Source: Halanaerobium saccharolyticum
Lineage (GTDB): Bacteria > Bacillota > Halanaerobiia > Halanaerobiales > Halanaerobiaceae
Reading direction: 5' to 3'
NCBI RefSeq assembly: GCF_004362045.1
Contig: NZ_SNWX01000012.1
Location: forward strand, 1 to 64,000
DNA length: 64,000 nt
In this document: one piece after another, positions 1 to 64,000 of the stretch
Position numbering within the stretch: position 1 is the first letter of the stretch
Layout: every line of letters starts with the position of its first letter
The notes under the pieces: generated by a model
Told to the model about the DNA's origin: nothing
The model's input: only the letters and a program-made list of their open reading frames with translations
The model's database searches: none
Translations under genes and position numbers: made by a program

Positions 1-95
1 TAATTAATTCTTAATGAACCGCCCAGTACCGAACGGTACGCTGTGGTGGTGTGAGAGGACGGGGAATAAACTAATTATTTCCCTCCTACTCGATT
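1..95 (+). mobile_element. 3' end of a group II intron (domains V and VI)
   Basis: The first 95 bases fold as the last two domains of a group II intron. Domain V: ACCGCC pairs with GGTGGT, with an upper GTACC/GGTAC stem capped by GAAC and a two-base bulge on the 3' side. Domain VI: GGGGAATAA pairs with TTATTTCCC, and the CCTACTCGAT end carries the likely branch-point A at about position 88, some seven bases before the 3' splice site at 94-95. The rest of the intron, including any reverse transcriptase, lies outside the window. The class cannot be fixed from this piece. Confidence 0.85.
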
Positions 96-99
96 TAAT

Positions 100-158
100 A
101 GAACTTATGTTTGCTAAAGGCTGCAGGTTATGCTAGAATATAATCAAACAAGTGTTCT
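100..158 (+). promoter_or_regulatory. SOS-type promoter with two LexA/DinR-like boxes
   Basis: An extended -10 promoter is visible: TTGCTA at 111-116, a 17-base spacer, TG at 131-132 and TAGAAT at 134-139. Two sites resemble the Gram-positive LexA box (CGAAC-N4-GTTYG): AGAACTTATGTTTG at 100-113 overlaps the -35, and CAAACAAGTGTTCT at 145-158 lies just after the -10. Each differs from consensus at two or so positions. A repressor on both would cover the promoter of the polymerase gene. Operator function is inferred from family knowledge. Confidence 0.7.
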
Positions 159-181
159 CTAACAGCGAAGGAGAGTTTATT

Positions 182-1438
182 ATGCAGCCTGATTATAATC
201 AAGCACCAGCAGATCAAATTTTATGTGTTGATATGAAATCATTCTATGCCAGCATAGAATTAGTCAAAAGAAATATTCATCCTCTTAAGGGATATCTGGC
301 TGTAATTGGAGATAAAAAAAGGAAGGGATCGGTCGTTCTTGCCTCATCGACTGCTTTAAAAGATAAATATGGAATTAAAACAGCAAACCGCTTATTCCAA
401 ATTCCGGATAAGGAAGAAATCATACTGGCTGAAGCCAATATGGGACTTTATCTTGATCTCTCAATGAAAATCACAGAAATTTTCAATTCTTATTTACCTC
501 TGTCAGCAATACATATTTATTCTATAGATGAGGCATGGCTTAAATTAAATGGCAGTCAAAAAAAATATGGTGATCCACTTGAACTGGCAGTAAAAATAAA
601 AAAAGAAATCTGGAATAAATATAGATTACCCTGCAGTATGGGGATAGGTCCCAATATGTTTATGGCCAAGGTGGCAATGGATACTGAAGGTAAAAAAAAG
701 GGTCTCTGCCGCTGGGATTATAGTGATATCCCAGATAAGTTATGGCCGCTAAATCTTTCTGACTGCTGGGGAATTGGCAGTAGAACTGAAAAAAAATTAA
801 ATAAAATTGGAGTTTACACCCTGGGCGAGCTGGCCCAGCTGCCTCTGGAGTATCTGGAAAACCAATTTGGAATTATTGGTAATCAGCTCTATTATCATGC
901 CTGGGGTATTGATTATTCGGAAGTGGAAGGACATTTTGATGACCGCAAGAAAGCAGTTGGACGTGGGATTACACTCTACAGTGACTATACAGATTTAGAG
1001 GAAATTAAAACTGTGATTTTTAATCTGGCAGAAGAAGTGAGTAAAAGAGTTCGTTATAATAATTTGAAAGGGAAAACTGTTTCACTGTCTCTCAGTTATT
1101 CTAAAGAGGAGAATAAAAAAGGATTTTCCAGACAGCTCAGTCTGGAAACAAGAACAGACATGACAAGAGATATCTATCAGGCTGCACTGGCAATTTTAAA
1201 TAAACATTATCAGGCAGAAAAGGTTAGAAAAATAAGCCTCTATCTGGCTAAATTCGTGGAAAGCGATTATCAACAGTTAAACTTATTTGAAAATGATTTA
1301 AAGAGATCGGAAATTAATCAACTTCGAGATCAATTGGCCCAAAAAATGGGGAAAGATGTTCTTTATTATGCCCGCAACCTGGAAAAAGGAAATATCAAAA
1401 AAAGAATTGAAAATACCATTGGTGGACATCATAAATAG
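182..1438 (+). CDS. Y-family DNA polymerase (UvrX/YqjW-like, error-prone)
   Basis: This is a 418-residue translesion DNA polymerase of the DinB/UmuC Y family. The N-terminal nucleotide-binding motif CVDMKSFYASIE and the catalytic SIDEAWLKL motif are present, followed by a helix-hairpin-helix segment (CWGIGSRTEKKLNKIG) and a little-finger domain. The ATG at 182 is chosen because GAAGGAGA lies 6-13 bases upstream; an upstream ATG at 152 would begin inside the second LexA-like box. Length and motifs fit the SOS-induced UvrX/YqjW group rather than housekeeping DinB. The convergent neighbour is a YolD-like protein, the usual companion of this group. Confidence 0.92.
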   Translation: MQPDYNQAPADQILCVDMKSFYASIELVKRNIHPLKGYLAVIGDKKRKGSVVLASSTALKDKYGIKTANRLFQIPDKEEIILAEANMGLYLDLSMKITEIFNSYLPLSAIHIYSIDEAWLKLNGSQKKYGDPLELAVKIKKEIWNKYRLPCSMGIGPNMFMAKVAMDTEGKKKGLCRWDYSDIPDKLWPLNLSDCWGIGSRTEKKLNKIGVYTLGELAQLPLEYLENQFGIIGNQLYYHAWGIDYSEVEGHFDDRKKAVGRGITLYSDYTDLEEIKTVIFNLAEEVSKRVRYNNLKGKTVSLSLSYSKEENKKGFSRQLSLETRTDMTRDIYQAALAILNKHYQAEKVRKISLYLAKFVESDYQQLNLFENDLKRSEINQLRDQLAQKMGKDVLYYARNLEKGNIKKRIENTIGGHHK

Positions 1439-1768
1439 TTAAAGTGAAACTTCTAAAATTTGTTCGAATCTTAGAGTTGTAATTTTGTTATCTGGCTGTT
1501 TAATTTTTATTTGCTGTTTATATTTTTCAACTTTTAGAATTTTTCCTTCAATGTTTTTAAGTTTCTTATTTTTATAAAACTTGATTTTGACCATTAAATT
1601 TCTATTTAAGGCCTTTTCAATTTTAAAATTAATTTCTTGAAGCTGCTGCTCGTCTAACTCAGGCTTTTTAACATCCTTTTCTCTCATTTTTAATTCCTTT
1701 AGCTTTTTTTGATGTTCTACTAACATTAAGGAATTCCATTTTTTATTACCTCTGTCTTTAAAATTCAT
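1439..1768 (-). CDS. YolD-like protein
   Basis: This 109-residue protein opens with DRGNKKWNSLMLVEHQKKL, matching the DRG-x-KKW-x-ML-x-EH signature of YolD-like proteins, which are coded beside UvrX/YqjW polymerases and thought to modulate them. The C-terminal half (from about residue 58) is beta-rich (KIKFYKNKKLKNIEGKILKV), as in the family. Unlike the usual co-directional pair, it converges on the polymerase with no gap between the stop codons. Start supported by AAAGGAGCT upstream. It has its own LexA-like promoter, so the two genes could be induced together. Confidence 0.85.
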   Translation of the reverse strand: MNFKDRGNKKWNSLMLVEHQKKLKELKMREKDVKKPELDEQQLQEINFKIEKALNRNLMVKIKFYKNKKLKNIEGKILKVEKYKQQIKIKQPDNKITTLRFEQILEVSL

Positions 1769-1851
1769 ATTTTCAGCTCCTTTGATTATAATCTAAAATT
1801 TAAAAATCAATTATTGATCTGCTCCAGCAAAACCAAAATCAGTTTATATTA

Positions 1852-1880
1852 ATTTTACCATACATTTGTTCGATAAACAA
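1852..1880 (-). promoter_or_regulatory. yolD promoter with LexA-like box in the spacer
   Basis: On the minus strand TTGTTT (1880-1875) is followed by a 17-base spacer and TAAAAT (1857-1852), with an extended TG. Inside the spacer CGAACAAATGTATG (1872-1859) matches the DinR consensus CGAACRNRYGTTYG at all but about one position. A repressor here would sit between -35 and -10, a classic blocking position. The site is about 90 bases before the yolD start codon. Confidence 0.7.
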
Positions 1881-1927
1881 CAACTGATCAAAAAATAGCA
1901 GAATTAATGTAGAATCAAAGCACAGTG

Positions 1928-1936
1928 TGGTATAAT
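1928..1936 (+). promoter_or_regulatory. Extended -10 promoter ahead of the dehydratase gene
   Basis: TGGTATAAT gives a perfect extended -10 element about 90 bases before the dehydratase start. No good -35 hexamer is seen at 17 bases, as is common for extended -10 promoters. This is the only convincing promoter ahead of the sugar-nucleotide block. Confidence 0.45.
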
Positions 1937-2026
1937 TGTTTTAATAAAAATTAGCTGTTTAAAATGAATATTTAACTTAAATAAATTTGAAAAATAATTA
2001 TAATCAGCAGTAAGGAGTTGAATTAG

Positions 2027-2986
2027 ATGAGAATATTAGTTACAGGTGGAGCTGGTTTTATCGGCAGTAATTTTATTCATTATCAGTTGAAAAATTATAA
2101 TGATCAGATTATCAATGTTGATAAATTAAGTTATGCTGGCAATCTGGATAACTTAAAAGATGTGGAGAGAAATCCTAATTATGAATTTCAGCAGCTGGAT
2201 ATTTGTGATAGAGAAAAAATTGATCCTCTGTTACATCAGGGGATAGATTATATAGTTAACTTTGCAGCAGAATCCCATGTTGATCGGAGTATCGAAGATC
2301 CTTCGATTTTTGTTAAAACTAATGTTGAAGGTACTCAGAATTTGCTTGATCTGGCCTTGAAATTTGGAGTCAAAAAATTTGTGCAGATTTCTACAGATGA
2401 AGTTTACGGCAGCCTGGGAGACAGCGGAAAATTTAGAGAAGATAGCTCTTTAAATCCTTCCAGCCCTTACTCAGCTTCTAAAGCTGCTGCTGATCTTTTA
2501 GTTAAATCATATGCTAAAACTTATCAACTGCCGGTAAATATTACCCGGTGTTCAAATAATTTTGGACCTTATCAGTATCCGGAAAAACTGATTCCACTTT
2601 TTATTATCAAGGCTCTGAAAAATAAAAAATTACCGCTCTATGGTGATGGTAGTAATGTGAGGGACTGGATTTATGTTCAGGATCACTGTCGGGCAGTTGA
2701 TTTAGTAATGCGGTGTGGAAATACAGGAGAAATATATAATATAGGTGCTAATAACGAAAAAAGTAATCTGGAAATCACTAAGAAAATTCTTTCTCTTTTA
2801 TCAAAATCAGAACTTTTAATTAAACATGCAGAAGACCGTAAGGGCCATGATTACCGATATGCAGTTGACAGCAGAAAAATTAAAGCTGAACTGGGCTGGG
2901 AAGCAGAATATGACTTTAAAAAGGCGATGGGAACAACTTTAAACTGGTATCTTGATCATAAAGAATGGTGGCAAAAGCAAATTTAA
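2027..2986 (+). CDS. rfbB: dTDP-glucose 4,6-dehydratase family protein
   Basis: This is an extended short-chain dehydrogenase of 319 residues. It has the Rossmann motif GGAGFIGSN at 7-15, the catalytic STDEVYGSL region and the YSASKAA motif. The TDE triplet plus Tyr-x3-Lys is diagnostic of RmlB-type 4,6-dehydratases, which turn dTDP-glucose into the 4-keto-6-deoxy sugar for cell-surface glycans. It is slightly shorter than typical RmlB (about 330-350). Start set by TAAGGAG nine bases upstream. No rmlA, rmlC or rmlD is nearby. The WecE-like aminotransferase two genes on would use the 4-keto product, so an amino-deoxy sugar is the likely end product. Confidence 0.88.
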   Translation: MRILVTGGAGFIGSNFIHYQLKNYNDQIINVDKLSYAGNLDNLKDVERNPNYEFQQLDICDREKIDPLLHQGIDYIVNFAAESHVDRSIEDPSIFVKTNVEGTQNLLDLALKFGVKKFVQISTDEVYGSLGDSGKFREDSSLNPSSPYSASKAAADLLVKSYAKTYQLPVNITRCSNNFGPYQYPEKLIPLFIIKALKNKKLPLYGDGSNVRDWIYVQDHCRAVDLVMRCGNTGEIYNIGANNEKSNLEITKKILSLLSKSELLIKHAEDRKGHDYRYAVDSRKIKAELGWEAEYDFKKAMGTTLNWYLDHKEWWQKQI

Positions 2987-3132
2987 TTTATAAAATAAAA
3001 TCTTAATTTTAATATCTGACTTTTGAGATTAACTCTTGTTATTTTACCTGATTAATAATATAATTAATTAAGAACATTAGTTAAAAACAATATTCTCTAA
3101 ATTATATTTTATGACTAGGAAAGGGTGTATTT

Positions 3133-4023
3133 ATGCATATAGAGAGTCTTAAGTATTTTCAGGAAATTGCAGAGCTAAAAAGCATTTCAAAAGTGGCAAA
3201 AAATTCTCATATATCTCAGCCAGCCTTAAGTCAGCAGATACAAAAACTGGAGGATTCTCTGGGTAAAGAGCTTTTTATACGCAGCAATAGAGGAGTAAAA
3301 TTGACAGAATCAGGAGAAATAGTATTAAAATATGCAGATAATATAATACGAACCCATAATAAAATGCTTTCTGATTTAAATGACCAGGAGAGCAGAGAAA
3401 TCAAAATAGAGGGAGAATACACTATTGCAACTTACTGCCTTCCCTGTGCAATTTTAAATATGAAGTTTAAGTTTCCAAATCATCAATATAATCTTACCGC
3501 AGCTTCTTCGGATAAAATTGAGCAGGATGTTTTAAGTGATATCTGTGAAATTGGATTTACCACTCACCCTGCCGGGGCAGAAAATTTACATTCAGAAGAG
3601 GTAATTAAGGAAAAGGTAGTTTTAATTTCACCACCTGCTTTTGACCTACCTGAAAAGGTAAAGATAGAAGAAATTTTGGATCATAAATTTGTGATATTGA
3701 AAGAAAACTGTATAATTAAGGAAAATTTCAAAGAGGTGCTTGCAGAGATAGGGCGTAATCTATCTGAAATAGAGATTATTTCTCGACTGGACTCTACAGA
3801 GGCGCTTAAAACTTTAGTACGTAAAGGTTATGGTGTTGCTTTTGTTCCCTATAACTCAGTTAGAGACGAGTTTAGTGCTAAGGAAATTAATGTTTCTAGA
3901 ATTACAGATTATGATCTTGATTATGATATTTATATGATTAATAAAAAAGCAGAGCATCTATCAGAAGATGTAAGAGATTTTATAGCAAATTTCAAAAAAC
4001 TGGGTAAACATATCTGTTATTAA
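3133..4023 (+). CDS. LysR-family transcriptional regulator
   Basis: This 296-residue protein has an N-terminal winged helix-turn-helix (residues 1-60, with ISKVAKNSHISQPALSQQIQ as the recognition region) and a C-terminal periplasmic-binding-like effector domain (about 90-290). Start set by AGGAAAGGG upstream of the ATG. It lies on the same strand between two sugar-nucleotide genes rather than divergent from its target, so its regulon is not obvious; local control of the glycan/ABC block is only a guess. The effector is unknown. Confidence 0.88.
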   Translation: MHIESLKYFQEIAELKSISKVAKNSHISQPALSQQIQKLEDSLGKELFIRSNRGVKLTESGEIVLKYADNIIRTHNKMLSDLNDQESREIKIEGEYTIATYCLPCAILNMKFKFPNHQYNLTAASSDKIEQDVLSDICEIGFTTHPAGAENLHSEEVIKEKVVLISPPAFDLPEKVKIEEILDHKFVILKENCIIKENFKEVLAEIGRNLSEIEIISRLDSTEALKTLVRKGYGVAFVPYNSVRDEFSAKEINVSRITDYDLDYDIYMINKKAEHLSEDVRDFIANFKKLGKHICY

Positions 4024-4084
4024 TTAAATTACTTAAATTGCAGTGTGGAATTATTAGAAATAAATATTCGGAACGGAGTAATTT

Positions 4085-5248
4085 ATGTGCAAAATAGTTT
4101 TTAATAAGATTTATTTAAGTGGAAAAGAAAAAGATTATATAGCTGATGCATTAATAAGAGGTAATGTAAGTGGTGATGGCCATTATACCAGGAAGGTAAA
4201 TGAATTTTTAGAAGAAAAATTTGCTTTAGAGCAGGTGTTAATGACTACTTCGGCAACCCATGCTCTAGAAATGGCTGCTCAGCTGATTAATCTAAAAGAA
4301 AATGATGAGGTTATTATGCCTTCTTTTTCTTTTAGTTCTACAGCTAATGCGGTATTAAAAGAAGGGGCAAAACCAGTATTTGCAGAAATTAAGCCAGATA
4401 CCTTTAATCTGGATCCTCTTGACTTTGAAGCTAAGATCACAGATAAAACAAGGGCAGTAATCCCGGTACATTATGCTGGTATTAGCTGTGAAATGGATCA
4501 GATTAGAGAGATAGCAGCAGAAAATAATATTTATATTATTGAAGATGCAGCTCATGCTGTTAATAGTTTTTATCGAGGAGAAGCAGCAGGCAGCATGGGA
4601 GATTTTGGCTGTTATAGTTTTCACGGCAGCAAAAATTTTGTTAGTGGTGAAGGTGGAGCTCTGATTATTAATTCCAGGCAGAAGAAGCTTATTAAAAAAG
4701 CAGAGATTATAAGAGAAAAGGGAACAAATCGCTCCCGCTTTCTGAGGGGAGAAATTGATAAATACAGCTGGGTTGGGGAAGGCTCCAGTTATCTGCCATC
4801 TGATATATTGATGGCTCTTTTATTTGCCCAGCTGGAGGAGATTGATGACATTACTGCTCAGAGAAAAAAGGTCTTTGATTATTATAATTATCATTTAAAC
4901 GAGTTTTTAACCCAAGATTTTTTGGAAGTAATTCCCTCAGTACCTTCTGACAGGAAGAGTAATTATCATATTTATTATTTGAAATTTAAAAATCAAAAAA
5001 TCAGAGATTTTGTCTTAAAAGAACTGCGAAGATATGGTATAGAAGCTGTTTTTCATTTTCTACCTCTACATTCTTCTCCTATGGGAAAAAAACTTGGTTA
5101 TAGTAAAGAGGAACTGAGGTTGACAAATGATATTGCAGATAGTATGCTCCGACTGCCTATTTATCCTGACCTTTCCCGGTCAGATTTAGAATTTATTATT
5201 GGAACTTTAAGAGTAATTTTCTCTCAAATTAGTCAGGCAGGAGGATGA
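4085..5248 (+). CDS. DegT/DnrJ/EryC1-family sugar aminotransferase (WecE/RffA-like)
   Basis: A PLP-dependent aminotransferase of 387 residues. The VSGDGHYTRK start region, the VHYAGISCEMD segment, EDAAHAV (PLP-binding Asp) and FHGSKNFVSGEGGA (Schiff-base Lys) closely follow WecE/RffA, which makes dTDP-4-amino-4,6-dideoxygalactose from the 4-keto-6-deoxy sugar. This suits the RmlB-like enzyme upstream. It overlaps the next gene's region by sharing the GGAGG ribosome site. Substrate and sugar configuration are inferred, not shown. Confidence 0.88.
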   Translation: MCKIVFNKIYLSGKEKDYIADALIRGNVSGDGHYTRKVNEFLEEKFALEQVLMTTSATHALEMAAQLINLKENDEVIMPSFSFSSTANAVLKEGAKPVFAEIKPDTFNLDPLDFEAKITDKTRAVIPVHYAGISCEMDQIREIAAENNIYIIEDAAHAVNSFYRGEAAGSMGDFGCYSFHGSKNFVSGEGGALIINSRQKKLIKKAEIIREKGTNRSRFLRGEIDKYSWVGEGSSYLPSDILMALLFAQLEEIDDITAQRKKVFDYYNYHLNEFLTQDFLEVIPSVPSDRKSNYHIYYLKFKNQKIRDFVLKELRRYGIEAVFHFLPLHSSPMGKKLGYSKEELRLTNDIADSMLRLPIYPDLSRSDLEFIIGTLRVIFSQISQAGG

Positions 5249-5250
5249 TA

Positions 5251-6009
5251 ATGGCTGATTTAATTTCTATAGTAGTTCCTGTTTATAATGGAGAAAATTC
5301 GTTAGAGGAGCTTTATACTTCCATCAATCAAACAGCTGCTGCTAATAAATTAGAATTTGAATTAATTCTTGTTGATGATCATAGTCCTGATCAGAGCTAT
5401 CAAGAGATTTTGAAGCTGCACAAGCAGGACAGCAGAGTAAAAGGCATTCGTCTGGCTCAAAATTTTGGCCAGCAAAATGCTATTTTTTGCGGTTTAAATT
5501 ATGCCACTGGAGACTATATAATTACTATGGATGATGATCTGCAGCACAGACCGGAAGATATATTTCTGCTTTATCAAAAAATCAAAGAGGGTTATGATGT
5601 AGTTTATGCAATTCCAGAAGAGAGAAAATACAATTTTTATAGAAAACTGGGCTCAAAGCTAACTAACTGGCTTTTCAATGTAATTACTCCTAAAAAAGAT
5701 GGAATCACGGTTAGCAGTTTTAGAATAATTACTCGAGAAATAATGCAAAAAATTATAGTTTCAGACAAATCCTTCATTTATCTTTCAGCAATTATTCTTC
5801 AAGAAGAAGCTGAGATTGCAAATGTTTATACCAGACATCAGCAGCGAAAATATGGTCAGTCAAATTATAATTTTTTAAAACTGCTGAAATTATTTTTACA
5901 ACTTTATATCTACTATCATGAAATTCCGATTTTAAAACTTTTTCGTTCTCAAAAAGAGCAGTACCTGATTGCAGAAAGCACTTTTAAACAGAAAGAGGAT
6001 TATATATGA
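5251..6009 (+). CDS. Family 2 glycosyltransferase
   Basis: A 252-residue GT-A fold glycosyltransferase. ISIVVPVYNGENSLEEL opens the nucleotide-sugar domain; VDDHSPDQS and the metal-binding MDDDLQHRPED motif follow. It resembles the dolichyl/undecaprenyl-phosphate transferase group (DPM1, ArnC, GtrB) but ends soon after one hydrophobic stretch (about residues 212-225), so it lacks the usual two C-terminal membrane helices. The ATG at 5251 is chosen over 5245 because GGAGG would touch the earlier codon. Translationally coupled to the gene before and, by a 4-base overlap, to the gene after. It probably moves the amino sugar to a lipid carrier. Confidence 0.85.
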   Translation: MADLISIVVPVYNGENSLEELYTSINQTAAANKLEFELILVDDHSPDQSYQEILKLHKQDSRVKGIRLAQNFGQQNAIFCGLNYATGDYIITMDDDLQHRPEDIFLLYQKIKEGYDVVYAIPEERKYNFYRKLGSKLTNWLFNVITPKKDGITVSSFRIITREIMQKIIVSDKSFIYLSAIILQEEAEIANVYTRHQQRKYGQSNYNFLKLLKLFLQLYIYYHEIPILKLFRSQKEQYLIAESTFKQKEDYI

Positions 6010-7268
6010 AACTATTAATTTTGGGTGGAGGAAGCGGCCAGCTCAGTTTAATCAAAAAGGCTAAAGAATTAGGGCATCAGGTAGTTGTTGCTGATTATTA
6101 TTGTGATGCTCCCGGGAAAAAAATTGCTGACTTTAGTTCTGAAAGCAGTACCTTTGACTTTGAAGCTAATCTTAAAACTGCAAGAAAACATAAAATAGAT
6201 GGTGTCTTAACATCCGGCACAGATCAGCCTGTTTATACTGCTGCTCAGGTGGCAGAAAAGTTAGATTTAAATCAATATATTTTAGTTAAGGCTGCAAAAG
6301 CTGTGACTAATAAGAAAGTTATGAAAAATAAATTTTCAGCAGCAGGAATTCCTACAGTCAAATATAAAATACTGGATCAAGAATTTTCTGAGAAGGAGTT
6401 AGCAGATTTTAATAGACCTTTTGTCGTTAAACCACTGGACAGTCAGGGACAGCGTGGAGTTTTCAAATTAAATTCTATTACTCAAATTAGAGAAAAATTT
6501 AACGAAGTTTTGTCTTTTTCCAGAGAAAATCAGATTCTGGTGGAAGAATATTATAAATCAAATGAAATAACAGTCAGCGGCTGGGCCTTTGCTGGTAGAG
6601 CAAAAATTTTAACTGTAACTGATCGGCTGCGTTTTGAAGAAGATATTCACATTGGTATCTGTTCTTCTCATCTTTTTCCATCTCAATATTTAAAAAAATA
6701 TAAAGATCAAATCGAAAAACTAACTCAAAAAATTGTGAGTGAGTTTGAAATAGTAAATGGACCTATCTATTTTCAATTTTTAATTGGAGAACAGGGAATT
6801 AAAGTTAATGAAATAGCCTGCAGAATTGGTGGTGCTTATGAAGGAGATTTTATGCCGGATCTGGCAGGTGTGGATATTTTAAAGATGATGGTAGAACTGG
6901 CAGCAGGTCAAGAGGTTGATAAAACGGCTCTCACCAATTATTCACTTCAGGATAATTCAAATCATCTATCTTCACAGCTCTTTTTTGCTGGCCCGGGAAA
7001 AATAAGAAAAATTACAGAAATCAGCAAGATTTTAAAACTTCCCGGTGTCTTACAGGCGGGACTTAATTATGAAATGGGAAATATAATCCCTGAGATAGAA
7101 AATGCTACTGCTAGAGCCGGTTATTTTATAGTTCTGGCAGAGAATAAAAGTCAGCTGCAGAAACGGGTAGAGGCAGTATATAATAATTTAAAAATTATTG
7201 ATCAAAATGGTAATAATCTTGTCTTACGAGAAATTGGAGAGAATTTTGGGGAGGGGCCAGGAATTTAA
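6006..7268 (+). CDS. ATP-grasp domain protein
   Basis: A 420-residue protein with an N-terminal Rossmann-like pre-ATP-grasp part (GGGSGQLSLIKKAKELGHQVVVADY) and a central ATP-grasp fold (about 115-310, PFVVKPLDSQGQRGV and FLIGEQGIKVNEIACRIGG). The layout is that of PurK/PurT/carbamoyl-phosphate-synthase-like ligases that join a carboxylate to an amine or phosphate. In a glycan operon it could ligate an acid to an amino sugar, but that is inference. Start overlaps the previous stop (ATGA). Confidence 0.8.
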   Translation: MKLLILGGGSGQLSLIKKAKELGHQVVVADYYCDAPGKKIADFSSESSTFDFEANLKTARKHKIDGVLTSGTDQPVYTAAQVAEKLDLNQYILVKAAKAVTNKKVMKNKFSAAGIPTVKYKILDQEFSEKELADFNRPFVVKPLDSQGQRGVFKLNSITQIREKFNEVLSFSRENQILVEEYYKSNEITVSGWAFAGRAKILTVTDRLRFEEDIHIGICSSHLFPSQYLKKYKDQIEKLTQKIVSEFEIVNGPIYFQFLIGEQGIKVNEIACRIGGAYEGDFMPDLAGVDILKMMVELAAGQEVDKTALTNYSLQDNSNHLSSQLFFAGPGKIRKITEISKILKLPGVLQAGLNYEMGNIIPEIENATARAGYFIVLAENKSQLQKRVEAVYNNLKIIDQNGNNLVLREIGENFGEGPGI

Positions 7269-7270
7269 TT

Positions 7271-8293
7271 ATGAAAAAATATATTTTAATAATTATAATT
7301 ATCAGTTTAACTCTTTTTATAATAAGCGGTTGTGAGGGACCTGACCAGAGCAATCAAAAGAGTATTACAGTTGCTGAACAGTATGGACTTGCATATGCAC
7401 CGGTACAGTTAGTCAAAGAACTGGGGCTTTTAAATAATGAAGATTCAGACATAAAAGTGGAATGGAAACAGTTAAGTAATACGACGTCTATTAGAGAATC
7501 GATGCTGGCTGGAGAAGTTGATATTGCTTTTATGGCTATTCCGCCTTTTTTAATAGCTAAAGACAAAGGAATGAAATGGAAAATAATTTCGGGTCTTTCC
7601 GAAAGTCCACTGGGATTAATGACTAATCGAGAATATATCAAAACTCTTGCAGATTTTAAGGATGAAGATAAAATTGCGCTGCCGCAGCCTGGAAGTATTC
7701 AGCATATCTTGCTTTCTATGGCAGCTCAGCGGAATTTTAAAGAAACAGATAAATTTGATGATCAGCTTTTAACAATGAACCATCCTGATGCAATGAATGC
7801 CCTGCTGGCTGGTCGAGAAGTAAGTGCTCACTTTGCTTCTCCTCCCTACTTATTTTTAGAGAGTAAGGAAGCTGGTATTAAAAAGATTTTAAGCGGCGGT
7901 GAAGCTTTTGGTGGTGACTTCACCTTTATTATAGGAGTCAGCACCGAAGAATTTTATCAGCAGCAGTCTGAAAATTACACACTATTTTTGAAAGCATTAA
8001 GAGAAGCTATTGAGTTTATAGAGCAAAATCCAGCTGAAGTTTCAGAACTTCTAGCGGATAATTATGATCTGAGTCAAACAGAAATGGAAGAATATCTTAC
8101 CTGGCCGGGAATGGAATTCACTACTGAGATTAAAGGATTGGAAGAATTTCTGGCCTTTATGACTGCTGAAGGTTATTTAGAGAAAAAAGACTATCAGCGT
8201 TCTGAACTAATCTTTGCTGAAAAAAATGATTTAGAGGATCGAGAAAATAATGAAGCCGAACAAAAAAGAGGAGCTGCTAAAAATGGGGAATAA
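7271..8293 (+). CDS. ABC importer substrate-binding lipoprotein (NMT1/SsuA-like)
   Basis: A 340-residue extracytoplasmic protein. An N-terminal hydrophobic segment ends in the lipobox IISGC (Cys 21), so it is probably a lipoprotein. The body has NMT1/THI5 features: EQYGLAYAPVQLVKELG, LAGEVDIAFMAIPPFL and a loop typical of nitrate/sulfonate/pyrimidine-precursor binders. It starts two bases after the ATP-grasp stop and overlaps the permease gene, so it belongs to the same operon. The ligand cannot be read from sequence. Confidence 0.82.
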   Translation: MKKYILIIIIISLTLFIISGCEGPDQSNQKSITVAEQYGLAYAPVQLVKELGLLNNEDSDIKVEWKQLSNTTSIRESMLAGEVDIAFMAIPPFLIAKDKGMKWKIISGLSESPLGLMTNREYIKTLADFKDEDKIALPQPGSIQHILLSMAAQRNFKETDKFDDQLLTMNHPDAMNALLAGREVSAHFASPPYLFLESKEAGIKKILSGGEAFGGDFTFIIGVSTEEFYQQQSENYTLFLKALREAIEFIEQNPAEVSELLADNYDLSQTEMEEYLTWPGMEFTTEIKGLEEFLAFMTAEGYLEKKDYQRSELIFAEKNDLEDRENNEAEQKRGAAKNGE

Positions 8294-9053
8294 ATACCAT
8301 CAGCGTTTGATCTGGATTACAGTTCTGGCTCTGATCTGGCAGCTGACAGCTTTGAGTGGTATTTTTTCAGAAATGATATTTCCCGGGCTGGATCACATTT
8401 TTCTGGCTTTGATTGAATCGTTCAAAGATGGAACATTAGTTAAACAGATAATATTTTCTCTTTCAATTATCATTCAGGGATTATTTCTAGCTACAGCAGC
8501 AGCTTTGATTTTAGCACTATCCTCATATTTTTCTGAAAGTGCGGCTGGTTTAATTGATACTTTAACTGCTCTGGCCCATCCACTGCCGGGAATTGCATTG
8601 ATGCCCTTAATTTTAATCTGGTTTGGTTCTGGTAGAACTGCAATTTTAATTGTCATCATTCATTCCGTCTTATGGCCTTTAATTTTAAATTTGAGCACAG
8701 GTTTTAACTCTATTCCAGATATTTACACTTTAATTGCTGAAAATTATCGCTTAAATAAATTAGAATTCATGTTTAAAATATTAATACCAGCTTCACTTCC
8801 TTATTTTATTTCCGGTTTAAAAATAGCCTGGGCCAGATCCTGGCGGGCCTTAATTAGTGCAGAAATGCTTTTTGGTGCAATCAACAGTCTGGGAGGACTG
8901 GGCTGGTTTATTTTCCAGAAACGGGTCTTTTTCGATCTGCCGGGTGTATTTGCAGGTATTATAGTTATTATAGTTATTGGAGTTACAGTTGAAGATTTTA
9001 TTTTCAAAAAAATAGAAATAAGAACAGTGAAAAAATGGGGTATGTTGAAATGA
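8283..9053 (+). CDS. ABC importer permease (SsuC/TauC-like)
   Basis: A membrane permease of 256 residues with about six hydrophobic helices. The cytoplasmic coupling (EAA) loop is present around NYRLNKLEFMFKILIPASLP. The ATG at 8283 is preferred to one at 8250 because AGAGGAG lies 10 bases upstream; the gene overlaps the binding-protein stop by 11 bases. Family BPD_transp_1 of the nitrate/sulfonate/taurine group. Partner of the flanking binding protein and ATPase. Confidence 0.85.
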   Translation: MGNKYHQRLIWITVLALIWQLTALSGIFSEMIFPGLDHIFLALIESFKDGTLVKQIIFSLSIIIQGLFLATAAALILALSSYFSESAAGLIDTLTALAHPLPGIALMPLILIWFGSGRTAILIVIIHSVLWPLILNLSTGFNSIPDIYTLIAENYRLNKLEFMFKILIPASLPYFISGLKIAWARSWRALISAEMLFGAINSLGGLGWFIFQKRVFFDLPGVFAGIIVIIVIGVTVEDFIFKKIEIRTVKKWGMLK

Positions 9054-9817
9054 ACTCCTATTTGGAATTAAAAAGTATAAATAAGAGTTTTGAGACAGAA
9101 AAAAGAAGAAAAGCTGCTTTAAAAAATATTAATCTTCAGATTAAAGAAAATGAGTTTATTACTATCTTAGGTCCTTCTGGATGTGGAAAATCAACTTTAC
9201 TTAAAATAATTGCCGGTTTTAGCAGAGCAGACAGTGGGCAGCTGTTAAAAAACAAAGCACAGATTGAAAAGGCGGGATTGGATAGAATTATGCTTTTTCA
9301 GGAGTTTGAGCAGCTTTTTCCCTGGCAGAAAGTTATTGAGAATGTAACTTTTGCAGTTAAGGCAGCAGCCAAAAATAAAAAGAATAAATTATCTAAAGCA
9401 GCAATAAAAAAGAAAGCTTTAAAATATTTAAGTGAAGTAAAGCTTGAAAATTATCAGGACTATTATCCCCATCAGCTTTCTGGTGGGATGAAACAGCGCG
9501 TAGCTCTGGCAAGGACATTAGCTGCAGAAGGAGAAATTATGCTGATGGATGAGCCTTTTGGCAGTGTAGATAGCCAGACAAGACAGGAACTGCAGCAGCT
9601 CTTAACTCAGCTCTGGCAGGAAGAAGATAGAACAATTATTTTTGTGACTCATGATATCAGAGAGGCAGTTTTTCTTTCAGAACGGATAGTGCTCATGAAA
9701 AATGAACCTGGAGAAATTATAAAGGTAGTAGAAAATAAGATGCCTTATCCCCGTAGACTCAGCAGCAGAGAATTTAATCAGCTTTTTGAACAGCTCCAGG
9801 GTCAGCTTTATAATTAA
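9050..9817 (+). CDS. ABC importer ATPase (SsuB/TauB-like)
   Basis: A 255-residue ABC ATPase: Walker A GPSGCGKST at about 42-50, Q-loop LFQEFEQLFPWQ, signature LSGGMKQRVALAR, Walker B EIMLMDEPFGSVD and switch VTHD. It is placed at ATG 9050, giving the ATGA overlap with the permease stop; ATG 9035 is a possible longer start. Its last 44 bases overlap the 3' end of the convergent glycosyltransferase gene. No terminator is seen in the overlap. Confidence 0.88.
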   Translation: MNSYLELKSINKSFETEKRRKAALKNINLQIKENEFITILGPSGCGKSTLLKIIAGFSRADSGQLLKNKAQIEKAGLDRIMLFQEFEQLFPWQKVIENVTFAVKAAAKNKKNKLSKAAIKKKALKYLSEVKLENYQDYYPHQLSGGMKQRVALARTLAAEGEIMLMDEPFGSVDSQTRQELQQLLTQLWQEEDRTIIFVTHDIREAVFLSERIVLMKNEPGEIIKVVENKMPYPRRLSSREFNQLFEQLQGQLYN

Positions 9818-11396
9818 CTTTATAGATTTTAACTGACCAATTTTTCTGACCAATTTTTCTAACAATTCTCATTGCATAAGTAGAGCTGCTGAATGTTTTG
9901 ATCAGCTCAGTTTTTTGATCTAAAAACTCCTGCATTTCAGAGTAATAGGGATAAAGATTGCCGTAGAGAATATTCCAGGTAGGACGGCTGTTGTATATAA
10001 AGTCCATTTCTTCTGGATAAATTATATATTCAATTTCATTTTTGACTATATATTGGGAAAAAGAAAGATTGTTCTTTTCTAAGTAGTCCAGATTTCGGTA
10101 ATCAAAAAGACTGCCGTTTTTAAAATAATAATCTGTGTTTAAATTTGCCAGTACCCGAGTCTCCTGTGGTACCACCTCCGCAATTTGCTGCAGATATTCT
10201 TGATAATTGTAGTGACTGTCATTAAATACTGTGATGCCAGTGTTCAAGCTTAAAATAATCGCTATAATTGTTAGTAAAGTTATACCTTGCTTTAACTTTA
10301 TATCTTTAATTAAATTTATAAAAAGAAGATAAGCAAGAGGAAAAATAAAAATAATAGAGGTTTGATTATATCTTCCAATAATTAAATAGCCTAAATTTAT
10401 GGCAAACAAGCTCAAAAGTAAATAAAGATTGATTCTGTCTTTTTTAAAAATGGTTTTCACCAGAGAAGCAAAAGTAACTACAGCAAAAAATAGGAGCTGA
10501 AATTTAATAGGTGGAATATAATAAGTGCCGCTGATTCTGTAAAATAATTTTAGATAGAAATTTTTTAGATTTTCTAGCTTGATTAAAAATGAGTCCAGAA
10601 CTCCTAATCCTGCTCCATAACTGCTGTAATTGTTAATAAATTCAGGATCAAATTGAAAACTTAGATAAATGAAAAGGCCTGCAATAAGTGCTAAAGTTCC
10701 TCCAAAGCTGATATAATTTTTGAAAGTAGTTTTTTTGTTAAAAATCAAATTCCAGCTGTAGATTATAATTAAAGGTAAAGCAATAATAAATGCATTTGGA
10801 TGAAATCCAATAGCTGTGCCCAGAATAACTCCCAGAAAAATATCATTTTTAATTGAATTTCCTGATTTTGTATTTAAGTAAGATCTCTTAGTGTTTTTAT
10901 AATCAACTTTTTTTAGAAAATAGTAAAGAGCATTCAGCAAAAATAGAATCAAAATTATTTCCTGACGGGCAATGTGAGAGCTATATATAAAGTGAATATC
11001 AACTGCTAGGATAATTAGAGATCCCAGACTTAAAATCTTATTTTTAGTAATTAAATAAGAGATTTTATAAAAAGCAAAAAGACTCAGGCTTCCTGTCAGC
11101 AGAGAAATCAGACGAAAAGTAAAGATTCGATAATTAAAAATTTTGATAAAAATAATCTGCAGCAGATGGAAAAAAACTTTAACTGCATGAGGGTGACGTG
11201 GAAGCAGATCAAAGAATGCTTCAGTGCTGGCTAAATTTCCAGTTTCCATAATCTGTCTGGAAAGTCCACTGAGCCAGGCTTCATCAGAGTGGATAAAAGG
11301 AAAATTATTAAGAAAAAATAGGTTTATAAGAAAGAAAATTATAATTAGATGCCAGGCTTTAATTTTCTCAAATTTATTTTTTAATAAACAATCCAT
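9774..11396 (-). CDS. Membrane glycosyltransferase (PMT/ArnT-like, GT-C fold)
   Basis: A 540-residue polytopic membrane protein with roughly ten hydrophobic segments. The first extracytoplasmic loop holds HSDEAWLSGLSRQIMETG, the acidic motif of GT-C enzymes such as ArnT and protein mannosyltransferases, followed by RHPHAVKVFFH. Such enzymes move a sugar from a lipid carrier to lipid, protein or glycan outside the membrane. It could use the lipid-linked sugar made by the block upstream. Start supported by AAGGAGT. A 13-base tandem duplication lies near the 3' end, which overlaps the ABC ATPase gene. Confidence 0.78.
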   Translation of the reverse strand: MDCLLKNKFEKIKAWHLIIIFFLINLFFLNNFPFIHSDEAWLSGLSRQIMETGNLASTEAFFDLLPRHPHAVKVFFHLLQIIFIKIFNYRIFTFRLISLLTGSLSLFAFYKISYLITKNKILSLGSLIILAVDIHFIYSSHIARQEIILILFLLNALYYFLKKVDYKNTKRSYLNTKSGNSIKNDIFLGVILGTAIGFHPNAFIIALPLIIIYSWNLIFNKKTTFKNYISFGGTLALIAGLFIYLSFQFDPEFINNYSSYGAGLGVLDSFLIKLENLKNFYLKLFYRISGTYYIPPIKFQLLFFAVVTFASLVKTIFKKDRINLYLLLSLFAINLGYLIIGRYNQTSIIFIFPLAYLLFINLIKDIKLKQGITLLTIIAIILSLNTGITVFNDSHYNYQEYLQQIAEVVPQETRVLANLNTDYYFKNGSLFDYRNLDYLEKNNLSFSQYIVKNEIEYIIYPEEMDFIYNSRPTWNILYGNLYPYYSEMQEFLDQKTELIKTFSSSTYAMRIVRKIGQKNWSVKIYKVNYKADPGAVQKAD

Positions 11397-11640
11397 AGCA
11401 AGACTCCTTAAAATTTTTTTGATTAAGATTATTATAGCATAGATATCTGTTATATTTAAATATATGCATTAAAATTAGAGAATAGTCATCAATACATTTA
11501 ACCAGAAGGATTTTAAATCTGGGCTCATTTGATAATTGAATGTACTATTAGTAAATGTTATAACCATAAAGGGATAATATGTTTTATAATATTAATAGAG
11601 ATTGTTCCAATTTTAACAATATAAATTTGGAGGTGGAAAA

Positions 11641-12561
11641 ATGAAAAAAACAGCAAAGATATTATTTATTTTATTAGCTTTTGCGATTATTCTCACAGGC
11701 TGTGAAGCAGATATATCTGTACCCGGAGAAGTGGGTCAGGATATAGTCACAGCAGATGAAGCTCTTAAAATGATTGAAGCAGAAGAGATAATTGTAGTGG
11801 ATGCTCAAAAATCTGGAAATTTTGAAGATCAACATTTAGATGGAGCAGTAAATATTGCTAGAAATGATATCACAACTTTTGGACCTTATCCCAATATGCT
11901 GGCAGATGCATCTAAAGTGGAGTCTTCTTTAGGTGATAATGGCATCTCTAATCAATCAAAGGTACTTATCTATGATAATAACAATAATATGGATGCAGCC
12001 CGCTTATGGTGGACAATGCTGGTTTATGGGCATCACACTGACAATATGAAGGTTATAAGTGGTGGATTAAATGCTTTAAAAGATGCTGGTGCAGATTTTG
12101 TTTCTGGTGAATATGAAGCTGAAGCTGTAGAATACATAGCGGCCGAAAAGAATGAGGATTTAATTGCTACTAAAGAAGAAGTGCTGGCCGAGGTTAATGA
12201 TCCTGGTGAGAATGTTGAAATTTTAGATGTAAGAACTGCAGGAGAAGTTAGTAAAGGAATTATTCCTGGAGCTATTCATATTAATTATGTAGAAAATAAT
12301 AAGGAAAATGGAGAATTTTATCCACCAAGTTATATTCAGAGATATTATCCTGATAATGATATAACACCAGATGAAGAAGTTATTATGTACTGTCAGACTT
12401 CAATTAGAGCTGCTCAGAGCTATATAGCTTTACATAATGCTGGTTATAGAGGTTTAAAACTTTATGATGGTGCCTGGATTGAATGGTCATCAGATAGTTC
12501 TACACCAAAGGCAGTGCCAACTGGAGCCCCTGTAGAGCCTAGTGTTCAGGATGGTTCTTAA
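11641..12561 (+). CDS. Rhodanese-like lipoprotein (two domains)
   Basis: A 306-residue sulfurtransferase. The signal segment ends in the lipobox ILTGC (Cys 21). Two rhodanese domains follow: residues about 40-155, where the active-site Cys position is Asp 112 (IYDNNNNMDAARLWW), so this half is inactive; and about 165-285 with the loop CQTSIRA (Cys 251). One inactive plus one active domain is the TST/SseA arrangement, moving sulfane sulfur from thiosulfate or mercaptopyruvate to an acceptor, here outside the membrane. Start supported by GGAGGTGG. It probably acts with the sulfur genes downstream. Confidence 0.88.
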   Translation: MKKTAKILFILLAFAIILTGCEADISVPGEVGQDIVTADEALKMIEAEEIIVVDAQKSGNFEDQHLDGAVNIARNDITTFGPYPNMLADASKVESSLGDNGISNQSKVLIYDNNNNMDAARLWWTMLVYGHHTDNMKVISGGLNALKDAGADFVSGEYEAEAVEYIAAEKNEDLIATKEEVLAEVNDPGENVEILDVRTAGEVSKGIIPGAIHINYVENNKENGEFYPPSYIQRYYPDNDITPDEEVIMYCQTSIRAAQSYIALHNAGYRGLKLYDGAWIEWSSDSSTPKAVPTGAPVEPSVQDGS

Positions 12562-12580
12562 AAATTTTCAGTATTATGCT

Positions 12581-12628
12581 AAATAAAAGTAGAAGGGTTC
12601 TCGACTAATGTTGAGAACTTTTATTTAA
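12581..12628 (+). terminator. Rho-independent terminator after the rhodanese lipoprotein
   Basis: GTTCTC (12597-12602) pairs with GAGAAC (12613-12618) around a ten-base loop, and AAATAAAAG upstream pairs with the TTTTATTT that follows, leaving a bulge on the 5' side. It separates the two rhodanese genes into two transcripts. Confidence 0.7.
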
Positions 12629-12716
12629 AAGAGTTTGTGAAATATATTCTTATGTATTTTATTTTTATAATTTAATTAAGCTCAATTATTTACCAAAAAA
12701 ATTAGGAGGAATAAGA

Positions 12717-13619
12717 ATGAGAAAAAGAAGAATTTTATTATCAATGGCGCTAGTGGTTATGGCTTTACTGGTAGTTTCAACATCAGCTTTTGCAGTTACA
12801 GATGCAGTAGAGGATGCAGTTAATGATTATTTTGCAAATCTTCCCTCAGATAATGCAATGATTGGACAGGAAGCTTTTGTAGAAAAGGTAAAAGCTGGAG
12901 AAGACCTTTTTGTTTTAGATATTAGACAGCCTGATGTTTATAATGAAGGGCACATTAAAGGTGCAGTTAATATTCCCTGGGGTCCAGAAGCAATTCCAGC
13001 TGCTTTAGATAAGTTACCTGGAGACGAAACAATTTATGTTTACTGCTATACAGCTCAGACTGCAAATCAGACAGTTGCTTTATTAAACTTTGCCGGTTTT
13101 GAAGCTAAATCAGTTAAATTTGGCTGGAACCTTGGTATTGCCAGAGTTGATGGTTATGAGGAAGCTGTTGAAACAGAAGCAAATGAACTTACTGGAACAA
13201 CAGATTATGAGATCAATGCTGACATAAAAGCTGCAATTGAGGATTACTATGCAGGTTTAGCAGATGTTAGTGATACAATGTATAAAAACTATAAGATTTC
13301 TGAAGATATGTTAAAAATGGCTTTGGATTCTGATGCAGATATGATGGTGGTATCTATCAGACAGCCAGGAGATTTTGCTGAAGGACATATTGAAGGAGCA
13401 GTTAATATCCCCTGGGGTGCTGGAATGGAGCAGTATTTCGGTCAACTTCCACAGGATCAGAAATTAGTTGTTTACTGTTATACAGGCCAGACTGCAGGTC
13501 AGGCAGTAGCAGGTTTAAGAATGTTAGGTTATGATGCTGTATCACTTAATGGAGGTATGGGTACTCCTGCTAATGAGCCTTATGGTTGGTCTAACAAAGG
13601 TTATGAAGTAGTTCAGTAA
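12717..13619 (+). CDS. Secreted double-rhodanese protein
   Basis: A 300-residue protein with a Sec signal peptide (RKRRILL then a hydrophobic core, cleavage likely after AFA at 26) and no lipobox. Two similar rhodanese domains follow, each with an active-site loop: CYTAQTA (Cys 110) and CYTGQTA (Cys 254). The halves share ILDIRQP/VSIRQP, EGHIxGAVNIPWG and YCYT segments, so they arose by internal duplication; unlike TST, both keep the Cys. It is expected to trap or transfer sulfane sulfur in the wall space. Start supported by TTAGGAGGA. Confidence 0.88.
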   Translation: MRKRRILLSMALVVMALLVVSTSAFAVTDAVEDAVNDYFANLPSDNAMIGQEAFVEKVKAGEDLFVLDIRQPDVYNEGHIKGAVNIPWGPEAIPAALDKLPGDETIYVYCYTAQTANQTVALLNFAGFEAKSVKFGWNLGIARVDGYEEAVETEANELTGTTDYEINADIKAAIEDYYAGLADVSDTMYKNYKISEDMLKMALDSDADMMVVSIRQPGDFAEGHIEGAVNIPWGAGMEQYFGQLPQDQKLVVYCYTGQTAGQAVAGLRMLGYDAVSLNGGMGTPANEPYGWSNKGYEVVQ

Positions 13620-13672
13620 GAGATTATTAAGTTGAAATAATTAATAGTAAAAGTGATAGACATATATACAAA

Positions 13673-13702
13673 AAAGGAGCCCAACTGGGCTCCTTTACTT
13701 TT
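13673..13702. terminator. Bidirectional terminator
   Basis: A perfect ten-base stem, AAAGGAGCCC (13673-13682) with GGGCTCCTTT (13687-13696), has loop AACT. ACTTTTT follows on the plus strand and the A-rich left flank gives a T-run on the minus strand. It serves both the rhodanese gene and the convergent ABC operon. Confidence 0.88.
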
Positions 13703-13748
13703 TGCTAATAATTTTATTTAAATAAACCTATTATTTTTGATATAAAGT

Positions 13749-14543
13749 TTAATCAATTTGGTTATGAATAATGTCCATAATTTCATTTTTAACTTCGAAA
13801 TAATCTTCATTATAAATTACTTCTTTACTTCCTTTTTCGAAAATCTGATTGGTGAAATCTACATTAAATATTTTTATTATTTCTCCTGGCTGGCTGGACA
13901 TTACTACAACTCTATTGGCAAGTAAAAGAGCCTCATCCACATCGTGGGTAATAAAAAAGATTGTAGTATTATTTTCTTCCCAGATATTGCGGATTAAGTT
14001 CTGCATATTTTCTCTGGTTAAAGCATCCAGAGCACCAAAGGGCTCATCCATCAAGACAACCTGTGGATAATTTGCCAGGACTCGGGCAATAGCAACCCGC
14101 TGTTTCATTCCACCGGATAATTCGAAGGTATAATTTCCACCAATCCCGCTCAAATTTACCTCATCTAAGAAATATTCTCGAATATCTTTGATTTCAGCCT
14201 TCGGTAAATTACGCATTTTAGGACCAAATTCAACATTTTCATTGACCGTCATCCAGGGATAAAGAGTAGGAGACTGAAAGACTACTCCTCTATGCCAGTC
14301 AGGTCCATCGACTTCTTCACCATGCATTAAAACCCTGCCAGATGTAGGTTTAACATAACCGGCAATACATTTAAGCAGAGAACTTTTTCCACAGCCAGAG
14401 GGCCCTAAAACACAGATGAATTCCCCTTTGTTAATTTCTAAGTCAATATTTTTTAGAGCCAGAGTAGAGTTGATACTTTCTCCATATTCTAAGCTCATAT
14501 TTTCAATTTTAATTAAGCTCTCTTTTTTTTCTTGAGCAGACAT
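13749..14543 (-). CDS. Sulfonate/taurine-type ABC importer ATPase
   Basis: A 264-residue ABC ATPase: Walker A GPSGCGKSS, Q-loop VFQSPTLYPW, signature LSGGMKQRVAIAR, Walker B VVLMDEPFGALD and switch ITHDVDEA. It matches the SsuB/TauB group. Last gene of a permease-lipoprotein-ATPase operon; start supported by AGGAAAGGA. Its place between rhodanese genes and a CoA-disulfide reductase/YeeE pair suggests a sulfur-containing substrate, but nitrate- and bicarbonate-type importers look alike. Confidence 0.88.
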   Translation of the reverse strand: MSAQEKKESLIKIENMSLEYGESINSTLALKNIDLEINKGEFICVLGPSGCGKSSLLKCIAGYVKPTSGRVLMHGEEVDGPDWHRGVVFQSPTLYPWMTVNENVEFGPKMRNLPKAEIKDIREYFLDEVNLSGIGGNYTFELSGGMKQRVAIARVLANYPQVVLMDEPFGALDALTRENMQNLIRNIWEENNTTIFFITHDVDEALLLANRVVVMSSQPGEIIKIFNVDFTNQIFEKGSKEVIYNEDYFEVKNEIMDIIHNQID

Positions 14544-14584
14544 AAAATATATCCTTTCCTGATTAACTATAGATATCTATTGAA

Positions 14585-15670
14585 TTAGTTATTTTGATCA
14601 TTTTTTAATGACATTTTAATATATTCTGGATTCACATATTCATTAAAAGCTTCCCGTGAAGGAGATTCTTCAATAGAATTCTGAGCCTGAAGGAAGTCAG
14701 AAGTATCTTTCATTACCTGAGCAAAGTTTCCCGGCTCATCTACTGTACCAAAGAAATCTTCACTTAAAAGTTCTTTTCTAGTTTTCCAGGTTGTACCCCG
14801 CATCTGATTGAGAGCTACTCCAGCTTCAATTCCTAATTTGCTCCCGGCAATTTCAGCAGCTCTTTCAGGATTATTTCTATAAATATCTCCTGCTTCACTC
14901 ATTGCAGATATAAAATCAGCAACTAATTGGGGATACTCTTCTGCAAAGTCTTTGCGGACAACTTCTACATTTGCTGTGATATAACCTTTATCAGCCATTT
15001 CTTTACTATCAGTTAAAGTAGAACCACTTTTTAAGAGCTGTGCTAGAGTCGGCTGCCAGGTATAAGCTGCTTTAATGTCACCGCGTTCCCAGGCTGCAAC
15101 AATCTCAGCAGTCTGCATATCCAGGAGCTGAACTTCTTCTTCAATTCCTGCTTCTTTTAGTACATTTAAAAGAATATAATGCGCTGTAGAAGCAAAGGGG
15201 ACGGCAACTCTTTCTCCTGCAAGATCTTTTATGGTTTTGAATCCAGAACCATTTTTTACTGCCAGAGCTTCATTTTCCCCCAGTACTTCGTGGATCCAGA
15301 TCAGCTCAACATTTAATTCTCTTGCCAGGGCAGTGATTGCATTTGTATTACCCATGGTAGCAAAGTCAATACTGCCTGAGGCAAGTGCCTGATTTGCTTC
15401 AGCACCTGAGTCGAAAACTATGGTATTGACTTTAATACCTTTATCTCCAAAATATTTTTTAAAATAACCTTTTGCAATTGCTATAGTTTCATCATTTGGC
15501 ACTCTTAAAATACCAAAATTAATCTCAGCAGGTAGTGATTTTTTATCCGTAGTACTTTCTGCAGTAGAATTAGTATTTTGAGCCTGGTCTCCACTACAGG
15601 CAGAAAGGGTCAAAACTGCTGCTGTGATTAATAAAATAAATACAATTTTTTTGTAATGTTTTTTTATCAT
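14585..15670 (-). CDS. Sulfonate/taurine-type ABC substrate-binding lipoprotein
   Basis: A 361-residue binding protein with a lipobox LSAC (Cys 25) and a Ser/Thr/Asn-rich linker. The body (INFGILRVPNDETIAIAKGYF, GSIDFATMGNTNAITALA, VAVPFASTAHYILLNVL) is the SsuA/NMT1 fold for aliphatic sulfonates, taurine or nitrate. GGAGG lies nine bases before the ATG. Its gene follows the permease, so the order is permease, binding protein, ATPase. Confidence 0.87.
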   Translation of the reverse strand: MIKKHYKKIVFILLITAAVLTLSACSGDQAQNTNSTAESTTDKKSLPAEINFGILRVPNDETIAIAKGYFKKYFGDKGIKVNTIVFDSGAEANQALASGSIDFATMGNTNAITALARELNVELIWIHEVLGENEALAVKNGSGFKTIKDLAGERVAVPFASTAHYILLNVLKEAGIEEEVQLLDMQTAEIVAAWERGDIKAAYTWQPTLAQLLKSGSTLTDSKEMADKGYITANVEVVRKDFAEEYPQLVADFISAMSEAGDIYRNNPERAAEIAGSKLGIEAGVALNQMRGTTWKTRKELLSEDFFGTVDEPGNFAQVMKDTSDFLQAQNSIEESPSREAFNEYVNPEYIKMSLKNDQNN

Positions 15671-15708
15671 TTTTTTGCCTCCATCTATATTTGTAAAAGT
15701 ATTATTTA

Positions 15709-16572
15709 TTAAATATGTCCTTTCCAGAATATCAATCTTCGTTCTATAAATCTTAAAACAGCATCAATTATTACTCCTGTGATTCCCATAATTATAATTC
15801 CAACAAAAATAACTTCACTCTTCAAAAAGTTAGAGGCATCTAAAACCATCCAGCCAATACCTGAAGTTGCAGCAACCATCTCAGCAGAAACAAGTGTTGT
15901 ATAAGCAACCCCAAAAGCAGTCCTGACACCGGTAAAAATTTCTGGAAGCGAAGCAGGAAGTACAATTTTGAAAAAAACATTTTTCTGGTTTGCTCCCAGT
16001 GATTTAGCACTTAAAACAAAATCTTGATTTAATTTTCTAACAGCAGAAACACAGGCAATATAAATTGGAGCAAAGGCTGCTAAAAATAAAAGCACCTGTT
16101 TAGAGGTATCATCAATCCCAAACCAGAGCACTAAAAGTGTATAATACGCCAGAGGTGGAAGTGGTCGATAAAACTCAACCACAGAGTCAATTACTGCTTC
16201 TACTTTATCAAAATAGCCACTTAAAAGTCCGAGTGGAACTGCAGTAAAAATAGCAAAAAAAAGTGCTACAAATAAGCGTTTAAAACTGGCTCCCAGATGA
16301 ACCCATAAAGGTACATCATTATAACCGTTTGCTAAAATATCCAGGAATGCTCTCCAGACTCTTGCTGGACCTGGCAGTAGAGTAGGAGTGAAGATATTCA
16401 ATTTAGTAATAACATACCATAAAAAAAAGATAAAACCCCAGGTTAAAAAAGTTAGTGTTTTTTCTGTTTTATTCTTTTTATTTTTAGGTGTTTTCCTGCT
16501 TATATTTTGATTAGTAGTTTGAACCGCTGAGTTAGCAACCTTATTATCTTCCTCATTATTGTTTAAAGCCAT
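15709..16572 (-). CDS. Sulfonate/taurine-type ABC importer permease
   Basis: A 287-residue membrane permease with a long charged N-terminal tail (about 35 residues, Asn/Lys-rich) before six hydrophobic helices. The EAA coupling loop is near SLGANQKNVFFKIVLPASLPEIF. First gene of the operon; AAGGA precedes the ATG. The terminator of the upstream CoA-disulfide reductase unit lies in the gap before it, so this operon needs its own promoter, which was not identified. Confidence 0.87.
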   Translation of the reverse strand: MALNNNEEDNKVANSAVQTTNQNISRKTPKNKKNKTEKTLTFLTWGFIFFLWYVITKLNIFTPTLLPGPARVWRAFLDILANGYNDVPLWVHLGASFKRLFVALFFAIFTAVPLGLLSGYFDKVEAVIDSVVEFYRPLPPLAYYTLLVLWFGIDDTSKQVLLFLAAFAPIYIACVSAVRKLNQDFVLSAKSLGANQKNVFFKIVLPASLPEIFTGVRTAFGVAYTTLVSAEMVAATSGIGWMVLDASNFLKSEVIFVGIIIMGITGVIIDAVLRFIERRLIFWKGHI

Positions 16573-16683
16573 TCTTTACACGTCCTTATAATTATCGCAA
16601 TCTTTTTGAACATAAGTTATCTACTGTTATCAAAGATATCATATTTACTGTAATTTATCAATTTGAAGTCCCTGATTAATGTT

Positions 16684-16715
16684 TAAAAAGACCACCAAGT
16701 TTAACCCTGATGGCC
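16684..16715 (-). terminator. Terminator of the yeeE-CoA-disulfide reductase unit
   Basis: On the minus strand GGCCATCA pairs with TGGTGGTC (two G-U pairs) across a nine-base loop and is followed by TTTTTAAAC. It lies about 110 bases after the reductase stop codon and before the ABC permease gene. Confidence 0.65.
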
Positions 16716-16823
16716 TGATTTATTTGAATATATATTTTATGAAATTCATTTGAAACAGGCAATCTATATTGTACTGGTGAGCGACCGTAAATTTTACTCT
16801 GGCTGCTGTTTTAGATCTTTTTT

Positions 16824-18521
16824 TTACTCGAAATTATATTCAGTCACAATTTTATTGCGATTAGTGGTTTGATCTAAGAAATATTCGTAAAAGCAGATAC
16901 CTAAGAAAGATCCAGAAACATTAATTACATTATCATAACCTCTGCCCTGAAGTGCAAGACAGGCATTATAACTTCTCTGTCCTGAACGGCAGTGTAAGTA
17001 AACAGGTCTATCTTTAGGAATCTCATCAGTTCTTTCTCTTAACTCACTTAAAGGAATATTAATTGAATTGATTAAATGTCCAGCTTCATATTCATCCTCT
17101 TCTCGAACATCTACTATAAAGGCATCATTTTCTACTAATTCTCTAACCTTAGTTACAGGTATTTGATTATAACGATTATTTATTATATTTGTTGCTACAA
17201 GAGATGCCTGATTAACCGCATTTCTTGGAGTTGAGAAGAGAGGTGCATAAGCAAGCTCTGATTCTGTTAAATCTTCAACTGTTGCATCCATTAGGATTGA
17301 AGTTGCCATAACATCAATTCTTTTGTCTACATTACCTTTACCTACAGCTTGAGCACCAAGAATCTTACCTGTTGGTACTTCATATAATAATTTAAAATGT
17401 AAAGGATTAGCTTCTGGCATCAAACTTACTTTATCTGTTGGTATTATATAAACAAAATCATAGGAAATGCCGGCATCTTTAAGCTGTTTTTCGTTCAGTC
17501 CAGTTGCTGCTGCATTGTAATCAAAAGCTCTAATGACTGAGGTTCCAATTACCCCATTATTTTTATTTGGAATATTGTAGATGTGATTTGCTGCAGCTCT
17601 TGCCTGTCTCTGAGCTGGACCAGCAAGTGGTAATCTTGTCTTAGAACGGGCAATTTTAGAATAAACCTCAATTACATCTCCAACTGCATAGATATCGGGG
17701 TCACTGGTTACATAATTATGATTTACTTCAATTCCGCCTGTTTCTCCAATTTTAAGTCCAGCAGCTTCAGCTAATTCTGTTTCTGGACTCACACCAATTG
17801 CTAAAACAACTGCTTCAGCATCAATTTTTTTGCCTGATTTTAAAACAATATGATCTTCATTAACAGCAGTTAGTGGATCTGATAGAACCACATTTACTCC
17901 ATTATCATGAAGTTCTTTTTGTATAATTTGAGCCATATCAAAATCAAAGGGCTGTAATACCTGTTCCAGAGCTTCAATTAAAGCTACATTTTTATTTGTA
18001 TTAATAAAGTTTTCAGCAATTTCAACACCGATATATCCAGCACCAATCACTGCAACATTTTCTACATTATTATTATCAACATATCTATTTAATTTATCAA
18101 TATCGACTACGTTTCTGATTGTAAATACATTATCGTTATTTACACCTTTAATACTCTGAGGTCTAATTGGGTTGGCCCCAGGCGAAAGAACTAGTTTATC
18201 ATAATTTTCAGTGTATACTTCACCGGTCTCTAAGTCTTTAACTTCAACAGTTTTTTCGTATCTATTAATTCTTGTAACTTCATTTTTAACTCTGGCGTCA
18301 ATATTATACTGTTCAGCAAACTTAGAAGGGCACATTAAAACTAAATCATCACAATCTCTAACAATTCCACTCAAGTGATAAGGAAGTGAACAGTTTGAAA
18401 AAGAAACATGGGATCCGCGTTCAAACATAATTACTTCTGCGTCTTCATCCAGCCTTCTTACTCTGGCAGCTGTACCAGCACCACCAGCAACTCCTCCAAC
18501 AACTAAAATCTTTTTACTCAT
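16824..18521 (-). CDS. CoA-disulfide reductase with C-terminal rhodanese domain
   Basis: A 565-residue flavoprotein. The FAD motif GGVAGGAGTAARVRRL is at 9-24 and the single redox Cys is in SFSNCSLPYH (Cys 44), the hallmark of CoA-disulfide reductases. A second dinucleotide fold (VIGAGYIGVEIAE) and a dimer domain follow. From about residue 460 there is a rhodanese domain with the loop HCRSGQRS. This fusion (CoADR-Rhd) reduces CoA persulfides or polysulfide with NAD(P)H. It could release sulfide from the sulfane sulfur carried by the nearby rhodaneses. Start supported by GGAGGAA. Confidence 0.92.
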   Translation of the reverse strand: MSKKILVVGGVAGGAGTAARVRRLDEDAEVIMFERGSHVSFSNCSLPYHLSGIVRDCDDLVLMCPSKFAEQYNIDARVKNEVTRINRYEKTVEVKDLETGEVYTENYDKLVLSPGANPIRPQSIKGVNNDNVFTIRNVVDIDKLNRYVDNNNVENVAVIGAGYIGVEIAENFINTNKNVALIEALEQVLQPFDFDMAQIIQKELHDNGVNVVLSDPLTAVNEDHIVLKSGKKIDAEAVVLAIGVSPETELAEAAGLKIGETGGIEVNHNYVTSDPDIYAVGDVIEVYSKIARSKTRLPLAGPAQRQARAAANHIYNIPNKNNGVIGTSVIRAFDYNAAATGLNEKQLKDAGISYDFVYIIPTDKVSLMPEANPLHFKLLYEVPTGKILGAQAVGKGNVDKRIDVMATSILMDATVEDLTESELAYAPLFSTPRNAVNQASLVATNIINNRYNQIPVTKVRELVENDAFIVDVREEDEYEAGHLINSINIPLSELRERTDEIPKDRPVYLHCRSGQRSYNACLALQGRGYDNVINVSGSFLGICFYEYFLDQTTNRNKIVTEYNFE

Positions 18522-18610
18522 ATCTTATTCCTCCTGTGAATTTTGTATTATAAATCACTGCTTTAGCTAGGATGGAACTATAGCCTGGAACAGTATATTA
18601 CTTGCTAAGT

Positions 18611-19870
18611 CTAATAAATTTTTTCACTGAACTTATTACTAATTACTCCTCCGATAATCATGAAAACCAGGAATATCCAGCCTGAGAGTGAGAAGTTAGA
18701 TATTGGAGTATATAAGGCTCCAACATTACAACCTTGAGCTAATCGAGTACCAAACCCCATTGTTAAACCACCAAGGGCATACATTACTCCTTGTTTTTTT
18801 GTTATATGCAGTTCAGAATTAAAGAATTCCATAAACTTACCTGCAGTTAAAAGATAAATAATTGCTCCGACTAAAATACCAAAGTTCTGGACAGAAATTT
18901 GATGCTCAAAAAAAGGTGTAGAAAATGAACTTGCAGATAGCTTAGTGAATTCTGCCAGACTTTCTGCAGAAACTCCAAATAACATTAAGATTTTCCCAAA
19001 CCAGATACCATATGGCTGTGAAACTCCCCAACCATATCCGGTTACTCCCATCATAATTGTTACAATTACAGCTAATGCAATTCCACCCTGCTTTAATGTC
19101 CAGGGTTTTTCAAATAAGTGATAATATGTATCAGCACTGAATAATTTGAAATTTTTTAAATCCATTGGTTCTAAATTTCCCTGAATTCTTTCGATTTCAA
19201 GTCCCCTATATTCACCTGTTTTTTTCTTGTGTTTTTCATACATGTAAGAGAGGATAGTGAAAAGAAGACATAAGGCGCCGAGAGCAAGCAGACCTCCTAA
19301 ATAACCTTCAAAACCATCTCCCTGGAATAAATCCGGTAGAAAAACTCCTCCCATAGTTCTATAGCCAATATATGTGCTAAACCATGAATCTTGAACCCAG
19401 TTTGCAGTATACTGAATCGGAAAACCAATAAATACTCCAAACATAAAAAAAATGAGGGTTGTAAAAGCCCTGGGAAGTGCCTGTGGTAAGTCTGTCAGAA
19501 CTCCACTCGCACAGCAGACGGAAATAGACATTCCAAAACCAAATAAAAATCCTCCCAGCATTAAACCAATATTAATTGGTTTAATCCAGAGATTGTAGCT
19601 TGCTGGATCTTTGCCAAATAAAAAGGCTGTCATTAAAGTGGCGGTAATAAAAAACATAAACATAAGAGTTCTCATTAATTTAGTTGAACCAGTTCTATAA
19701 GCTCTGTTTACACTACCTGCAAAGCCAGTGTAAGCTCTTGCAAGAGCATATCCCAGTCCTGACCCGGCTAACAATCTAAAAAACAAAAGGTCTGTTTTTA
19801 GCCAGAACTTTGCTATTACTAAAATTATAATTACAGCTATTAATCCTAAAACTTTTTCAAATTTTTTCAT
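18611..19870 (-). CDS. YeeE/YedE-family transporter (thiosulfate/sulfur import)
   Basis: A 419-residue integral membrane protein with about ten helices in two repeats. The family's Cys-bearing motifs are seen: SVCCASGVLTDLPQA in the first half and GTRLAQGCNVGALYTPI in the second, as in thiosulfate importer TsuA. Co-transcribed with the CoA-disulfide reductase (89-base gap) and starting behind GAGGAGG. It is the likely entry point of thiosulfate for this block; selenium or other sulfur species have also been proposed for relatives. Confidence 0.87.
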   Translation of the reverse strand: MKKFEKVLGLIAVIIILVIAKFWLKTDLLFFRLLAGSGLGYALARAYTGFAGSVNRAYRTGSTKLMRTLMFMFFITATLMTAFLFGKDPASYNLWIKPINIGLMLGGFLFGFGMSISVCCASGVLTDLPQALPRAFTTLIFFMFGVFIGFPIQYTANWVQDSWFSTYIGYRTMGGVFLPDLFQGDGFEGYLGGLLALGALCLLFTILSYMYEKHKKKTGEYRGLEIERIQGNLEPMDLKNFKLFSADTYYHLFEKPWTLKQGGIALAVIVTIMMGVTGYGWGVSQPYGIWFGKILMLFGVSAESLAEFTKLSASSFSTPFFEHQISVQNFGILVGAIIYLLTAGKFMEFFNSELHITKKQGVMYALGGLTMGFGTRLAQGCNVGALYTPISNFSLSGWIFLVFMIIGGVISNKFSEKIY

Positions 19871-20093
19871 TAAAAAATTACCTCCTCATATTTTTTGAAT
19901 ATCAAATAACTTTGTTCTAAAATTCGCAAAACAGAATAAAAAAATAAAAAAAGTGCTGTTAATTTGAAATAAAAGTTATTTATAATATAATTCACAAGTT
20001 TCTACAATAATTATATACTATTTATTGATAATACTAAAATAATAATATCTTATGTTGGATAACTTTATGTTATGGATAGGAGAAAATTCTGAT

Positions 20094-20148
20094 TTGACTC
20101 GAACAATTCCGAGTGCTATACTATACTTAAAATACATGATAGGGGTAT
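20094..20148 (+). promoter_or_regulatory. Promoter with CsoR-type operator, copB-like gene
   Basis: TTGACT (20094-20099), a 17-base spacer and TATACT (20117-20122) form a strong promoter. Downstream lies ATACATGATAGGGGTAT (20132-20148), one of five similar sites in the window. The spacer shares GAGTG before the -10 with two other members. The spacer region also holds the dyad ACTCG-N8-CGAGT (20098-20115). Repression by the CsoR coded at 29655 is inferred from resemblance to known CsoR sites and from the genes served. Confidence 0.75.
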
Positions 20149-20169
20149 AGTCAATAAGGGGGAATAATA

Positions 20170-22104
20170 ATGGATCATCAGAAAATGTTAGAGGACTTTA
20201 AAAAGAGATTCAAAATTTCTTTAGTTATAACGGTACCAATTTTAGCACTTTCACCTTTGATTCAGAGTTTTTTTGGCTACAGTTTTGAGTTTGCAGGCAG
20301 TCAGTATGTTCTATTTCTGCTTTCTACAGTTATTTTCTTTTATGGTGGCTGGCCATTCTTAAGTGGAATGAAAAATGAATTAGCTGATAAAACTCCGGGT
20401 ATGATGACTTTAATTGCTCTTGCAATTTCTGTCGCCTATTTTTACAGTTCAGCAGTTGTCTTTGGTCTGGAAGGTAGATTTTTCTTCTGGGAGCTGGCAA
20501 CTTTAATTGTAATTATGCTTTTAGGCCACTGGATTGAGATGCGCTCGGTTATGGGAGCCTCTAATGCTCTAGAAGAACTGGCAAAACTGATGCCGGATGA
20601 GGCCCATAAAATTGTTGATGGAGAAGTTAAAGAAATTAAAATAAAAGAGCTAAAAAAGGGAGATCAGATTTTAGTTAAACCGGGTGAGAAAATACCAGCT
20701 GATGGAGTAATTTACGAAGGAGACTCCTATATAGATGAATCAATGTTAACCGGAGAATCAGAACCGGTTGTAAGAGAAGTTGATGATGAAGTAATAGGTG
20801 GATCTGTTAATGGTGACAGCTCAATTAAAATTAGAATAGAAAAAGCTGGGGATGAGAGTTACCTGTCCCAGGTTATAGATCTGGTTAAAGAATCTCAGGC
20901 AGCTAAATCGAAGACTCAGAATTTTGCCGATCGAGCAGCTTTCTGGCTGACACTAATTGCTATTACAGCAGGAACAATTACTCTTTTTAGCTGGTACTTT
21001 ATTACCGGAGACTTAGCTTTTTCTATAGAGCGGATGGCAACAGTTATGGTTATCACCTGTCCCCATGCTTTAGGGCTTGCTATACCACTGGTGGTAGCTG
21101 TTTCCACAACTCTATCAGCTAAAAATGGACTGCTGATCCGTGATCGTACTGCTTTTGAAAATGCGCGTAAAATAGATACAGTTTTATTTGATAAAACAGG
21201 TACCCTGACTAAAGGAGAATTTGGAGTTGAAGCAGTAGAAAGTTTTGTGGATAAATATAATATGGAAGAGATTCTGCAGAAAGCAGCTTCTTTAGAACAG
21301 GAATCAGAACACCCAATTGCAGCTGGAATAGTAAAAAGAGCAGAAGAAGATGAAGTAGAACTGCTGAAAGTAGATGATTTTGAGATAATTAAAGGTAAAG
21401 GTGTTATCGGAAAAATTGAAGGCGGAGATTTTAAAGCTGTTTCTCCCGGTTATCTGAAAGAAAATAATATAGAAGTACCACAGGATGCTTTAAAAGAAGG
21501 TCCATTTACCGAAATCTTTATTTTAGAAGCTGGAAATTTAATTGGAATGGTTAGACTGGCCGATCAAATTAGAGAAAGCTCTTATGAGGCAGTACAAAAA
21601 CTTAAGGATAAAGGAATTAAGGTCAAAATGCTGACCGGAGATAATCAGAAAACTGCAGAATATGTAAGTAATGAACTTGGTCTAACTGATTTCTTTGCTG
21701 AAATTCTACCTGATGAGAAGCAGAAAAAAGTAGAAGAGCTGCAGGCTGAAGGTGCTTTTGTGGCGATGACTGGTGATGGTGTTAATGATGCACCAGCCCT
21801 GGCTAAAGCTGATATAGGGATTGCAATTGGCTCAGGTACAGATGTAGCTGCCGAAACAGCAGATATAATTCTGGTTGAAAGTGATCCGCTTGATGTGCTT
21901 AAGCTTATCGAGTTTGGCAGCTTAACTTATAAGAAGATGATTCAGAATTTATTCTGGGCTACAGGCTATAACGCTTTTGCAATACCACTGGCAGCAGGTG
22001 TACTGGCAGGGGTTGGAATTATGATTTCTCCAGCAGTTGGTGCAGTACTGATGTCGATGAGTACAGTGATTGTGGCGATCAATGCCAAGATGTTAAAGTT
22101 TTAA
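20170..22104 (+). CDS. copB: Copper/silver-type P1B ATPase (CopB-like, CPH motif)
   Basis: A 644-residue P-type ATPase without an N-terminal metal-binding domain. The membrane metal motif is CPHALGLAIP, characteristic of CopB (P1B-3) pumps. Other motifs: TGESEPV (actuator), DKTGTLTKGE (phosphorylated Asp), SEHPIA (HP locus) and MTGDGVNDAPALA. It should export copper or silver across the cell membrane. It is the first gene behind a CsoR-type operator and is followed by a strong terminator, so it forms a single-gene unit. Confidence 0.9.
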   Translation: MDHQKMLEDFKKRFKISLVITVPILALSPLIQSFFGYSFEFAGSQYVLFLLSTVIFFYGGWPFLSGMKNELADKTPGMMTLIALAISVAYFYSSAVVFGLEGRFFFWELATLIVIMLLGHWIEMRSVMGASNALEELAKLMPDEAHKIVDGEVKEIKIKELKKGDQILVKPGEKIPADGVIYEGDSYIDESMLTGESEPVVREVDDEVIGGSVNGDSSIKIRIEKAGDESYLSQVIDLVKESQAAKSKTQNFADRAAFWLTLIAITAGTITLFSWYFITGDLAFSIERMATVMVITCPHALGLAIPLVVAVSTTLSAKNGLLIRDRTAFENARKIDTVLFDKTGTLTKGEFGVEAVESFVDKYNMEEILQKAASLEQESEHPIAAGIVKRAEEDEVELLKVDDFEIIKGKGVIGKIEGGDFKAVSPGYLKENNIEVPQDALKEGPFTEIFILEAGNLIGMVRLADQIRESSYEAVQKLKDKGIKVKMLTGDNQKTAEYVSNELGLTDFFAEILPDEKQKKVEELQAEGAFVAMTGDGVNDAPALAKADIGIAIGSGTDVAAETADIILVESDPLDVLKLIEFGSLTYKKMIQNLFWATGYNAFAIPLAAGVLAGVGIMISPAVGAVLMSMSTVIVAINAKMLKF

Positions 22105-22179
22105 ATTTGATCTGAATATAAATTTATTAGTTGTTTTTTGAGGAAGCTAATTTCAAAATTAAATATTTATTGATTATAA

Positions 22180-22232
22180 CCTCAGCTAACTTCAGAATTA
22201 AATTTTTTTGAAGCTGGCTGAGGTCTTTTTTT
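22180..22232 (+). terminator. Terminator after the CopB-like gene
   Basis: CCTCAGC (22180-22186) pairs with GCTGAGG (22217-22223), with ACTTCA/TGAAG extending the stem inside, followed by a seven-base T-run. Confidence 0.85.
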
Positions 22233-22314
22233 GCAAAAAATGATTTATATCATAGCTGCCTTCCCTAAAAATAGTTATACTGGTGGTACAAAGAAATCAG
22301 GGAGGTTGTTTGAG

Positions 22315-24156
22315 ATGAAAAAGAAATTAAAAATAGTCACAATAGCAGGAATTTTAATTGCAATAGGCTGGTTAAGTAATTTATTAAATTTTGATCCACT
22401 AATTTTTAATACATCGATGGTGGCGGCAGCTATTATTGCCGGGTATCAGGTAGCTATCAATGCCTATAATACTTTAAAGATGAAAGTGATCAGTATTAAT
22501 TTACTGGTAACAATAGCTGCTGTAGGGGCAGTTATTATTGGGGAATACTGGGAAGCTGCAGCAGTTACATTTTTGTTTGCTTTTGGTTCCTATTTAGAAA
22601 GCAGAACAGTAGGTAAAGCCAGAGATGCAATTAGAGACTTAATGGATCTGGCTCCCAATTTGGCTACAGTTATCAGGGAAGGAGAAGAAAAAGAGATTGC
22701 TGCAGAAAAAGTAGAGGTTGAAGAGGTAGTAATCGTCAGGCCGGGAGAAAAAATACCGGTTGATGGTACTGTAATTAAAGGTAAAAGTGAAGTCAACCAG
22801 GCAGCTATTACAGGGGAATCAATACCGGTCAGTAAAGAAAAAGGAGATGAAGTCTTCAGCGGCACTATAAATAAGAATGGTTATCTGGAAATTAAAACTG
22901 AAAAGGTTGGAGATGACACTACTTTTGGTAAAATAATAGAGCTGGTAGAAGAGGCCCAGGAAGAAAAAGCTCCTACTCAAAAATTAATGGAGCGTTTTTC
23001 TAAATATTATACACCCGGAATTATTTTGCTTTCACTTATTTCCTACTTTATTAGCGGTAGTGTCCGGCTTTCTCTAACCCTGCTTGTTATTGGCTGTCCG
23101 GGAGCACTGGTTATTTCAACTCCGATATCTATTGTAGCCGGAATTGGTAATGGAGCCAAAAATGGAATTTTGATCAAGGGAGGTGAGTACTTAGAAAAAT
23201 CAGGAGAAATCGATATGGTTGCCTTTGATAAAACTGGAACCTTAAGTAAAGGAGAAGCAGAAGTTAATCAGATAATAACTTATAACAAAAATGAAGCTGA
23301 AGTTTTAAGTCTGGCGGCAGCTGCTGAATTTAATTCTGAACATCACCTGGCCCGGGCCATCAAAAATAAAGCAGAAAAGACACTGGAAACAGAAATTAAA
23401 TCTCCAGTAAACTTTGAGACTCATACCGGAAAAGGAGTAACTGCTCAAATTGACAGTAAAAAAATTATGATCGGAAACAGCAGATTATTTAGGGAGCAGG
23501 GAATTGAAATCAGTCAGGAAATTGAAGAGCAAAAAAACCAGCTGGAAGCAGAGGGGAAAACAGTGGTTGTGGCAGCAGAAAATGATCAAATTATCGCCTT
23601 AATTTCCATTGCTGACAGACCTCGAGAAAATGCCTATCAGATTGTAGAGAAGCTAAAAAATGTAGGTATCAAAAAAGTAGTGATGTTAACTGGAGACAAT
23701 GAGCGAATAGCAGAATCAGTTGCTGATGAATTAAATCTTGATGGTTATAAAGCTGAATTACTGCCCGAAGATAAGGTAAAGGCGGTAGAAGAATATCAAA
23801 AAGAAGGTTATAAAGTGGCTATGGTAGGAGATGGAATCAATGATACACCTTCTCTGGTAACGGCTGATATTGGGATCGCAATGGGAGCAGCCGGTACAGA
23901 TGCTGCAATTGATACGGCGGATATTACTTTAATGGCAGATAACTTAAATAAACTGCCATATGCAATAGGACTCAGCAAAGCAGCTAATAGAAATATAAAA
24001 CAAAATGTAGTTTTTGCTGTTCTGATTGTTTTCGCTCTACTGGCAGGTGTTTTAGGTCAGAAAGTATTTCTAGCTTCTGGAATGCTGGTCCATGAGTTGA
24101 GTGTTTTAATAGTAATCTTTAATGCAATGCGCTTATTGAGATATGATACAGCATAA
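22315..24156 (+). CDS. Heavy-metal P1B ATPase with unusual CPG motif
   Basis: A 613-residue P-type ATPase of the CadA/ZntA kind by overall similarity, lacking an N-terminal metal-binding domain. TGESIPV, DKTGTLSKGE and GDGINDTPSL are normal. Two key sites differ: the membrane metal motif is CPGALVISTP instead of CPC, and the HP locus reads SEHHLA instead of SEHPLA. The substrate is therefore uncertain (zinc, cadmium or another ion). ATG 22315 is chosen for GGGAGG nine bases upstream; an ORF extension to 22231 would start within the terminator. A separate HMA-domain protein follows. Confidence 0.85.
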   Translation: MKKKLKIVTIAGILIAIGWLSNLLNFDPLIFNTSMVAAAIIAGYQVAINAYNTLKMKVISINLLVTIAAVGAVIIGEYWEAAAVTFLFAFGSYLESRTVGKARDAIRDLMDLAPNLATVIREGEEKEIAAEKVEVEEVVIVRPGEKIPVDGTVIKGKSEVNQAAITGESIPVSKEKGDEVFSGTINKNGYLEIKTEKVGDDTTFGKIIELVEEAQEEKAPTQKLMERFSKYYTPGIILLSLISYFISGSVRLSLTLLVIGCPGALVISTPISIVAGIGNGAKNGILIKGGEYLEKSGEIDMVAFDKTGTLSKGEAEVNQIITYNKNEAEVLSLAAAAEFNSEHHLARAIKNKAEKTLETEIKSPVNFETHTGKGVTAQIDSKKIMIGNSRLFREQGIEISQEIEEQKNQLEAEGKTVVVAAENDQIIALISIADRPRENAYQIVEKLKNVGIKKVVMLTGDNERIAESVADELNLDGYKAELLPEDKVKAVEEYQKEGYKVAMVGDGINDTPSLVTADIGIAMGAAGTDAAIDTADITLMADNLNKLPYAIGLSKAANRNIKQNVVFAVLIVFALLAGVLGQKVFLASGMLVHELSVLIVIFNAMRLLRYDTA

Positions 24157-24225
24157 AAAAATAATTTCAGTTTAATAATTTTTATTAAGAATAATTCAAA
24201 AAATATAATTTGGAGGTAGAAAATA

Positions 24226-24441
24226 ATGAAAAAAATTAAACTTTATTTAGAAGAACTGAGTTGTCCTGACTGTGCAAATAAGGTAGAACAGGTTTTAAAT
24301 AAAACAGAAGGAGTCAAAAAAGCTGATGTTCATTATACAACCAGCAGGGCTAATGTAGAATATGATCCAGATAAAATTAATTCGGACGGGTTAAAAAAAG
24401 CAGTAGCAAAAACAGGATATGAAGTAGAAAAGACTAAATAA
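24226..24441 (+). CDS. HMA-domain metal chaperone (CopZ-like)
   Basis: A 71-residue heavy-metal-associated domain with the metal site SCPDCANK (Cys 13 and Cys 16). Strong GGAGGT site. It follows the CPG ATPase by 69 bases and precedes a terminator, so it probably delivers the metal to that pump, which lacks its own HMA domain. Leu-Ser in place of the usual Gly-Met before the Cys pair is a small departure from CopZ. Confidence 0.85.
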   Translation: MKKIKLYLEELSCPDCANKVEQVLNKTEGVKKADVHYTTSRANVEYDPDKINSDGLKKAVAKTGYEVEKTK

Positions 24442-24449
24442 ATAATAAA

Positions 24450-24522
24450 GGGCATTTGCTTTTCTCTTTAAGTTTGACTGCTCAAAAGCATATTAGCTGG
24501 AGAAAGCAGATGCCCAAAATTT
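24450..24522 (+). terminator. Long hairpin/terminator after the HMA gene
   Basis: GGGCATTTGCTTTTCTC (from 24450) pairs with GAGAAAGCAGATGCCC (ending 24515), about 16 base pairs with one bulge and one G-U, followed by AAAATTTT. The loop is about 35 bases. The T-run is short, so termination may be incomplete. Confidence 0.6.
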
Positions 24523-24541
24523 TATAACTAAGGGTGATAGT

Positions 24542-25210
24542 ATGGATTCCTGTAAGCATGAGGCATGTGTCAGAAAGGTACCAATTTTTTCTGATCTGGA
24601 TAATGAAAAAATAAACAAACTGAACAGTTTAGTCAAACAGAGAAAATTTAAAAATGGAGAGTTAATCTATCTGGAGGGAGAGATAGGAAAAAATATTTAT
24701 ATTATTGAATCCGGATTGGTTAAACTATATAGAAGTAATGAAGAGGGAAATCAATATATATTAAGATTATTAAAAGAAGGTGATTTCTTTGGCGAACTGG
24801 TATTATTTAAAGAAGAGCAGTTGAGCAGCAGTGCAGAAGCGGTAGGAGACTGCACAATCTGCATGCTTCCCAAAGATGAACTGGAAAAATTAATTAAGTC
24901 ATCACCTGAACTCTCTTATAAACTTCTATCAGCGATTACCAGCCGTTTAAATAAAACTGAAAACAAATTACAGTCGCTGGCTTTAGAGGATGCAAAAGAG
25001 AAAACAATGCGTTTACTGCTGGAGCTGGCAAAAGAAAGCGGAATCAAAAAGGAGAATGGTATTTTAATAAATTTGCCTCTGAGTCGTGATGGTCTGGCAA
25101 ATTTAATTGGAACAACCCAGGAAACATTAAGCCGCAAATTGTCTGCCCTGCAGCAGGAAGGACTTATTTCGATACAGGGCCAGAAAAAGATTTTAATTAA
25201 AAATGATTAA
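24542..25210 (+). CDS. Crp/Fnr-family transcriptional regulator
   Basis: A 222-residue regulator: cyclic-nucleotide-binding-like domain at about 15-130 (GELIYLEGEIGKNIYIIESGLVKLY) and a C-terminal winged helix (LSRDGLANLIGTTQETLSRKLSALQQEG). Cys residues near the N-terminus (SCKHEAC, Cys 4 and Cys 8) plus Cys 103/106 (DCTICML) leave room for an Fe-S or thiol sensor, but the classic FNR four-Cys pattern is not certain. It stands alone between two terminators in the metal block; targets unknown. Confidence 0.87.
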   Translation: MDSCKHEACVRKVPIFSDLDNEKINKLNSLVKQRKFKNGELIYLEGEIGKNIYIIESGLVKLYRSNEEGNQYILRLLKEGDFFGELVLFKEEQLSSSAEAVGDCTICMLPKDELEKLIKSSPELSYKLLSAITSRLNKTENKLQSLALEDAKEKTMRLLLELAKESGIKKENGILINLPLSRDGLANLIGTTQETLSRKLSALQQEGLISIQGQKKILIKND

Positions 25211-25235
25211 TTATCAATAAATATTTAAAATTATT

Positions 25236-25273
25236 AAGGTGCTTTCTCAATTCAGAGAACAGCACCTTTTTTC
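25236..25273 (+). terminator. Terminator after the Crp/Fnr gene
   Basis: AAGGTGC-TTCTC pairs with GAGAA-AGCACCTT around AATTCA, followed by a T-run. The -35 of the next promoter starts directly after it. Confidence 0.88.
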
Positions 25274-25329
25274 TTGACAGCCTGAATCTTGAGTGTTATA
25301 CTATGTTTAAAGATACCATATAGGGGTAT
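25274..25329 (+). promoter_or_regulatory. Promoter with CsoR-type operator, methyltransferase gene
   Basis: TTGACA (25274-25279), a 17-base spacer and TATACT (25297-25302) are followed by ATACCATATAGGGGTAT (25313-25329). The spacer end TGAGTGT, the -10 and the following ATGTTTA match the promoter at 60192 almost base for base. Confidence 0.75.
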
Positions 25330-25356
25330 ATAGAATCAAATTAAGGGGTTTTTATT

Positions 25357-25989
25357 ATGAGTAAAAATAATAAAATCAAAAAGCGTTATGATCGAATTGC
25401 TCCAGTCTATGATTCTTTAGAACTGCTCATGGAAAAGGGGAAGATGGGGGACTGGCGTCAGAATCTCTGGCAGAAGGTTGAAGATAAAATTGATAAAGCC
25501 GGAATGAGGCTCCTGGAAGCAGGTGTCGGAAGTGGTAAAAATATCGAATACTACCCGGAAGATCTTGAAATTTACGCCATAGATTTCAGTCCTAAAATGC
25601 TTAATCAGGCAGAAAAAAAGGCAAAAAAATATAATAAAGAGGTAAATTTGCTGGAAATGGATATTCAAAATCTGGATTTTGAAGATGATTATTTTGATCT
25701 GATTGTGACCAGCTGTGTATTCTGTTCGGTTCCTGACCCGGTTAAGGGGTTAAAAGAATTAAAACGAGTGCTTAAAAAAGAGGGCAGGATAATAATGCTG
25801 GAGCATATGCGCAGTCAAAATGAATTTGTTGGTAAAATGATGGATTGGTTTAACTGGGTTAGTCTCTACACCTGGGGAGCGAATATAAATCGTAAAACAA
25901 TAGAAAATATAGAAAAAGCAGGGCTGGAGCTGGTTGAGATTAATGATCTGATGTCTGATATTGTTAAAGAAATTGAGCTGAAAAAGTAA
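25357..25989 (+). CDS. Class I SAM-dependent methyltransferase
   Basis: A 210-residue methyltransferase. SAM motif I is LLEAGVGSGKNIEY (about 51-64), followed by AIDFSPKML, motif FEDDYFDLIVTSCVFCSVPDP and the post-strand EGRIIMLEHMRS. It is close to the UbiE/phosphatidylethanolamine-methylase group. The acceptor is unknown. It sits alone behind a promoter of the proposed CsoR regulon, ahead of a CopZ-like gene, which is unexpected and hints at a copper-linked substrate. Confidence 0.82.
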   Translation: MSKNNKIKKRYDRIAPVYDSLELLMEKGKMGDWRQNLWQKVEDKIDKAGMRLLEAGVGSGKNIEYYPEDLEIYAIDFSPKMLNQAEKKAKKYNKEVNLLEMDIQNLDFEDDYFDLIVTSCVFCSVPDPVKGLKELKRVLKKEGRIIMLEHMRSQNEFVGKMMDWFNWVSLYTWGANINRKTIENIEKAGLELVEINDLMSDIVKEIELKK

Positions 25990-25996
25990 TTTAATC

Positions 25997-26047
25997 TTGA
26001 CAAAAACACTAAGTAATGTTACTATTATTTATACCCCCTACATGTAT
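25997..26047 (+). promoter_or_regulatory. Promoter with inverted CsoR-type operator, CopZ-like gene
   Basis: TTGACA (25997-26002), a 17-base spacer and TACTAT (26020-26025) are followed by ATACCCCCTACATGTAT (26031-26047). Read on the other strand this is ATACATGTAGGGGGTAT, matching the 20132 and 26306 sites. The operator lies just after the expected transcription start. Confidence 0.7.
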
Positions 26048-26072
26048 AATGTATAAAGGAGATGTTAATAAA

Positions 26073-26282
26073 ATGAAAAAGACAATTATCATTGAAGGAA
26101 TGTCCTGTGGACACTGTGAAATGCACACTAAAGAAGAATTAGAAAAAATTGATGGTGTTATTTCTGCAGAAGCTGATGCTGATCAGGGTCAGGCTGTAGT
26201 AGAAATGGAAAAAGAGGTAGCAGAAGATAAGCTAAAAGCCGCTGTTGAAGAAGCTGGCTACGAATATATTAAAACTGCATAG
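26073..26282 (+). CDS. copZ: Copper chaperone, HMA domain (CopZ-like)
   Basis: A 69-residue HMA domain with the full GMSCGHC metal site (Cys 12 and Cys 15). ATG 26073 is chosen because AAAGGAG lies ten bases upstream and the longer reading would start over the promoter and operator. CopZ proteins carry Cu(I) to CopA or to CsoR. An acidic C-terminal half (EMEKEVAEDKLKAAVEEAGY) is seen. It precedes the RseC-like gene and CopA. Confidence 0.88.
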   Translation: MKKTIIIEGMSCGHCEMHTKEELEKIDGVISAEADADQGQAVVEMEKEVAEDKLKAAVEEAGYEYIKTA

Positions 26283-26305
26283 ATTTAAAAAATTTTAATC
26301 TAAAT

Positions 26306-26322
26306 ATACATGCTAGGGGTAC
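26306..26322 (+). promoter_or_regulatory. CsoR-type operator ahead of the RseC-like gene
   Basis: ATACATGCTAGGGGTAC differs from the 20132 site at only two of 17 positions. No clear -35/-10 pair precedes it, so it may block a weak promoter or act on read-through from the CopZ-like gene. Confidence 0.55.
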
Positions 26323-26349
26323 ATTTTTTAAAATAGGAGGTAAACTCCA

Positions 26350-26790
26350 ATGGAAGAATTAGCTACTGTAGTTAAAAAGAAAAGCGAGAAGGCAGAGGTT
26401 AAAATCACAAGATATTCTGCCTGCAGTAAGTGTGATAAAAGCTGCAGTCTGGCTGGTGACAGCCATGATCAGGACGAAATTGTTTTAGAAGTGGAAGATA
26501 GGATTGGAGTTACACCAGGAGATCAGGTTTTAGTTGAAATGGAAAAAGGCAATCTCTTATTTGCTACTATTGTTGTTTACGTAATTCCAATATTTTTAAT
26601 GATAGCAGGCTATTTTTTCGGAGTCTGGATGGCAGCCTTGTTGAATATAGCGGCAGCAGAAGTGGCAGGTATTGCAGGTACTTTTGTTTTTTTAATTCTT
26701 TCGTTTTTAATAAACAAATTATTTAATTCTCATCTGAAAAAGACTTCTTCTTTTGAGCCGAAAATTAAACGAATAATTAATAGAAGTTAA
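26350..26790 (+). CDS. RseC/MucC-family membrane protein
   Basis: A 146-residue SoxR-reducing-system/RseC-like protein. The N-terminal half has the Cys cluster SACSKCDKSC (Cys 25, 28, 32), and two hydrophobic helices occupy about 75-97 and 100-121, with a basic tail. RseC proteins are tied to electron transfer with Rnf complexes, and the Cys cluster could bind a metal or Fe-S centre. Here the gene sits between CopZ and CopA, so a role in copper handling or thiol redox is plausible. AGGAGGT precedes the start. Confidence 0.8.
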   Translation: MEELATVVKKKSEKAEVKITRYSACSKCDKSCSLAGDSHDQDEIVLEVEDRIGVTPGDQVLVEMEKGNLLFATIVVYVIPIFLMIAGYFFGVWMAALLNIAAAEVAGIAGTFVFLILSFLINKLFNSHLKKTSSFEPKIKRIINRS

Positions 26791-26883
26791 ATATATATTA
26801 GATCCACACATGATTGCTTTAGAAGCTAAATCAAAAAATTGTACTTTTAGAAACAGTAATATATACTCCAGGGAGGATATAAG

Positions 26884-27021
26884 ATGGCTCACGGTAAAGA
26901 TAAAAAAGGCTGGTGGCAGAAATTTGTTGATAAATTAGCTTCAGCAAATGAAAAACAGTATGGAGATGATGTTCCGGACTGCTGTGGAGATGGAAAAACA
27001 AAAAAAGAAAATGGAAAGTGA
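26884..27021 (+). CDS. Small Cys-pair protein (LDCC-motif-like)
   Basis: A 45-residue ORF with GGGAGGA nine bases upstream. It begins MAHGKDKKGWWQKFVDKLA and then has SANEKQYG and a PDCCGDG motif (Cys 33, 34) before a Lys-rich tail. The layout (basic-aromatic helix, then a Cys pair) recalls the short clostridial LDCC-motif putative metal-binding proteins, from memory only. It sits between the RseC-like gene and CopA on the same strand, so a copper-buffering role is possible. It has the codon use and ribosome site of a real gene. Confidence 0.75.
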   Translation: MAHGKDKKGWWQKFVDKLASANEKQYGDDVPDCCGDGKTKKENGK

Positions 27022-27090
27022 GAATAATCCTATTATGTCGATAGAACTAATTAGATAATAATTATTACAATTTAATGGAGGTGCAGAATA

Positions 27091-29583
27091 ATGGCAAGTA
27101 AGAAAATAACTTTAAAAATAACAGATATGAGCTGTGCCAGCTGTTCTCAGACAGTAGAAAAAGCTTTAAACAAAGCTGATGGAGTAAGTGAGGCACAGGT
27201 TAATTTTGCTGCTGAAAAAGCATATGTCACTTTTGATCCACAGCAAAACAGCAGAGGAAAATTAATTAAGGTTGTTGAAAACAGCGGTTATGGTGTTAAA
27301 GAAGAAAAGGCAAAGACATCTTTTAAGGTAGGTGGAATGACCTGTGCCAGCTGTTCTTCAGCAGTTGAGAAAGCTTTAAATAAAAGTGAAGGTGTTTATC
27401 AGGCCAATGTCAATATTGCAACTGAAAAAGGTCATGTAGAGTATAATTCAGAAGTCTTAAGCAAAAACGATTTGAGGGAGATTGTAAAGAATTCTGGTTA
27501 TGAGCTGCTCAGTTTTGAAGATGAAGAAACAGATAAAGGTAGTGAGAATGCTGAAGATGAACTCAGTGATGACATGAAAAAAGTTAAAGAAGCAAAGCAG
27601 AAAATGTGGGGTACCTGGGCTTTTACAATACCGATTATGCTCTGGATGATTCCGGAGATGTTCTTTGGGGTTGCCTGGCCTAATATGCAGATCTTTAATT
27701 TAGGAATGATTGTGCTGGCGATTCCACCACTTTTTGTTTTTGGTCGTAAAACTTTTATAACTGCCTACAGAGCAGTTACTCATGGAAGTGCAAATATGGA
27801 TGTGCTGATTGCAATGGGTACTGGTGCAGCTTTTATCACCGGACCTGCAGTTTTCTTTACTCCGATTGCAAATTATGCTGGAGTTTCAGCAATGATTATG
27901 GCTTTTCATTTAACCGGGCGCTATATTGAAGAAACCGCCAAGGGTAGGGCTTCTCAGGCAATTCGAAAATTACTGGAACTGGGAGCAAAAACTGCAACAA
28001 TTATTGAGAATGGAAATGAAAAAGAAGTTGCAATTGAGGATGTACAGCCTGGAGATATCATGCTGATAAAACCAGGAGAAAAAATCCCTACTGATGGAGA
28101 AATTGTAGAAGGTGAGACTACTGTTGACGAGTCAATGGCAACTGGAGAATCAATGCCTGTTAAGAGGAAAAAGGGAGACGAAGTAATTGGTGCCACTGTT
28201 AATCAGAATGGATTGATTAAGGTAAAAGCCACCAAAGTGGGTAAGGATACCTTCCTGTCTCAGGTAGTGAAAATGGTTGAAGAAGCTCAGGGAACCAAAG
28301 TTCCGATTCAGGAATTTGCTGATAAGATAACAGGAATCTTTGTCCCCACTGTTTTAGTTGTAGCGGCCTCAACCTTTGTCTTATGGCTGATCTTTCCTGA
28401 TGCATTAAGAGAAGTTGGTTTCTGGGCTCAATCATTTCTTCCCTGGGTTGATCCGACTTTAGGAACATTTACTCTGGCAATTTTCGCAACAATCGCTGTC
28501 TTAGTAATTGCCTGTCCCTGTGCTTTAGGACTGGCAACTCCAACTGCTCTGATGGTTGGAAGTGGAATTGGAGCTGAAAATGGAGTTCTAATCCGTAAAG
28601 GTGAGGCAATCCAGACAATGAAGGATGTACACACAATTGTTTTTGATAAAACTGGAACCATTACCAAGGGTAAACCCGAGGTAACAGATATAACTGCAGC
28701 TTCAGACAGCAGTGAAGAGGAATTGCTGCAGCTGGCTGCAAGTGTAGAAGCGGGTTCTGAACATCCTCTGGGAGAAGCAATAGTTCGAGGAGCTAAGGAC
28801 AGAGAAATTGAAATCAAAGAAATTAAAAACTTCAACTCTGTAACCGGTAAAGGGGTTAAAGCGGATGTTGAAGGTAAAGAAGTACTTGTTGGGAGCAGAA
28901 AATTAATGGAATCAGCTGGAATAGATACCTCTGATTTTGAAGATGAATTACAGAGACTGGAAAATGAAGCTAAAACCGCAATGCTGGCTGCAGCTGAGGG
29001 GAAAATGCTGGGAATAGTTGCTGTAGCAGATGCTTTAAAAGAAGATTCTATCCAGGCAATTGCTGAACTAAAAAAATTGGGCTTAGAAACAGCAATGATC
29101 ACGGGGGATAATCAGCGTACAGCTGAGGCAATAGCAAAAGAAGTTGGAATTGACCATGTAGTTGCCGAAGTTATGCCCGATGGTAAAGTAGATAAGGTAA
29201 AAGAACTGCAGTCTGAGTTTGGTGTGATTGCAATGGTTGGTGATGGAATCAATGATGCACCAGCTTTAACTCAGGCAAATGTTGGAATAGCAATTGGTAC
29301 CGGTACAGATATTGCAATAGAATCATCAGATATTACTCTTGTTCGCGGTGATTTATCTTCTGTAATTACAGCAGTTAAACTTTCCCGGGCAACATTTAGA
29401 AAAATTAAACAGAATTTATTCTGGGCCTTTTTCTACAACCTGATTGCGATTCCGGTTGCAATTTTAGGACTGCTGCATCCGGTAATTGCTGAGATGGCAA
29501 TGGCTACAAGTTCAATTAGTGTTGTCACAAACGCCAATCTCTTAAGACGCAAAAATGTTCAGGCAGATTATAAAGAAAATTAA
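27091..29583 (+). CDS. copA: Copper-exporting P1B ATPase CopA
   Basis: An 830-residue P1B-1 ATPase. Two N-terminal HMA domains carry MSCASC (about 11-16) and MTCASC (about 81-86). The membrane motif CPCALGLATP, TGESMPV, DKTGTITKGK, SEHPLGEA and VGDGINDAPAL are all intact. This is the standard Cu(I) exporter. GGAGGTG precedes the ATG. No operator is visible directly before it, so it is probably transcribed from the CsoR-type sites upstream with copZ, the RseC-like gene and the 45-residue protein. csoR follows 71 bases later. Confidence 0.94.
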   Translation: MASKKITLKITDMSCASCSQTVEKALNKADGVSEAQVNFAAEKAYVTFDPQQNSRGKLIKVVENSGYGVKEEKAKTSFKVGGMTCASCSSAVEKALNKSEGVYQANVNIATEKGHVEYNSEVLSKNDLREIVKNSGYELLSFEDEETDKGSENAEDELSDDMKKVKEAKQKMWGTWAFTIPIMLWMIPEMFFGVAWPNMQIFNLGMIVLAIPPLFVFGRKTFITAYRAVTHGSANMDVLIAMGTGAAFITGPAVFFTPIANYAGVSAMIMAFHLTGRYIEETAKGRASQAIRKLLELGAKTATIIENGNEKEVAIEDVQPGDIMLIKPGEKIPTDGEIVEGETTVDESMATGESMPVKRKKGDEVIGATVNQNGLIKVKATKVGKDTFLSQVVKMVEEAQGTKVPIQEFADKITGIFVPTVLVVAASTFVLWLIFPDALREVGFWAQSFLPWVDPTLGTFTLAIFATIAVLVIACPCALGLATPTALMVGSGIGAENGVLIRKGEAIQTMKDVHTIVFDKTGTITKGKPEVTDITAASDSSEEELLQLAASVEAGSEHPLGEAIVRGAKDREIEIKEIKNFNSVTGKGVKADVEGKEVLVGSRKLMESAGIDTSDFEDELQRLENEAKTAMLAAAEGKMLGIVAVADALKEDSIQAIAELKKLGLETAMITGDNQRTAEAIAKEVGIDHVVAEVMPDGKVDKVKELQSEFGVIAMVGDGINDAPALTQANVGIAIGTGTDIAIESSDITLVRGDLSSVITAVKLSRATFRKIKQNLFWAFFYNLIAIPVAILGLLHPVIAEMAMATSSISVVTNANLLRRKNVQADYKEN

Positions 29584-29654
29584 AGCTAGCATTATTTAAA
29601 GATAAATTGAGAATAATTGAATTTGAAATGGAAAAATAGAATGGGGGGGATTTG

Positions 29655-29930
29655 ATGAATTCTTTATGTGATTTAGATAAAAAAGAGTTAACAACTCGTT
29701 TACGAAGAATAGAAGGTCAGGTTCGTGGACTGCAGCGGATGGTGGAAGAAGATAAATACTGTGTTGATATCTTACATCAAATTAATGCAGTCCAGGGTGG
29801 ACTCAAAAAAGTTGGTTTAAAAATTCTGGATAAACATGTCCACGGCTGTGTACAGAGGGCCGTTAAAGACGAAGAAGGCGATGATGTAATTAATGAACTG
29901 ATGGAGGTACTGGCCAAATTTACTGATTAA
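29655..29930 (+). CDS. csoR: CsoR-family copper-sensing repressor
   Basis: A 91-residue DUF156 regulator. The Cu(I) ligands of CsoR are all present and fall at Cys 36, His 61 and Cys 65 (YCVDIL and KHVHGC), which favours copper sensing over the persulfide sensor CstR, which lacks the His. The RLRRIEGQVRGLQRMVEE helix is typical. ATG 29655 is used, behind GGGGGGA; a TTG three bases earlier is possible. It is last in the copA unit and is the natural repressor for the five 17-bp sites. Confidence 0.92.
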   Translation: MNSLCDLDKKELTTRLRRIEGQVRGLQRMVEEDKYCVDILHQINAVQGGLKKVGLKILDKHVHGCVQRAVKDEEGDDVINELMEVLAKFTD

Positions 29931-29989
29931 TTATGAATTAGCTTTGTTAAAGTGATTATTAATTAGACTTAAATCCTAATAGCATAAAT

Positions 29990-30020
29990 AAAGCCAGGGC
30001 ATAAAAACCCTGGCTTTATA
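29990..30020 (+). terminator. Terminator after csoR
   Basis: AAAGCCAGGG pairs with CCCTGGCTTT around CATAAAAA, followed by ATATG. A strong GC-rich stem but with a short T-run. Confidence 0.82.
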
Positions 30021-30148
30021 TGTTTAAAATTAATAAGTCAAGGAATTATTAAAATTGTAAAACAAGATACATGACATAACTCCTGAATTTGATATTTTAA
30101 AATTCTAAGAGTATAATTATAAATAGATTAATTTTTAGTGAATTATAA

Positions 30149-30177
30149 TTGACAAATTATTTAAATTGTGATTTAAT
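30149..30177 (+). promoter_or_regulatory. SigA promoter of the potassium operon
   Basis: TTGACA (30149-30154), a 17-base spacer and TTTAAT (30172-30177), with an extended TG at 30169-30170. Transcription would start near 30184, just before the riboswitch. The stretch 30021-30148 shows nothing else recognisable. Confidence 0.75.
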
Positions 30178-30194
30178 GATAAAAAGAAAATATA

Positions 30195-30316
30195 TCTGTT
30201 GTCTAATCTCATTTGAGAGCGGGGGACCCACTTTTTTGGGGCGAATCTATATTAGAAGAAGACCTTTACTTCTAGCCCGGCAGCTAACTCCGTAGACTTT
30301 ATTAAGGGACAGACTG
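30195..30316 (+). promoter_or_regulatory. c-di-AMP (ydaO/yuaA-type) riboswitch
   Basis: The core follows the ydaO consensus: AATC after P1, GAGCGGGGGACCCA, TTGGGGCGAATC, then CCCGGCAGCTAACTCCGTAGAC. GTCT (30201-30204) closes with AGAC (30294-30297), and TCTGT (30195-30199) can pair with ACAGA (30309-30313), extending P1. AGACTG (30311-30316) is also complementary to CAGTCT in the left arm of the downstream terminator, so it can act as antiterminator when P1 is open. Known members bind cyclic di-AMP and often precede potassium or osmolyte transport genes, with ligand turning expression off. Confidence 0.9.
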
Positions 30317-30342
30317 CCTGTCATGGCGTTAATTTACTATTG

Positions 30343-30371
30343 ACACTACAGTCTATCTGTAGTGTTTTTTT
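30343..30371 (+). terminator. Riboswitch-controlled terminator
   Basis: ACACTACAG (30343-30351) pairs with CTGTAGTGT (30357-30365) around TCTAT, followed by a T-run to 30371. Part of its left arm (30349-30354) can instead pair with 30311-30316, giving the switch. It lies 73 bases before the ktrB start. Confidence 0.88.
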
Positions 30372-30443
30372 GCATTTATTAGACTTTTTATTAATAATTT
30401 AATGAGGTACATAATTTAAGAAAATGGAATAGGGGAATCAGAA

Positions 30444-31766
30444 ATGAAGATCAGTAAGAAAAATTTAACCCCGGCTCAATATTTAGTTAGCGGCTATTTT
30501 ATAATAATTATGCTGGGGGCTTTACTTTTAATGCTGCCTATTGCCACTACTGATGGTCAGGGTTTAAATGCAGTTGATGCAGTTTTTACTGCCACTTCTG
30601 CTACCTGTGTTACAGGTTTAATTGTAGTTAATACCAAAGAAGCTTTTACTATTTTTGGTTCAACGGTCATTATGCTTTTGATTCAAATTGGTGGGCTGGG
30701 TATTATGTCTATGTCAACACTGTTTGCTTTTATTATTGGCAAAAAAATAAGCCTCAAAGAAAGATTAATTATCCAGGAAGATTTAAATCAGTATCAAATT
30801 TCTGGTATGGTGAAGTTGGTTCAGTATTTATTAGGCTTCACCTTTGCTATAGAAGGAACGGCAGCTGTAATCTTATTTGCCCGTCTGGTTCAGGATTATC
30901 CTGCCGGTAGAGCAATCTATTTAGCAATTTTTCATTCAGTGTCTGCTTTTAATAATGCTGGTTTTGATCTTTTTGGTAACAGTTTAGAGAACTTTACCGG
31001 AGATATAACCATAAATTTTGTTATTATGGCTTTAATTATCCTGGGAGGTATAGGTTTTGGAGTCATGGTAGAAGCCTATAATCGGGTTAAATTTAAAAAG
31101 TCAACTCTGCAGACTAAAATTGTAATTGTGATGACACTGGTACTCTTAGTTTTTGGTTTTATTGTCTTTTTTGCTTTAGAATATGATAATACTCTTGCTG
31201 GATTACCACTGCTTGATAAAACACTGGGGGCAATGTTTCTTTCTGTTACACCCAGAACAGCAGGTTTTAATACAGTTCCAACTGGAGCTTTAAAACAGTC
31301 TTCACTTTTTATTATCATCATCTTAATGTTTATAGGTGCTTCTCCCGGTTCAACTGGTGGAGGGATCAAGACAACTACTTTTGGAGTAATGCTTGTTACT
31401 CTAAAAAATATGATTACAGGTAAAGAAGACATGGAAGTATATAACCGCCGGTTTGAAAAAAAGATTATCTATGAGGCCTTTACAATTACAATGCTGGCTG
31501 CTGGTCTGGTTGTATTAGTAACTACTTTATTATTGATAATCGAGGACTTTCAATTTATAGATGTTTTATTTGAGACAGTTTCTGCCTTTGGTACGGTGGG
31601 ACTTTCAACTGGAATTACAGGTCAATTATCTGATATCAGCAGAGTCTTAATCACAATAACTATGTTTGCCGGTAGAGTTGGACCTTTGACTTTAGCACTG
31701 GCATTTGGAGAAAGAGTAAGAAAAGGTAAATATCACTATCCAACAGAAAAAGTAATGGTTGGTTAA
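30444..31766 (+). CDS. ktrB: KtrB/TrkH-type potassium channel subunit
   Basis: A 440-residue membrane protein of the SKT superfamily with four M1-P-M2 repeats. The pore-loop filter segments are visible: SATCVTGLIVV, FNNAGFDLFGNS, PRTAGFNTV and SAFGTVGLS, with the conserved Gly in each. The gate-loop region is GASPGSTGGGIKTTT in the third repeat. Its length and direct pairing with a KtrA-type subunit 21 bases downstream favour Ktr. First gene after the c-di-AMP riboswitch. Confidence 0.9.
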   Translation: MKISKKNLTPAQYLVSGYFIIIMLGALLLMLPIATTDGQGLNAVDAVFTATSATCVTGLIVVNTKEAFTIFGSTVIMLLIQIGGLGIMSMSTLFAFIIGKKISLKERLIIQEDLNQYQISGMVKLVQYLLGFTFAIEGTAAVILFARLVQDYPAGRAIYLAIFHSVSAFNNAGFDLFGNSLENFTGDITINFVIMALIILGGIGFGVMVEAYNRVKFKKSTLQTKIVIVMTLVLLVFGFIVFFALEYDNTLAGLPLLDKTLGAMFLSVTPRTAGFNTVPTGALKQSSLFIIIILMFIGASPGSTGGGIKTTTFGVMLVTLKNMITGKEDMEVYNRRFEKKIIYEAFTITMLAAGLVVLVTTLLLIIEDFQFIDVLFETVSAFGTVGLSTGITGQLSDISRVLITITMFAGRVGPLTLALAFGERVRKGKYHYPTEKVMVG

Positions 31767-31787
31767 TTTCGATAGGGGGAAGAATAA

Positions 31788-32441
31788 ATGAAACAGTTTG
31801 TTGTTGTAGGTTTGGGAAGATTTGGTGCCAGTGTTGCTGCAACTCTGGCAGAAAATGGACATGATGTTTTAGCTATTGACCGCGACCCAGAAAAAGTGCA
31901 GGCAATTAGTGGAGATGTAACTCATGCTGTAGAGGCTGATGCCACTGATGAGGAAGCTCTAAAAACTCTGGGAGTCAGAAACTTTGATGTAGCAGTAGTC
32001 AGTATTGGGGACAATGTTTCGGCAAATATCTTATGTACTTTAATCTTAAAGGAATTAAATTTGCCATATGTAATTGTCAAAGCTCCTGATACCTTACATG
32101 GTAAGGTTTTAACTAAAGTGGGAGCAGATAGAGTGGTTTATCCAGAAAGAGATATGGGAGTTAGAATTGCTCAAAATTTAATTTCTTCCAATGTTTTAGA
32201 TTATATTGAGTTTGCACCTGAGTATGGAGTTATTGAAATTCTGGCAAGTCAGAAAATGGTTGGAAGAACATTAAAAGAACTGGAGTTAAGAGCTAATTTT
32301 GATGTCAATGTAATGGCAATTAAACGAGGAGAGCAGCTCTACATTTCTCCGGGTGCTGATGATAAAATTATGGATGGAGATAAACTAGTTTTAATGGGTA
32401 AAAACGAAAACTTAGATAAAATGAGAGATTTCGGGAACTAA
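31788..32441 (+). CDS. ktrA: KtrA-type RCK regulatory subunit
   Basis: A 217-residue cytoplasmic subunit: RCK-N Rossmann domain (GLGRFGASVAATLAENGHDVLAIDRD, residues 1-125) that binds ATP/ADP and NAD, and an RCK-C domain (about 135-217) of the type that binds c-di-AMP in related KtrA proteins. It forms the gating ring of KtrB. If c-di-AMP binds, protein and riboswitch would respond to the same signal. Confidence 0.9.
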   Translation: MKQFVVVGLGRFGASVAATLAENGHDVLAIDRDPEKVQAISGDVTHAVEADATDEEALKTLGVRNFDVAVVSIGDNVSANILCTLILKELNLPYVIVKAPDTLHGKVLTKVGADRVVYPERDMGVRIAQNLISSNVLDYIEFAPEYGVIEILASQKMVGRTLKELELRANFDVNVMAIKRGEQLYISPGADDKIMDGDKLVLMGKNENLDKMRDFGN

Positions 32442-32490
32442 ATATTACCTGGTTACTTAAAGATAATCTTTTGTTAGGGAGTGTAAAAAG

Positions 32491-34317
32491 ATGAAAATAA
32501 AAACATTAAAAGGCAAAATGCTCCTTGGTTTTGCAGTTATGATTATTATAATAGCAGGAGTTGTGGGTTGGAGTATCTATAATTTTGAAACTTTATCAAA
32601 TGCTATAAATGATATTATGGTTGAAAATTACCGCAGTATTAAAGCCAGTGACAGTATGGTGGAGTCAATTGAGCGTCAGGATAGTGCTCTGCTGCTGCTT
32701 TTAAGATCTACAGAAGATCAGGGTCAGGAGATATTCAGGAGAAATGAAAAAGAATTTTATACCTGGCTGGCCCGAGCAGAAGATAATATTACTATCGAGG
32801 GTGAAGGCGAGATTTTAGAACAAATAAATGAAAAATATTTTAGTTTTGTTTCTAAATTTGATAAGTTTTATAATGCAGATGAAGATCAGCGCTGGGAGAT
32901 ATATAACCAGGAACTGCTTCCTTTATTTAATGAAATCAAAAGTGATATCCGTGAACTAAGAGAATTAAATAGGCAGGCAATGGTTGAAGCACAGCGTGAT
33001 GCAAATAGCAGAGCCAATCAGGCAATTATCTATACTATTGTGCTCGCCCTAACAGTAATTATAGTTTCTCTGATTTTTGCTGTTTATCTAACAAAGCAAA
33101 TCTTGCGGCCGATTAGGGAGCTGGAAAAAGGAATCCAAAAAGTTGCAGATAGAAATTTTCAACAGCAGGTAGAAGTCGCCTCTGAAGATGAAATTGGAGC
33201 ACTTGCTGATGAATTTAATGAGATGATTTCAAAGCTGCAGGAATACGAGAAACTTAATGTTAAAAAACTGGTAATGGAAAAAGAAAAGTCGGAAGCAGTA
33301 GTTAATAATTTAAGCAGCCCTTTAATTGTAACGGATCAGGATCATAAAATTGTATTAATTAATGAAACTGCAAAAGAGTTATTTTCTATCAAACAGGATG
33401 TGATTGATACCCACTTTTTAGAAGTGATTCAGGCAGAAGAGATTTTCGAATATATTAAAAATCCTGACGCCAAAGAAAAAAGAACATTTAAACTAAAGAA
33501 AGATGATAAAGAAAGACATTATAGAATATCTACAAAACAGGTAATAGATGAAGATGAAGAATATCAATTTACAGTTACTCTTTTAGAAGATATTACAAGG
33601 TTAAAAGAAATTGATAATATGAAATCAGAATTTGTTTCTACTGTTTCTCACGAATTTAGAACTCCGCTGACTTCAATGAATATGGGCTTAAGTATGGTAA
33701 TTAATGAAGATACAGGAGAGCTAAATGAGGAGCAGCGTGAACTGCTGGAAGCTGCTTATGAGGATGTTGAGCGGCTGACAGAGCTGGTAAATGATCTGCT
33801 TGATCTTTCAAAGATTGAATCAGGCAGAATTGAAATGGAATTTGATAAGGTTGATGTCAATAATCTTATAGAGAAAACACTTAATCCATTTTATAAACAG
33901 GCTGAAGAAAAGGAAATTGAACTCAAATTTAAACAGTCAGAGGATAATGTTTTCGCCTGGGCAGATCCTTCCAAAATCAGCTGGGTTATTTCCAATTTAG
34001 TTGGCAACGCACTTCGCTATGCAGATGAAGGAAAAATTGAGGTCTCTGCAGAAGTAAAGGGAAGAAGGGTGCTGGTTTCAGTTACAGATAATGGGCCTGG
34101 AATTCCAAAAGAATATCAATCCAAGATATTTGATAAGTTTGTGCGGGCAGGTAATGATAAAGATGAGAAAAGCGGTACAGGACTTGGTCTGGCTATTTCA
34201 AAGGAGATTATCACTGCCCATAATGGTAGAATCTGGGTAGATAGTGAAGAGGGTGAAGGTTCAACATTTTCGTTCTATATTCCACGGTTTGGCTATCAGG
34301 AGGAAAATAATGAGTAA
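32491..34317 (+). CDS. Sensor histidine kinase (HAMP-PAS-HisKA)
   Basis: A 608-residue sensor kinase. A membrane helix at about 10-28, a helical extracellular region of about 145 residues (four-helix-bundle type), a second membrane helix at about 176-201, then HAMP (RPIRELEKGIQKVADRNF), PAS (about 262-355), HisKA with the phosphorylated His 387 in SHEFRTPLTS, and an ATPase domain (NALRYAD, DNGPGIP, GTGLGLAI). It is not a KdpD homologue. GGGAGTG lies before the ATG. It sits inside the potassium block and precedes its two receiver proteins. Confidence 0.9.
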   Translation: MKIKTLKGKMLLGFAVMIIIIAGVVGWSIYNFETLSNAINDIMVENYRSIKASDSMVESIERQDSALLLLLRSTEDQGQEIFRRNEKEFYTWLARAEDNITIEGEGEILEQINEKYFSFVSKFDKFYNADEDQRWEIYNQELLPLFNEIKSDIRELRELNRQAMVEAQRDANSRANQAIIYTIVLALTVIIVSLIFAVYLTKQILRPIRELEKGIQKVADRNFQQQVEVASEDEIGALADEFNEMISKLQEYEKLNVKKLVMEKEKSEAVVNNLSSPLIVTDQDHKIVLINETAKELFSIKQDVIDTHFLEVIQAEEIFEYIKNPDAKEKRTFKLKKDDKERHYRISTKQVIDEDEEYQFTVTLLEDITRLKEIDNMKSEFVSTVSHEFRTPLTSMNMGLSMVINEDTGELNEEQRELLEAAYEDVERLTELVNDLLDLSKIESGRIEMEFDKVDVNNLIEKTLNPFYKQAEEKEIELKFKQSEDNVFAWADPSKISWVISNLVGNALRYADEGKIEVSAEVKGRRVLVSVTDNGPGIPKEYQSKIFDKFVRAGNDKDEKSGTGLGLAISKEIITAHNGRIWVDSEEGEGSTFSFYIPRFGYQEENNE

Positions 34318-34732
34318 AATATTAGTAGTAGATGATGAAAAAAATATCAGGCTTGTGGTTGGTAAAAGTCTGGAAAAAGCAGGCTTTGATGTAGTTTATG
34401 CAGTTGATGGAGTGGAAGCGGTTGATCAGGCAAATAAATTTAATCCTGATCTTGTGCTTTTAGATCTGAGACTGCCAAAAATGAATGGATTTTTAGTGTT
34501 GGAAGCTCTTAAAGGTGATACTCCAACTGAAGATATTCCAATAATTATTCTTTCGGCTTTATCAGAGGAAGATGATGTGCAGAAAGCAATTTCTCTGGGG
34601 GCTGAAGATTTTTTAGTAAAACCAATAAGTCAGAGTGATCTGCTGGCTGCTGTAGAAGAAAATATAAGGGTTGAAGAAAGAGGAAATAGTAAAGAAGAGG
34701 AAAATGAGGAGGAAAAAAATTATGAAGAATAA
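34310..34732 (+). CDS. Single-domain response regulator
   Basis: A 140-residue CheY-like receiver: acidic pocket DDE (8-10), phosphorylated Asp 52 in LLDLRLPKMNG, and Lys in LVKPIS. A short Glu-rich tail follows, with no DNA-binding or enzyme domain. ATG 34310 follows AGGAGG and overlaps the kinase stop by eight bases, so they are translationally coupled. Output must be through protein contact. Confidence 0.9.
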   Translation: MSKILVVDDEKNIRLVVGKSLEKAGFDVVYAVDGVEAVDQANKFNPDLVLLDLRLPKMNGFLVLEALKGDTPTEDIPIIILSALSEEDDVQKAISLGAEDFLVKPISQSDLLAAVEENIRVEERGNSKEEENEEEKNYEE

Positions 34733-35417
34733 AATATTAATCGTTGATGATGAAAAAAATATTCGACTGACTTTAAAAACTGCTTTATCAAAAGCTGGTT
34801 ATGAGGTAGAAACTGCTGTTAATGGTGAAGATGGTTTAAGTAAACTACAGGAAGAAGAATATCCAATTGTGCTATTGGATATGAAAATGCCAGGTATGGA
34901 TGGAATTCAATTTTTAAAAAAAATTACAGATGATGAAATTGAAACTAAAGTAATAATGATCACAGGTTATGGAAGTGTAGAAACTGCTGTGGAAACTCTA
35001 AAGCTGGGGGCGGTTGATTATCTGCGCAAACCATTTAAGCCAGAAGAAATCATTAAAATTGTAGAAGATGTTTTTGATCGTTATGAAGTGGAAAATAGCG
35101 AAAAAGAAGTAGAAACATTTGATGAATATATTATGCTGGCTAAAAATGCAATTAATAAAAGGAATTTTTCAAAAGCGAAGGAAATGCTGCAGAAAGCTAC
35201 TTCTTTAGATTCCGAAAAACCGGAACCCTTTAATCTACTGGGAATCATTTACGAAATGCAGCATAAACAGGCAGAGGCCATGAAAATGTATAGAGCAGCT
35301 TTAGCACTAGAACCTGGATATAAGCCGGCTAATGATAATATTGAGCGTGCTGGTGAGAGTATGGGTTCAATTGATCTGGACAATGTTAATTTTGGGGATG
35401 ACGAGGAGGAAAAATAA
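34722..35417 (+). CDS. Response regulator with TPR output domain
   Basis: A 231-residue protein. A receiver domain (residues 1-120, Asp 53 in LLDMKMPGMDG, Lys in LRKPF) is joined to a C-terminal helical repeat (about 140-215: MLAKNAINKRNFSKAKEML, FNLLGIIYEMQHKQAEAMKMY), i.e. two TPRs, and an acidic tail. No DNA-binding domain. ATG 34722 is chosen for GAGGAGGA upstream; it overlaps the preceding gene by 11 bases. TPRs suggest binding to a partner protein, perhaps a transporter subunit. Confidence 0.87.
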   Translation: MKNKILIVDDEKNIRLTLKTALSKAGYEVETAVNGEDGLSKLQEEEYPIVLLDMKMPGMDGIQFLKKITDDEIETKVIMITGYGSVETAVETLKLGAVDYLRKPFKPEEIIKIVEDVFDRYEVENSEKEVETFDEYIMLAKNAINKRNFSKAKEMLQKATSLDSEKPEPFNLLGIIYEMQHKQAEAMKMYRAALALEPGYKPANDNIERAGESMGSIDLDNVNFGDDEEEK

Positions 35418-35831
35418 ATGTTTATAGTGATTATAGGCTGTGGCAGAACCGGTTCTCTGCTGGCAGGAAACCTCTCCCGCTCCGGTCATGAAGTAGTTGT
35501 GATTGAACATGATCCAGAGTCATTTGCTCTGCTCCCTGTTGATTTTTCCGGTTTTCAGATTGAGGGGGATGCCGCAGAAAATGATATTTTAAAAGAAGGA
35601 AAAATTGAGTCAGCTGATCTGGTTATAGTGAGTACTGGTAATGACCAGATAAATTATCTGGTATCACAGATGGCAAAGGTTAATTTTGATGTGCCAAGGA
35701 TTATGGTCAGAACAATTGACCCGGCAGTAGAGAAAATGTATGAAAATGAAGATAGAGTGGAAAGCTTTTCGCAAATTTCTCTTTTAGCTGAAAATATGAT
35801 TAATAAAATTGAGCGAGAAGGGATGAGATAA
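35418..35831 (+). CDS. TrkA N-domain (RCK-N) protein
   Basis: A 137-residue single RCK-N Rossmann domain (IIGCGRTGSLLAGNLSRSGHEVVVIEHD) with no C-terminal RCK-C part. It begins immediately after the previous stop. As a lone nucleotide-binding domain it would need the next gene's product to make a full TrkA-like ring. Family length is normally about 215 or 450 residues, so this is a half-size member. Confidence 0.87.
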   Translation: MFIVIIGCGRTGSLLAGNLSRSGHEVVVIEHDPESFALLPVDFSGFQIEGDAAENDILKEGKIESADLVIVSTGNDQINYLVSQMAKVNFDVPRIMVRTIDPAVEKMYENEDRVESFSQISLLAENMINKIEREGMR

Positions 35832-35833
35832 AT

Positions 35834-36496
35834 GTGGATATCATATTAGTTGGTGGAGGCAAGTTGATTTATCATCTTGGCAAAAAATTAATATCAAAAG
35901 GACATTTTTTAACAATCATCAATAAAGATAGAAAACTGGCAGAGGATTTAGCGAGAGAAATCAACGCTACAGTTGTTTTTGGTGATGCAACTAATAAAAC
36001 TGTATTAGAAGATGCAGGGGCCTATAAGGCTGATAATTTAGTTTCCTTAACTCAAAAAGACCATAATAACCTTTTTATCTGTAAAATGGCAATGGATTAT
36101 TTTGGGGTGGAGAGAACAACAGCTCTGGTCAACAATCCAGAAAATGAGGAATTATTTAACACTTTAGGGATTACAGGCATCTTCAATATCACTGATTTAA
36201 TCAGCTCGATCATTGAGCAGAGCGTGTCTGCAGATGATGTCAGTAATTTAACAATGATTGAAGAAGGGAAGTTAAGTATTTTCCAGGTAGAGGTATCTCC
36301 TGTGTCGGAGGCTGTGGGTAAAGAAATAAAGGATATAGATTTACCGCTGACCATTGTTTTAGGGGGAATAGTTCGTAATGGAGAAATTATCATTCCGCGT
36401 GGTGGTTCTCAAATTAAGGCAGGAGATAAAATAGTGATTATTTCACTGCCGGAAGAGCAGGCAGAGGCCATTAAAGTATTTGGTGGTGAAGAATAA
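35834..36496 (+). CDS. trkA: TrkA-like RCK protein
   Basis: A 220-residue protein with RCK-N (VGGGKLIYHLGKKLISKGHFLTIINKD) and RCK-C (about 140-218, LPLTIVLGGIVRNGEIIIPRGGS). It starts with GTG, two bases after the previous stop; AGAAGGG is upstream. Partner of the TrkH gene one base downstream, by analogy with Trk systems. Confidence 0.85.
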   Translation: MDIILVGGGKLIYHLGKKLISKGHFLTIINKDRKLAEDLAREINATVVFGDATNKTVLEDAGAYKADNLVSLTQKDHNNLFICKMAMDYFGVERTTALVNNPENEELFNTLGITGIFNITDLISSIIEQSVSADDVSNLTMIEEGKLSIFQVEVSPVSEAVGKEIKDIDLPLTIVLGGIVRNGEIIIPRGGSQIKAGDKIVIISLPEEQAEAIKVFGGEE

Positions 36497-36497
36497 A

Positions 36498-37982
36498 ATG
36501 AAATATAAAAATCTACTTATTTCTCGCTATTTCTTGATTTCAAAATATACGGGAATAATAATTATGTTTGCTGGAGCGGCTATTGCTTCACCGCTTTTAT
36601 TTTTAATAGCTTATCCAGAAGAGGCTGCTCTGGCTCCGCATTTTTTGCTGGCAGCAGGCCTCTCAGTGCTGGCAGGGTTAGCGCTTTATATTTATGGTAG
36701 TAAACATCAGGAAAAAGATGTCGAATTATCATTAAATGAAGGAAGTATAATAGTTATTTTTTCCTGGTTGGGAGCAATTTTTTTCTCTGCAATTCCTTTT
36801 ATTACAATTCTGGATATGAGCTGGACTCATTCCATTTTTGAGGTTGTAAGTGGCTGGACAACTACAGGTTTATCACTGGTAGATGTTACAACTGCTCCCA
36901 AATTAATATTAATCTGGCGCAGTATTATGCAGTTTTTCGGAGGTGCTGGTCTGGCAGTTATTGCTTTATCATCACTGCTTCCAGTTCACGGAATGGGTCT
37001 CTATATGGCTGAGGCTCGAAGTGACAAACTGTTACCTCATGTTAAAAGATCAACAATGATGATTATGAAGATTTATACACTTTATACTATTGCTGGTATC
37101 TTTTTATACTATTTTTCCGGAATGTCTATGTTTGATTCTATCAATCACTCGATGGCAGCAATTTCTACCGGGGGATTTTCAACTCAACCGGACAGTATAG
37201 GTCATTATAACAGCCTTTCCATAGAAGTAGTAACCATTGTTCTAATGTTTTTAGGTACAATCAACTTTGCAACTCACTATACTTTACTTAAAGGTAAAAT
37301 TAGAACTTTTTTTAAAAATGCAGAAATTCGCTTAATGATTACTTTATTTACGCTTTTAACACCAATTTTAATGTTTTTTTCATTAAATACTTTATATCCC
37401 AGATTGAGTGAGAATTTTAGGGTTACGTTTTTTCAGATTATAACTGCTTTATCAACAACCGGATTTTCGACCATCTCTTTTGCTGGCTGGCCCTTATTTG
37501 CTAATTTTATTATCATTTTAATTATGCTGGTTGGTGGAGGAACAGGATCAACTGCCGGTGGTATCAAGCAGTACAGGATTTATTTAATCTTTAAATCAAT
37601 TTACTGGGAAATTAAAGAACAATTTTTACCCCGTAGAAGTGTGAGCAGTAATTATCTCTGGCGGGGAGAAAATAAGTTTCATGTTAAAGATCAGCATATT
37701 AAAGATGTGGCAAACTATATAATTCTATATTTATTTACCTTTTTTGCCGGGGTAGCAATTCATACTGCCTATGGATATTCTCTTTTAGACAGTATGTTTG
37801 AGTTTGGATCTGCTTTAGGAACTGTTGGACTTTCTATTGGTCTGATTTCTCCAGCGGCACCAGCCGGTATTATCTGGACTCAGACTATTGGTATGTTTTT
37901 AGGAAGATTAGAGTTTTTCATTATTCTTTATGCCGGTATTAAATTAGTCAAAGATGGTGTTTATATAGCAAAACATGATTAA
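36498..37982 (+). CDS. trkH: TrkH-type potassium transporter
   Basis: A 494-residue SKT-family membrane protein. The four filter segments are SGWTTTGLSL, AAISTGGFSTQ, ALSTTGFSTI and SALGTVGLSIG, and the third-repeat loop GGGTGSTAGGIKQYR is present. It is longer than the KtrB protein and has the extra N-terminal helices of TrkH. ATG 36498 is used, one base after the trkA stop. Low-to-medium-affinity potassium uptake. Confidence 0.9.
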   Translation: MKYKNLLISRYFLISKYTGIIIMFAGAAIASPLLFLIAYPEEAALAPHFLLAAGLSVLAGLALYIYGSKHQEKDVELSLNEGSIIVIFSWLGAIFFSAIPFITILDMSWTHSIFEVVSGWTTTGLSLVDVTTAPKLILIWRSIMQFFGGAGLAVIALSSLLPVHGMGLYMAEARSDKLLPHVKRSTMMIMKIYTLYTIAGIFLYYFSGMSMFDSINHSMAAISTGGFSTQPDSIGHYNSLSIEVVTIVLMFLGTINFATHYTLLKGKIRTFFKNAEIRLMITLFTLLTPILMFFSLNTLYPRLSENFRVTFFQIITALSTTGFSTISFAGWPLFANFIIILIMLVGGGTGSTAGGIKQYRIYLIFKSIYWEIKEQFLPRRSVSSNYLWRGENKFHVKDQHIKDVANYIILYLFTFFAGVAIHTAYGYSLLDSMFEFGSALGTVGLSIGLISPAAPAGIIWTQTIGMFLGRLEFFIILYAGIKLVKDGVYIAKHD

Positions 37983-38006
37983 ATTTTGAGACAGGGGTGG
38001 TGTTAA

Positions 38007-38096
38007 ATGGATCTGGGTAATATTATTTTAGGAGTAGTTACTATCTTTGTATTTATTTATCTTTCGTATGTTTTATTTTTTCCAACAAAGTTCTAA
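38007..38096 (+). CDS. kdpF: KdpF small subunit
   Basis: A 29-residue single-helix peptide: MDLGNIILGVVTIFVFIYL then VLFFPTKF. The single hydrophobic helix, short basic end and position immediately before kdpA identify KdpF, which stabilises the KdpFABC complex. GGGGTGG precedes the ATG. Confidence 0.88.
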   Translation: MDLGNIILGVVTIFVFIYLSYVLFFPTKF

Positions 38097-38111
38097 AAGG
38101 AAGGTGATAAG

Positions 38112-39854
38112 ATGTTAAATATAGCAGCTTTAATTGTCTTTTTTGTACTATTATTTGCCTTAATATATGTCTTCGGCGAATATATAGCCTGGATATATCA
38201 GGAAGAGACAAATAGTAAAAGTGAACTACCTAAAAAGTTAAATTTGTTTAAAAAACTGGATCGACCTTTTAAGTTGATAGAAGAGAAAATATTTTCATTT
38301 TTGAATATCAAGCCAGACAAAGAAATGAATTGGAAGCAGTATCTATTTTCGCTTTTAATTTTCAATGGAATCTTATTTGTTTTTCTTTTTCTGGTCTTTA
38401 AATTCCAGAATATTCTACCACTAAATCCTCTTAATTTAGAAGGTATGAGCTGGGATCAGGCTTTTCATACAGCCAGTACTTTTGTCAGTAATACAAACCA
38501 GCAGCATTATGGTGGTGAAAATCTTTCTTATTTCTCCCAGCTATTTGCTGTTGGACTGGCAATGTTTTTATCTGCCGGTACTGGACTGGCACTTGCTCCT
38601 GCCTTTACCCGAGGAATCCAGAATCAAGAAGATAGTAGACTGGGTAATTTTTATGTCAATCTAATTAAAGGTTTAATCAGATTTTTACTGCCCATTTCAT
38701 TTGTGATCGGAGTGATTTTAATTTCTCAGGGTTCACCCCAGTGGTTTGGTGGAGAGATTGTTGTCAATACCATTGAGGGAGTAAAACAGGCAATCAGAGT
38801 TGGTCCTGTAGCTGGAATTGAAGCGATTAAGACCCTGGGCACAAATGGTGGTGGTTTTTTTGCCGCCAATGCAGCTCATCCATTTGAAAACCCGACAATA
38901 TTATCTAACTTAGTACTTAACTTAATTATGCTGGCCAGCCCGATGGCAATCATTTATGCCTTTGGAATCTGGATGGGCAAGAGAAGACATGGAGTTATTT
39001 TAATTGGGGCTTTATTTGTTATCTTTCTTGGTCTTTTCTGGGTTACTGCAGCTGGAGAAATGCAGCCCAATCGAGCAGTAACAATGGCAGAAAAAAATTT
39101 AAATATAACTGTTGATCAGAGTGCAGGCAATATGGAAGGAAAAGAGACGCGCTTTGGCAGTCTTTTAAGTTCACTCTGGGCAATATCCACAACTTCAACT
39201 ACCAATGGCGCGGTAAACAGTATGCATAATAGTTATAGCCCACAGGGGCTCATGGGTCCATTCCTGGCTATGGCAATGAATTGTCTCTATAATGGTATTG
39301 GAGTTGGATTACTTAATTTAATGACCTATATCTTTATCTGTGTCTTTATCGCAGGTCTGATGATTGGTCGGGCACCACAGTACTTAGGTAAACAGATTGA
39401 GTGGAGAGAAGTTAAAATTGCAGCTTTAATTATTCTGCTGCTGCCTGTATTAGTCTTATTCCCAACTTCAATTGCAGTAATTACTGAAGCCGGAAAAGAA
39501 GCTATCCATAATCCTGGTTTTACTGGTTTTTCAGAAGTATTATATGAGATGTTTTCCGCCGGAGCCAATAATGGCAGTGGGATGGAAGGCTTAATGGATA
39601 ATACAGTATTTTATAACCTACTCAATGGTGGCGCAATTCTAATGGGAAGATATCTTCCTATTTTCGGTCAGCTTTTAATAGCAGGTAATTTATCGAAGAA
39701 AAAAATCAGACCAGAAACAGAAGGAACACTTAAAGTAGAAAATCTGTCATTTCTAGTTCTATTTGTTGGTGTAATGATTATTATTGGTGGTTTAATCTTT
39801 ATGCCTGCATTAGCAGTAGGACCAATTGCAGAAATGCTAAGTGGGGGGATGTAG
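38112..39854 (+). CDS. kdpA: KdpA potassium-binding channel subunit
   Basis: A 580-residue ten-helix membrane protein. The selectivity segments [42 protein letters not shown] and [10 protein letters not shown] match KdpA. AGGAAGG lies before the ATG. Captures potassium with high affinity for the KdpB pump. Normal length for the family. Confidence 0.95.
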
Positions 39855-39856
39855 AG

Positions 39857-41893
39857 ATGTTCGATATAGATTGGGAACAGCAGTGGACAGCAATCAAACA
39901 GTCATTTATCAAACTTGATCCTGGATATTTAATTAAGAATCCGGTTATGTTTGTAGTAGAACTCTGTACTATACTGACAATAATTTTGACACTTTATCCA
40001 CCGCTTTTTAATGGTCAGCAGCCCACCTGGTATTATCTGACAATCACAATAATTTTAGTCTTTACCTTATTATTTGCAAATTATGCCGAATCTCTGGCTG
40101 AACTGCAGGGGGAGGCTCATGCTGATAGCTTAAAGGCCTTACAGGTGGAAAGTGAAGGTAAGAGATTAAAAAATAAGGATATTGAATTAGATCAGATAAC
40201 TGAAGACGACTATGAGGTGGTAGCTGGAGCAGATATAGAAAAAGGGGACTATGTTTTTGTAGAAAAAGGAGATATTATACCCCGTGATGGAGAAGTTGTT
40301 GCAGGTAGTGCTTCTATTGATGAATCAGCAATTACAGGAGAATCAGAACCTGTAATTAGAGAAAGTGGTGGTGACAGAAACTCTGTTACAGAAGGAACTG
40401 AAGTTTTAAGTGATGTGCTTAAAATTGAGGTTACTGCTGCTGTAGGAGAGTCATTTTTAGATAGGATGATTGGTCTGGTAGAAACAGCATCCAGACAGAA
40501 AACTCCCAATGAAATCTCGATGACCCTGCTTCTGGCCAGCTTTACCTTTGTCTATCTGGCAGCAGTTGTTACCATGCGTTTTTTTGGGATGTATGTAGAT
40601 ATGAACGTTGATGTGGCCAACTTGATTGCTCTTTTGATCGGTTTAATGCCGACAACAATTGGAGCTTTACTGGCCTCGATTAGAATAGCCGGGATGACCA
40701 GAGTAACCAGAGAAAATATAATTGCTAAATCGGGTAAAGCAGTTGAATCAGCAGGTGACCTTGATGCGCTGATTTTAGATAAAACAGGGACAATTACAAC
40801 TGGAGAAAGAATCGCAGAAGAATTTATTGCAGTTGGCAGTGAAGATAATGAATTATATAAAGCCTGCCTCCAGTCTTCATATTTTGATGAAACTCCAGAA
40901 GGCCGTTCAGTAGTTAACCTGGCTCATGACTTAGATGTTGATGTAGATGAAAGTGAGCTGAAAAAGGAAAATTTTGTTGAATTTTCTGCTAAAACCAGAA
41001 TGAGTGGTATTGATTTACCTGATGGAACTGAAATCAGAAAAGGTTCTGTAGAAGCAGTTAAGGAATATGCAGATGAGATTCCTGATGGATTAACTGATAA
41101 AGCCCATGAAATTGCAGATAGTGGAGGTACGCCTCTGGCTGTTGCTGTTGATAAGAAGATTCTGGGTTTAATTGAACTCCAGGATGAATTGAAAGTAGGC
41201 ATTAAGGCCAGAATCCAGGAACTCCAGGAAATGGGAGTTAAATGTATTATGGCAACTGGTGATAACGAGAGAACTGCCCGCTATGTGGCTGAGCAGGCTG
41301 GAATAGAAGAATACTATTCTGAGTTTAAGCCGGAAGAAAAAATTGCTCTGGTTGAAAAAATACAGAAAACAGGAAAGTTAATTGGAATGACCGGTGATGG
41401 GACCAATGATGCTCCTGCTTTAGCCAAAGCTGATGTAGGACTTGCTATGCAGGCCGGAACAAATGCTGCTAAAGAAGCAGGAAATATGGTTGATCTTGAT
41501 TCTGATCCGACAAAATTAATTGAGGTCGTTGCCATTGGTAAACAGTTATTAATGACCAGAGGTTCTCTAACAACCTTCAGTATTGCCAATGATATTTCCA
41601 GATATTTTGCGCTGGTTCCTGCAATTTTTAGTGCAGGAATACCGGCCTTACAGCAGATTAACTTTATGAACTTATATTCACCGCAGAGTGTAGTAATTGC
41701 TTCTTTAATTTATAATTCACTGATTATTCCTTTCTTAATTCCACTGGCAATGAAGGGTGTGGATTATAAAGCGGAAAGTTCTTCTAAGCTGCTGCGCAAG
41801 AATCTGGTTATGTACGGAGGAGCCGGTTTGATTGCACCATTTATTTCTATTAAATTAATTGATATGCTATTAGTAATGCTGGGGGTGTTTTAA
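39857..41893 (+). CDS. kdpB: KdpB P-type ATPase subunit
   Basis: A 678-residue P-type ATPase: actuator TGESEPV, phosphorylated Asp in [11 protein letters not shown], and [31 protein letters not shown] is the KdpB-specific membrane segment. It drives potassium uptake with KdpA. The TGES Ser that is phosphorylated to switch off KdpFABC in E. coli is conserved. Confidence 0.95.
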
Positions 41894-42463
41894 ATGAGTG
41901 CAAAAAAGAATATAATAACTGCAGTCAAGTTAATAGTTCTCTCACTTCTAATTTTCTCAATAGTTTATCCACTATTATTAGGGGGTGTGGGACAGTTATT
42001 TGGGAATAAAGCGGAAGGCAGTTTGATTTATCAGAATGGAGAGGCTGTAGGTTCCAGACTTATCGGTCAAAAATTTGATAGTGACATTTATTTTATATCC
42101 AGACCATCTTCAATTAATTATGATGCTACAACTTCTGGTAGTGCTAATTTAGCTGCTTCAAATCCTGAATTACAGCAGAGAATTGAGGCTGACTTAAAAA
42201 AAATTAAAGCTAAATATCAGCTTGGCAATATGGCTGTACCAGTAGATTTAATTACTGAATCTGGTTCTGCTCTAGATCCACATATCTCACCTGAGGCAGC
42301 TTATTTTCAGGTAGAATATCTGGTAGATCAGACAGGAATTTCTGAGTCAACCCTGAATTCATTAATAGAAGAACATACAGAGTCCAAGCTGCTCGGATTA
42401 TATGGAAAAAGCAGAGTTAATGTGCTGGAATTAAATCTGGCACTTGAGGAGGTATTAGATTAA
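41894..42463 (+). CDS. kdpC: KdpC subunit
   Basis: A 189-residue protein with one N-terminal helix and a soluble domain carrying FISRPSSINYDATTSGSANL and DLITESGSALDPHISPEAA, the KdpC signatures. Starts directly after kdpB. Stabilises the complex and helps ATP binding. Confidence 0.94.
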   Translation: MSAKKNIITAVKLIVLSLLIFSIVYPLLLGGVGQLFGNKAEGSLIYQNGEAVGSRLIGQKFDSDIYFISRPSSINYDATTSGSANLAASNPELQQRIEADLKKIKAKYQLGNMAVPVDLITESGSALDPHISPEAAYFQVEYLVDQTGISESTLNSLIEEHTESKLLGLYGKSRVNVLELNLALEEVLD

Positions 42464-43290
42464 TGAATGATAAATTACATGAGAACTGGCCTGGATATAA
42501 GAAGATTCTACTTCCTTTAGGCCATAAAGCAGATATTAATAATTTAACTGATCTAGCTTCCTATATTATTGAACGTAAAAAAGGAGAGGTTAAATTTATC
42601 CATGTCATGCGTGAGGGAAGTTATATTGACCTGCCGCGCGAATGGAGAGAGGGAGCTAAAAGAGTTACCGAAAGTCATCATAAGATGATGCAATATGGTA
42701 TTCACAGTGACCGTGAAATTGTAACTTCTAAGACTATAGAAAGGGGTATTTTAGAGACTGCCTTTGATATGGAAGCAGAAGCGATCATCCTGGGCTGGGG
42801 TCCTAAGCCAGGGGCTAAAATTTCTAAAATGGCTTCTCATATCATGGATAATTTTCATGGTGATGTGATTATCTATAAAAATAGAGTTGATATTGAGCAG
42901 ACCAAAAAAGTAATGTATCCAGTAGCAAAAGTACCTTCCAAAAGTAGATTGAATCTAATCAAACATATAGTACAGGAAACGGGTGCTACTTTGACATTGG
43001 CTCATTATGTAGATAAAAGAGATGGCAGCCGGCAGAAAGGAAAAAAAGTTCTGGCAGCAGCAAAAGATAAGGCGCTTGAATTTAAAATTGATGCTGAAAC
43101 AATGATGCTGGAAGGAAATTCTCTGGCAGCCAGTATCAAAAAAGCTACAGAAGATTTTGAACTGCTGGTTATTGGTCCATCTGGAGACTGGTGGGTTTAT
43201 CAGACAGTATTTGGCCGTACAACTGATAAAATTGCCGAAGCTGCTCAATGTTCTGTACTGCTTCATAAATATAAGAGTGAAGATGAATAA
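42463..43290 (+). CDS. Tandem universal stress protein
   Basis: A 275-residue protein of two USP-like domains (about 12-135 and 145-270). YKKILLPLGHKADINNL opens the first and ELLVIGPSGDWW near the end is the ATP-loop region of the second. It overlaps the kdpC stop by one base behind GAGGAGG, so it belongs to the operon. KdpD also carries a USP domain, but this protein has neither the KdpD Walker motif nor a kinase. A regulatory role on potassium transport is inferred. Confidence 0.82.
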   Translation: MNDKLHENWPGYKKILLPLGHKADINNLTDLASYIIERKKGEVKFIHVMREGSYIDLPREWREGAKRVTESHHKMMQYGIHSDREIVTSKTIERGILETAFDMEAEAIILGWGPKPGAKISKMASHIMDNFHGDVIIYKNRVDIEQTKKVMYPVAKVPSKSRLNLIKHIVQETGATLTLAHYVDKRDGSRQKGKKVLAAAKDKALEFKIDAETMMLEGNSLAASIKKATEDFELLVIGPSGDWWVYQTVFGRTTDKIAEAAQCSVLLHKYKSEDE

Positions 43291-43350
43291 AAAAGAGCCA
43301 GTAATTTTCTGATCTCAAAAAAATACTGACTGTATAGAATTTATTTTATT

Positions 43351-43392
43351 AAAGACTGTGTCGGCTTATTTTGCCTGGCGCAGTCTTTTTTT
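43351..43392 (+). terminator. Terminator of the potassium operon
   Basis: AAAGACTGTG pairs with CGCAGTCTTT around an 18-base loop, followed by a T-run. It is the first good terminator after the riboswitch terminator, about 13 kb downstream. Confidence 0.87.
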
Positions 43393-43510
43393 ATCACTTT
43401 ACAAATTAAAATTTGATAAGAAAATTAAGCTTTAAAATAGAGGAATTTACTTATCTTTGTTTAAATATGGATATAGCGAGAAAGAAATTATTAAAAAAGG
43501 GGGTTAAATT

Positions 43511-44263
43511 TTGGATGCTGCAACTATAACAATTATTTTTATTATTCTTTCTGCTCTGATAGCCGTTGTCATCAGAAAGATAAAAAAAGACAAATGTCTT
43601 AAAGATTTCAGAGATGATATGGTTACTCTGGAACTCTTAAACGGTCAGCAGTACAGAGGTGAGTTGAAGCTGAAAAGTTCTGGGCTAAAATTTAATTATT
43701 CCGATTTTATTGAAGATGAGAGACAGCTTAAATTTTTGAGTTTTCTGCTTTATAAAAATGAATATCCTGATATTCAGGCAGTAGTGCGCTATCATAAAGA
43801 TTTAACTGAGGAAGGAAAAATACTCAGAGCAGAGGATTTCAAGCAAACCTTCCAACCTTCACGCTGGCGGAAGTTCAGGCGCTCAACTTTAAATTTCTTA
43901 AAAATCATCAAAGATGCTGTTATTGAAATAATAAATATGATGACCAGCAATCTTTCCAAGACAACCCCTGTAGGAGCAGCTATCAGCAGCAATGACAGTC
44001 AGGTTAATAAAATGAAAAATGAGGTTTATAATTTAGTTGAAACTTCCTATGAGCCTCTGCTGGAAGATTATATTGGTGAAAGAGTGATTTTAGAATTAAA
44101 ACGGGGTAATGACTGGGTCAAATATAATGGAGTTTTAAAAGATTATACGGCAGAATTTATTGAACTTATAGATGTTGATTATGGGGCCGAAAAAAGTGGT
44201 AAAATAGATGCTGACTTAATTGTTTTAAGAAAATATGGGATAGTTCGTAACTTAAGCGAGTAG
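43511..44263 (+). CDS. Uncharacterised membrane-anchored protein
   Basis: A 250-residue protein I do not recognise. It has one N-terminal hydrophobic helix (about 3-20), then a soluble region with two small beta segments that resemble each other (VTLELLNGQQYRGELKLKS near residue 38 and VILELKRGNDWVKYNGVLKD near 195), suggesting an SH3/Sm-like repeat. It starts with TTG; GGGGG lies about ten bases before it and the nearby ATG is out of frame and stops at once. It stands alone between the potassium operon and a MIF-like gene. Confidence 0.7.
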   Translation: MDAATITIIFIILSALIAVVIRKIKKDKCLKDFRDDMVTLELLNGQQYRGELKLKSSGLKFNYSDFIEDERQLKFLSFLLYKNEYPDIQAVVRYHKDLTEEGKILRAEDFKQTFQPSRWRKFRRSTLNFLKIIKDAVIEIINMMTSNLSKTTPVGAAISSNDSQVNKMKNEVYNLVETSYEPLLEDYIGERVILELKRGNDWVKYNGVLKDYTAEFIELIDVDYGAEKSGKIDADLIVLRKYGIVRNLSE

Positions 44264-44309
44264 AATTTAAGTATAATATTTTTAATAATATAAAGAAGGA
44301 GTGGTTTTG

Positions 44310-44648
44310 ATGCCTTATATTAAAGTTCAGACTAATCAGAAAGTGGAAAAAGAAGAAGGATTATTAAAGAAGTTATCGGCTGAGATGGCAGATCAGCTGG
44401 GAAAACCGGAATCATATATTATGACAGCTCTGGAAGCTGAAACCAGAATGACTTTTGGCGGCAGCACAGAAAAGACAGCCTTTATTCAGGTAAAAAGCAT
44501 CGGTTTAAAAGAATCAATGACCGAAGAACTATCTCAGTTTCTCTGTCAATTTCTTGAAACTGAATTAGAAATTGAGCAGGACAGAATATATATTGAATTT
44601 GCAGATGCTCCAGGTGCAATGTGGGGCTGGGATGGAGGCACATTTTAG
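44310..44648 (+). CDS. MIF-family tautomerase-like protein
   Basis: A 112-residue protein of the macrophage migration inhibitory factor family. The start at 44310 is fixed by AAGGAGTGG and by the requirement for Pro next to Met (MPYIKVQT), the catalytic base after Met removal. AMWGWDGGTF at the end is typical. Bacterial members are phenylpyruvate or similar tautomerases with unclear substrate. Confidence 0.88.
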   Translation: MPYIKVQTNQKVEKEEGLLKKLSAEMADQLGKPESYIMTALEAETRMTFGGSTEKTAFIQVKSIGLKESMTEELSQFLCQFLETELEIEQDRIYIEFADAPGAMWGWDGGTF

Positions 44649-44664
44649 TTGAAGGAGGTATTTA

Positions 44665-45630
44665 ATGGCAGCACTGATTACAGGCTACTATGTAGAAAAA
44701 GATTATATTAAGCAGCTGGCAACTTTAAAAGAAGATGTTTCAAAAAAACGCGAAGATTCCTTTTGCTGGTATCACCTCAATGTTCTAAAAGAGGAGACCA
44801 AAAGATGGTTAAAAGAGGAGAGCGGTTTATCTGATATTGTAATTAAAGAATTAATCTCAGAAGAAACCAGACCCCGTATTTTAAAAGATGAAGCCGGGAT
44901 ACTTCTCAATTTGAGGGGGCTAAATTTAAATCCTGATTCAGATGAAGAAGACATGGTTTCTCTGCATATGTGGATAGAACCCGGTAGAATAATTACTACC
45001 CGCAGTGAGCGCATTTTTACCATTGATGACATCAATCAAAGTTATCAGAAGGGTAAAGGTCCCAGAACAACTGCTGATTTTTTGATTCAAGTGATTGATG
45101 GGATAAGTAATAGAATTAGTGATTATATTTACGATATTGAAGAACAGATTGATGAGATGGAAGAAGAAGTTTTAACTGCAGAAAGGTCTAAACTGCGGTC
45201 TTTGATCTCCGAAAAAAGAAGAGAAGCAGTTATTATTCGGCGTTATATTGTGCCCCAGCGGGAGTCAATGGCCCGTCTTTACAGAGAAAAGATAGCCTGG
45301 CTGGATGAGGATGACAAAGAATATATCTATGAGTTTTCCAACCGTTCAATCAGACAAATTGAAGAACTTGATACGATTAGGGATCGGGCAGCACTGGTTC
45401 AGGAAGAATTGAATAATAAGATAAATGACCAGATGAATCGAACCATGTACATTCTTTCTATTGTCGGTAGTATCTTTTTGCCACTGGGATTTCTGACCGG
45501 TTTATTTGGAATCAATATCGGTGGTATGCCGGGAACTGAAAGCAATTTATCTTTTGCTATTTTTTCAATAATAATGATTTTAATTATCGGAATCGAATAC
45601 TGGTTATTTAAAAGAAATGACTGGATTTAA
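44665..45630 (+). CDS. CorA-family divalent metal transporter (ZntB-like)
   Basis: A 321-residue transporter: large cytoplasmic N-terminal domain, long helix (about 150-260) and two C-terminal membrane helices. The pore loop is GINIGGMPG, the GxN form of ZntB rather than GMN-only CorA. It probably moves zinc or magnesium. GGAGGT precedes the ATG; it follows the MIF gene by 16 bases. Confidence 0.88.
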   Translation: MAALITGYYVEKDYIKQLATLKEDVSKKREDSFCWYHLNVLKEETKRWLKEESGLSDIVIKELISEETRPRILKDEAGILLNLRGLNLNPDSDEEDMVSLHMWIEPGRIITTRSERIFTIDDINQSYQKGKGPRTTADFLIQVIDGISNRISDYIYDIEEQIDEMEEEVLTAERSKLRSLISEKRREAVIIRRYIVPQRESMARLYREKIAWLDEDDKEYIYEFSNRSIRQIEELDTIRDRAALVQEELNNKINDQMNRTMYILSIVGSIFLPLGFLTGLFGINIGGMPGTESNLSFAIFSIIMILIIGIEYWLFKRNDWI

Positions 45631-45759
45631 GCTGGATTTATATATCTGACTCAGAATAATTGCTGTATAATTCAGAATTTTTTCCTGTAAATTCATTATC
45701 AATATACTATAATTGGTTTAACATAAACGCGGATAATTAATATCTGAGTTAACAGGAGG

Positions 45760-46125
45760 CTGAAGTTCTAAGAGCAGCTGATTATGACATTGCTCCTGGA
45801 GTCTGGCCTGATATGACAAAGAAGGGGCTGGAAAAAGACGATTGGCCCCAGATATTTGAGAAAGTGATGGCAGCTGATATTTTAATTTTGGGTACTCCAA
45901 TCTGGCTGGATTGGTGAGGCTGGGCCTGGACCTTCCTACTTAGATGATAATTCGGGTGGTCCGGAAAATGATTTTACTCAGAGAAATACAACTTTTATGA
46001 CCTGGAATTTAATGCATCTGGCCAAAATGCTTAAAGGGAATGATGGAATTACTGCCCACGGCAATCAGCGCAGTGCCTGGGATGCTGGCTGCAGCTTTGA
46101 TCACCCCAATCCAGAATATAGATAA
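45760..46125 (+). pseudogene. Flavodoxin-family NAD(P)H reductase remnant
   Basis: Two coding pieces remain. From 45760 one frame reads AEVLRAADYDIAPGVWPDM and EKVMAADILILGTPIWL, then reaches a TGA at about 45915. A second frame then gives GEAGPGPSYLDDNSGG, RNTTFMTWNLMHLAKML, AHGNQRSAWDAGCSFDHPN and a stop at 46123. These fit the middle and end of flavodoxin-family FMN reductases. The N-terminal flavin-binding part and the middle are missing, so the gene is dead. Positions 45631-45759 hold only a possible -10 (TATAAT, 45708). Confidence 0.85.
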
Positions 46126-46154
46126 TTGTCGAGAAGTTTTAAAAGGAGGCCAAA

Positions 46155-47693
46155 ATGTTAAAAAATAAATATATTTTTACTTTGATAACTACTGTTTTGT
46201 TGTTCAGTCTGTTAACTAACCCGGCAGCAGCCCAGGATGACAGCCTTAATATTGCTATTCCTGGTCGAGCACAGACACTTGATCCGGCATATCTGCAGCG
46301 GGTTTTATCTGACTGGCCGGTAATGAATTCAGTTTTTAATGGACTGGTTAAGTATAAGCCTGGAACATTTAAAGTGGTGCCTGATCTGGCGAAAAAATGG
46401 GAGATTTCTGAGAATGGTACCGAAATCAACTTTCAGCTAAAAGAGGGAGTTCAGTTTCATAAGGACTACGGAGAATTCACTGCTAAAGATGTTAAATTTT
46501 CATTTGAGAGAATAATCGCAGAAGATGCAAACTCTCCGGAAGCACAATCATTCAGTAATCTGGAACGAGTAGAAATTGTTGATAAATATACAGTAAAATT
46601 AATTTTAAGTCAGCCAATGGGAAGGCTTTTTACTTCCACACTTCCTTTTAATGCGGGTTTAATTGTCAGCAAAAAGGCAGTGGAAGAGATGGGAAGAAAA
46701 GAGTTTTCCAGTAATCCGATTGGTACTGGGCCTTATGTCTTTAAAGAATGGGATGTTAATAATAATATAACTCTGCAGAAAAACAAAAATTATTTTGAGG
46801 CAGAGGCGGATTATGGAGAAATTGTTTTTATGCCCATGGCTGACCCTACTTCTCAAGAACTGGCTTTACAGGCAGGAGAAATTGATATTGGACAGCTTAC
46901 TCTTGATAATTTTGATCAGATAAGTCAGATGGAAGAGTTTGAAGCTGAAATTTTTCCAGATTTGGCAGTCCAATATGTGGCCTTTAATACCAGTAAGGAG
47001 CCATTAAATAATAAGAAATTAAGAGAAGCCTTAAGATATATAATTAATCCTGAAGAAATCTTGGTGGGTGCTTTTGCTGGCAAGGCAGAGAAAGCCTATT
47101 CTATTTTACTTGAGGATATGATCGGTTACTGGAAGGCTCCTGATTTTAAACTGAAAGAAGTAGGGAAAGATTATGTCTGGAATTTGCTGGCAGAGGCCGG
47201 TTATCCAGAGGGAGAAGGTTTAGAACTGGAATATGTAACTGACTCCACCCAGAAAAGAAGACTGATTGGAGCTTTAATTCAGGATCAATTGTCCCAATTT
47301 AATATTGATTTAAATGTTAAGGCTATGGAAGTTGGACCCAAAATAGAAAGCTGGCAGGAAGGCAGTTATGATATAACTTATGCTAGATTTACCAATACTG
47401 TTGATCCTGGTTATAATTTTCAGTGGTACTTGAGTGAACAAATTGGAAAATGGAACCTATTTCAATGGTCAAACAAGAAATATGATAGGCTCTGGCAGGA
47501 AGCTGAAACTTCACTCAATACTAACAAACGGGCTGAAAACTATCGAAAAATGCAGCAGCTGATGAATGAAGATTCGATTGGCATCTGGGTTACTCACGGA
47601 GTTAAAACTCCCGCCTGGAATACTGAAGTAGAGCCAGTTTTTTCTCCAGATGGAGTAGTTTTACCCTGGTTAACCACCAGCAGCGAAAAATAA
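46155..47693 (+). CDS. Peptide/nickel-type ABC substrate-binding protein (family 5)
   Basis: A 512-residue solute-binding protein with a signal peptide (cleavage likely after AAA at about 25) and no lipobox Cys. The SBP_bac_5 features are clear: NGTEINFQLKEGVQFHKDYG, FTAKDVKFSFERI, SNPIGTGPYVFKEW and LREALRYIINPEEIL. Loads oligopeptides or nickel chelates. AAGGAGG precedes the ATG. Its transporter downstream has lost both ATPases. Confidence 0.9.
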   Translation: MLKNKYIFTLITTVLLFSLLTNPAAAQDDSLNIAIPGRAQTLDPAYLQRVLSDWPVMNSVFNGLVKYKPGTFKVVPDLAKKWEISENGTEINFQLKEGVQFHKDYGEFTAKDVKFSFERIIAEDANSPEAQSFSNLERVEIVDKYTVKLILSQPMGRLFTSTLPFNAGLIVSKKAVEEMGRKEFSSNPIGTGPYVFKEWDVNNNITLQKNKNYFEAEADYGEIVFMPMADPTSQELALQAGEIDIGQLTLDNFDQISQMEEFEAEIFPDLAVQYVAFNTSKEPLNNKKLREALRYIINPEEILVGAFAGKAEKAYSILLEDMIGYWKAPDFKLKEVGKDYVWNLLAEAGYPEGEGLELEYVTDSTQKRRLIGALIQDQLSQFNIDLNVKAMEVGPKIESWQEGSYDITYARFTNTVDPGYNFQWYLSEQIGKWNLFQWSNKKYDRLWQEAETSLNTNKRAENYRKMQQLMNEDSIGIWVTHGVKTPAWNTEVEPVFSPDGVVLPWLTTSSEK

Positions 47694-47700
47694 AAATTAT

Positions 47701-47742
47701 AAAACCTGAATCCAAATATTTTAATTCAGATTCAGGTTTTAT
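47701..47742 (+). terminator. Hairpin after the binding-protein gene
   Basis: AAAACCTGAAT (47701-47711) pairs exactly with ATTCAGGTTTT (47730-47740). It probably attenuates transcription so that the binding protein is made in excess over the permeases. Confidence 0.65.
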
Positions 47743-47813
47743 TCAAATATTTTTTTAAATTTTATTTAATCAAACCCATATTTTCTGAAATTTGAAAGCT
47801 GGAGGATTAGCAT

Positions 47814-48752
47814 ATGTTTATCTATATCACAAAACGACTTTTGTGGGTGATTCCAACTATTCTTACAGTCTTATTAATTTTATTCAGCCTCAGTTATTTA
47901 CTGCCTGGAGATCCAGCGGATATTATACTTGGACCGAGGGCTACTCCAGAAATGGCGGAGGAACTAAACAGGCGCCTGGGCCTTGATAAACCCTGGTATC
48001 AAAGTTATTTAATTTATCTGCAGAATATTATCAGGGGAGATCTTGGGACCTCAATTTTTAGAGATCGTTCGGTACTTAAGGTGATTTTGAATGTTCTGCC
48101 CTATACAGTTATTTTAACCCTTACAGGGATGGGACTTGCTGTTTTTAATGGGATTTCTATTGGACTGCTGGCTGCTAATTATAATAATAGTTATTTAGAA
48201 AAATTTTTAACACTCTTTTCTTTTATCACAGCCTCAACTCCAACCTATATTGCCGGAGTCTTATTGATTGTTATTTTTTCAGTTAATCTTAATCTAATAC
48301 CTTCAATTGGGATTGGTGAAGGAGGGTTTTTGAGCAGGCTGCACCATTTAATTGGACCTGCACTGGCACTTTCAGTTGGCTGGACCGGTTATATTGCTCG
48401 CTTAACCAGAAGTTCAATGCTCGAAACTCTGGATCAGGAGTTCATTCAGACTGAAAAATCATTTGGTATTCCCCGCTCCTATATTCTTTATAAATATGCA
48501 TTAAAAAAAGCAATTAAACCAATCATTGCTGTAATTGGTCTTGGTATTGGCAGGCTGCTCGGTGGAGCTGTTTTTGTGGAAGTAATTTTTAACCGCCCTG
48601 GATTGGGGAGATTAATTGTTAATTCGGTTAATGAGCGTGATCTACCAATGGTTAGAGGTGGCGTTTTAGCCGCAGCTTTATTATTTGTAATTGCAAATTT
48701 GATTGCAGATATCTCATATGCCTATTTTGATCCCAGAATAAAACAAAAATAA
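47814..48752 (+). CDS. Peptide-type ABC permease (DppB-like)
   Basis: A 312-residue permease with about six helices and the OppB/DppB marks LPGDPADIILGPRATPE in the first loop and the coupling loop EKSFGIPRSYILYKYALKKAI. GCTGGAGGA precedes the ATG. Intact, but depends on ATPases that are broken in this locus. Confidence 0.9.
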   Translation: MFIYITKRLLWVIPTILTVLLILFSLSYLLPGDPADIILGPRATPEMAEELNRRLGLDKPWYQSYLIYLQNIIRGDLGTSIFRDRSVLKVILNVLPYTVILTLTGMGLAVFNGISIGLLAANYNNSYLEKFLTLFSFITASTPTYIAGVLLIVIFSVNLNLIPSIGIGEGGFLSRLHHLIGPALALSVGWTGYIARLTRSSMLETLDQEFIQTEKSFGIPRSYILYKYALKKAIKPIIAVIGLGIGRLLGGAVFVEVIFNRPGLGRLIVNSVNERDLPMVRGGVLAAALLFVIANLIADISYAYFDPRIKQK

Positions 48753-48769
48753 CCAGCTGGAGGTTTATC

Positions 48770-49645
48770 ATGTTTAAGAGCCAGAAATTTTTCCGCTTCA
48801 AAAAAAAGAGAATTAGAGTAATTAAAATAATGGGCAATGATTATAAAGCCTATCTTGGTGGAATAATTATCATGCTGATTCTAGTTTCAGCTATTTTTGC
48901 ACCCCTGATTGCTCCTGCTGACCCTTATAAAACTAATGTGACTAAAAGGCTGGAAGGTCCCAGTCTTGAAAATTTACTGGGGACAGATAGTCTGGGTAGA
49001 GATATTTTGAGTCGTCTAATTTATGCAGCCCGGCCGGCAGTCCTCGTTTCTTTTGGGGGTATAATTATTTCATTAATTATTGGGATGATTCTGGGACTGT
49101 TGGCAGCCTATGTAGGTGGTGTACTGGAAAATCTAATTTTATTTATTTTTGATGTAATTCGTGCTTTTCCCCCAATTATTTTAATTTTAGTTTTGCTTTC
49201 TATAGTTGGACCTTCCCTGTTGAGTGTTATAGTTATCCTGGGGGTCACCATTATGCCCCGCTACGGTAGGGTAGTCAGAGCCGATACTCTCTCAGAAAAA
49301 GAAGAGGATTTTGTTGAAGCTGCCAGATCACTGGGAGCAGATAATTCTCGCATAATTTTTAAGCATATTCTACCCAATATATTTGCTTCAGTCCTTGTTT
49401 TGAGTGGAATGGATATGGCTTCAATGATTATGTGGGAGGCAGGACTCTCTTTTTTAGGACTGGGATTACAGCCTCCTCTGAGCAGCTGGGGAGTAATGCT
49501 GCAGCAGTCATATCAGTATATTCAGACTGCGCCGTTAATGATTGTCTGGCCGTCTCTGGCAATAATGCTGACCATGCTTGGGTTTTCAACCTTTGCTGAG
49601 AGTCTGAGGGTGGCTTTAAATCCAAAATTGAATCAGGAGGTATAA
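48770..49645 (+). CDS. Peptide-type ABC permease (DppC-like)
   Basis: A 291-residue permease, OppC/DppC-like: APADPYKTNVTKRLEGPS, LLGTDSLGRDILSRLIYAAR and the coupling loop ARSLGADNSRIIFKHILPN. CTGGAGG precedes the ATG. It ends six bases before the truncated ATPase gene. Intact in itself. Confidence 0.9.
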   Translation: MFKSQKFFRFKKKRIRVIKIMGNDYKAYLGGIIIMLILVSAIFAPLIAPADPYKTNVTKRLEGPSLENLLGTDSLGRDILSRLIYAARPAVLVSFGGIIISLIIGMILGLLAAYVGGVLENLILFIFDVIRAFPPIILILVLLSIVGPSLLSVIVILGVTIMPRYGRVVRADTLSEKEEDFVEAARSLGADNSRIIFKHILPNIFASVLVLSGMDMASMIMWEAGLSFLGLGLQPPLSSWGVMLQQSYQYIQTAPLMIVWPSLAIMLTMLGFSTFAESLRVALNPKLNQEV

Positions 49646-49651
49646 AGTCTG

Positions 49652-50090
49652 ATGCCGGATAAAATTTTAAAGATAAATGATTTAGCAGTTGAATATAAAA
49701 ATAAGGGCAGCTATTTAAGGGTGCTGGAAGATATAAATCTGGAACTCGAGAGTGGTGAGATTCTGGCTCTGGTCGGGGAAAGTGGTTCCGGAAAGTCGAC
49801 TTTAGGAAAAACAATCTTGAGATTACTGCCGGATTCAGCCAGAATAAAAAAAGGTAGCATTATATTTAAGGGTCAAGATATCTGCACCCTATCAGAAAAC
49901 AGAAGAGCTGGAGACTATTCCCGGAGAAGTCCCTGATCCCGGCAATTATCCAGATGGCTGTAAATTTCATCCCCGCTGCAGCTACAGTTTTGATCGCTGT
50001 CGGAAAGAAGAGCCCCGGCTTGAAGAAATAGAACCAGGTCACTTTTCAGCCTGTTTTTTAAACGATCGTTTGTGGCTCGATCTGTTTTGA
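49652..50090 (+). pseudogene. Broken peptide ABC ATPase (dppD-like), internal deletion
   Basis: The 5' part is intact (Walker A VGESGSGKSTLGK) and reads to about 49905. It then jumps directly, in a different frame, to the family's C-terminal tail: LETIPGEVPDPGNYPDGC, KFHPRCSYSFDRCRKEEP and EIEPGHFSACFLND, from 49908. The stretch with Q-loop, signature and Walker B is missing and the reading frame is broken, leaving a 94-residue ORF. The product cannot work as an ATPase. Confidence 0.9.
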
Positions 50091-50875
50091 GATTAATCGA
50101 ACCAACTGCAGGAGAGATTCTGTATAAGGGAAAATCAATCAATGGTTTTAATAAAAAGGAATTAAAAAATTTTAGATCAGATGCCCAGATGATTCTACAG
50201 GATCCCAGGTCTTCCTTAAATCCGCGCTTTATTGTAGAAGAGATTGTTTCTGAACCATTATATATCCATGATCAGATTAAGGATGATTATAATTTGCTGG
50301 ATCGAGTCTGGGAACTGCTCGATATGGTGGGACTTGCTAAACGATATTCGGAACTTTTTCCCCACGAATTAAGTGGTGGTCAGGCGAGAAGAGTGGGAAT
50401 TGCACGGGCACTCGCTTTACAGCCTGAGTTTATAGTCTGTGATGAACCAACTTCCGGCCTTGATATTTCAATAATGTCTGCTATTTTAAATCTGATGAAA
50501 AAACTGCAGCAGGAATATCAGCTGACCTATCTCTGGATTTCCCATAATTTACATGAGGTAAGATATATCAGCAATAAAGTGGCAGTAATGTATTTAGGTA
50601 AAATAGTTGAGATTACAGATACTGACACAATTTTCAATAATTCAGTCCATCCCTATACAGAAGCCCTGTTTTCTTCCTTAAGAGGAGTTAATGATGACTG
50701 GAATTATAAAGAGCGGGATATAATAAAGGGTGAAGTTCCGAGCCCGATCAATCCACCTTCCGGCTGCAGTTTTCATCCCCGCTGTAAATATAGTTTTGAT
50801 AAATGTCAAAAGATAGAACCTGAACTCGAAGCAGTAGAGGCAGGTCATTTAACCTCCTGTCACTTATATAATTAG
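50072..50875 (+). pseudogene. Broken peptide ABC ATPase (dppF-like), N-terminal deletion
   Basis: Coding similarity starts abruptly at VARSVLRLIEPTAGEI, the segment that normally follows Walker A (GxSGCGKT). The first 50 or so residues, including Walker A, are gone. The remainder is intact: LQDPRSSLNPRF, LSGGQARRVGIARAL, CDEPTSGLD and the C-terminal FHPRCKYSFDKC. An ORF of 267 residues from GTG 50072 remains. Without a Walker A it should not bind ATP properly. Confidence 0.88.
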
Positions 50876-50936
50876 GATAAATCAAAAAAATAATTTTTTA
50901 ACAGAGAAAGGTATTAAATGAGGAGATTATTAATTA

Positions 50937-51344
50937 ATGAAAACTTCAAGAAAAACTGATTATGCCGTCCCTGCTTTAATGATTCTGGCAAGAAATAAAA
51001 AGGAAGAGCTTTCTGTCAAAGAACTGGCAGAGATGGGAAATGTATCTTCATCTTATCTGGCAAAAGTAATGCAGAGGTTGTCAGCAGATGGAATTGTAAG
51101 TTCAGCTGAAGGGAAAAAAGGTGGATATAATTTAAGTAGAGGTGCTGAAGAGATCAACCTGGCTCAGATAGTGGAGCTTTTTGAAGCAAAAGAAAATGTG
51201 TTTGAATGTGTAGATGAAATCCGCAGCTGTAAAATTAAAGATAGATGTAAAATTCACCGTGTATTTGGAAAGGCCTATCAAAAAATGCTGGCTGAACTTG
51301 AACAGACAACTATTAAAGATATTATTAATCCTGAAATTAATTAA
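50937..51344 (+). CDS. Rrf2-family transcriptional regulator
   Basis: A 135-residue winged-helix regulator: DYAVPALMILARN, VKELAEMGNVSSSYLAKVMQ (recognition helix) and a GKKGGYNLSR wing. Three Cys follow (ECVDEIRSCKIKDRC), the spacing of Fe-S Rrf2 proteins such as IscR/RsrR. It lies 15 bases before the redox gene, so thiol or iron-sulfur status probably controls it. GAGGAG precedes the start. Confidence 0.88.
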   Translation: MKTSRKTDYAVPALMILARNKKEELSVKELAEMGNVSSSYLAKVMQRLSADGIVSSAEGKKGGYNLSRGAEEINLAQIVELFEAKENVFECVDEIRSCKIKDRCKIHRVFGKAYQKMLAELEQTTIKDIINPEIN

Positions 51345-51359
51345 AAGAAAGGATTTGAT

Positions 51360-52550
51360 ATGATGGAAAACCCGAAGATCGAAATTTATACAAAAGAATG
51401 GTGTCCTTATTGTAGACGTGCAAAGTCAATGCTGAAAAGTCTGGGGCTTGAATATACTGATTATGACATAACTGATAACGAGGAACTCCAGCAGGAAATG
51501 GTAGAACGAAGTGGCAAAGAAACTATTCCGCAAATATTTATCAGTGATCAAAAAATTGGCGGCTATGATGATTTAATTGAACTTGTCAGTTCGGGTGGAC
51601 TTGATGAGATGACTGAATTTGAAAGGCCAAACTGCAGTGAAAAAGACTGGGATGTGGCAGTGATTGGTGCTGGACCAGCCGGTATGACTGCAGCGGTTTA
51701 TGCAGCTCGAAAAGGTTTAAAGGTTCTCCTGGTAGCCAGAGATATCGGTGGTCAGGTTTTAGAAACTGATACCATTGATAATTATCTACCTGAATATGGA
51801 ACCACCGGCCCGGATCTGGTACAGGATTTTTTAAGTCATCTTCGAAATTATAATATAGATACCCTTTTTGGAGAAGAAATACTGGATATCAAACACGAAG
51901 AAAAGGGACATACTCTAATTACCAAAAGTGAAAAAGAAATTGAAACTAAAGCTGTGATTATTGCTGCTGGAACCAAAAAGAGACACCTTGGAGTTGCAGG
52001 AGAACATCAATTAAAAGATAAGGGAGTAAGTTACTGTGCTACCTGTGACGGATTTTTATATGAAGATCAGCCGGTTGCTGTTGTTGGCGGCGGTAATTCT
52101 GGTCTGGAATCAGCTCTAGATATGGCCAAAATTGCAACTAAGGTCTATTTAATCATTAGAGGAGAGCAGCCATCTGGAGATAAAAGTCTGCAGGATAAAG
52201 TAAATAGCTCAGATAAAATAGAAATCTGTAAATCCTATGAGACAACTGAAATAAATGGTGACCACGAGGTTGAATCTGTTAAAATTAAAAATTCAAATAC
52301 GGGAAAAGAACTTGATCTTGCTGTCAAGGCAATTTTTATTGAAATTGGTTTAATACCAAATACAGGTTTTGTCTGTGATCGACTGGAGACAAACCAGAAA
52401 AACGAGATTATTATAGATGAGAATAATCAGACAAGTATAGAAGGGATTTTTGCTGCAGGAGATGTAACAGATATCAAAGATAAACAGATTGTAATTTCGG
52501 CTGCCGAGGGAGCAAAAGCGGCTCTGAGAGCAAATGAGTATTTGAGTTAA
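51360..52550 (+). CDS. Glutaredoxin-thioredoxin reductase fusion
   Basis: A 396-residue fusion. Residues 1-80 are a glutaredoxin with CPYC (Cys 15, 18). From about 93 the thioredoxin reductase begins: GAGPAGMTAAVYAARKGL for FAD, the redox centre CATC (Cys 226, 229) and the NAD(P)H fold VVGGGNSGLESALD. FAAGDVTDIKDKQ is the FAD-end motif. A self-contained NAD(P)H-driven disulfide reductase. Co-transcribed with the Rrf2 regulator. Confidence 0.92.
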   Translation: MMENPKIEIYTKEWCPYCRRAKSMLKSLGLEYTDYDITDNEELQQEMVERSGKETIPQIFISDQKIGGYDDLIELVSSGGLDEMTEFERPNCSEKDWDVAVIGAGPAGMTAAVYAARKGLKVLLVARDIGGQVLETDTIDNYLPEYGTTGPDLVQDFLSHLRNYNIDTLFGEEILDIKHEEKGHTLITKSEKEIETKAVIIAAGTKKRHLGVAGEHQLKDKGVSYCATCDGFLYEDQPVAVVGGGNSGLESALDMAKIATKVYLIIRGEQPSGDKSLQDKVNSSDKIEICKSYETTEINGDHEVESVKIKNSNTGKELDLAVKAIFIEIGLIPNTGFVCDRLETNQKNEIIIDENNQTSIEGIFAAGDVTDIKDKQIVISAAEGAKAALRANEYLS

Positions 52551-52585
52551 ATTATAATATCAGTCTAAAAATCTATAAAACAATT

Positions 52586-52774
52586 ATGTTTGCCAGCTCA
52601 AATATTTCCCGCAGGCAGAGAGAAATGATAGCAACAGTGGTTTCTGAGGTCAATGAATGTCGCTGCTGAATAACTAATCATGGAGCGGCGCTCCAAAAGT
52701 TGATCAGAGATGATGAGCAGGCAGAAAAAATATTAAGTGGTATTTTAGATGATTATAAAAATACACCAATGATA
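52586..52774 (+). pseudogene. AhpD/peroxidase-related gene fragment with in-frame TGA
   Basis: The frame reads SRRQREMIATVVSEVNECRC, then TGA at 52667-52669, then ITNHGAALQKLIRDDEQ and KILSGILDDYKNTP. This is the CxxCxxxH core of the AhpD/carboxymuconolactone family, with TGA exactly at the second Cys. The N-terminal 60 or so residues and the C-terminus are missing, so it is most likely a decayed gene; the TGA position is discussed as a finding. The frame runs on into the next gene, but no longer shows the family. Confidence 0.7.
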
Positions 52775-52804
52775 ATTGTTTTTGGATTAAAAAGGAGGAG
52801 TAAA

Positions 52805-53344
52805 ATGAAAAGAAAATTAGGTTTAGCAGCAGTTATTGTTCTGGGACTTTTTTTACTGGCAGCATGTGGTGGAGGTAATGGAACCGATCAAAATCAGGAA
52901 GAAGCGGCTGATACGGTTACAACTGCTTCAATAGTAAGTGAAGAAGAGGAGTTCAGACAGGCTATTAGTGAGGATGGAACCTGGATCATTGCTACTTTAA
53001 ATGATTTGACTTTTGAAGAGGAACTTGTTGTTGAGGGAACTTTCTATAATGGTGGTGACTCAGAGAATGAGGTTTATCGTAAAATAGCAGCTTATGCTCA
53101 GGATGATGAACGTAATGTAACAGACAGATATACAATTACAGCTCCCCAGATGACTATAAGTAGCCCAAATACAAGATTTCAGGGCGGCGTTTTTGAAGGA
53201 GATATGGTTATAGAAGCTAATGGTTTTACACTCTATGATGCCACAGTTGAAGGAAACATCTATTTTGCCAGTGAAGAATATCAGGAGTCTGCAGAGATTA
53301 CTGAAGATAGTGAAGTTACCGGCGAAATGGAAGTACAGGAATAA
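52805..53344 (+). CDS. Putative lipoprotein, beta-helix-like
   Basis: A 179-residue protein I do not recognise. Signal segment then lipobox LAAC (Cys 20). After a Glu/Thr-rich linker, residues 70-170 are rich in short beta strands and turns (GTWIIATLNDLTFEEELVVEG, FQGGVFEGDMVIEANGFTLYDATVEGNI), resembling polymer-forming or right-handed beta-helix proteins. ATG 52805 follows AGGAGGAG; the longer frame upstream is the AhpD remnant. Confidence 0.72.
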   Translation: MKRKLGLAAVIVLGLFLLAACGGGNGTDQNQEEAADTVTTASIVSEEEEFRQAISEDGTWIIATLNDLTFEEELVVEGTFYNGGDSENEVYRKIAAYAQDDERNVTDRYTITAPQMTISSPNTRFQGGVFEGDMVIEANGFTLYDATVEGNIYFASEEYQESAEITEDSEVTGEMEVQE

Positions 53345-53374
53345 GTTAGAAATTAATCTAATTTAAATATAACT

Positions 53375-53423
53375 ACTCAAACTCCGCATTTGTAAAAGAA
53401 TAATTAATGTGCGGAGTTTGAGT
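53375..53423. repeat. 14-bp perfect inverted repeat
   Basis: ACTCAAACTCCGCA (53375-53388) and TGCGGAGTTTGAGT (53410-53423) are exact reverse complements around a 21-base AT-rich loop. No T-run follows on either strand, so it may be a processing hairpin, an attenuator or a double operator rather than a terminator. It lies just upstream of the DsrE gene. Confidence 0.75.
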
Positions 53424-53444
53424 AATTAACAGGAGTTGAATAAA

Positions 53445-53789
53445 ATGACAGAAGACAATAGCTTAGTTATTTTATGGACAAGTGGTGATCAAGAAGTTGC
53501 AGAAAACATGGTGTTTATGTACACTATCAACGCTAAAAAACAGGGATGGTGGCAGGATGTTAAATTTATTGTCTGGGGGCCATCCTCAAAATTATTAAGT
53601 GAGAATCAGGAATTACAGAAACAGGTTAAAGATTTTATTGAAGCAGGAATTAAAGTTGAGGCCTGTAAAGCCTGTGCTGACCGGTATAATGTAGCAGATG
53701 ATTTAGCAGAATTGGGTATCGAGGTTAAATATATGGGAGAGCCTTTAACTGATTATCTTAAAAGTGAAAGTAAGGTAATGACATTTTAG
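53445..53789 (+). CDS. DsrE-family protein
   Basis: A 114-residue small-domain protein of the DsrE/DsrF fold (LVILWTSGDQEVAENMVFMYTINAKK, KFIVWGPSSKLLSEN). The Cys pair in ACKACADRY (about 75-80) matches the sulfur-carrying Cys region of DsrE proteins. ATG 53445 follows AGGAG nine bases upstream. A role in sulfane sulfur trafficking fits the rhodanese-rich genome; direct partners are not adjacent. Confidence 0.82.
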   Translation: MTEDNSLVILWTSGDQEVAENMVFMYTINAKKQGWWQDVKFIVWGPSSKLLSENQELQKQVKDFIEAGIKVEACKACADRYNVADDLAELGIEVKYMGEPLTDYLKSESKVMTF

Positions 53790-53821
53790 TGAATGATAAC
53801 ATATTTTTTATGACTTAACTC

Positions 53822-54028
53822 CCCGCTGAATTTACTGACCCTTCAGGCGAAAACACCTATCAGATTAAACTTCAGAAGTTAATACTGGTAGGTCCTCATC
53901 ATTAGTTTTTTGGTGGTGACGGAACAAATGTTTATATGCACGGGACAACTGGTGTTGGTAATCCGAGAATGCCTAATGTCTGGAGTTATTTAACATTATG
54001 GGGTCTGGGAAATAAGTTTCTTGAATAA
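53822..54028 (+). pseudogene. Unidentified decayed coding remnant
   Basis: Two readable stretches: PAEFTDPSGENTYQIKLQK then a stop after VGPHH, and, after a frame change, GGDGTNVYMHGTTGVGNPR and MPNVWSYLTLWGLGNKFLE with a stop at 54026. Composition and codon use look coding, but I do not recognise the family. The rest of 53790-54282 holds a terminator, a seven-codon ORF and a promoter. Confidence 0.5.
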
Positions 54029-54083
54029 ATAGATGATAAGTTAACCACATATATTTTTAGATAATCAAAATTATTTTTAATCA

Positions 54084-54111
54084 GGCTGGAGTTAAAACTC
54101 CAGTCTTTTTT
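54084..54111 (+). terminator. Terminator ahead of pncB
   Basis: CTGGAGTT (54086-54093) pairs with AACTCCAG (54096-54103), followed by a T-run to 54111. Confidence 0.85.
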
Positions 54112-54170
54112 GAATAACCTGCTTTCGATTAATAATAGTTGCTTTAATTATTGTAAGTTCAGGAGGATTA

Positions 54171-54194
54171 ATGATGAAGTTTAGAAATAGATAG
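54171..54194 (+). other. Seven-codon ORF with strong ribosome site
   Basis: ATGATGAAG... encodes MMKFRNR and stops, four bases after a good AGGAGGA. It may be the start of a deleted gene or a leader peptide. It lies upstream of the pncB promoter, so it is not a leader of that transcript. Confidence 0.3.
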
Positions 54195-54205
54195 TGCAAA
54201 ATTAC

Positions 54206-54234
54206 TTGTTTTAATAAATCTGAAATGTTAAAAT
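54206..54234 (+). promoter_or_regulatory. Promoter of the NAD-salvage pair
   Basis: TTGTTT (54206-54211), a 17-base spacer with TG, and TAAAAT (54229-54234). Nearly the same element, including the CTGAAATGT spacer end, precedes the HD-domain gene at 61740. Confidence 0.65.
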
Positions 54235-54282
54235 TTTTATAAACAACAATACATAAAATATAAAATAAGGCTGGTGTTTATT

Positions 54283-55716
54283 ATGATGAGAGATTTAAGT
54301 CTTTTAACTGATTTTTATCAATTGACTATGGCTCAGGGATACTGTAATAAAGGTAAAACCGAAAAGGCAATTTTTGATCTTTTTTATCGAGAAAACCCCT
54401 GTAATAATGGGTATGCTATATATTCAGGTCTGGAACAGATTATTGAATTTGTAGAGAATTTTAAATTTAAAGAAGATGATATTGAATATTTAAGAAGTCA
54501 GGGATTTAATGAAACTTTTTTAGATTATTTGAGAGATTTTGAATTCACAGGGGATATTCATTCAGTTCCGGAAGGTAGTGTTGTTTTTCCAAATGAACCA
54601 CTGCTTAAAGTAGAAGCCCCAATTTTACAGGCTCAGTTATTAGAAACTCCCCTTTTAAATTTTATTAACCACCAGGCATTAATTGCTACTAAAGCCGCCA
54701 GAATAACTGAGGCAGCTCAGGGAAAAGATGTGCTGGAGTTTGGTCTGCGTCGGGCTCATGGACCTGATGCTGGTGTCTACGGAGCGCGCGCTGCGGTAAT
54801 AGGTGGCTGTGCTGGTACTTCCAATGTTTTAACCGGTAAGAAATTTGGAGTTAAGGTAAGTGGTACTCATGCTCACAGCTGGGTAATGAGTTTTGAAAGT
54901 GAATTAGAAGCTTTTCGGACCTATGCTGATAATTTTCCCAATAGTGATATACTCTTAGTAGATACATATGATACTTTAAAATCTGGTGTTCCCAATGCGA
55001 TTAAGGTTTTTAAGGAGATGAAGGCGAAAGGAATCGAATCAGATCTTTTTGGAATTAGACTGGACAGCGGAGATTTAGCCTATCTTTCTAAAGAGGCCAG
55101 AAGAATGCTTGATCAGGCAGGTCTGGAAGAGGCTGTGATAGTTGCTTCTAATAATCTTGATGAAAATATTATAACTTCTCTTAATCTACAGGGAGCTCAA
55201 ATTGATCTTTACGGAGTTGGAACTAAACTTATTACTTCCTATGATTGTCCAGCCTTTGGGGCAGTTTATAAGATGAGCGAATATAATGGTCAGCCTAAAA
55301 TAAAACTTTCTGATAATATTAAAAAGATGACTAATCCTGGTGACAAAAAATTATTAAGAATTTATGATAAAGACTCAGGTGAAATTAGAGCAGATTTAAT
55401 TAGTCTGCAGCAGGAAGAGATTAGTGAAAATCAGGATTTAACTCTTTTTGATGCCAGAGATACCTGGAAAACTACCACTCTAAAAAAAGGTAATTATAGA
55501 ATTAGAGAAATGATGGAACCAATTTTTAAAAATGGAGAACTGGTCTATGATTCTCCTTCCGTAGTGGAAATTAAAGAGTATGCAGAGCAAGAAAAGGATA
55601 GTCTGGGAGAGGAATATAAGAGATTAACAAATCCCCATATTATGAAAGTAGATTTATCAGATAAATTATTTGACTTAAAATCAAAACTTATAGAAGCTAA
55701 TAAAATTGATGAATAG
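54283..55716 (+). CDS. pncB: Nicotinate phosphoribosyltransferase
   Basis: A 477-residue enzyme of NAD salvage. LLTDFYQLTMAQGY at the N-terminus, the catalytic-region EFGLRRAHGPDAG and SGTHAHSWVMSF (His), and RLDSGDL phosphate binding are all present. ATG 54283 is used; ATG 54286 or GTG 54274 are alternatives. Makes nicotinate mononucleotide from nicotinate and PRPP. It forms an operon with the ADP-ribosylglycohydrolase 37 bases on. Confidence 0.93.
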   Translation: MMRDLSLLTDFYQLTMAQGYCNKGKTEKAIFDLFYRENPCNNGYAIYSGLEQIIEFVENFKFKEDDIEYLRSQGFNETFLDYLRDFEFTGDIHSVPEGSVVFPNEPLLKVEAPILQAQLLETPLLNFINHQALIATKAARITEAAQGKDVLEFGLRRAHGPDAGVYGARAAVIGGCAGTSNVLTGKKFGVKVSGTHAHSWVMSFESELEAFRTYADNFPNSDILLVDTYDTLKSGVPNAIKVFKEMKAKGIESDLFGIRLDSGDLAYLSKEARRMLDQAGLEEAVIVASNNLDENIITSLNLQGAQIDLYGVGTKLITSYDCPAFGAVYKMSEYNGQPKIKLSDNIKKMTNPGDKKLLRIYDKDSGEIRADLISLQQEEISENQDLTLFDARDTWKTTTLKKGNYRIREMMEPIFKNGELVYDSPSVVEIKEYAEQEKDSLGEEYKRLTNPHIMKVDLSDKLFDLKSKLIEANKIDE

Positions 55717-55753
55717 ATTTTAGCTGGCAATATAAAATGTGAGGGGGTAAATT

Positions 55754-56836
55754 ATGGCGATTAGTAAACATGAAAGAGCAAAAGGTGCTTTAATGGGTGC
55801 GTTTATCGGAGAAGCTCTGGGAGTTGGTCCTCACTGGTATTATGATTTAGAAGAAATGCGGGAGGAATATGGGGAATGGATTGATGATTATACAGACCCA
55901 AAATCTGATAGATATCACGGTGGTCTGGAAGCAGGAGAAATTTCGCAGGCAGGAATTTTACTAAAAATGATGGCTGAACACTTAATTGAAAACGATGGTT
56001 ATGATCAGGATGATTTCTGCAGGATGATGGATGAAGATTTTTTGCCTGAAATTTCCGGCCAGGCGATGGCTGGTCCAGGAGGTTATACAAGTCAGTCAAT
56101 GCGGCATCTCTGGCGGGCCAGAGTTGAAAAAGAACTGCCCTGGGATCAGGTAGCAGGTAATGCAGATACAACTGAATCAATTGAAAGAAATATTGCTCAG
56201 GCTATTTTCTATGCTGATGATCTTGAGTCATTAAGTTTAAAGATAACGGCAAATACTGCTCTGATCCAATCAGATAATTTAATTGCTTCTTTAACAGTGG
56301 CCTTCAGTTCAGTGTTGGCACTTTTAGTTCAGGGAGAAAGCCTTGATCCAGAAATTTCCACTAAATTAATGCAGGCTGTTGATCAGGGCAAGCTGCCCTT
56401 TCATAAGGTGACTTCTGATGATTTAAGTCAACCTCCCAAAAATAATGTGGTTAAGGAGTCAGATCTTTATGGTGAAGGAATGTTTGCATCTCCTGATGGT
56501 CTGCTTTCTCCGTCTTACATGGCTCGAGCAGCTGAGGCTGAAGAGATAGTAATTGAACCAGCCTGGAAAGCCTCTATAGTTTATGGGATGCCCTGTGCTA
56601 TTTATCATATGCTGCCGGCTGTCTATTATTTATCTGCAAGATTTAAGGATGATTTTGAAGCCGGAGTTCTGCATGCTTTAAATGGTGGAGGTCAGAATCA
56701 GGTAAGAACTATGCTGACAGGTGCTTTGATTGGAGCTCAGGTTGGATTTTCTAAAATTCCCAGAAGATTTATAGAGGGACTGCAGCAAAAAGATGAACTG
56801 CTTGCTCTAAGTGATCAACTGGCAGAAAAATTATAG
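55754..56836 (+). CDS. ADP-ribosylglycohydrolase-family protein
   Basis: A 360-residue protein of the ARH/crystallin-J1 family: AKGALMGAFIGEALGVGPHWYY at the start, and a late GGGQNQVRTMLTGALIGAQ. The family normally has Mg-binding Asp/Thr-Asp sites; here the classic GxTDDT reads GGLEAGEIS, and GGGQNQVR replaces GGDTDS, so catalysis may differ. With PncB it probably serves pyridine-nucleotide salvage. GAGGGGG precedes the start. Confidence 0.82.
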   Translation: MAISKHERAKGALMGAFIGEALGVGPHWYYDLEEMREEYGEWIDDYTDPKSDRYHGGLEAGEISQAGILLKMMAEHLIENDGYDQDDFCRMMDEDFLPEISGQAMAGPGGYTSQSMRHLWRARVEKELPWDQVAGNADTTESIERNIAQAIFYADDLESLSLKITANTALIQSDNLIASLTVAFSSVLALLVQGESLDPEISTKLMQAVDQGKLPFHKVTSDDLSQPPKNNVVKESDLYGEGMFASPDGLLSPSYMARAAEAEEIVIEPAWKASIVYGMPCAIYHMLPAVYYLSARFKDDFEAGVLHALNGGGQNQVRTMLTGALIGAQVGFSKIPRRFIEGLQQKDELLALSDQLAEKL

Positions 56837-56896
56837 CAGATAAATTATCAATTTTAACAGATTACACAAAATGGATTAGATAATGGTATTTTAGAG

Positions 56897-56937
56897 AGCT
56901 GTTCTGCTTAATTTAGAAATTAACAGAACAGCTTTAA
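56897..56937. terminator. Bidirectional hairpin between convergent genes
   Basis: AGCTGTTCTG (56897-56906) pairs exactly with CAGAACAGCT (56924-56933) across a 17-base loop, with a T-rich stretch on the plus side. It separates the ADP-ribosylglycohydrolase gene from the convergent LysR gene. Confidence 0.75.
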
Positions 56938-57822
56938 TTATTTTCTATAGCTGTTAAATAACTTAAAGTATTTGTAATATTGATCTTCAAAAACACTATT
57001 TTTTAAGTAAACAAAATTGAATTCTCTTTTGATATTGAAGTTGTTAATCTTCAAATCTGAGATGATATTATTTTCTAATTCCCTTTTTACTGCTGCCCGA
57101 TAGATAAAAGAAATACCTCTATTCTTTGCAACCAATTCTTTGATAGCATTAAGATTACCAATTTCTAATGTATTAGCAAAACTTTTTTTACTTAAATTAT
57201 TGGTATAAAGAATCTGTTCTAATATTTCACGGGTTCCTGATCCATATTCTCTTAAAATTAGACGAGAATCTAATAGATCTTCCAGTTTGATTTTCTGCTG
57301 GCTGTGTTTAAAGCCGGGAGAACAGATTCCGATAAACTCCTCTTTACTGAAAAGCTGATAACCAAATTTAGACTTATCAAAAAAGCCTTCTAAAAGAGCA
57401 AAATTTATTTCCCCTGCTTTTAATTTATTGAGCAGAGTTTCTGTATTTTCAACCAGCATATCAAAGTTAAGCACTGGCTTCTCTTGCATAACCTGATTTA
57501 AAATTTCGGGCATTACAAACTCACCAATTGAAAGAGTAGCTCCAAATTTAATTTTTTGGATATCTGATTTTTCTCTGATTAACTTTTTTATTTCCTGACT
57601 ATCTGCGACCATTCTTTCTGTATATTTATATAACTTTTTTCCAGCTCCGGTAATCTCTAAATTTTTGCCGCTGTAATTAAATAATTTAACACCATAATGG
57701 TTTTCTAAATATTGGATGTGCTGAGTTACGGTGGGCTGGGTAATATGAAGTTTAGATGCAGTCTTAGTATAATTTTTAATTCTGCAGAGCTGCAGAAAAG
57801 TCTGATGTCTGAAATCTATCAT
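56938..57822 (-). CDS. LysR-family regulator (YeiE/CysL-like)
   Basis: A 294-residue regulator with a helix-turn-helix (NYTKTASKLHITQPTVTQHIQYLE) and an effector domain (about 90-290, REYGSGTREILEQILY is the CysL/CysB-type loop). It is divergent from the YeiH-like exporter gene, the arrangement of known YeiE/YeiH pairs, so it probably controls that gene. Start supported by AGGTGA. Confidence 0.87.
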   Translation of the reverse strand: MIDFRHQTFLQLCRIKNYTKTASKLHITQPTVTQHIQYLENHYGVKLFNYSGKNLEITGAGKKLYKYTERMVADSQEIKKLIREKSDIQKIKFGATLSIGEFVMPEILNQVMQEKPVLNFDMLVENTETLLNKLKAGEINFALLEGFFDKSKFGYQLFSKEEFIGICSPGFKHSQQKIKLEDLLDSRLILREYGSGTREILEQILYTNNLSKKSFANTLEIGNLNAIKELVAKNRGISFIYRAAVKRELENNIISDLKINNFNIKREFNFVYLKNSVFEDQYYKYFKLFNSYRK

Positions 57823-57831
57823 TTTATCACC

Positions 57832-57878
57832 TATAATTTTATTTTATTGATTTATAAAATATTATAATTTTATTTTAT
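57832..57878. repeat. Direct repeats in the LysR-YeiH gap
   Basis: TATAATTTTATTTTAT occurs exactly twice, at 57832-57847 and 57863-57878, a period of 31 bases or about three helical turns. Such phased sites suit a LysR tetramer. The stretch is very AT-rich, so chance cannot be excluded. It lies in the 105-base divergent gap. Confidence 0.55.
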
Positions 57879-57927
57879 CGTTATTCTATTATAAAATCAA
57901 GAATGAAATCAAAAAGGGGGAGATAAA

Positions 57928-58947
57928 ATGACAGAGGCTAAGGATTATATAGCTGGAATTATCCTTACAATTTTAGTAGCTTTAACTGCCAAAGCAGTAA
58001 GTACATATATACCAATGGATTTGATTAGTGCCAGTGTTTTTGCACTGCTGCTGGGGATGTTGTTAAATCCGATTATTAAAGAACTAACTTTTTTCAACAG
58101 CGGTATTCAGTTTGTGTCCAAAAAAATTCTAAAAACAGCAATTGTACTGATGGGCCTTACTTTAAGTTTTTCTCAGGTTTTATCAGTTGGAGGTTATTCT
58201 ATAATTGTAATGACTTTTACCTTATTGACTGCCTTTGGGGGTGGTTATATCTTTGGACGTCTGTTTAAGATGAACTGGAAACTCTCCAGTTTAATTTCTG
58301 CAGGTACCGGTGTTTGTGGAGGTTCAGCAATAGCTGCAGTGGCCCCAACAATTGAAGCTCATAATAGTGATATTGCATATGCGATTTCTGCAACTTTTAT
58401 TTTTGATATATTAATGGTTATTCTTTTTCCGATAGCAGGTAGATATTTTGGGATGAGTGATCTAGGTTTTGGACTCTGGGCAGGTACAGCAGTTAACGAT
58501 ACATCTTCTGTAGTTGCTGCAGCTTATACATTTTCTGATGCAGCAGGTGCCTTTGCAGTAATTGTAAAACTGACCAGAACTTTATCAATTGTTCCAATAG
58601 TAATGATTTTTTCTTATATAAATGCCCGAGAAAATAAGAAGCTGGGTAAAAAATCTAATAAATCAGCTAAAGAAATTAAGATTAAAACTATTTTTCCCTA
58701 TTTTATTTTACTATTTTTAATAATGGTTGCGGTTAAAAGCACAGGTGTTGTTTCAGCAGATTTAAGCAGTAATATTGCTGCTGTTTCAAAATTTATGATG
58801 GTAATGGCCCTGGGTGCAATTGGCTTAAAAACAAATTTTAAGGAAGTTACTGATTCTGGTATCAAACCATTATTACACGGTTTTATAATTTCAGCACTCG
58901 TAGTAATAGTTTCCTTTATGGTCCAGCTATTTATCGGTCAGTTTTAA
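57928..58947 (+). CDS. YeiH-family putative sulfate exporter (UPF0324)
   Basis: A 339-residue membrane protein with about ten helices and the family motifs TGVCGGSAIAAVAPTIEA and TAVNDTSSVVAAAYTFS, also IVLMGLTLSFSQVL. Called putative sulfate exporter in annotation, though the real substrate is unsettled. GGGGGAG precedes the ATG. Controlled by the divergent LysR gene by context. Fits a sulfur-active organism. Confidence 0.88.
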   Translation: MTEAKDYIAGIILTILVALTAKAVSTYIPMDLISASVFALLLGMLLNPIIKELTFFNSGIQFVSKKILKTAIVLMGLTLSFSQVLSVGGYSIIVMTFTLLTAFGGGYIFGRLFKMNWKLSSLISAGTGVCGGSAIAAVAPTIEAHNSDIAYAISATFIFDILMVILFPIAGRYFGMSDLGFGLWAGTAVNDTSSVVAAAYTFSDAAGAFAVIVKLTRTLSIVPIVMIFSYINARENKKLGKKSNKSAKEIKIKTIFPYFILLFLIMVAVKSTGVVSADLSSNIAAVSKFMMVMALGAIGLKTNFKEVTDSGIKPLLHGFIISALVVIVSFMVQLFIGQF

Positions 58948-59004
58948 ACATTTAATTTTAGCAGTCTATATGTTAAGCTTAAGTTAAAGGAAGTGATTAT
59001 TAAT

Positions 59005-59991
59005 ATGGAAAATATAAAATTTAAAGCATTCGAAGTTAGCGAAGTTGAAGGCAAATTTAAAAGAAAAATTATAGAAAAAGAAATTAGTGATTTACCCGAA
59101 GGTGATCTGATAATCAATGTTAAATATTCTTCTTTAAATTATAAGGATGCTCTTTCTGCAAATGGGAATAAAGGGGTTACCAGAGAATATCCCCATACTC
59201 CAGGTATTGATGCGGCGGGTATAGTTGTGGAAGATCAGAGTGGAACTTACAGCAGAGGTGATAAGGTTATAGTCACCGGTTATGATTTGGGAATGAATAC
59301 TGATGGTGGATTAGAAGAATATATTCGAATACCGGCAGAATGGGCAGTGAAATTACCGGATAATTTATCTTTAAGAGAAAGTATGATTTATGGTACAGCT
59401 GGTTTTACAGCTGCACTTTCAGTTTATAAAATCGGGGAGGCAGATATTGATCAAGGTAATATTTTAGTTACTGGTGCTTCGGGAGGAGTTGGCAGCTTTG
59501 CCTCTGCTATTTTAGCAAAGTTAGGTTATAATGTTACAGCAGCTACCGGTAAAACTGATGCAAAAGCTTATTTTAATAGCTTAGGAGTTCAGAACATAAT
59601 AGACCGCAGAGAGGTTGATGATGATTCTGGGAAAATGCTCTTAAAAGAAGAATGGGATGGAGTCATTGATACTGTAGGCGGAAATATGCTGTCTACTGCC
59701 ATTAAATCAACCAGTTACGGTGGAGCTGTAACCTGCTGTGGAAATGTAGCCTCTGCAAAATTAGATCTAAATGTTTATCCCTTTATCTTAAGAGGGGTCA
59801 GTCTGCTCGGTATAGATTCTGTTCAGTGTAAGAGAAATTTGAGGGAAGAAATCTGGCAAAAAATAGCTTCTGACTGGAAGCTTGATCAAATTGATAAATT
59901 TTCGAAAGAAATTGTTTTAGAAGCCTTAGATGAGCAGATTGAAAAAATGCTGGCAGGAAATTCTAAGGGAAGAATTCTTGTTAAATTATAA
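59005..59991 (+). CDS. YhdH/YhfP-family quinone oxidoreductase (AcuI-like)
   Basis: A 328-residue medium-chain dehydrogenase/reductase without zinc ligands. KYSSLNYKDALSANG and HTPGIDAAGIV are YhdH signatures; TGASGGVGSFASAILAKLGY binds NADPH. Members reduce acryloyl-CoA or quinones. ATG 59005 is chosen because AAAGGAAG lies about 12 bases upstream; a GTG at 58993 is too close to that site. Stands alone, ended by a terminator. Confidence 0.88.
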   Translation: MENIKFKAFEVSEVEGKFKRKIIEKEISDLPEGDLIINVKYSSLNYKDALSANGNKGVTREYPHTPGIDAAGIVVEDQSGTYSRGDKVIVTGYDLGMNTDGGLEEYIRIPAEWAVKLPDNLSLRESMIYGTAGFTAALSVYKIGEADIDQGNILVTGASGGVGSFASAILAKLGYNVTAATGKTDAKAYFNSLGVQNIIDRREVDDDSGKMLLKEEWDGVIDTVGGNMLSTAIKSTSYGGAVTCCGNVASAKLDLNVYPFILRGVSLLGIDSVQCKRNLREEIWQKIASDWKLDQIDKFSKEIVLEALDEQIEKMLAGNSKGRILVKL

Positions 59992-60020
59992 ATAAAAATA
60001 AACTCCATAATTAATTTCTG

Positions 60021-60052
60021 AAGAGTGGCTGATCTGCAGCTGCTCTTTTTTT
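60021..60052 (+). terminator. Terminator after the oxidoreductase gene
   Basis: AAGAGTGGCTG pairs with GCAGCTGCTCTT (two G-U pairs) around ATCT, followed by a seven-base T-run. Confidence 0.87.
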
Positions 60053-60191
60053 ATCCTGAAGAACTATCTGAAAGAACTAGCTAATTTTTTTAGAAAATTC
60101 ATATTCTCTTCATATTTATATTCTATAATAAACTTAGACTAAAGTTGAAAGAACAGTAATTGTTTAATATCCAACAATTACGATATTATTA

Positions 60192-60246
60192 TTGACAGGA
60201 ACAATCCTGAGTGTTATACTATGTTTAGGATACCTAACAGGGGTAT
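60192..60246 (+). promoter_or_regulatory. Promoter with CsoR-type operator, DUF305 operon
   Basis: TTGACA (60192-60197), 17-base spacer, TATACT (60215-60220), then ATACCTAACAGGGGTAT (60230-60246). The spacer end and -10 region are nearly the same as at 25274. AGGA-N4-TCCT lies in the spacer. This places the operon 30 kb away in the same proposed CsoR regulon. Confidence 0.75.
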
Positions 60247-60285
60247 ATTTGGGGACGAATTTGAGTTTCAAAGGAGGCCAATTTA

Positions 60286-60846
60286 ATGAAAAAATATTTA
60301 ATTACTACTTTGATTATTTTAACAATTATTGCAGCAGGTGCTAATTTAACTTTTGCTCAACCTGGCCCAGGAATGATGGGACCCTGGATGATGGGTCCTG
60401 GAATGATGGAATCAGTTGACAGTGAGTATGAATTCTTAATTAAAATGATACCACACCATGAGGAAGCAGTTGCTAAGGCAAAAATTTTAAGAGAAAATAC
60501 CAATAGAGATAGAATGAGAGAGTTTGCTGAAGATATTATAGAAGTTCAGACTCAGGAAATTGAAGAGATGGAAAAATACCTGGCTAAGTGGTATCCAGAT
60601 AGGAGCAATAATTATCAGTATGAGCCAATGATGGGGAATTACGAAGGTTTAGCTGGAGAAGAATTGGACCGTGCTTTTTTAGAAGATATGATTTTTCATC
60701 ACATGGGAGCAGTAATGATGTCACAGCAGTTAATAATGCGTAATTTAGATGAACATCGAGAAGTATATCTGCTTGCCAGAAGTATCAGAGACAGTCAGCG
60801 CGAAGAAATCTTTATGATGAGAGACTGGTTAAATAACTGGTATTAG
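60286..60846 (+). CDS. DUF305 secreted metal-binding-like protein
   Basis: A 186-residue protein with a signal peptide (cleavage likely after TFA at 24) and a Met/Gly/Pro-rich linker (PGMMGPWMMGPGMM). Two four-helix-type DUF305 repeats follow, each with a His-His/Met motif: MIPHHEEAVAKAK and IFHHMGAVMMSQQ. DUF305 proteins such as CopM bind copper outside the membrane. Start supported by AAAGGAGG. Its CsoR-type promoter supports a copper role. Confidence 0.88.
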   Translation: MKKYLITTLIILTIIAAGANLTFAQPGPGMMGPWMMGPGMMESVDSEYEFLIKMIPHHEEAVAKAKILRENTNRDRMREFAEDIIEVQTQEIEEMEKYLAKWYPDRSNNYQYEPMMGNYEGLAGEELDRAFLEDMIFHHMGAVMMSQQLIMRNLDEHREVYLLARSIRDSQREEIFMMRDWLNNWY

Positions 60847-60894
60847 TAAATACTGACAATATCAGTAAAACTTTTTAAAATAGGGGGAATAATT

Positions 60895-61206
60895 ATGATG
60901 GGTTTTGGCCCTGGAATGATGGGTGGAGGATTTTCGTTTATTTTCTGGATAGTAATTGTTGGAGTTGTTTACTACTTTTTTAAAGAATATAATAGAAATA
61001 ATCACCACAGAGATGATAAGCGCAGACATGATGATCAGAGACATGGTGGCCCGGGTTATAATGATCGAAACCATTTTAATAATGGAAAAGTAATTGAACA
61101 TCAAAAAAATGCAGACAGTGCTGAAGAAATAGCAAGACAGCGCTATGCAAAAGGCGAAATTTCAAAAGAAGAATTGAGAGAAATCTTGAATAATTTAAAC
61201 AATTAA
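60895..61206 (+). CDS. SHOCT-domain membrane protein
   Basis: A 103-residue protein: Met/Gly-rich start (GFGPGMMGGG), one membrane helix (about 14-30), a His/Arg/Asp-rich middle (NNHHRDDKRRHDDQRH) and a C-terminal SHOCT domain (AEEIARQRYAKGEISKEELREIL). The His-rich part may bind metal. Follows the DUF305 gene by 48 bases behind TAGGGGG. Confidence 0.85.
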   Translation: MMGFGPGMMGGGFSFIFWIVIVGVVYYFFKEYNRNNHHRDDKRRHDDQRHGGPGYNDRNHFNNGKVIEHQKNADSAEEIARQRYAKGEISKEELREILNNLNN

Positions 61207-61248
61207 GTCCACAAGAAATTGCGATTTAAAATTCTAAGGGGGAAAATT

Positions 61249-61638
61249 ATGAGTAATTACGGTATTCAAAAAACAGTTAAACTTTCTTATCAGGAAACAA
61301 TCAAAAAGGTCAAAGCTGAGTTAAAAAAAGAAGGATTTGGGGTTCTGACAGAACTGGATATGAAAAAAATATTTAAAGAAAAGCTGGATAAAGAAATGAA
61401 TGAATATATTATACTGGAAGCCTGTAATCCTGCTTTTGCCTTTGAGGGAATAGCAGAGGAGCCTGAACTCGGTTTACTGCTTCCCTGTAATGTAATTGTT
61501 TATAAAACTGAAACTGAGGAAGTTAAAGTAGCAGCAGTTGATCCCAAAAAGGCACTGGGAATGTCAGAAAATAAAAGGATTAATGAAATAGCTCAGGAGA
61601 TCCAAACAAGATTAGAACGAGTTATAGAGAATGTATAA
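61249..61638 (+). CDS. DUF302-domain protein
   Basis: A 129-residue DUF302 protein (VKAELKKEGFGVLTELDMKKIFKEKL, ILEACNPAFAFEGIAEEPELG, LLPCNVIVY). One Cys in each of the last two motifs. No signal peptide, so cytoplasmic. Function unknown in the family, but it often accompanies sulfur and copper genes. ATG 61249 follows AAGGGGG. Third gene of the DUF305 operon. Confidence 0.87.
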   Translation: MSNYGIQKTVKLSYQETIKKVKAELKKEGFGVLTELDMKKIFKEKLDKEMNEYIILEACNPAFAFEGIAEEPELGLLLPCNVIVYKTETEEVKVAAVDPKKALGMSENKRINEIAQEIQTRLERVIENV

Positions 61639-61668
61639 AAGTCTTAATTAAATAGAATAATCATAAAT

Positions 61669-61722
61669 AATCCTGGTTAGCTGTAAAGATTTAATTAACT
61701 GCAGTTAAACCGGGATTTTTTG
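61669..61722 (+). terminator. Terminator of the DUF305 operon
   Basis: AATCCTGGTT (61669-61678) pairs with AACCGGGATT (61708-61717), one G-U, followed by a T-run. Confidence 0.82.
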
Positions 61723-61739
61723 TATTTTATTAAAATTGC

Positions 61740-61768
61740 TTGTTTTATTACAGCTGAAATGTTAAAAT
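61740..61768 (+). promoter_or_regulatory. Promoter of the HD-domain gene
   Basis: TTGTTT (61740-61745), 17-base spacer with TG, TAAAAT (61763-61768). Shares CTGAAATGTTAAAATT with the pncB promoter at 54206. Confidence 0.65.
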
Positions 61769-61826
61769 TTGATAGATGAGAAAAAGATAAAAATAATTAA
61801 ATTTTTAGATACAGGAAGGTGCAAAA

Positions 61827-62543
61827 ATGAAGGATAGGTTTATTAGTGATTTAAAAAAGACAGGTAAAAAAGGTATAGAAGAACTGTTAACATATTTAGA
61901 AGAGATAGGTTTTTATAAAAAACCAGCAAGTATCAGACATCATTTAAATGTTACCGGTGGTCTATTAGAACACACAGAAAACGTTAAAAGAGAGTATTTA
62001 AAGCTTAATCAAGAAATTAATGCAGGTATACCCCGGGAAAATATTATTCTCCAGGCTTCACTTCATGATCTGGAAAAATGTTTTGCCTATACCTCAGAGA
62101 TGCAGCACACCATAACTCCAGGTCAGAACAACTTTTTGAGAAGCCTGGTCAGAGATAATATGGATCTTTACAATTCTTATGGCCTGGATAAATATGTAGA
62201 AGACAAGGAATTTATTATTTCCAAAGAATATGCCAGTGATCTCATTAAATGGTTTAAAGATGGCAGAAATATAGCTCCTCCGGATGTGAATAGTGATTGG
62301 AACTATAATGAAAATAATTTGCCTTTAAATCATTCGATGCGTTCAATTCTGGAGGCAACCAGGTTTATTGAACTGGAAGAGAGAGATATACTTGCGATTA
62401 CCTATCATATGGGACCTTATGGCCCTTTTGATGAACGTAAGCGGTCTAAAGCAGAACAACTATATCCTGATGTAAGACTGCTGCACCTGGCTGACTCTAT
62501 TGCCACCAAGAAAGAAGATATCGAAGAGTCTTTAAAAAAATAA
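61827..62543 (+). CDS. HD-domain phosphohydrolase-like protein
   Basis: A 238-residue HD-superfamily protein. Metal ligands can be traced: RHHLNVTGGLLEHT (His), SLHDLEK (His-Asp), later TYHMGPYG and a distal HLADSIA (Asp). The overall form is like the YhaM-type/HDIG hydrolases acting on nucleotides. Substrate unknown. AGGAAGG precedes the start. It lies 36 bases before the repair fusion. Confidence 0.8.
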   Translation: MKDRFISDLKKTGKKGIEELLTYLEEIGFYKKPASIRHHLNVTGGLLEHTENVKREYLKLNQEINAGIPRENIILQASLHDLEKCFAYTSEMQHTITPGQNNFLRSLVRDNMDLYNSYGLDKYVEDKEFIISKEYASDLIKWFKDGRNIAPPDVNSDWNYNENNLPLNHSMRSILEATRFIELEERDILAITYHMGPYGPFDERKRSKAEQLYPDVRLLHLADSIATKKEDIEESLKK

Positions 62544-62579
62544 TTAGTTTTTAGTCGATGAACTAAGGAGCTAAAGCAG

Positions 62580-63686
62580 ATGAAGAATAAAATTGTGATT
62601 TCCCAGTCTGAAATTGATTACTTAAAAAACAAGGATCAAAGGATGAATGATTTAATCAATTATATTGGAGAAATTGAAAGAGAATATATACCAGAACCTT
62701 TTACTGCCCTGGCCAACAGTATAGTTTACCAGCAGCTTTCTGCAAAGGCTGCAGATTCTATCTGGAATAAATTAAAGAATCTGATTCCAAAATTAACTCC
62801 AGAAAATATAGCTGCTGCTGCAGACAGTGATTTAAAAAAGTGTGGGCTTTCTAAAAGAAAAATTGATTATCTTAAAAATTTAGCTGCCGCAGTTAATCAA
62901 AATCAGCTGGAACTTTCAAAGCTTGAACAAATTGAAGCTCAGACAATCATTGATCAACTTGTTAAAATCAAGGGAATTGGAAGCTGGACTGCAGAGATGT
63001 TTTTAATCTTTTCATTAAATAGAAAAAATGTAATCAGCTACAATGATCTTGGAATTAGAAAAGGAATCCAGTGGTTTTATGGCTTAAAATCTGAGCCTAC
63101 AGAAAAGCAGTTCAAAAAATTTAAAGATCAATTTGATCCCTTTAATACAGCAGCTTCTCTTTATCTCTGGGAGGTAACCACTCAGAATCTAGATCAAATA
63201 TTTAATAGTGCAAAAGAACTGACTACAGAGAATAAGGTTGCATATTATGATTCCCCAGTTGGTTTAGTTGAGGTTCAGGCTGATAAGGATAAAATAGTCA
63301 GCTTAGATTTTAAAGAAGAAAAGCGCTATCAGGAAGCTGCTAATCCAGTTTTATTGACTGCAAAAAAACAACTGGATCAATACTTTAAAGGAGAGCGAAA
63401 AGTATTTGAGCTGCCGCTGGAAATTGAAGGCACAGAGTTTCAGCAAAGTGTCTGGCAGCAATTGTTAGAAATTCCTTATGGTAATACCTTTTCTTATAAA
63501 GAAGTTGCAGAAGCAGTTGGCAATAATAAAGCCTATAGAGCAGTTGGAAATGCAAATAATAAAAATAGGTTTCCAATAATTATTCCCTGCCACAGGGTGA
63601 CAGCAAGTAATGGTGATCTGGGCGGCTATGGTTCAGGAGTCTGGCGCAAGAAATGGCTGCTGCAGCATGAAAAAGAGAATTTATAG
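62580..63686 (+). CDS. DNA-3-methyladenine glycosylase / O6-alkylguanine methyltransferase fusion
   Basis: A 368-residue two-domain repair enzyme. Residues about 1-205 are an HhH-GPD glycosylase (YQQLSAKAADSIWNKL, hairpin IKGIGSWTAEM, and NDLGIRKG with the catalytic Asp). Residues about 215-368 are a methylated-DNA-protein-cysteine methyltransferase with IPCHRV (acceptor Cys 337) and FQQSVWQQLLEIPYGNTFSY. One protein therefore removes N-alkyl purines and reverses O6-alkylguanine. Such fusions are uncommon. AAGGAG precedes the start. Confidence 0.92.
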   Translation: MKNKIVISQSEIDYLKNKDQRMNDLINYIGEIEREYIPEPFTALANSIVYQQLSAKAADSIWNKLKNLIPKLTPENIAAAADSDLKKCGLSKRKIDYLKNLAAAVNQNQLELSKLEQIEAQTIIDQLVKIKGIGSWTAEMFLIFSLNRKNVISYNDLGIRKGIQWFYGLKSEPTEKQFKKFKDQFDPFNTAASLYLWEVTTQNLDQIFNSAKELTTENKVAYYDSPVGLVEVQADKDKIVSLDFKEEKRYQEAANPVLLTAKKQLDQYFKGERKVFELPLEIEGTEFQQSVWQQLLEIPYGNTFSYKEVAEAVGNNKAYRAVGNANNKNRFPIIIPCHRVTASNGDLGGYGSGVWRKKWLLQHEKENL

Positions 63687-63816
63687 AATTTAATTTATTA
63701 GAGTTTAATCACTCTAATATAAGAATAAAATCTCAGCTAAGTCAGTTAATTGATTGTGATATTAATTGTACAGCTGTGATTTTATTTTATGTTTATAATT
63801 CAGAAAATTATTTCTA

Positions 63817-63835
63817 TTTACATTATTAATGTAAA
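63817..63835. promoter_or_regulatory. 19-bp palindrome upstream of the deformylase gene
   Basis: TTTACATTATTAATGTAAA is a perfect 9-1-9 palindrome. It precedes an extended -10 (TG then TAAAAT, 63863-63868) by about 28 bases and overlaps no gene. It looks like an operator; the regulator is not identifiable. Nothing else is seen between 63687 and 63934. Confidence 0.6.
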
Positions 63836-63934
63836 CAGAATCCAGTAATTTATTAATATTGGTAAAATTTGAAGGATAAGACTAATGTTTGTTGAATATA
63901 TAAATTAAGTTATTTATGTTAGGAGAGATTAATA

Positions 63935-64000
63935 ATGGCCATAAGAGAAGTATTAATGATTGGTAATCCTAAATTATGGGAAGAATCAGCTAATATAACT
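63935..64000 (+). CDS. def: Peptide deformylase, N-terminal part
   Basis: Only 22 codons are in the window: MAIREVLMIGNPKL then WEESANIT, matching the start of peptide deformylases (REVL-x-G-x-P-x-L). AGGAGAG lies nine bases upstream. The enzyme removes the N-formyl group of new proteins. The metal motifs lie beyond the window. Confidence 0.78.
   Translation, partial: MAIREVLMIGNPKLWEESANIT

What the first reader, a model, noticed from the sequence alone, without database searches (positions are those of the whole stretch)
11641..19870. Sulfur block with five rhodanese domains, CoA-disulfide reductase and YeeE
Two exported double-rhodanese proteins (one Cys-less domain), a CoADR-rhodanese fusion, a YeeE/YedE transporter and a sulfonate-type importer lie together. 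This suggests thiosulfate uptake, extracytoplasmic sulfane-sulfur transfer and NAD(P)H-linked sulfide release, the route suspected for rhodanese-dependent thiosulfate reduction in Halanaerobium.
Basis: partly seen in the sequence, partly recalled or inferred. Interest (0 to 1): 0.6.

Follow-up and report, generated by a model that had tools for sequence, protein, structure and literature searches.

The report
Linked genes for thiosulfate-to-sulfide conversion
A salt-loving, fermenting bacterium (Halanaerobium) carries a conserved gene block that probably cuts thiosulfate outside the cell, brings the loose sulfur atom in and reduces it to sulfide with NAD(P)H, which would explain how such bacteria sour oil and gas wells without the usual thiosulfate or sulfite reductases.

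Summary
It is two convergent units around a two-way terminator. In three genomes of other Halanaerobiales lineages the same seven genes form one same-strand run (in one, split over two contigs), so this is one system. RHD1 is a lipoprotein with one active Cys; RHD2 has a Sec signal and two; all catalytic Cys are invariant. Most block-bearing genomes (12 of 18) have no siroheme sulfite/nitrite reductase domain. H. praevalens, a published thiosulfate reducer with a closed genome, has the block but no sulfite reductase, no molybdopterin oxidoreductase, and no other catalytic-Cys rhodanese found except an MnmH-like protein. So the published rhodanese-plus-AsrABC route cannot be general; the sulfane route is the best candidate. 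The YedE/CoADR-Rhd core is widespread in Bacillota beside TauABC or an amino-acid permease, never both; the exported rhodanese pair was found beside it only in Halanaerobiales. The importer's substrate is unresolved; E. coli TauA's Gln30 and Asp205 are replaced. A new variant of the Thermotoga NSR/YeeE kind. No function was tested.

The parts
11641..12561 (+). RHD1: exported lipoprotein, tandem rhodanese; domain 1 Cys-less, domain 2 catalytic C251 in CQTSIR loop
   Evidence: PF00581 x2; lipobox C21 and C251 invariant in 17 orthologues; AlphaFold2 model pLDDT 83, best PDB matches Mycobacterium thiosulfate sulfurtransferases CysA2/CysA3, TM about 0.77
12717..13619 (+). RHD2: exported (Sec signal) tandem rhodanese with two catalytic Cys, C110 (CYTAQT) and C254 (CYTGQT)
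   Evidence: PF00581 x2; both Cys invariant in 17 orthologues
13673..13696 (.). bidirectional intrinsic terminator between the two convergent units
   Evidence: 10-pair stem with T-rich tails on both strands; pattern match, not tested
13749..14543 (-). TauB-like ABC ATPase
   Evidence: PRK11248 TauB 245 bits, under its cut-off
14585..15670 (-). TauA-like substrate-binding lipoprotein (C25); Leu-Arg at TauA Gln30/Thr31 and Asn at Asp205
   Evidence: TIGR01729 211 bits under cut-off 304; site comparison with E. coli TauA
15709..16572 (-). TauC-like permease
   Evidence: PRK10160 241 bits, under its cut-off
16824..18521 (-). CoA-disulfide/persulfide reductase fused to rhodanese; C44 and C511
   Evidence: PF07992, PF02852, PF00581; PDB relatives 3icr, 3nta, 8a56; both Cys invariant in 13 orthologues
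18611..19870 (-). YedE-type two-repeat membrane transporter (C119/C120 and C381)
   Evidence: PF04143 162 bits; CCASG and GCNVG align with TsuA C91 and C293 motifs; no Cys at the TsuA C22 position (by eye)
11557..11569 (+). GTTATnnnCATAA motif in the RHD1 promoter region
   Evidence: motif defined post hoc
20050..20063 (-). the same motif (GTTATnnnnCATAA) in the YedE promoter region
   Evidence: only two strict matches in the window, one per unit; 0.45 expected, but defined post hoc
11602..11619 (.). Rex-like inverted repeat TTGTTCCAATTTTAACAA just upstream of RHD1
   Evidence: conserved in genus alignment; Rex-type matches are not enriched in the window (20 vs 15.4 expected)

Best explanation
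A sulfane-sulfur reduction system that turns the outer (sulfane) sulfur of thiosulfate into sulfide and disposes of fermentation electrons. Proposed steps: (1) the membrane-anchored lipoprotein RHD1 takes the sulfane sulfur from thiosulfate on C251 outside the cytoplasmic membrane, leaving sulfite outside (inferred); (2) RHD2, with two active Cys, relays persulfide sulfur to YedE (inferred); (3) YedE passes sulfane sulfur, or thiosulfate itself, through its paired Cys sites (inferred from YedE1E2 and TsuA); (4) the rhodanese domain of CoADR-Rhd accepts it and the flavoprotein, via CoA-persulfide and C44, reduces it to HS- with NAD(P)H (inferred from characterised relatives). The TauABC-like importer brings in a sulfonate-like sulfur compound, perhaps thiosulfate, as a second entry. 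Sulfite is exported or stays outside, or in Asr-bearing strains such as this one can also be reduced. Shown here: the genes, their Cys, predicted export, operon conservation and the absence of the classical enzymes. Not shown: any activity.
For: Seven-gene co-directional run RHD1-RHD2-YedE-CoADR-TauC-TauA-TauB in G021 and G005, and in G032 across two contigs; in Halanaerobium the rhodanese pair sits convergent to the rest. All catalytic Cys invariant. H. praevalens GSL-T (2,309,262 bp = G014; PMC3156398) is reported to reduce thiosulfate and have rhodanese activity; it has the block, no PF01077 siroheme domain, no PF00384 molybdopterin oxidoreductase, and its other rhodanese domains are a tandem paralogue with Ser at the catalytic Cys and one 355-aa MnmH-like protein. 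H. congolense DSM 11287 (thiosulfate and sulfur reducer) has the block (L060) but no AsrC. Acetomicrobium hydrogeniformans reduces thiosulfate by an unknown route (PMC6025917) and has the adjacent YedE/CoADR-Rhd pair (L070) and no siroheme reductase domain. G013, probably H. polyolivorans (size and contig count fit; about 90% protein identity to G011), which uses sulfur but not thiosulfate (PMC10536098), lacks the block. Thermotoga NSR reduces thiosulfate with NAD(P)H, boosted by CoA, and yeeE rises 42.6-fold on thiosulfate (PMC9431562).
Against: No expression or activity data. From general knowledge, the thiosulfate/(sulfide + sulfite) couple (about -400 mV) lies below NADH, so the reaction needs sulfite and sulfide kept low. 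No exported thiol carrier was identified. Phenotype agreement rests on a few species, and the G013 name is inferred. The exported rhodaneses are missing beside the YedE/CoADR core in all 37 loci outside the order, so they are not essential for that core's function. YedE-family members also carry selenium-linked or polysulfide roles.
Confidence: 0.6

Rival explanations
1. Published model: rhodaneses split thiosulfate to sulfur and sulfite, and AsrABC reduces the sulfite to sulfide; YedE and CoADR-Rhd are accessory or unrelated.
For: Proteomics of Halanaerobium WG8 found three rhodaneses and AsrA higher with thiosulfate (PMC5497025). This genome does have asrABC with an FNT channel and heme/siroheme genes next to it.
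Against: AsrC is over cut-off in only 5 of 38 order genomes and 4 of 18 block-bearing ones; 12 of 18 block genomes have no siroheme NIR_SIR domain, including the closed genome of thiosulfate-reducing H. praevalens.
Confidence: 0.15
2. The block handles a sulfane- or sulfonate-bearing amino compound (for example thiotaurine, S-sulfocysteine or cystine-type disulfides) rather than thiosulfate; YedE and CoADR-Rhd then reduce the released sulfur.
For: The importer slot beside YedE/CoADR-Rhd holds either TauABC (11 loci) or an APC amino-acid permease (15 loci), never both; the SBP keeps Glu106, Thr132 and the backbone sulfonate contacts of TauA. A. hydrogeniformans also reduces cysteine.
Against: TauA Asp205 and Gln30, which contribute strongly to taurine affinity, are replaced in all order members; known thiosulfate reducers carry the block.
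Confidence: 0.12
3. Sulfane-sulfur (persulfide, polysulfide or S0) detoxification and homeostasis, not an electron sink for thiosulfate.
For: YedE1E2 of other bacteria imports zero-valent sulfur and is often encoded with persulfide dioxygenase (PMC10812762); CoADR-Rhd relatives are persulfide reductases; metal ATPases lie next door.
Against: No persulfide dioxygenase or persulfide-sensing repressor in the block; G013 (probable S0 user) lacks the block, whereas thiosulfate users have it.
Confidence: 0.13

Closest known systems
Thermotoga maritima NSR (NAD(P)H-dependent, CoA-stimulated sulfur/thiosulfate reductase) with thiosulfate-induced yeeE (PMC9431562)
   Same: Cytoplasmic NAD(P)H flavoprotein reducing sulfane sulfur or thiosulfate plus a YeeE-family transporter; fermenter using it as electron sink
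   Different: There the transporter sits with dsrE/tusA genes and the passages read describe no exported rhodaneses or Tau-type importer; here the reductase bears a rhodanese domain and all genes are clustered
CoA-disulfide/persulfide reductases fused to rhodanese with solved structures (PDB 3icr, 3nta, 8a56)
   Same: Same domain order and both catalytic Cys
   Different: Here encoded with YedE and, in Halanaerobiales, exported rhodaneses; below the TIGR03385 equivalog cut-off
TsuA/YeeE thiosulfate transporter (PDB 6leo) and YedE1E2 zero-valent sulfur importer
   Same: PF04143, paired Cys motifs matching TsuA C91 and C293
   Different: No Cys at the TsuA C22 position, no TsuB/TusA partner gene in the block, far below TsuA model cut-offs
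Halanaerobium rhodanese + AsrABC model and RdlA (Ravot 2005; PMC5497025)
   Same: Rhodanese-dependent thiosulfate reduction in the same genus

Membership tests
Rhodanese (PF00581) sulfurtransferases | Rhodanese fold with catalytic Cys in the active-site loop | tested here: met
   Five domains over cut-off, four with Cys; RHD1 model matches thiosulfate sulfurtransferases
Rhodanese (PF00581) sulfurtransferases | Loop-end Arg, Thr or Ser linked to thiosulfate cleavage (PMC8533005) | tested here: met
   CQTSIR, CYTAQT, CYTGQT, CRSGQR
Rhodanese (PF00581) sulfurtransferases | Thiosulfate:acceptor sulfurtransferase activity | not testable with these tools
   needs enzyme assay
CoA-disulfide reductase (TIGR03385) | Score above the equivalog cut-off (578.8 bits) | tested here: not met
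   440.7 bits, though nearly full-length; treated as CoADR-like
CoADR-rhodanese persulfide reductases | Flavoprotein domain with active Cys plus C-terminal rhodanese with Cys | tested here: met
   C44 and C511 invariant; structure relatives over nearly the full length
TsuA thiosulfate transporter | NCBIfam TsuA cut-offs | tested here: not met
   41 and 25 bits against 400 and 645
YeeE/YedE (PF04143) | Full-length two-repeat Sulf_transp domain with the two essential Cys | tested here: met
   162 bits, positions 2-310 of 310; C119/C120 and C381
Taurine ABC importer TauABC | TauA ligand residues Q30, E106, T132, D205 and equivalog score | tested here: not met
   Q30 to L, D205 to N; 211 bits under 304
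PhsABC/PsrABC thiosulfate/polysulfide reductase | Molybdopterin catalytic subunit (PF00384) | tested here: not met
   No match at 1e-10 in this genome or G014
Rhodanese + AsrABC pathway | asrABC present with the rhodaneses | tested here: inconclusive
   Present in this genome but AsrC absent in most block-bearing genomes

The most novel reading that the evidence does not exclude
A thiosulfate reduction pathway that needs neither molybdenum, haem nor siroheme: an exported rhodanese relay splits thiosulfate outside, a YedE channel imports only the sulfane atom, and CoADR-Rhd reduces it with NAD(P)H, leaving sulfite outside. Its YedE/CoADR-Rhd core is spread through Bacillota and some Synergistota and would account for many 'thiosulfate reducers of unknown pathway'.
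Probability: 0.35. Interest if true: 0.75.

Novelty: new variant of a known kind. Interest (0 to 1): 0.55.

Why it matters
Rhodanese-linked thiosulfate reduction by halophilic fermenters sours and corrodes oil and gas wells, yet its enzymes are unsettled; the current rhodanese-plus-Asr model fails for a reference strain in which no siroheme sulfite reductase was found. This block gives a defined, testable seven-gene candidate, a marker for souring potential better than 'a rhodanese gene', and links it to a core found in other thiosulfate reducers whose route is unknown, such as Acetomicrobium.

Tried and rejected
No Rfam RNA in 1-30000 and no tRNA in the window. The YedE AlphaFold2 model failed (pLDDT 37) and was not used; the RHD1 model worked. 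Rex-type operator: one conserved site before RHD1, but such matches are not enriched; kept as a lead. Shared promoter motif: 9 of 15 YedE and 7 of 17 RHD1 upstream regions against 1 of 33 internal ones, about 0.03 expected per region, but defined post hoc and on related genomes (two of the seven RHD1 matches lie further upstream and look different). Selenium role for YedE: model score far under cut-off and no formate-dehydrogenase-type molybdoenzyme found in this genome. PhsABC and a dedicated Asr route considered and rejected as general answers. The upstream Ssu/Sao-like importer (7271-9817) is separated from the block by the 540-aa membrane-protein gene and is not counted as part of it. Literature searches for thiosulfate use by H. 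hydrogeniformans, Halothermothrix and Clostridium sulfidigenes gave nothing usable.
Full report
WHAT IS THERE. Every content claim of the finding checks out. Seven genes occupy 11641-19870. RHD1 (306 aa) and RHD2 (300 aa) are tandem rhodaneses; the 565-aa protein is a CoADR-like flavoprotein with a C-terminal rhodanese; the 419-aa protein is PF04143 over its full length; the rest is a Tau-like ABC importer. Five of the genome's 11 rhodanese domains lie here. RHD1 carries a lipobox and RHD2 a Sec-type signal, read by eye. RHD1 domain 1 has lost its Cys; the other four domains have Cys followed by a loop that ends in Arg or Thr, the feature reported to be needed for thiosulfate cleavage (PMC8533005). 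The host is a Halanaerobium: its YedE is 94% identical to that of H. saccharolyticum MSL 17.2.

ORGANISATION. Here the block is two convergent units with a two-way terminator between them. In G021 and G005, from other lineages of the order, the genes run RHD1-RHD2-YedE-CoADR-TauC-TauA-TauB on one strand; in G032 the same order is split over two contigs. So the association is old, and the Halanaerobium arrangement is probably a rearranged version. Both Halanaerobium promoter regions share a GTTAT(n3-4)CATAA element, which hints at co-regulation, but the motif was found post hoc.

CONSERVATION OF THE CHEMISTRY. Catalytic or paired cysteines are invariant across orthologues: C251 of RHD1, C110 and C254 of RHD2, C119, C120 and C381 of YedE, C44 and C511 of CoADR-Rhd. 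Outside the block this genome has a tandem rhodanese paralogue on C1 that has Ser in place of the catalytic Cys, as do the H. congolense and H. praevalens copies, an MnmH-like protein on C30 (named from its size and single rhodanese domain), and a C27 locus with a further rhodanese protein and a CoADR-Rhd-TusA-DsrE fusion.

WHICH CLASSICAL ENZYMES ARE MISSING. AsrC is over its cut-off in 5 of 38 order genomes. Of 18 genomes with the YedE/CoADR-Rhd pair at 60% identity or more, 4 have AsrC and 6 have any siroheme NIR_SIR domain. This genome does have asrABC beside an FNT channel and heme/siroheme-type genes, and a separate sulfite/nitrite-reductase-like protein with a TusA-like C-terminal stretch seen by eye. 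It has no PF00384 molybdopterin oxidoreductase match at 1e-10, so no PhsA or PsrA was found. The clearest case is G014, whose length of 2,309,262 bp equals the published H. praevalens GSL-T chromosome. That strain is reported positive for thiosulfate reduction and rhodanese activity. It has the block, no siroheme reductase domain and no PF00384 match. Of its eight rhodanese domains, five are in the block, two are in the Cys-less paralogue and one is in the MnmH-like protein.

PHENOTYPE AGREEMENT. H. congolense DSM 11287, described as thiosulfate- and sulfur-reducing (title cited), has the block and no AsrC. A. hydrogeniformans OS1 reduces thiosulfate, sulfur and cysteine by unknown pathways, has YedE and CoADR-Rhd side by side (L070) and no siroheme reductase domain. 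H. polyolivorans uses elemental sulfur but not thiosulfate; the genome that fits it, G013, lacks the block although it has eight other rhodanese domains. G013's identity is inferred from size, contig count and about 90% protein identity to G011. These are few data points, not a statistical test.

BEYOND THE ORDER. A scan of GTDB species genomes with the YedE alignment gave 53 loci. Of 37 outside Halanaerobiales, 30 have CoADR-Rhd close by on the same strand. Eleven have a TauA homologue within reach and 15 an APC amino-acid permease, none both; none has RHD1 or RHD2. So there is a widespread core (YedE + CoADR-Rhd, often with one importer), and the exported rhodanese pair is the part found only in Halanaerobiales. 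The peptide patterns used and contig ends make these lower bounds.

IMPORTER. The SBP keeps TauA's G61, G79, E106, T132 and W176, but has Leu-Arg in place of Q30-T31 and Asn in place of D205, in all 14 order members compared (residue roles from PMC6906117). The ligand is therefore probably sulfonate-like, but taurine specificity is not supported. Thiosulfate is plausible; an amino-sulfur compound cannot be excluded.

MECHANISM AND CONFIDENCE. I put 0.6 on a sulfane-sulfur (thiosulfate) reduction system. The order RHD1, RHD2, YedE, CoADR-Rhd is an inference from compartments and Cys; nothing here measures transfer. Thermotoga NSR and YeeE show that the cytoplasmic half is plausible in another fermenter (PMC9431562). 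Searches of the open literature found no description of this gene block, within a library that lacks most subscription journals.

VERDICT. Real, conserved and coherent. New variant of a known kind, interest 0.55, because it makes an open question directly testable.

Noticed in passing
L111 (G000 C7) 5206-8903: asrABC with an FNT-family channel just upstream and heme/siroheme-type genes downstream; possibly a sulfide or sulfite channel. AsrC is over cut-off in only 5 of 38 Halanaerobiales genomes.
   Followed up: partly
L110 (G000 C4) 2189-4543: 784-aa siroheme sulfite/nitrite-reductase-like protein with a C-terminal TusA-like stretch (seen by eye); H. congolense has an 811-aa relative.
   Followed up: partly
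L039 (G000 C27) 4957-10836: SLC13-like transporter, a rhodanese protein with a metallo-beta-lactamase-like start (by eye; shorter than the relatives' 468-470 aa frames) and a CoADR-Rhd-TusA-DsrE fusion: a second sulfur locus, related genes also in genomes without the block.
   Followed up: partly
L040 (G000 C1) 5896-6810, with L113 and L114: Exported tandem rhodanese conserved in the genus with Ser at the catalytic Cys and no Cys in domain 1: a pseudo-sulfurtransferase of unknown role.
   Followed up: partly
window 7271-9817: Second SsuABC/Sao-like ABC importer next to an ATP-grasp and sugar-type genes; synteny kept in several relatives.
   Followed up: no
window 20170-29930: Three metal P-type ATPases, a Crp-like regulator and a CsoR-like regulator beside the block; a CopB-type gene lies near YedE in several relatives.
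   Followed up: no
window 11602-11619: Rex-like inverted repeat just upstream of RHD1, conserved in the genus: possible NADH control.
   Followed up: partly
L038 16429-18059 and L042 8320-11209: Genomes with RHD1/RHD2 but a split YedE pair, in L042 followed by a thioredoxin reductase-like flavoprotein fused to thioredoxin: a possible alternative reductase for the same relay.
   Followed up: partly

Follow-up and report, generated by a model that had tools for sequence, protein, structure and literature searches.

A 45-residue Asp-Cys-Cys microprotein encoded beside copA in Halanaerobium saccharolyticum is probably a copper-handling helper

We found that the short open reading frame at positions 26884-27021 of the window (the whole 64,000-nucleotide stretch of H. 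saccharolyticum DNA analysed here), which we call CC_mini, is a real gene and a plain member of the NCBIfam family NF040898, and that its product is probably a tiny copper-handling helper. The reading that we consider fairly likely is that CC_mini is a cytosolic, CsoR-controlled, Cu(I)-binding microprotein, built of a helix and a tail, that serves CopA or copper export. The family was already catalogued, with “putative” metal binding in the name of its model, and no paper on a tested function was found. Literature searches for NF040898 by “LDCC motif”, by accession and by full name returned no paper on it; among the matches listed, “LDCC” referred to the lysine decarboxylase LdcC or to non-metal subjects, and a search for Halanaerobium with copper and CopA was likewise negative. 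What is new are three lines of evidence that point to copper, namely a conserved gene neighborhood, CsoR-type operators, and YHS fusions that carry Cys-His in place of Cys-Cys. This comparative evidence turns “putative metal-binding” into the specific claim of a CsoR-regulated Cu(I) helper, which would be very small for a part of a copper-export pathway.

The gene and its immediate neighbors are as follows.

26073-26282, plus strand: CopZ-like protein with a single HMA domain, with its own operator at 26032-26046
26350-26790, plus strand: RseC/MucC-like membrane protein with an N-terminal Cys cluster (PF04246, 107.7 bits)
26870-26876, plus strand: Shine-Dalgarno-like AGGGAGG 5' of the CC_mini ATG, identified by eye
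26884-27021, plus strand: CC_mini, 45 residues, ATG start; predicted basic helix (about residues 5-25) and flexible tail with D32-C33-C34
27091-29583, plus strand: CopA, P1B-type ATPase with two HMA domains (TIGR01511/TIGR01525, PF00403/PF00122) and a CPC motif read from the translation
29652-29930, plus strand: CsoR-family repressor (PF02583, 105.5 bits; RLRR and C..H..C recognized by eye)

The translation of the frame is MAHGKDKKGWWQKFVDKLASANEKQYGDDVPDCCGDGKTKKENGK. All features first described for it were confirmed: a short ORF with a strong ribosome site of its own, a WW-rich basic stretch and PDCCGDG, lying between the RseC-like gene (93 bp upstream) and copA (69 bp downstream). The suspected likeness to LDCC-motif proteins proved to be true family membership. 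CC_mini scored 52.8 bits against the NF040898 model “LDCC motif putative metal-binding protein” (CC_mini_metal), above the curated cut-off of 30, with model positions 1-30 of 31 aligned to residues 8-37. This was the sole match in the NCBIfam scan, and the Pfam scan gave no match up to E 1. In CC_mini, as in the family, a basic helix that ends near FG/YG is followed by the conserved DCC; the protein differs from the family name only in reading PDCC for LDCC. On the other hand, the original prediction that such a gene is easily missed by gene finders does not hold, as NCBI already has this curated model. A profile built from our own family alignment gave 68.5 bits for CC_mini compared with a best score of 15.6 in ten Markov resamples of the window; the seed of this profile contains CC_mini itself, whereas the NF040898 model is independent.

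CC_mini is under purifying selection in Halanaerobium. The dN/dS was 0.03-0.21 in eight pairwise comparisons of the window gene with Halanaerobium-group relatives (one dS was saturated), and pooled pN/pS within the genus was 0.22, or 0.14 for the core from the helix to the Cys pair. Lack of conservation of the frame, on which the original prediction had staked the ORF, was not what we observed: the frame was present in 8 of 12 Halanaerobium genomes (host included) and in both other genomes of the host's family. It was missing from the remaining four genus genomes, three of which are 99% complete, and CC_mini is thus dispensable. A spurious ORF or leader peptide, which short length would favor, has a negligible probability given this selection, the family model, the ribosome site and a good Shine-Dalgarno match at 66 of 81 scored family starts.

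The comparison set consisted of 84 loci, which represent 57 genera in 33 families. L076, L078 (two copies), L079, L080 and L081 were left out because they matched weakly, most of them lacking the Cys pair or scoring under the cut-off; L084-L105 were left out as apparent repeats of genomes already included, except for L095-L097, which were added. A tandem pair in G564 was counted as one locus, and a broken copy, L077, was retained. Controls were 20 stretches at round coordinates, picked in 12 of the same genomes.

A published study of CsoR (PMC3902906) describes the type 2 site as a pseudopalindrome with TAC-X9-GTA around G-tracts, and reports that binding requires the TAC/GTA repeat. The motif TACCC-N5-GGGTA fits this form, and had 44 exact occurrences in 1,005,027 bases of the loci but none in the 240,020 bases of control sequence. 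In the 600 bp upstream of the domain, 14 of 84 loci had an exact box and 18 a box with at most one mismatch, compared with chance values of 0.03 and 0.67 from Markov resamples and of 1.9% and 3.6% (approximately 1.6 and 3.1 loci) from random windows in the same loci. In L016 and L025 the box lies directly 5' of CC_mini itself. The predicted operators of the window, all of them sequence matches, are listed below.

20133-20147, plus strand: candidate CsoR-type operator before the first P1B ATPase gene (20170)
25314-25328, plus strand: candidate CsoR-type operator before a methyltransferase gene (25357)
26032-26046, minus strand: candidate CsoR-type operator before the HMA gene
26307-26321, plus strand: candidate CsoR-type operator TACATGCTAGGGGTA, ending 28 bp before the RseC-like gene, which precedes CC_mini
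60231-60245, plus strand: candidate CsoR-type operator before DUF305, SHOCT-like and DUF302 genes

The box at 26307 is a candidate operator in the promoter region of the transcription unit of CC_mini, and has syntenic counterparts in other Halanaerobium loci. The Halanaerobium form of the operator, TACMNNNNRGGGGTA, occurs five times in the window (0.02 expected), ending 22-40 bp before start codons; since this form was derived from the sites of the window and its relatives, the chance figure flatters, and a tally over the whole host genome (3.36 Mb) is the fairer measure. It gave six sites in total, five of them inside the window, compared with three for a reversed-pattern control. The sixth site precedes a SHOCT-like gene that adjoins an ATPase fragment. 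Only the Halanaerobium form was enriched in the window; a scan for the symmetric operator with two mismatches found 13 sites where 9.7 were expected. These boxes, best described as predicted CsoR sites rather than footprints, yield a predicted CsoR regulon of six sites for a Halanaerobium genome. The repressor scored 88.5 bits against the RicR model NF052430, below its cut-off of 175, and promoter and terminator scans of the CC_mini operon did no better than shuffles.

Besides, the genes for the DUF305, SHOCT-like and DUF302 proteins at 60231-61638, behind their CsoR-type box, form a second likely copper-responsive unit of the window.

Copper genes surround the domain far beyond the host. Of the 84 loci, 39 (25 genera, 15 families) encoded a P1B-type ATPase no more than 4 kb away, 33 of these co-directionally, and 52 (33 genera, 18 families) encoded an ATPase, an HMA protein, an HMA-DsbD_2-cupredoxin protein or CsoR in that range; the same markers were found in none of the 20 control regions. 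As the 21 genomes counted had 78 such ATPase matches in all, just 2-6 per genome, adjacency by chance is roughly estimated at 1-2%. CPC, the motif of Cu(I) pumps, was present in 36 of 37 DKTGT-bearing ATPase frames within 4 kb of the domain. Gene order varies: CC_mini precedes copA in Halanaerobium, directly follows it in the Thermosediminibacter group, and stands beside csoR in others. In L053, L070, L074, L082 and L123, only 5-26 bp separate CC_mini from the ATPase gene. At loci without an ATPase, the neighbor was an HMA-DsbD_2-cupredoxin protein, CcdA, or no searched gene. Of the 84 loci, 9 had HMA-DsbD_2 neighbors, 13 had RseC-like genes close by and 6 had CcdA, directly 3' of CC_mini in L138, L140 and L146. 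No searched partner was present within 4 kb in 17 of 84 loci. Among them, L122 lies at the end of its contig; L122 (exact) and L025 (one mismatch to the symmetric consensus) have a CsoR-type box. The partnerless loci and the 4 of 12 genus genomes without the gene count against our preferred reading, as do the weak amphipathicity of the window helix and the modest structure models described below.

Several neighbors deserve a description of their own. HMA-DsbD_2 proteins next to CC_mini, some with cupredoxin domains, are encoded in L128 (3888-5738), L141 (6213-8057), L136 (6199-7938) and L068 (6959-8839), and themselves have Cys-Cys or Cys-His tails at or close to their ends; the domain scan covered those of L128, L141 and L068. 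In L065 and L066, CC_mini lies in a recurrent cluster with genes for CcdA, a membrane protein resembling spermine synthase, an Lgt homologue and a YHS protein, and parts of this cluster are also seen in L028, L109, L138 and L140; CsoR-type boxes surround the Lgt-containing cluster in L065 and L066. In the window, the P1B-like ATPase at 22231-24156 has the metal motif CPG (VIGCPGALVIS) and not CPC, and the adjoining ATPase at 20170 carries CPH. CPG in place of CPC is unusual for P1B-like ATPases.

The architecture of the protein is simple. Cysteines were counted in 71 non-fused proteins, namely the window protein and those of the 70 non-fused loci for which a start could be scored, as it could not in L063, L074 and L077. 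Of the 71, 70 retain the Cys pair, which follows Asp in 65 of these 70, and 68 have exactly two Cys. All 64 distinct family helices were more amphipathic than their own shuffles (mean z 2.2); taken alone, the window helix was not significant (z 1.3; 12% of shuffles reach its value). A structure model of CC_mini placed a helix at residues 5-25, with pLDDT of about 86 at residues 11-20; for this model and that of a YHS fusion, confidence is modest overall, with a mean pLDDT of 66.0 and 66.8, respectively. Conservation and prediction thus describe CC_mini as a short basic amphipathic helix followed by a flexible Asp-Cys-Cys tail.

In 11 loci, ten in one class and one (L028) in the host's own order, a YHS domain is fused N-terminally to a C-terminal CC_mini domain, and in the example scanned each domain was over its cut-off. 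The cysteines of the YHS domain do not vary among the 11 fusions, nor does a final Cys-His, and the non-fused L073 likewise reads Ser-Cys-His. A change of the second Cys to His keeps a metal ligand and loses a disulfide, and so a metal ligand fits better; the natural swap separates the two roles. In the fusion model the Cys-His tail is disordered and is not placed on the YHS site, so that the model speaks neither for nor against a site shared by the two domains. A report on the Mycobacterium phlei cyclase (PMC4626032) describes its YHS domain as a probable copper sensor. YHS proteins are related to the family through these fusions; the window CC_mini has no YHS domain (no match to PF04945), which was found only in fused relatives.

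From these observations we propose the following scheme. Upon copper load, CsoR would leave the 26307 operator, and the unit of RseC-like gene, CC_mini, copA and csoR would then be transcribed, as suggested by operator, gene order and orientation. The Cys pair may form a surface site for Cu(I), to which a partner thiol or a second copy of the protein probably contributes, because two adjacent cysteines make a poor linear site alone. The helix may keep the pair near the membrane or CopA, and copper would pass to CopA or, elsewhere, to HMA and DsbD_2 copper proteins. A donor or adaptor to CopA appears slightly favored over a buffer, because two cysteines have small capacity and the helix is conserved. 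The original prediction had left the choice as a copper buffer or a Cys-pair adaptor for CopA; its copper link is borne out by the neighborhoods, the CsoR-type operators and the YHS fusions, whereas “adaptor for CopA” is just one plausible version, because only 39 of 84 loci have a P1B ATPase gene within 4 kb.

A pure buffer or sponge, made in quantity and holding Cu(I) until export by CopA with no specific docking, would explain the CsoR-type operators, the single Cys pair on a flexible tail, the strong ribosome site and the fact that the partner ATPase is not always present. However, two Cys per protein provide little capacity, and the conserved helix and the linkage to ATPase genes at 5-26 bp suggest a partner; we consider a pure buffer unlikely. 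Metallothioneins and Csp copper storage proteins resemble CC_mini, when read as a buffer, in being thiolate metal binders, but they have many Cys that form a metal cluster, and 68 of 71 non-fused family members have just two. Alternatively, the amphipathic helix might bind the ATPase and tune its activity or stability, with the Cys pair sensing copper rather than carrying it. Helix conservation and gene linkage agree with such a regulator of CopA, but members also adjoin copper proteins other than CopA and some stand alone, which leaves it a decidedly low probability. A redox adaptor, whose vicinal Cys pair would shuttle electrons with CcdA/DsbD-type neighbors while copper is incidental, is suggested by CcdA immediately after CC_mini in three loci and by the HMA-DsbD_2 and RseC-like genes. 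This is improbable, since the Cys-His of the eleven fusions and L073 cannot form a disulfide, CcdA is near in just 6 of 84 loci, and the CsoR-type operators and CPC ATPases indicate copper. The true substrate could also be another soft metal, such as silver, zinc or mercury, to which the CPH and CPG ATPases of the window cluster might point; HMA and YHS domains are not copper-exclusive. We rate this no higher than a redox role, as the CsoR-type operators and CPC in 36 of 37 ATPases fit Cu(I)/Ag(I).

The preferred reading, a CsoR-controlled Cu(I) helper of CopA or copper export, can be compared with known copper donors. CopZ/Atx1-type HMA chaperones are likewise small, with a Cys pair and a gene beside copA and csoR, but CC_mini has neither an HMA domain nor CxxC, and consists of helix and tail instead. 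According to PMC7558416, CupA of Streptococcus is a membrane-anchored copper chaperone for CopA and a non-CopZ donor. As described there, it resembles what is proposed for CC_mini in working for its own CopA at the face of the membrane, and so there is precedent for a helper dedicated to one pump; the architecture does not match, as the 45-residue CC_mini, a helix and a tail, has neither the cupredoxin domain nor the transmembrane anchor of CupA. More tentatively, and with odds that we place below even, NF040898 may represent a class of Cu(I) metallochaperones of its own that lack a folded domain, in which a docking helix carries a one-site tail, under CsoR control in anaerobic bacteria, with CopA or HMA-DsbD_2-cupredoxin proteins as partners and one group fused to YHS with the second Cys replaced by His.

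With regard to distribution, the survey was almost wholly within the host phylum. Of 61 genomes near the host, 14 had a member of the NF040898-type family, and a sample of 398 genomes from the phylum yielded 33 with a member, 31 of them over the cut-off. In four classes it was present in 13/26, 3/13, 22/291 and 13/97 genomes, compared with 0/14 control genomes each time. No relative of CC_mini was found among solved structures. An origin from a mobile element was considered and is unsupported, because searches of viral contigs, plasmids and phages gave no relative.

Some loci showed unusual forms of the gene. In L077 (approximately 6904-7077), CC_mini is split across two frames and is probably a frameshifted, decaying gene. 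L076, L078 and L080, from two genomes, are relatives of the helix without the Cys pair, and a normal or Cys-His copy is also present there. In L060 (9155-9736) and L067 (4386-4970), a FeoB-like GTPase, named by eye, has an N-terminus of the form MDCC...WW, in which the parts of CC_mini appear in reversed order. Finally, L147 (5901-6331) contains tandem duplicate CC_mini genes immediately upstream of copA.
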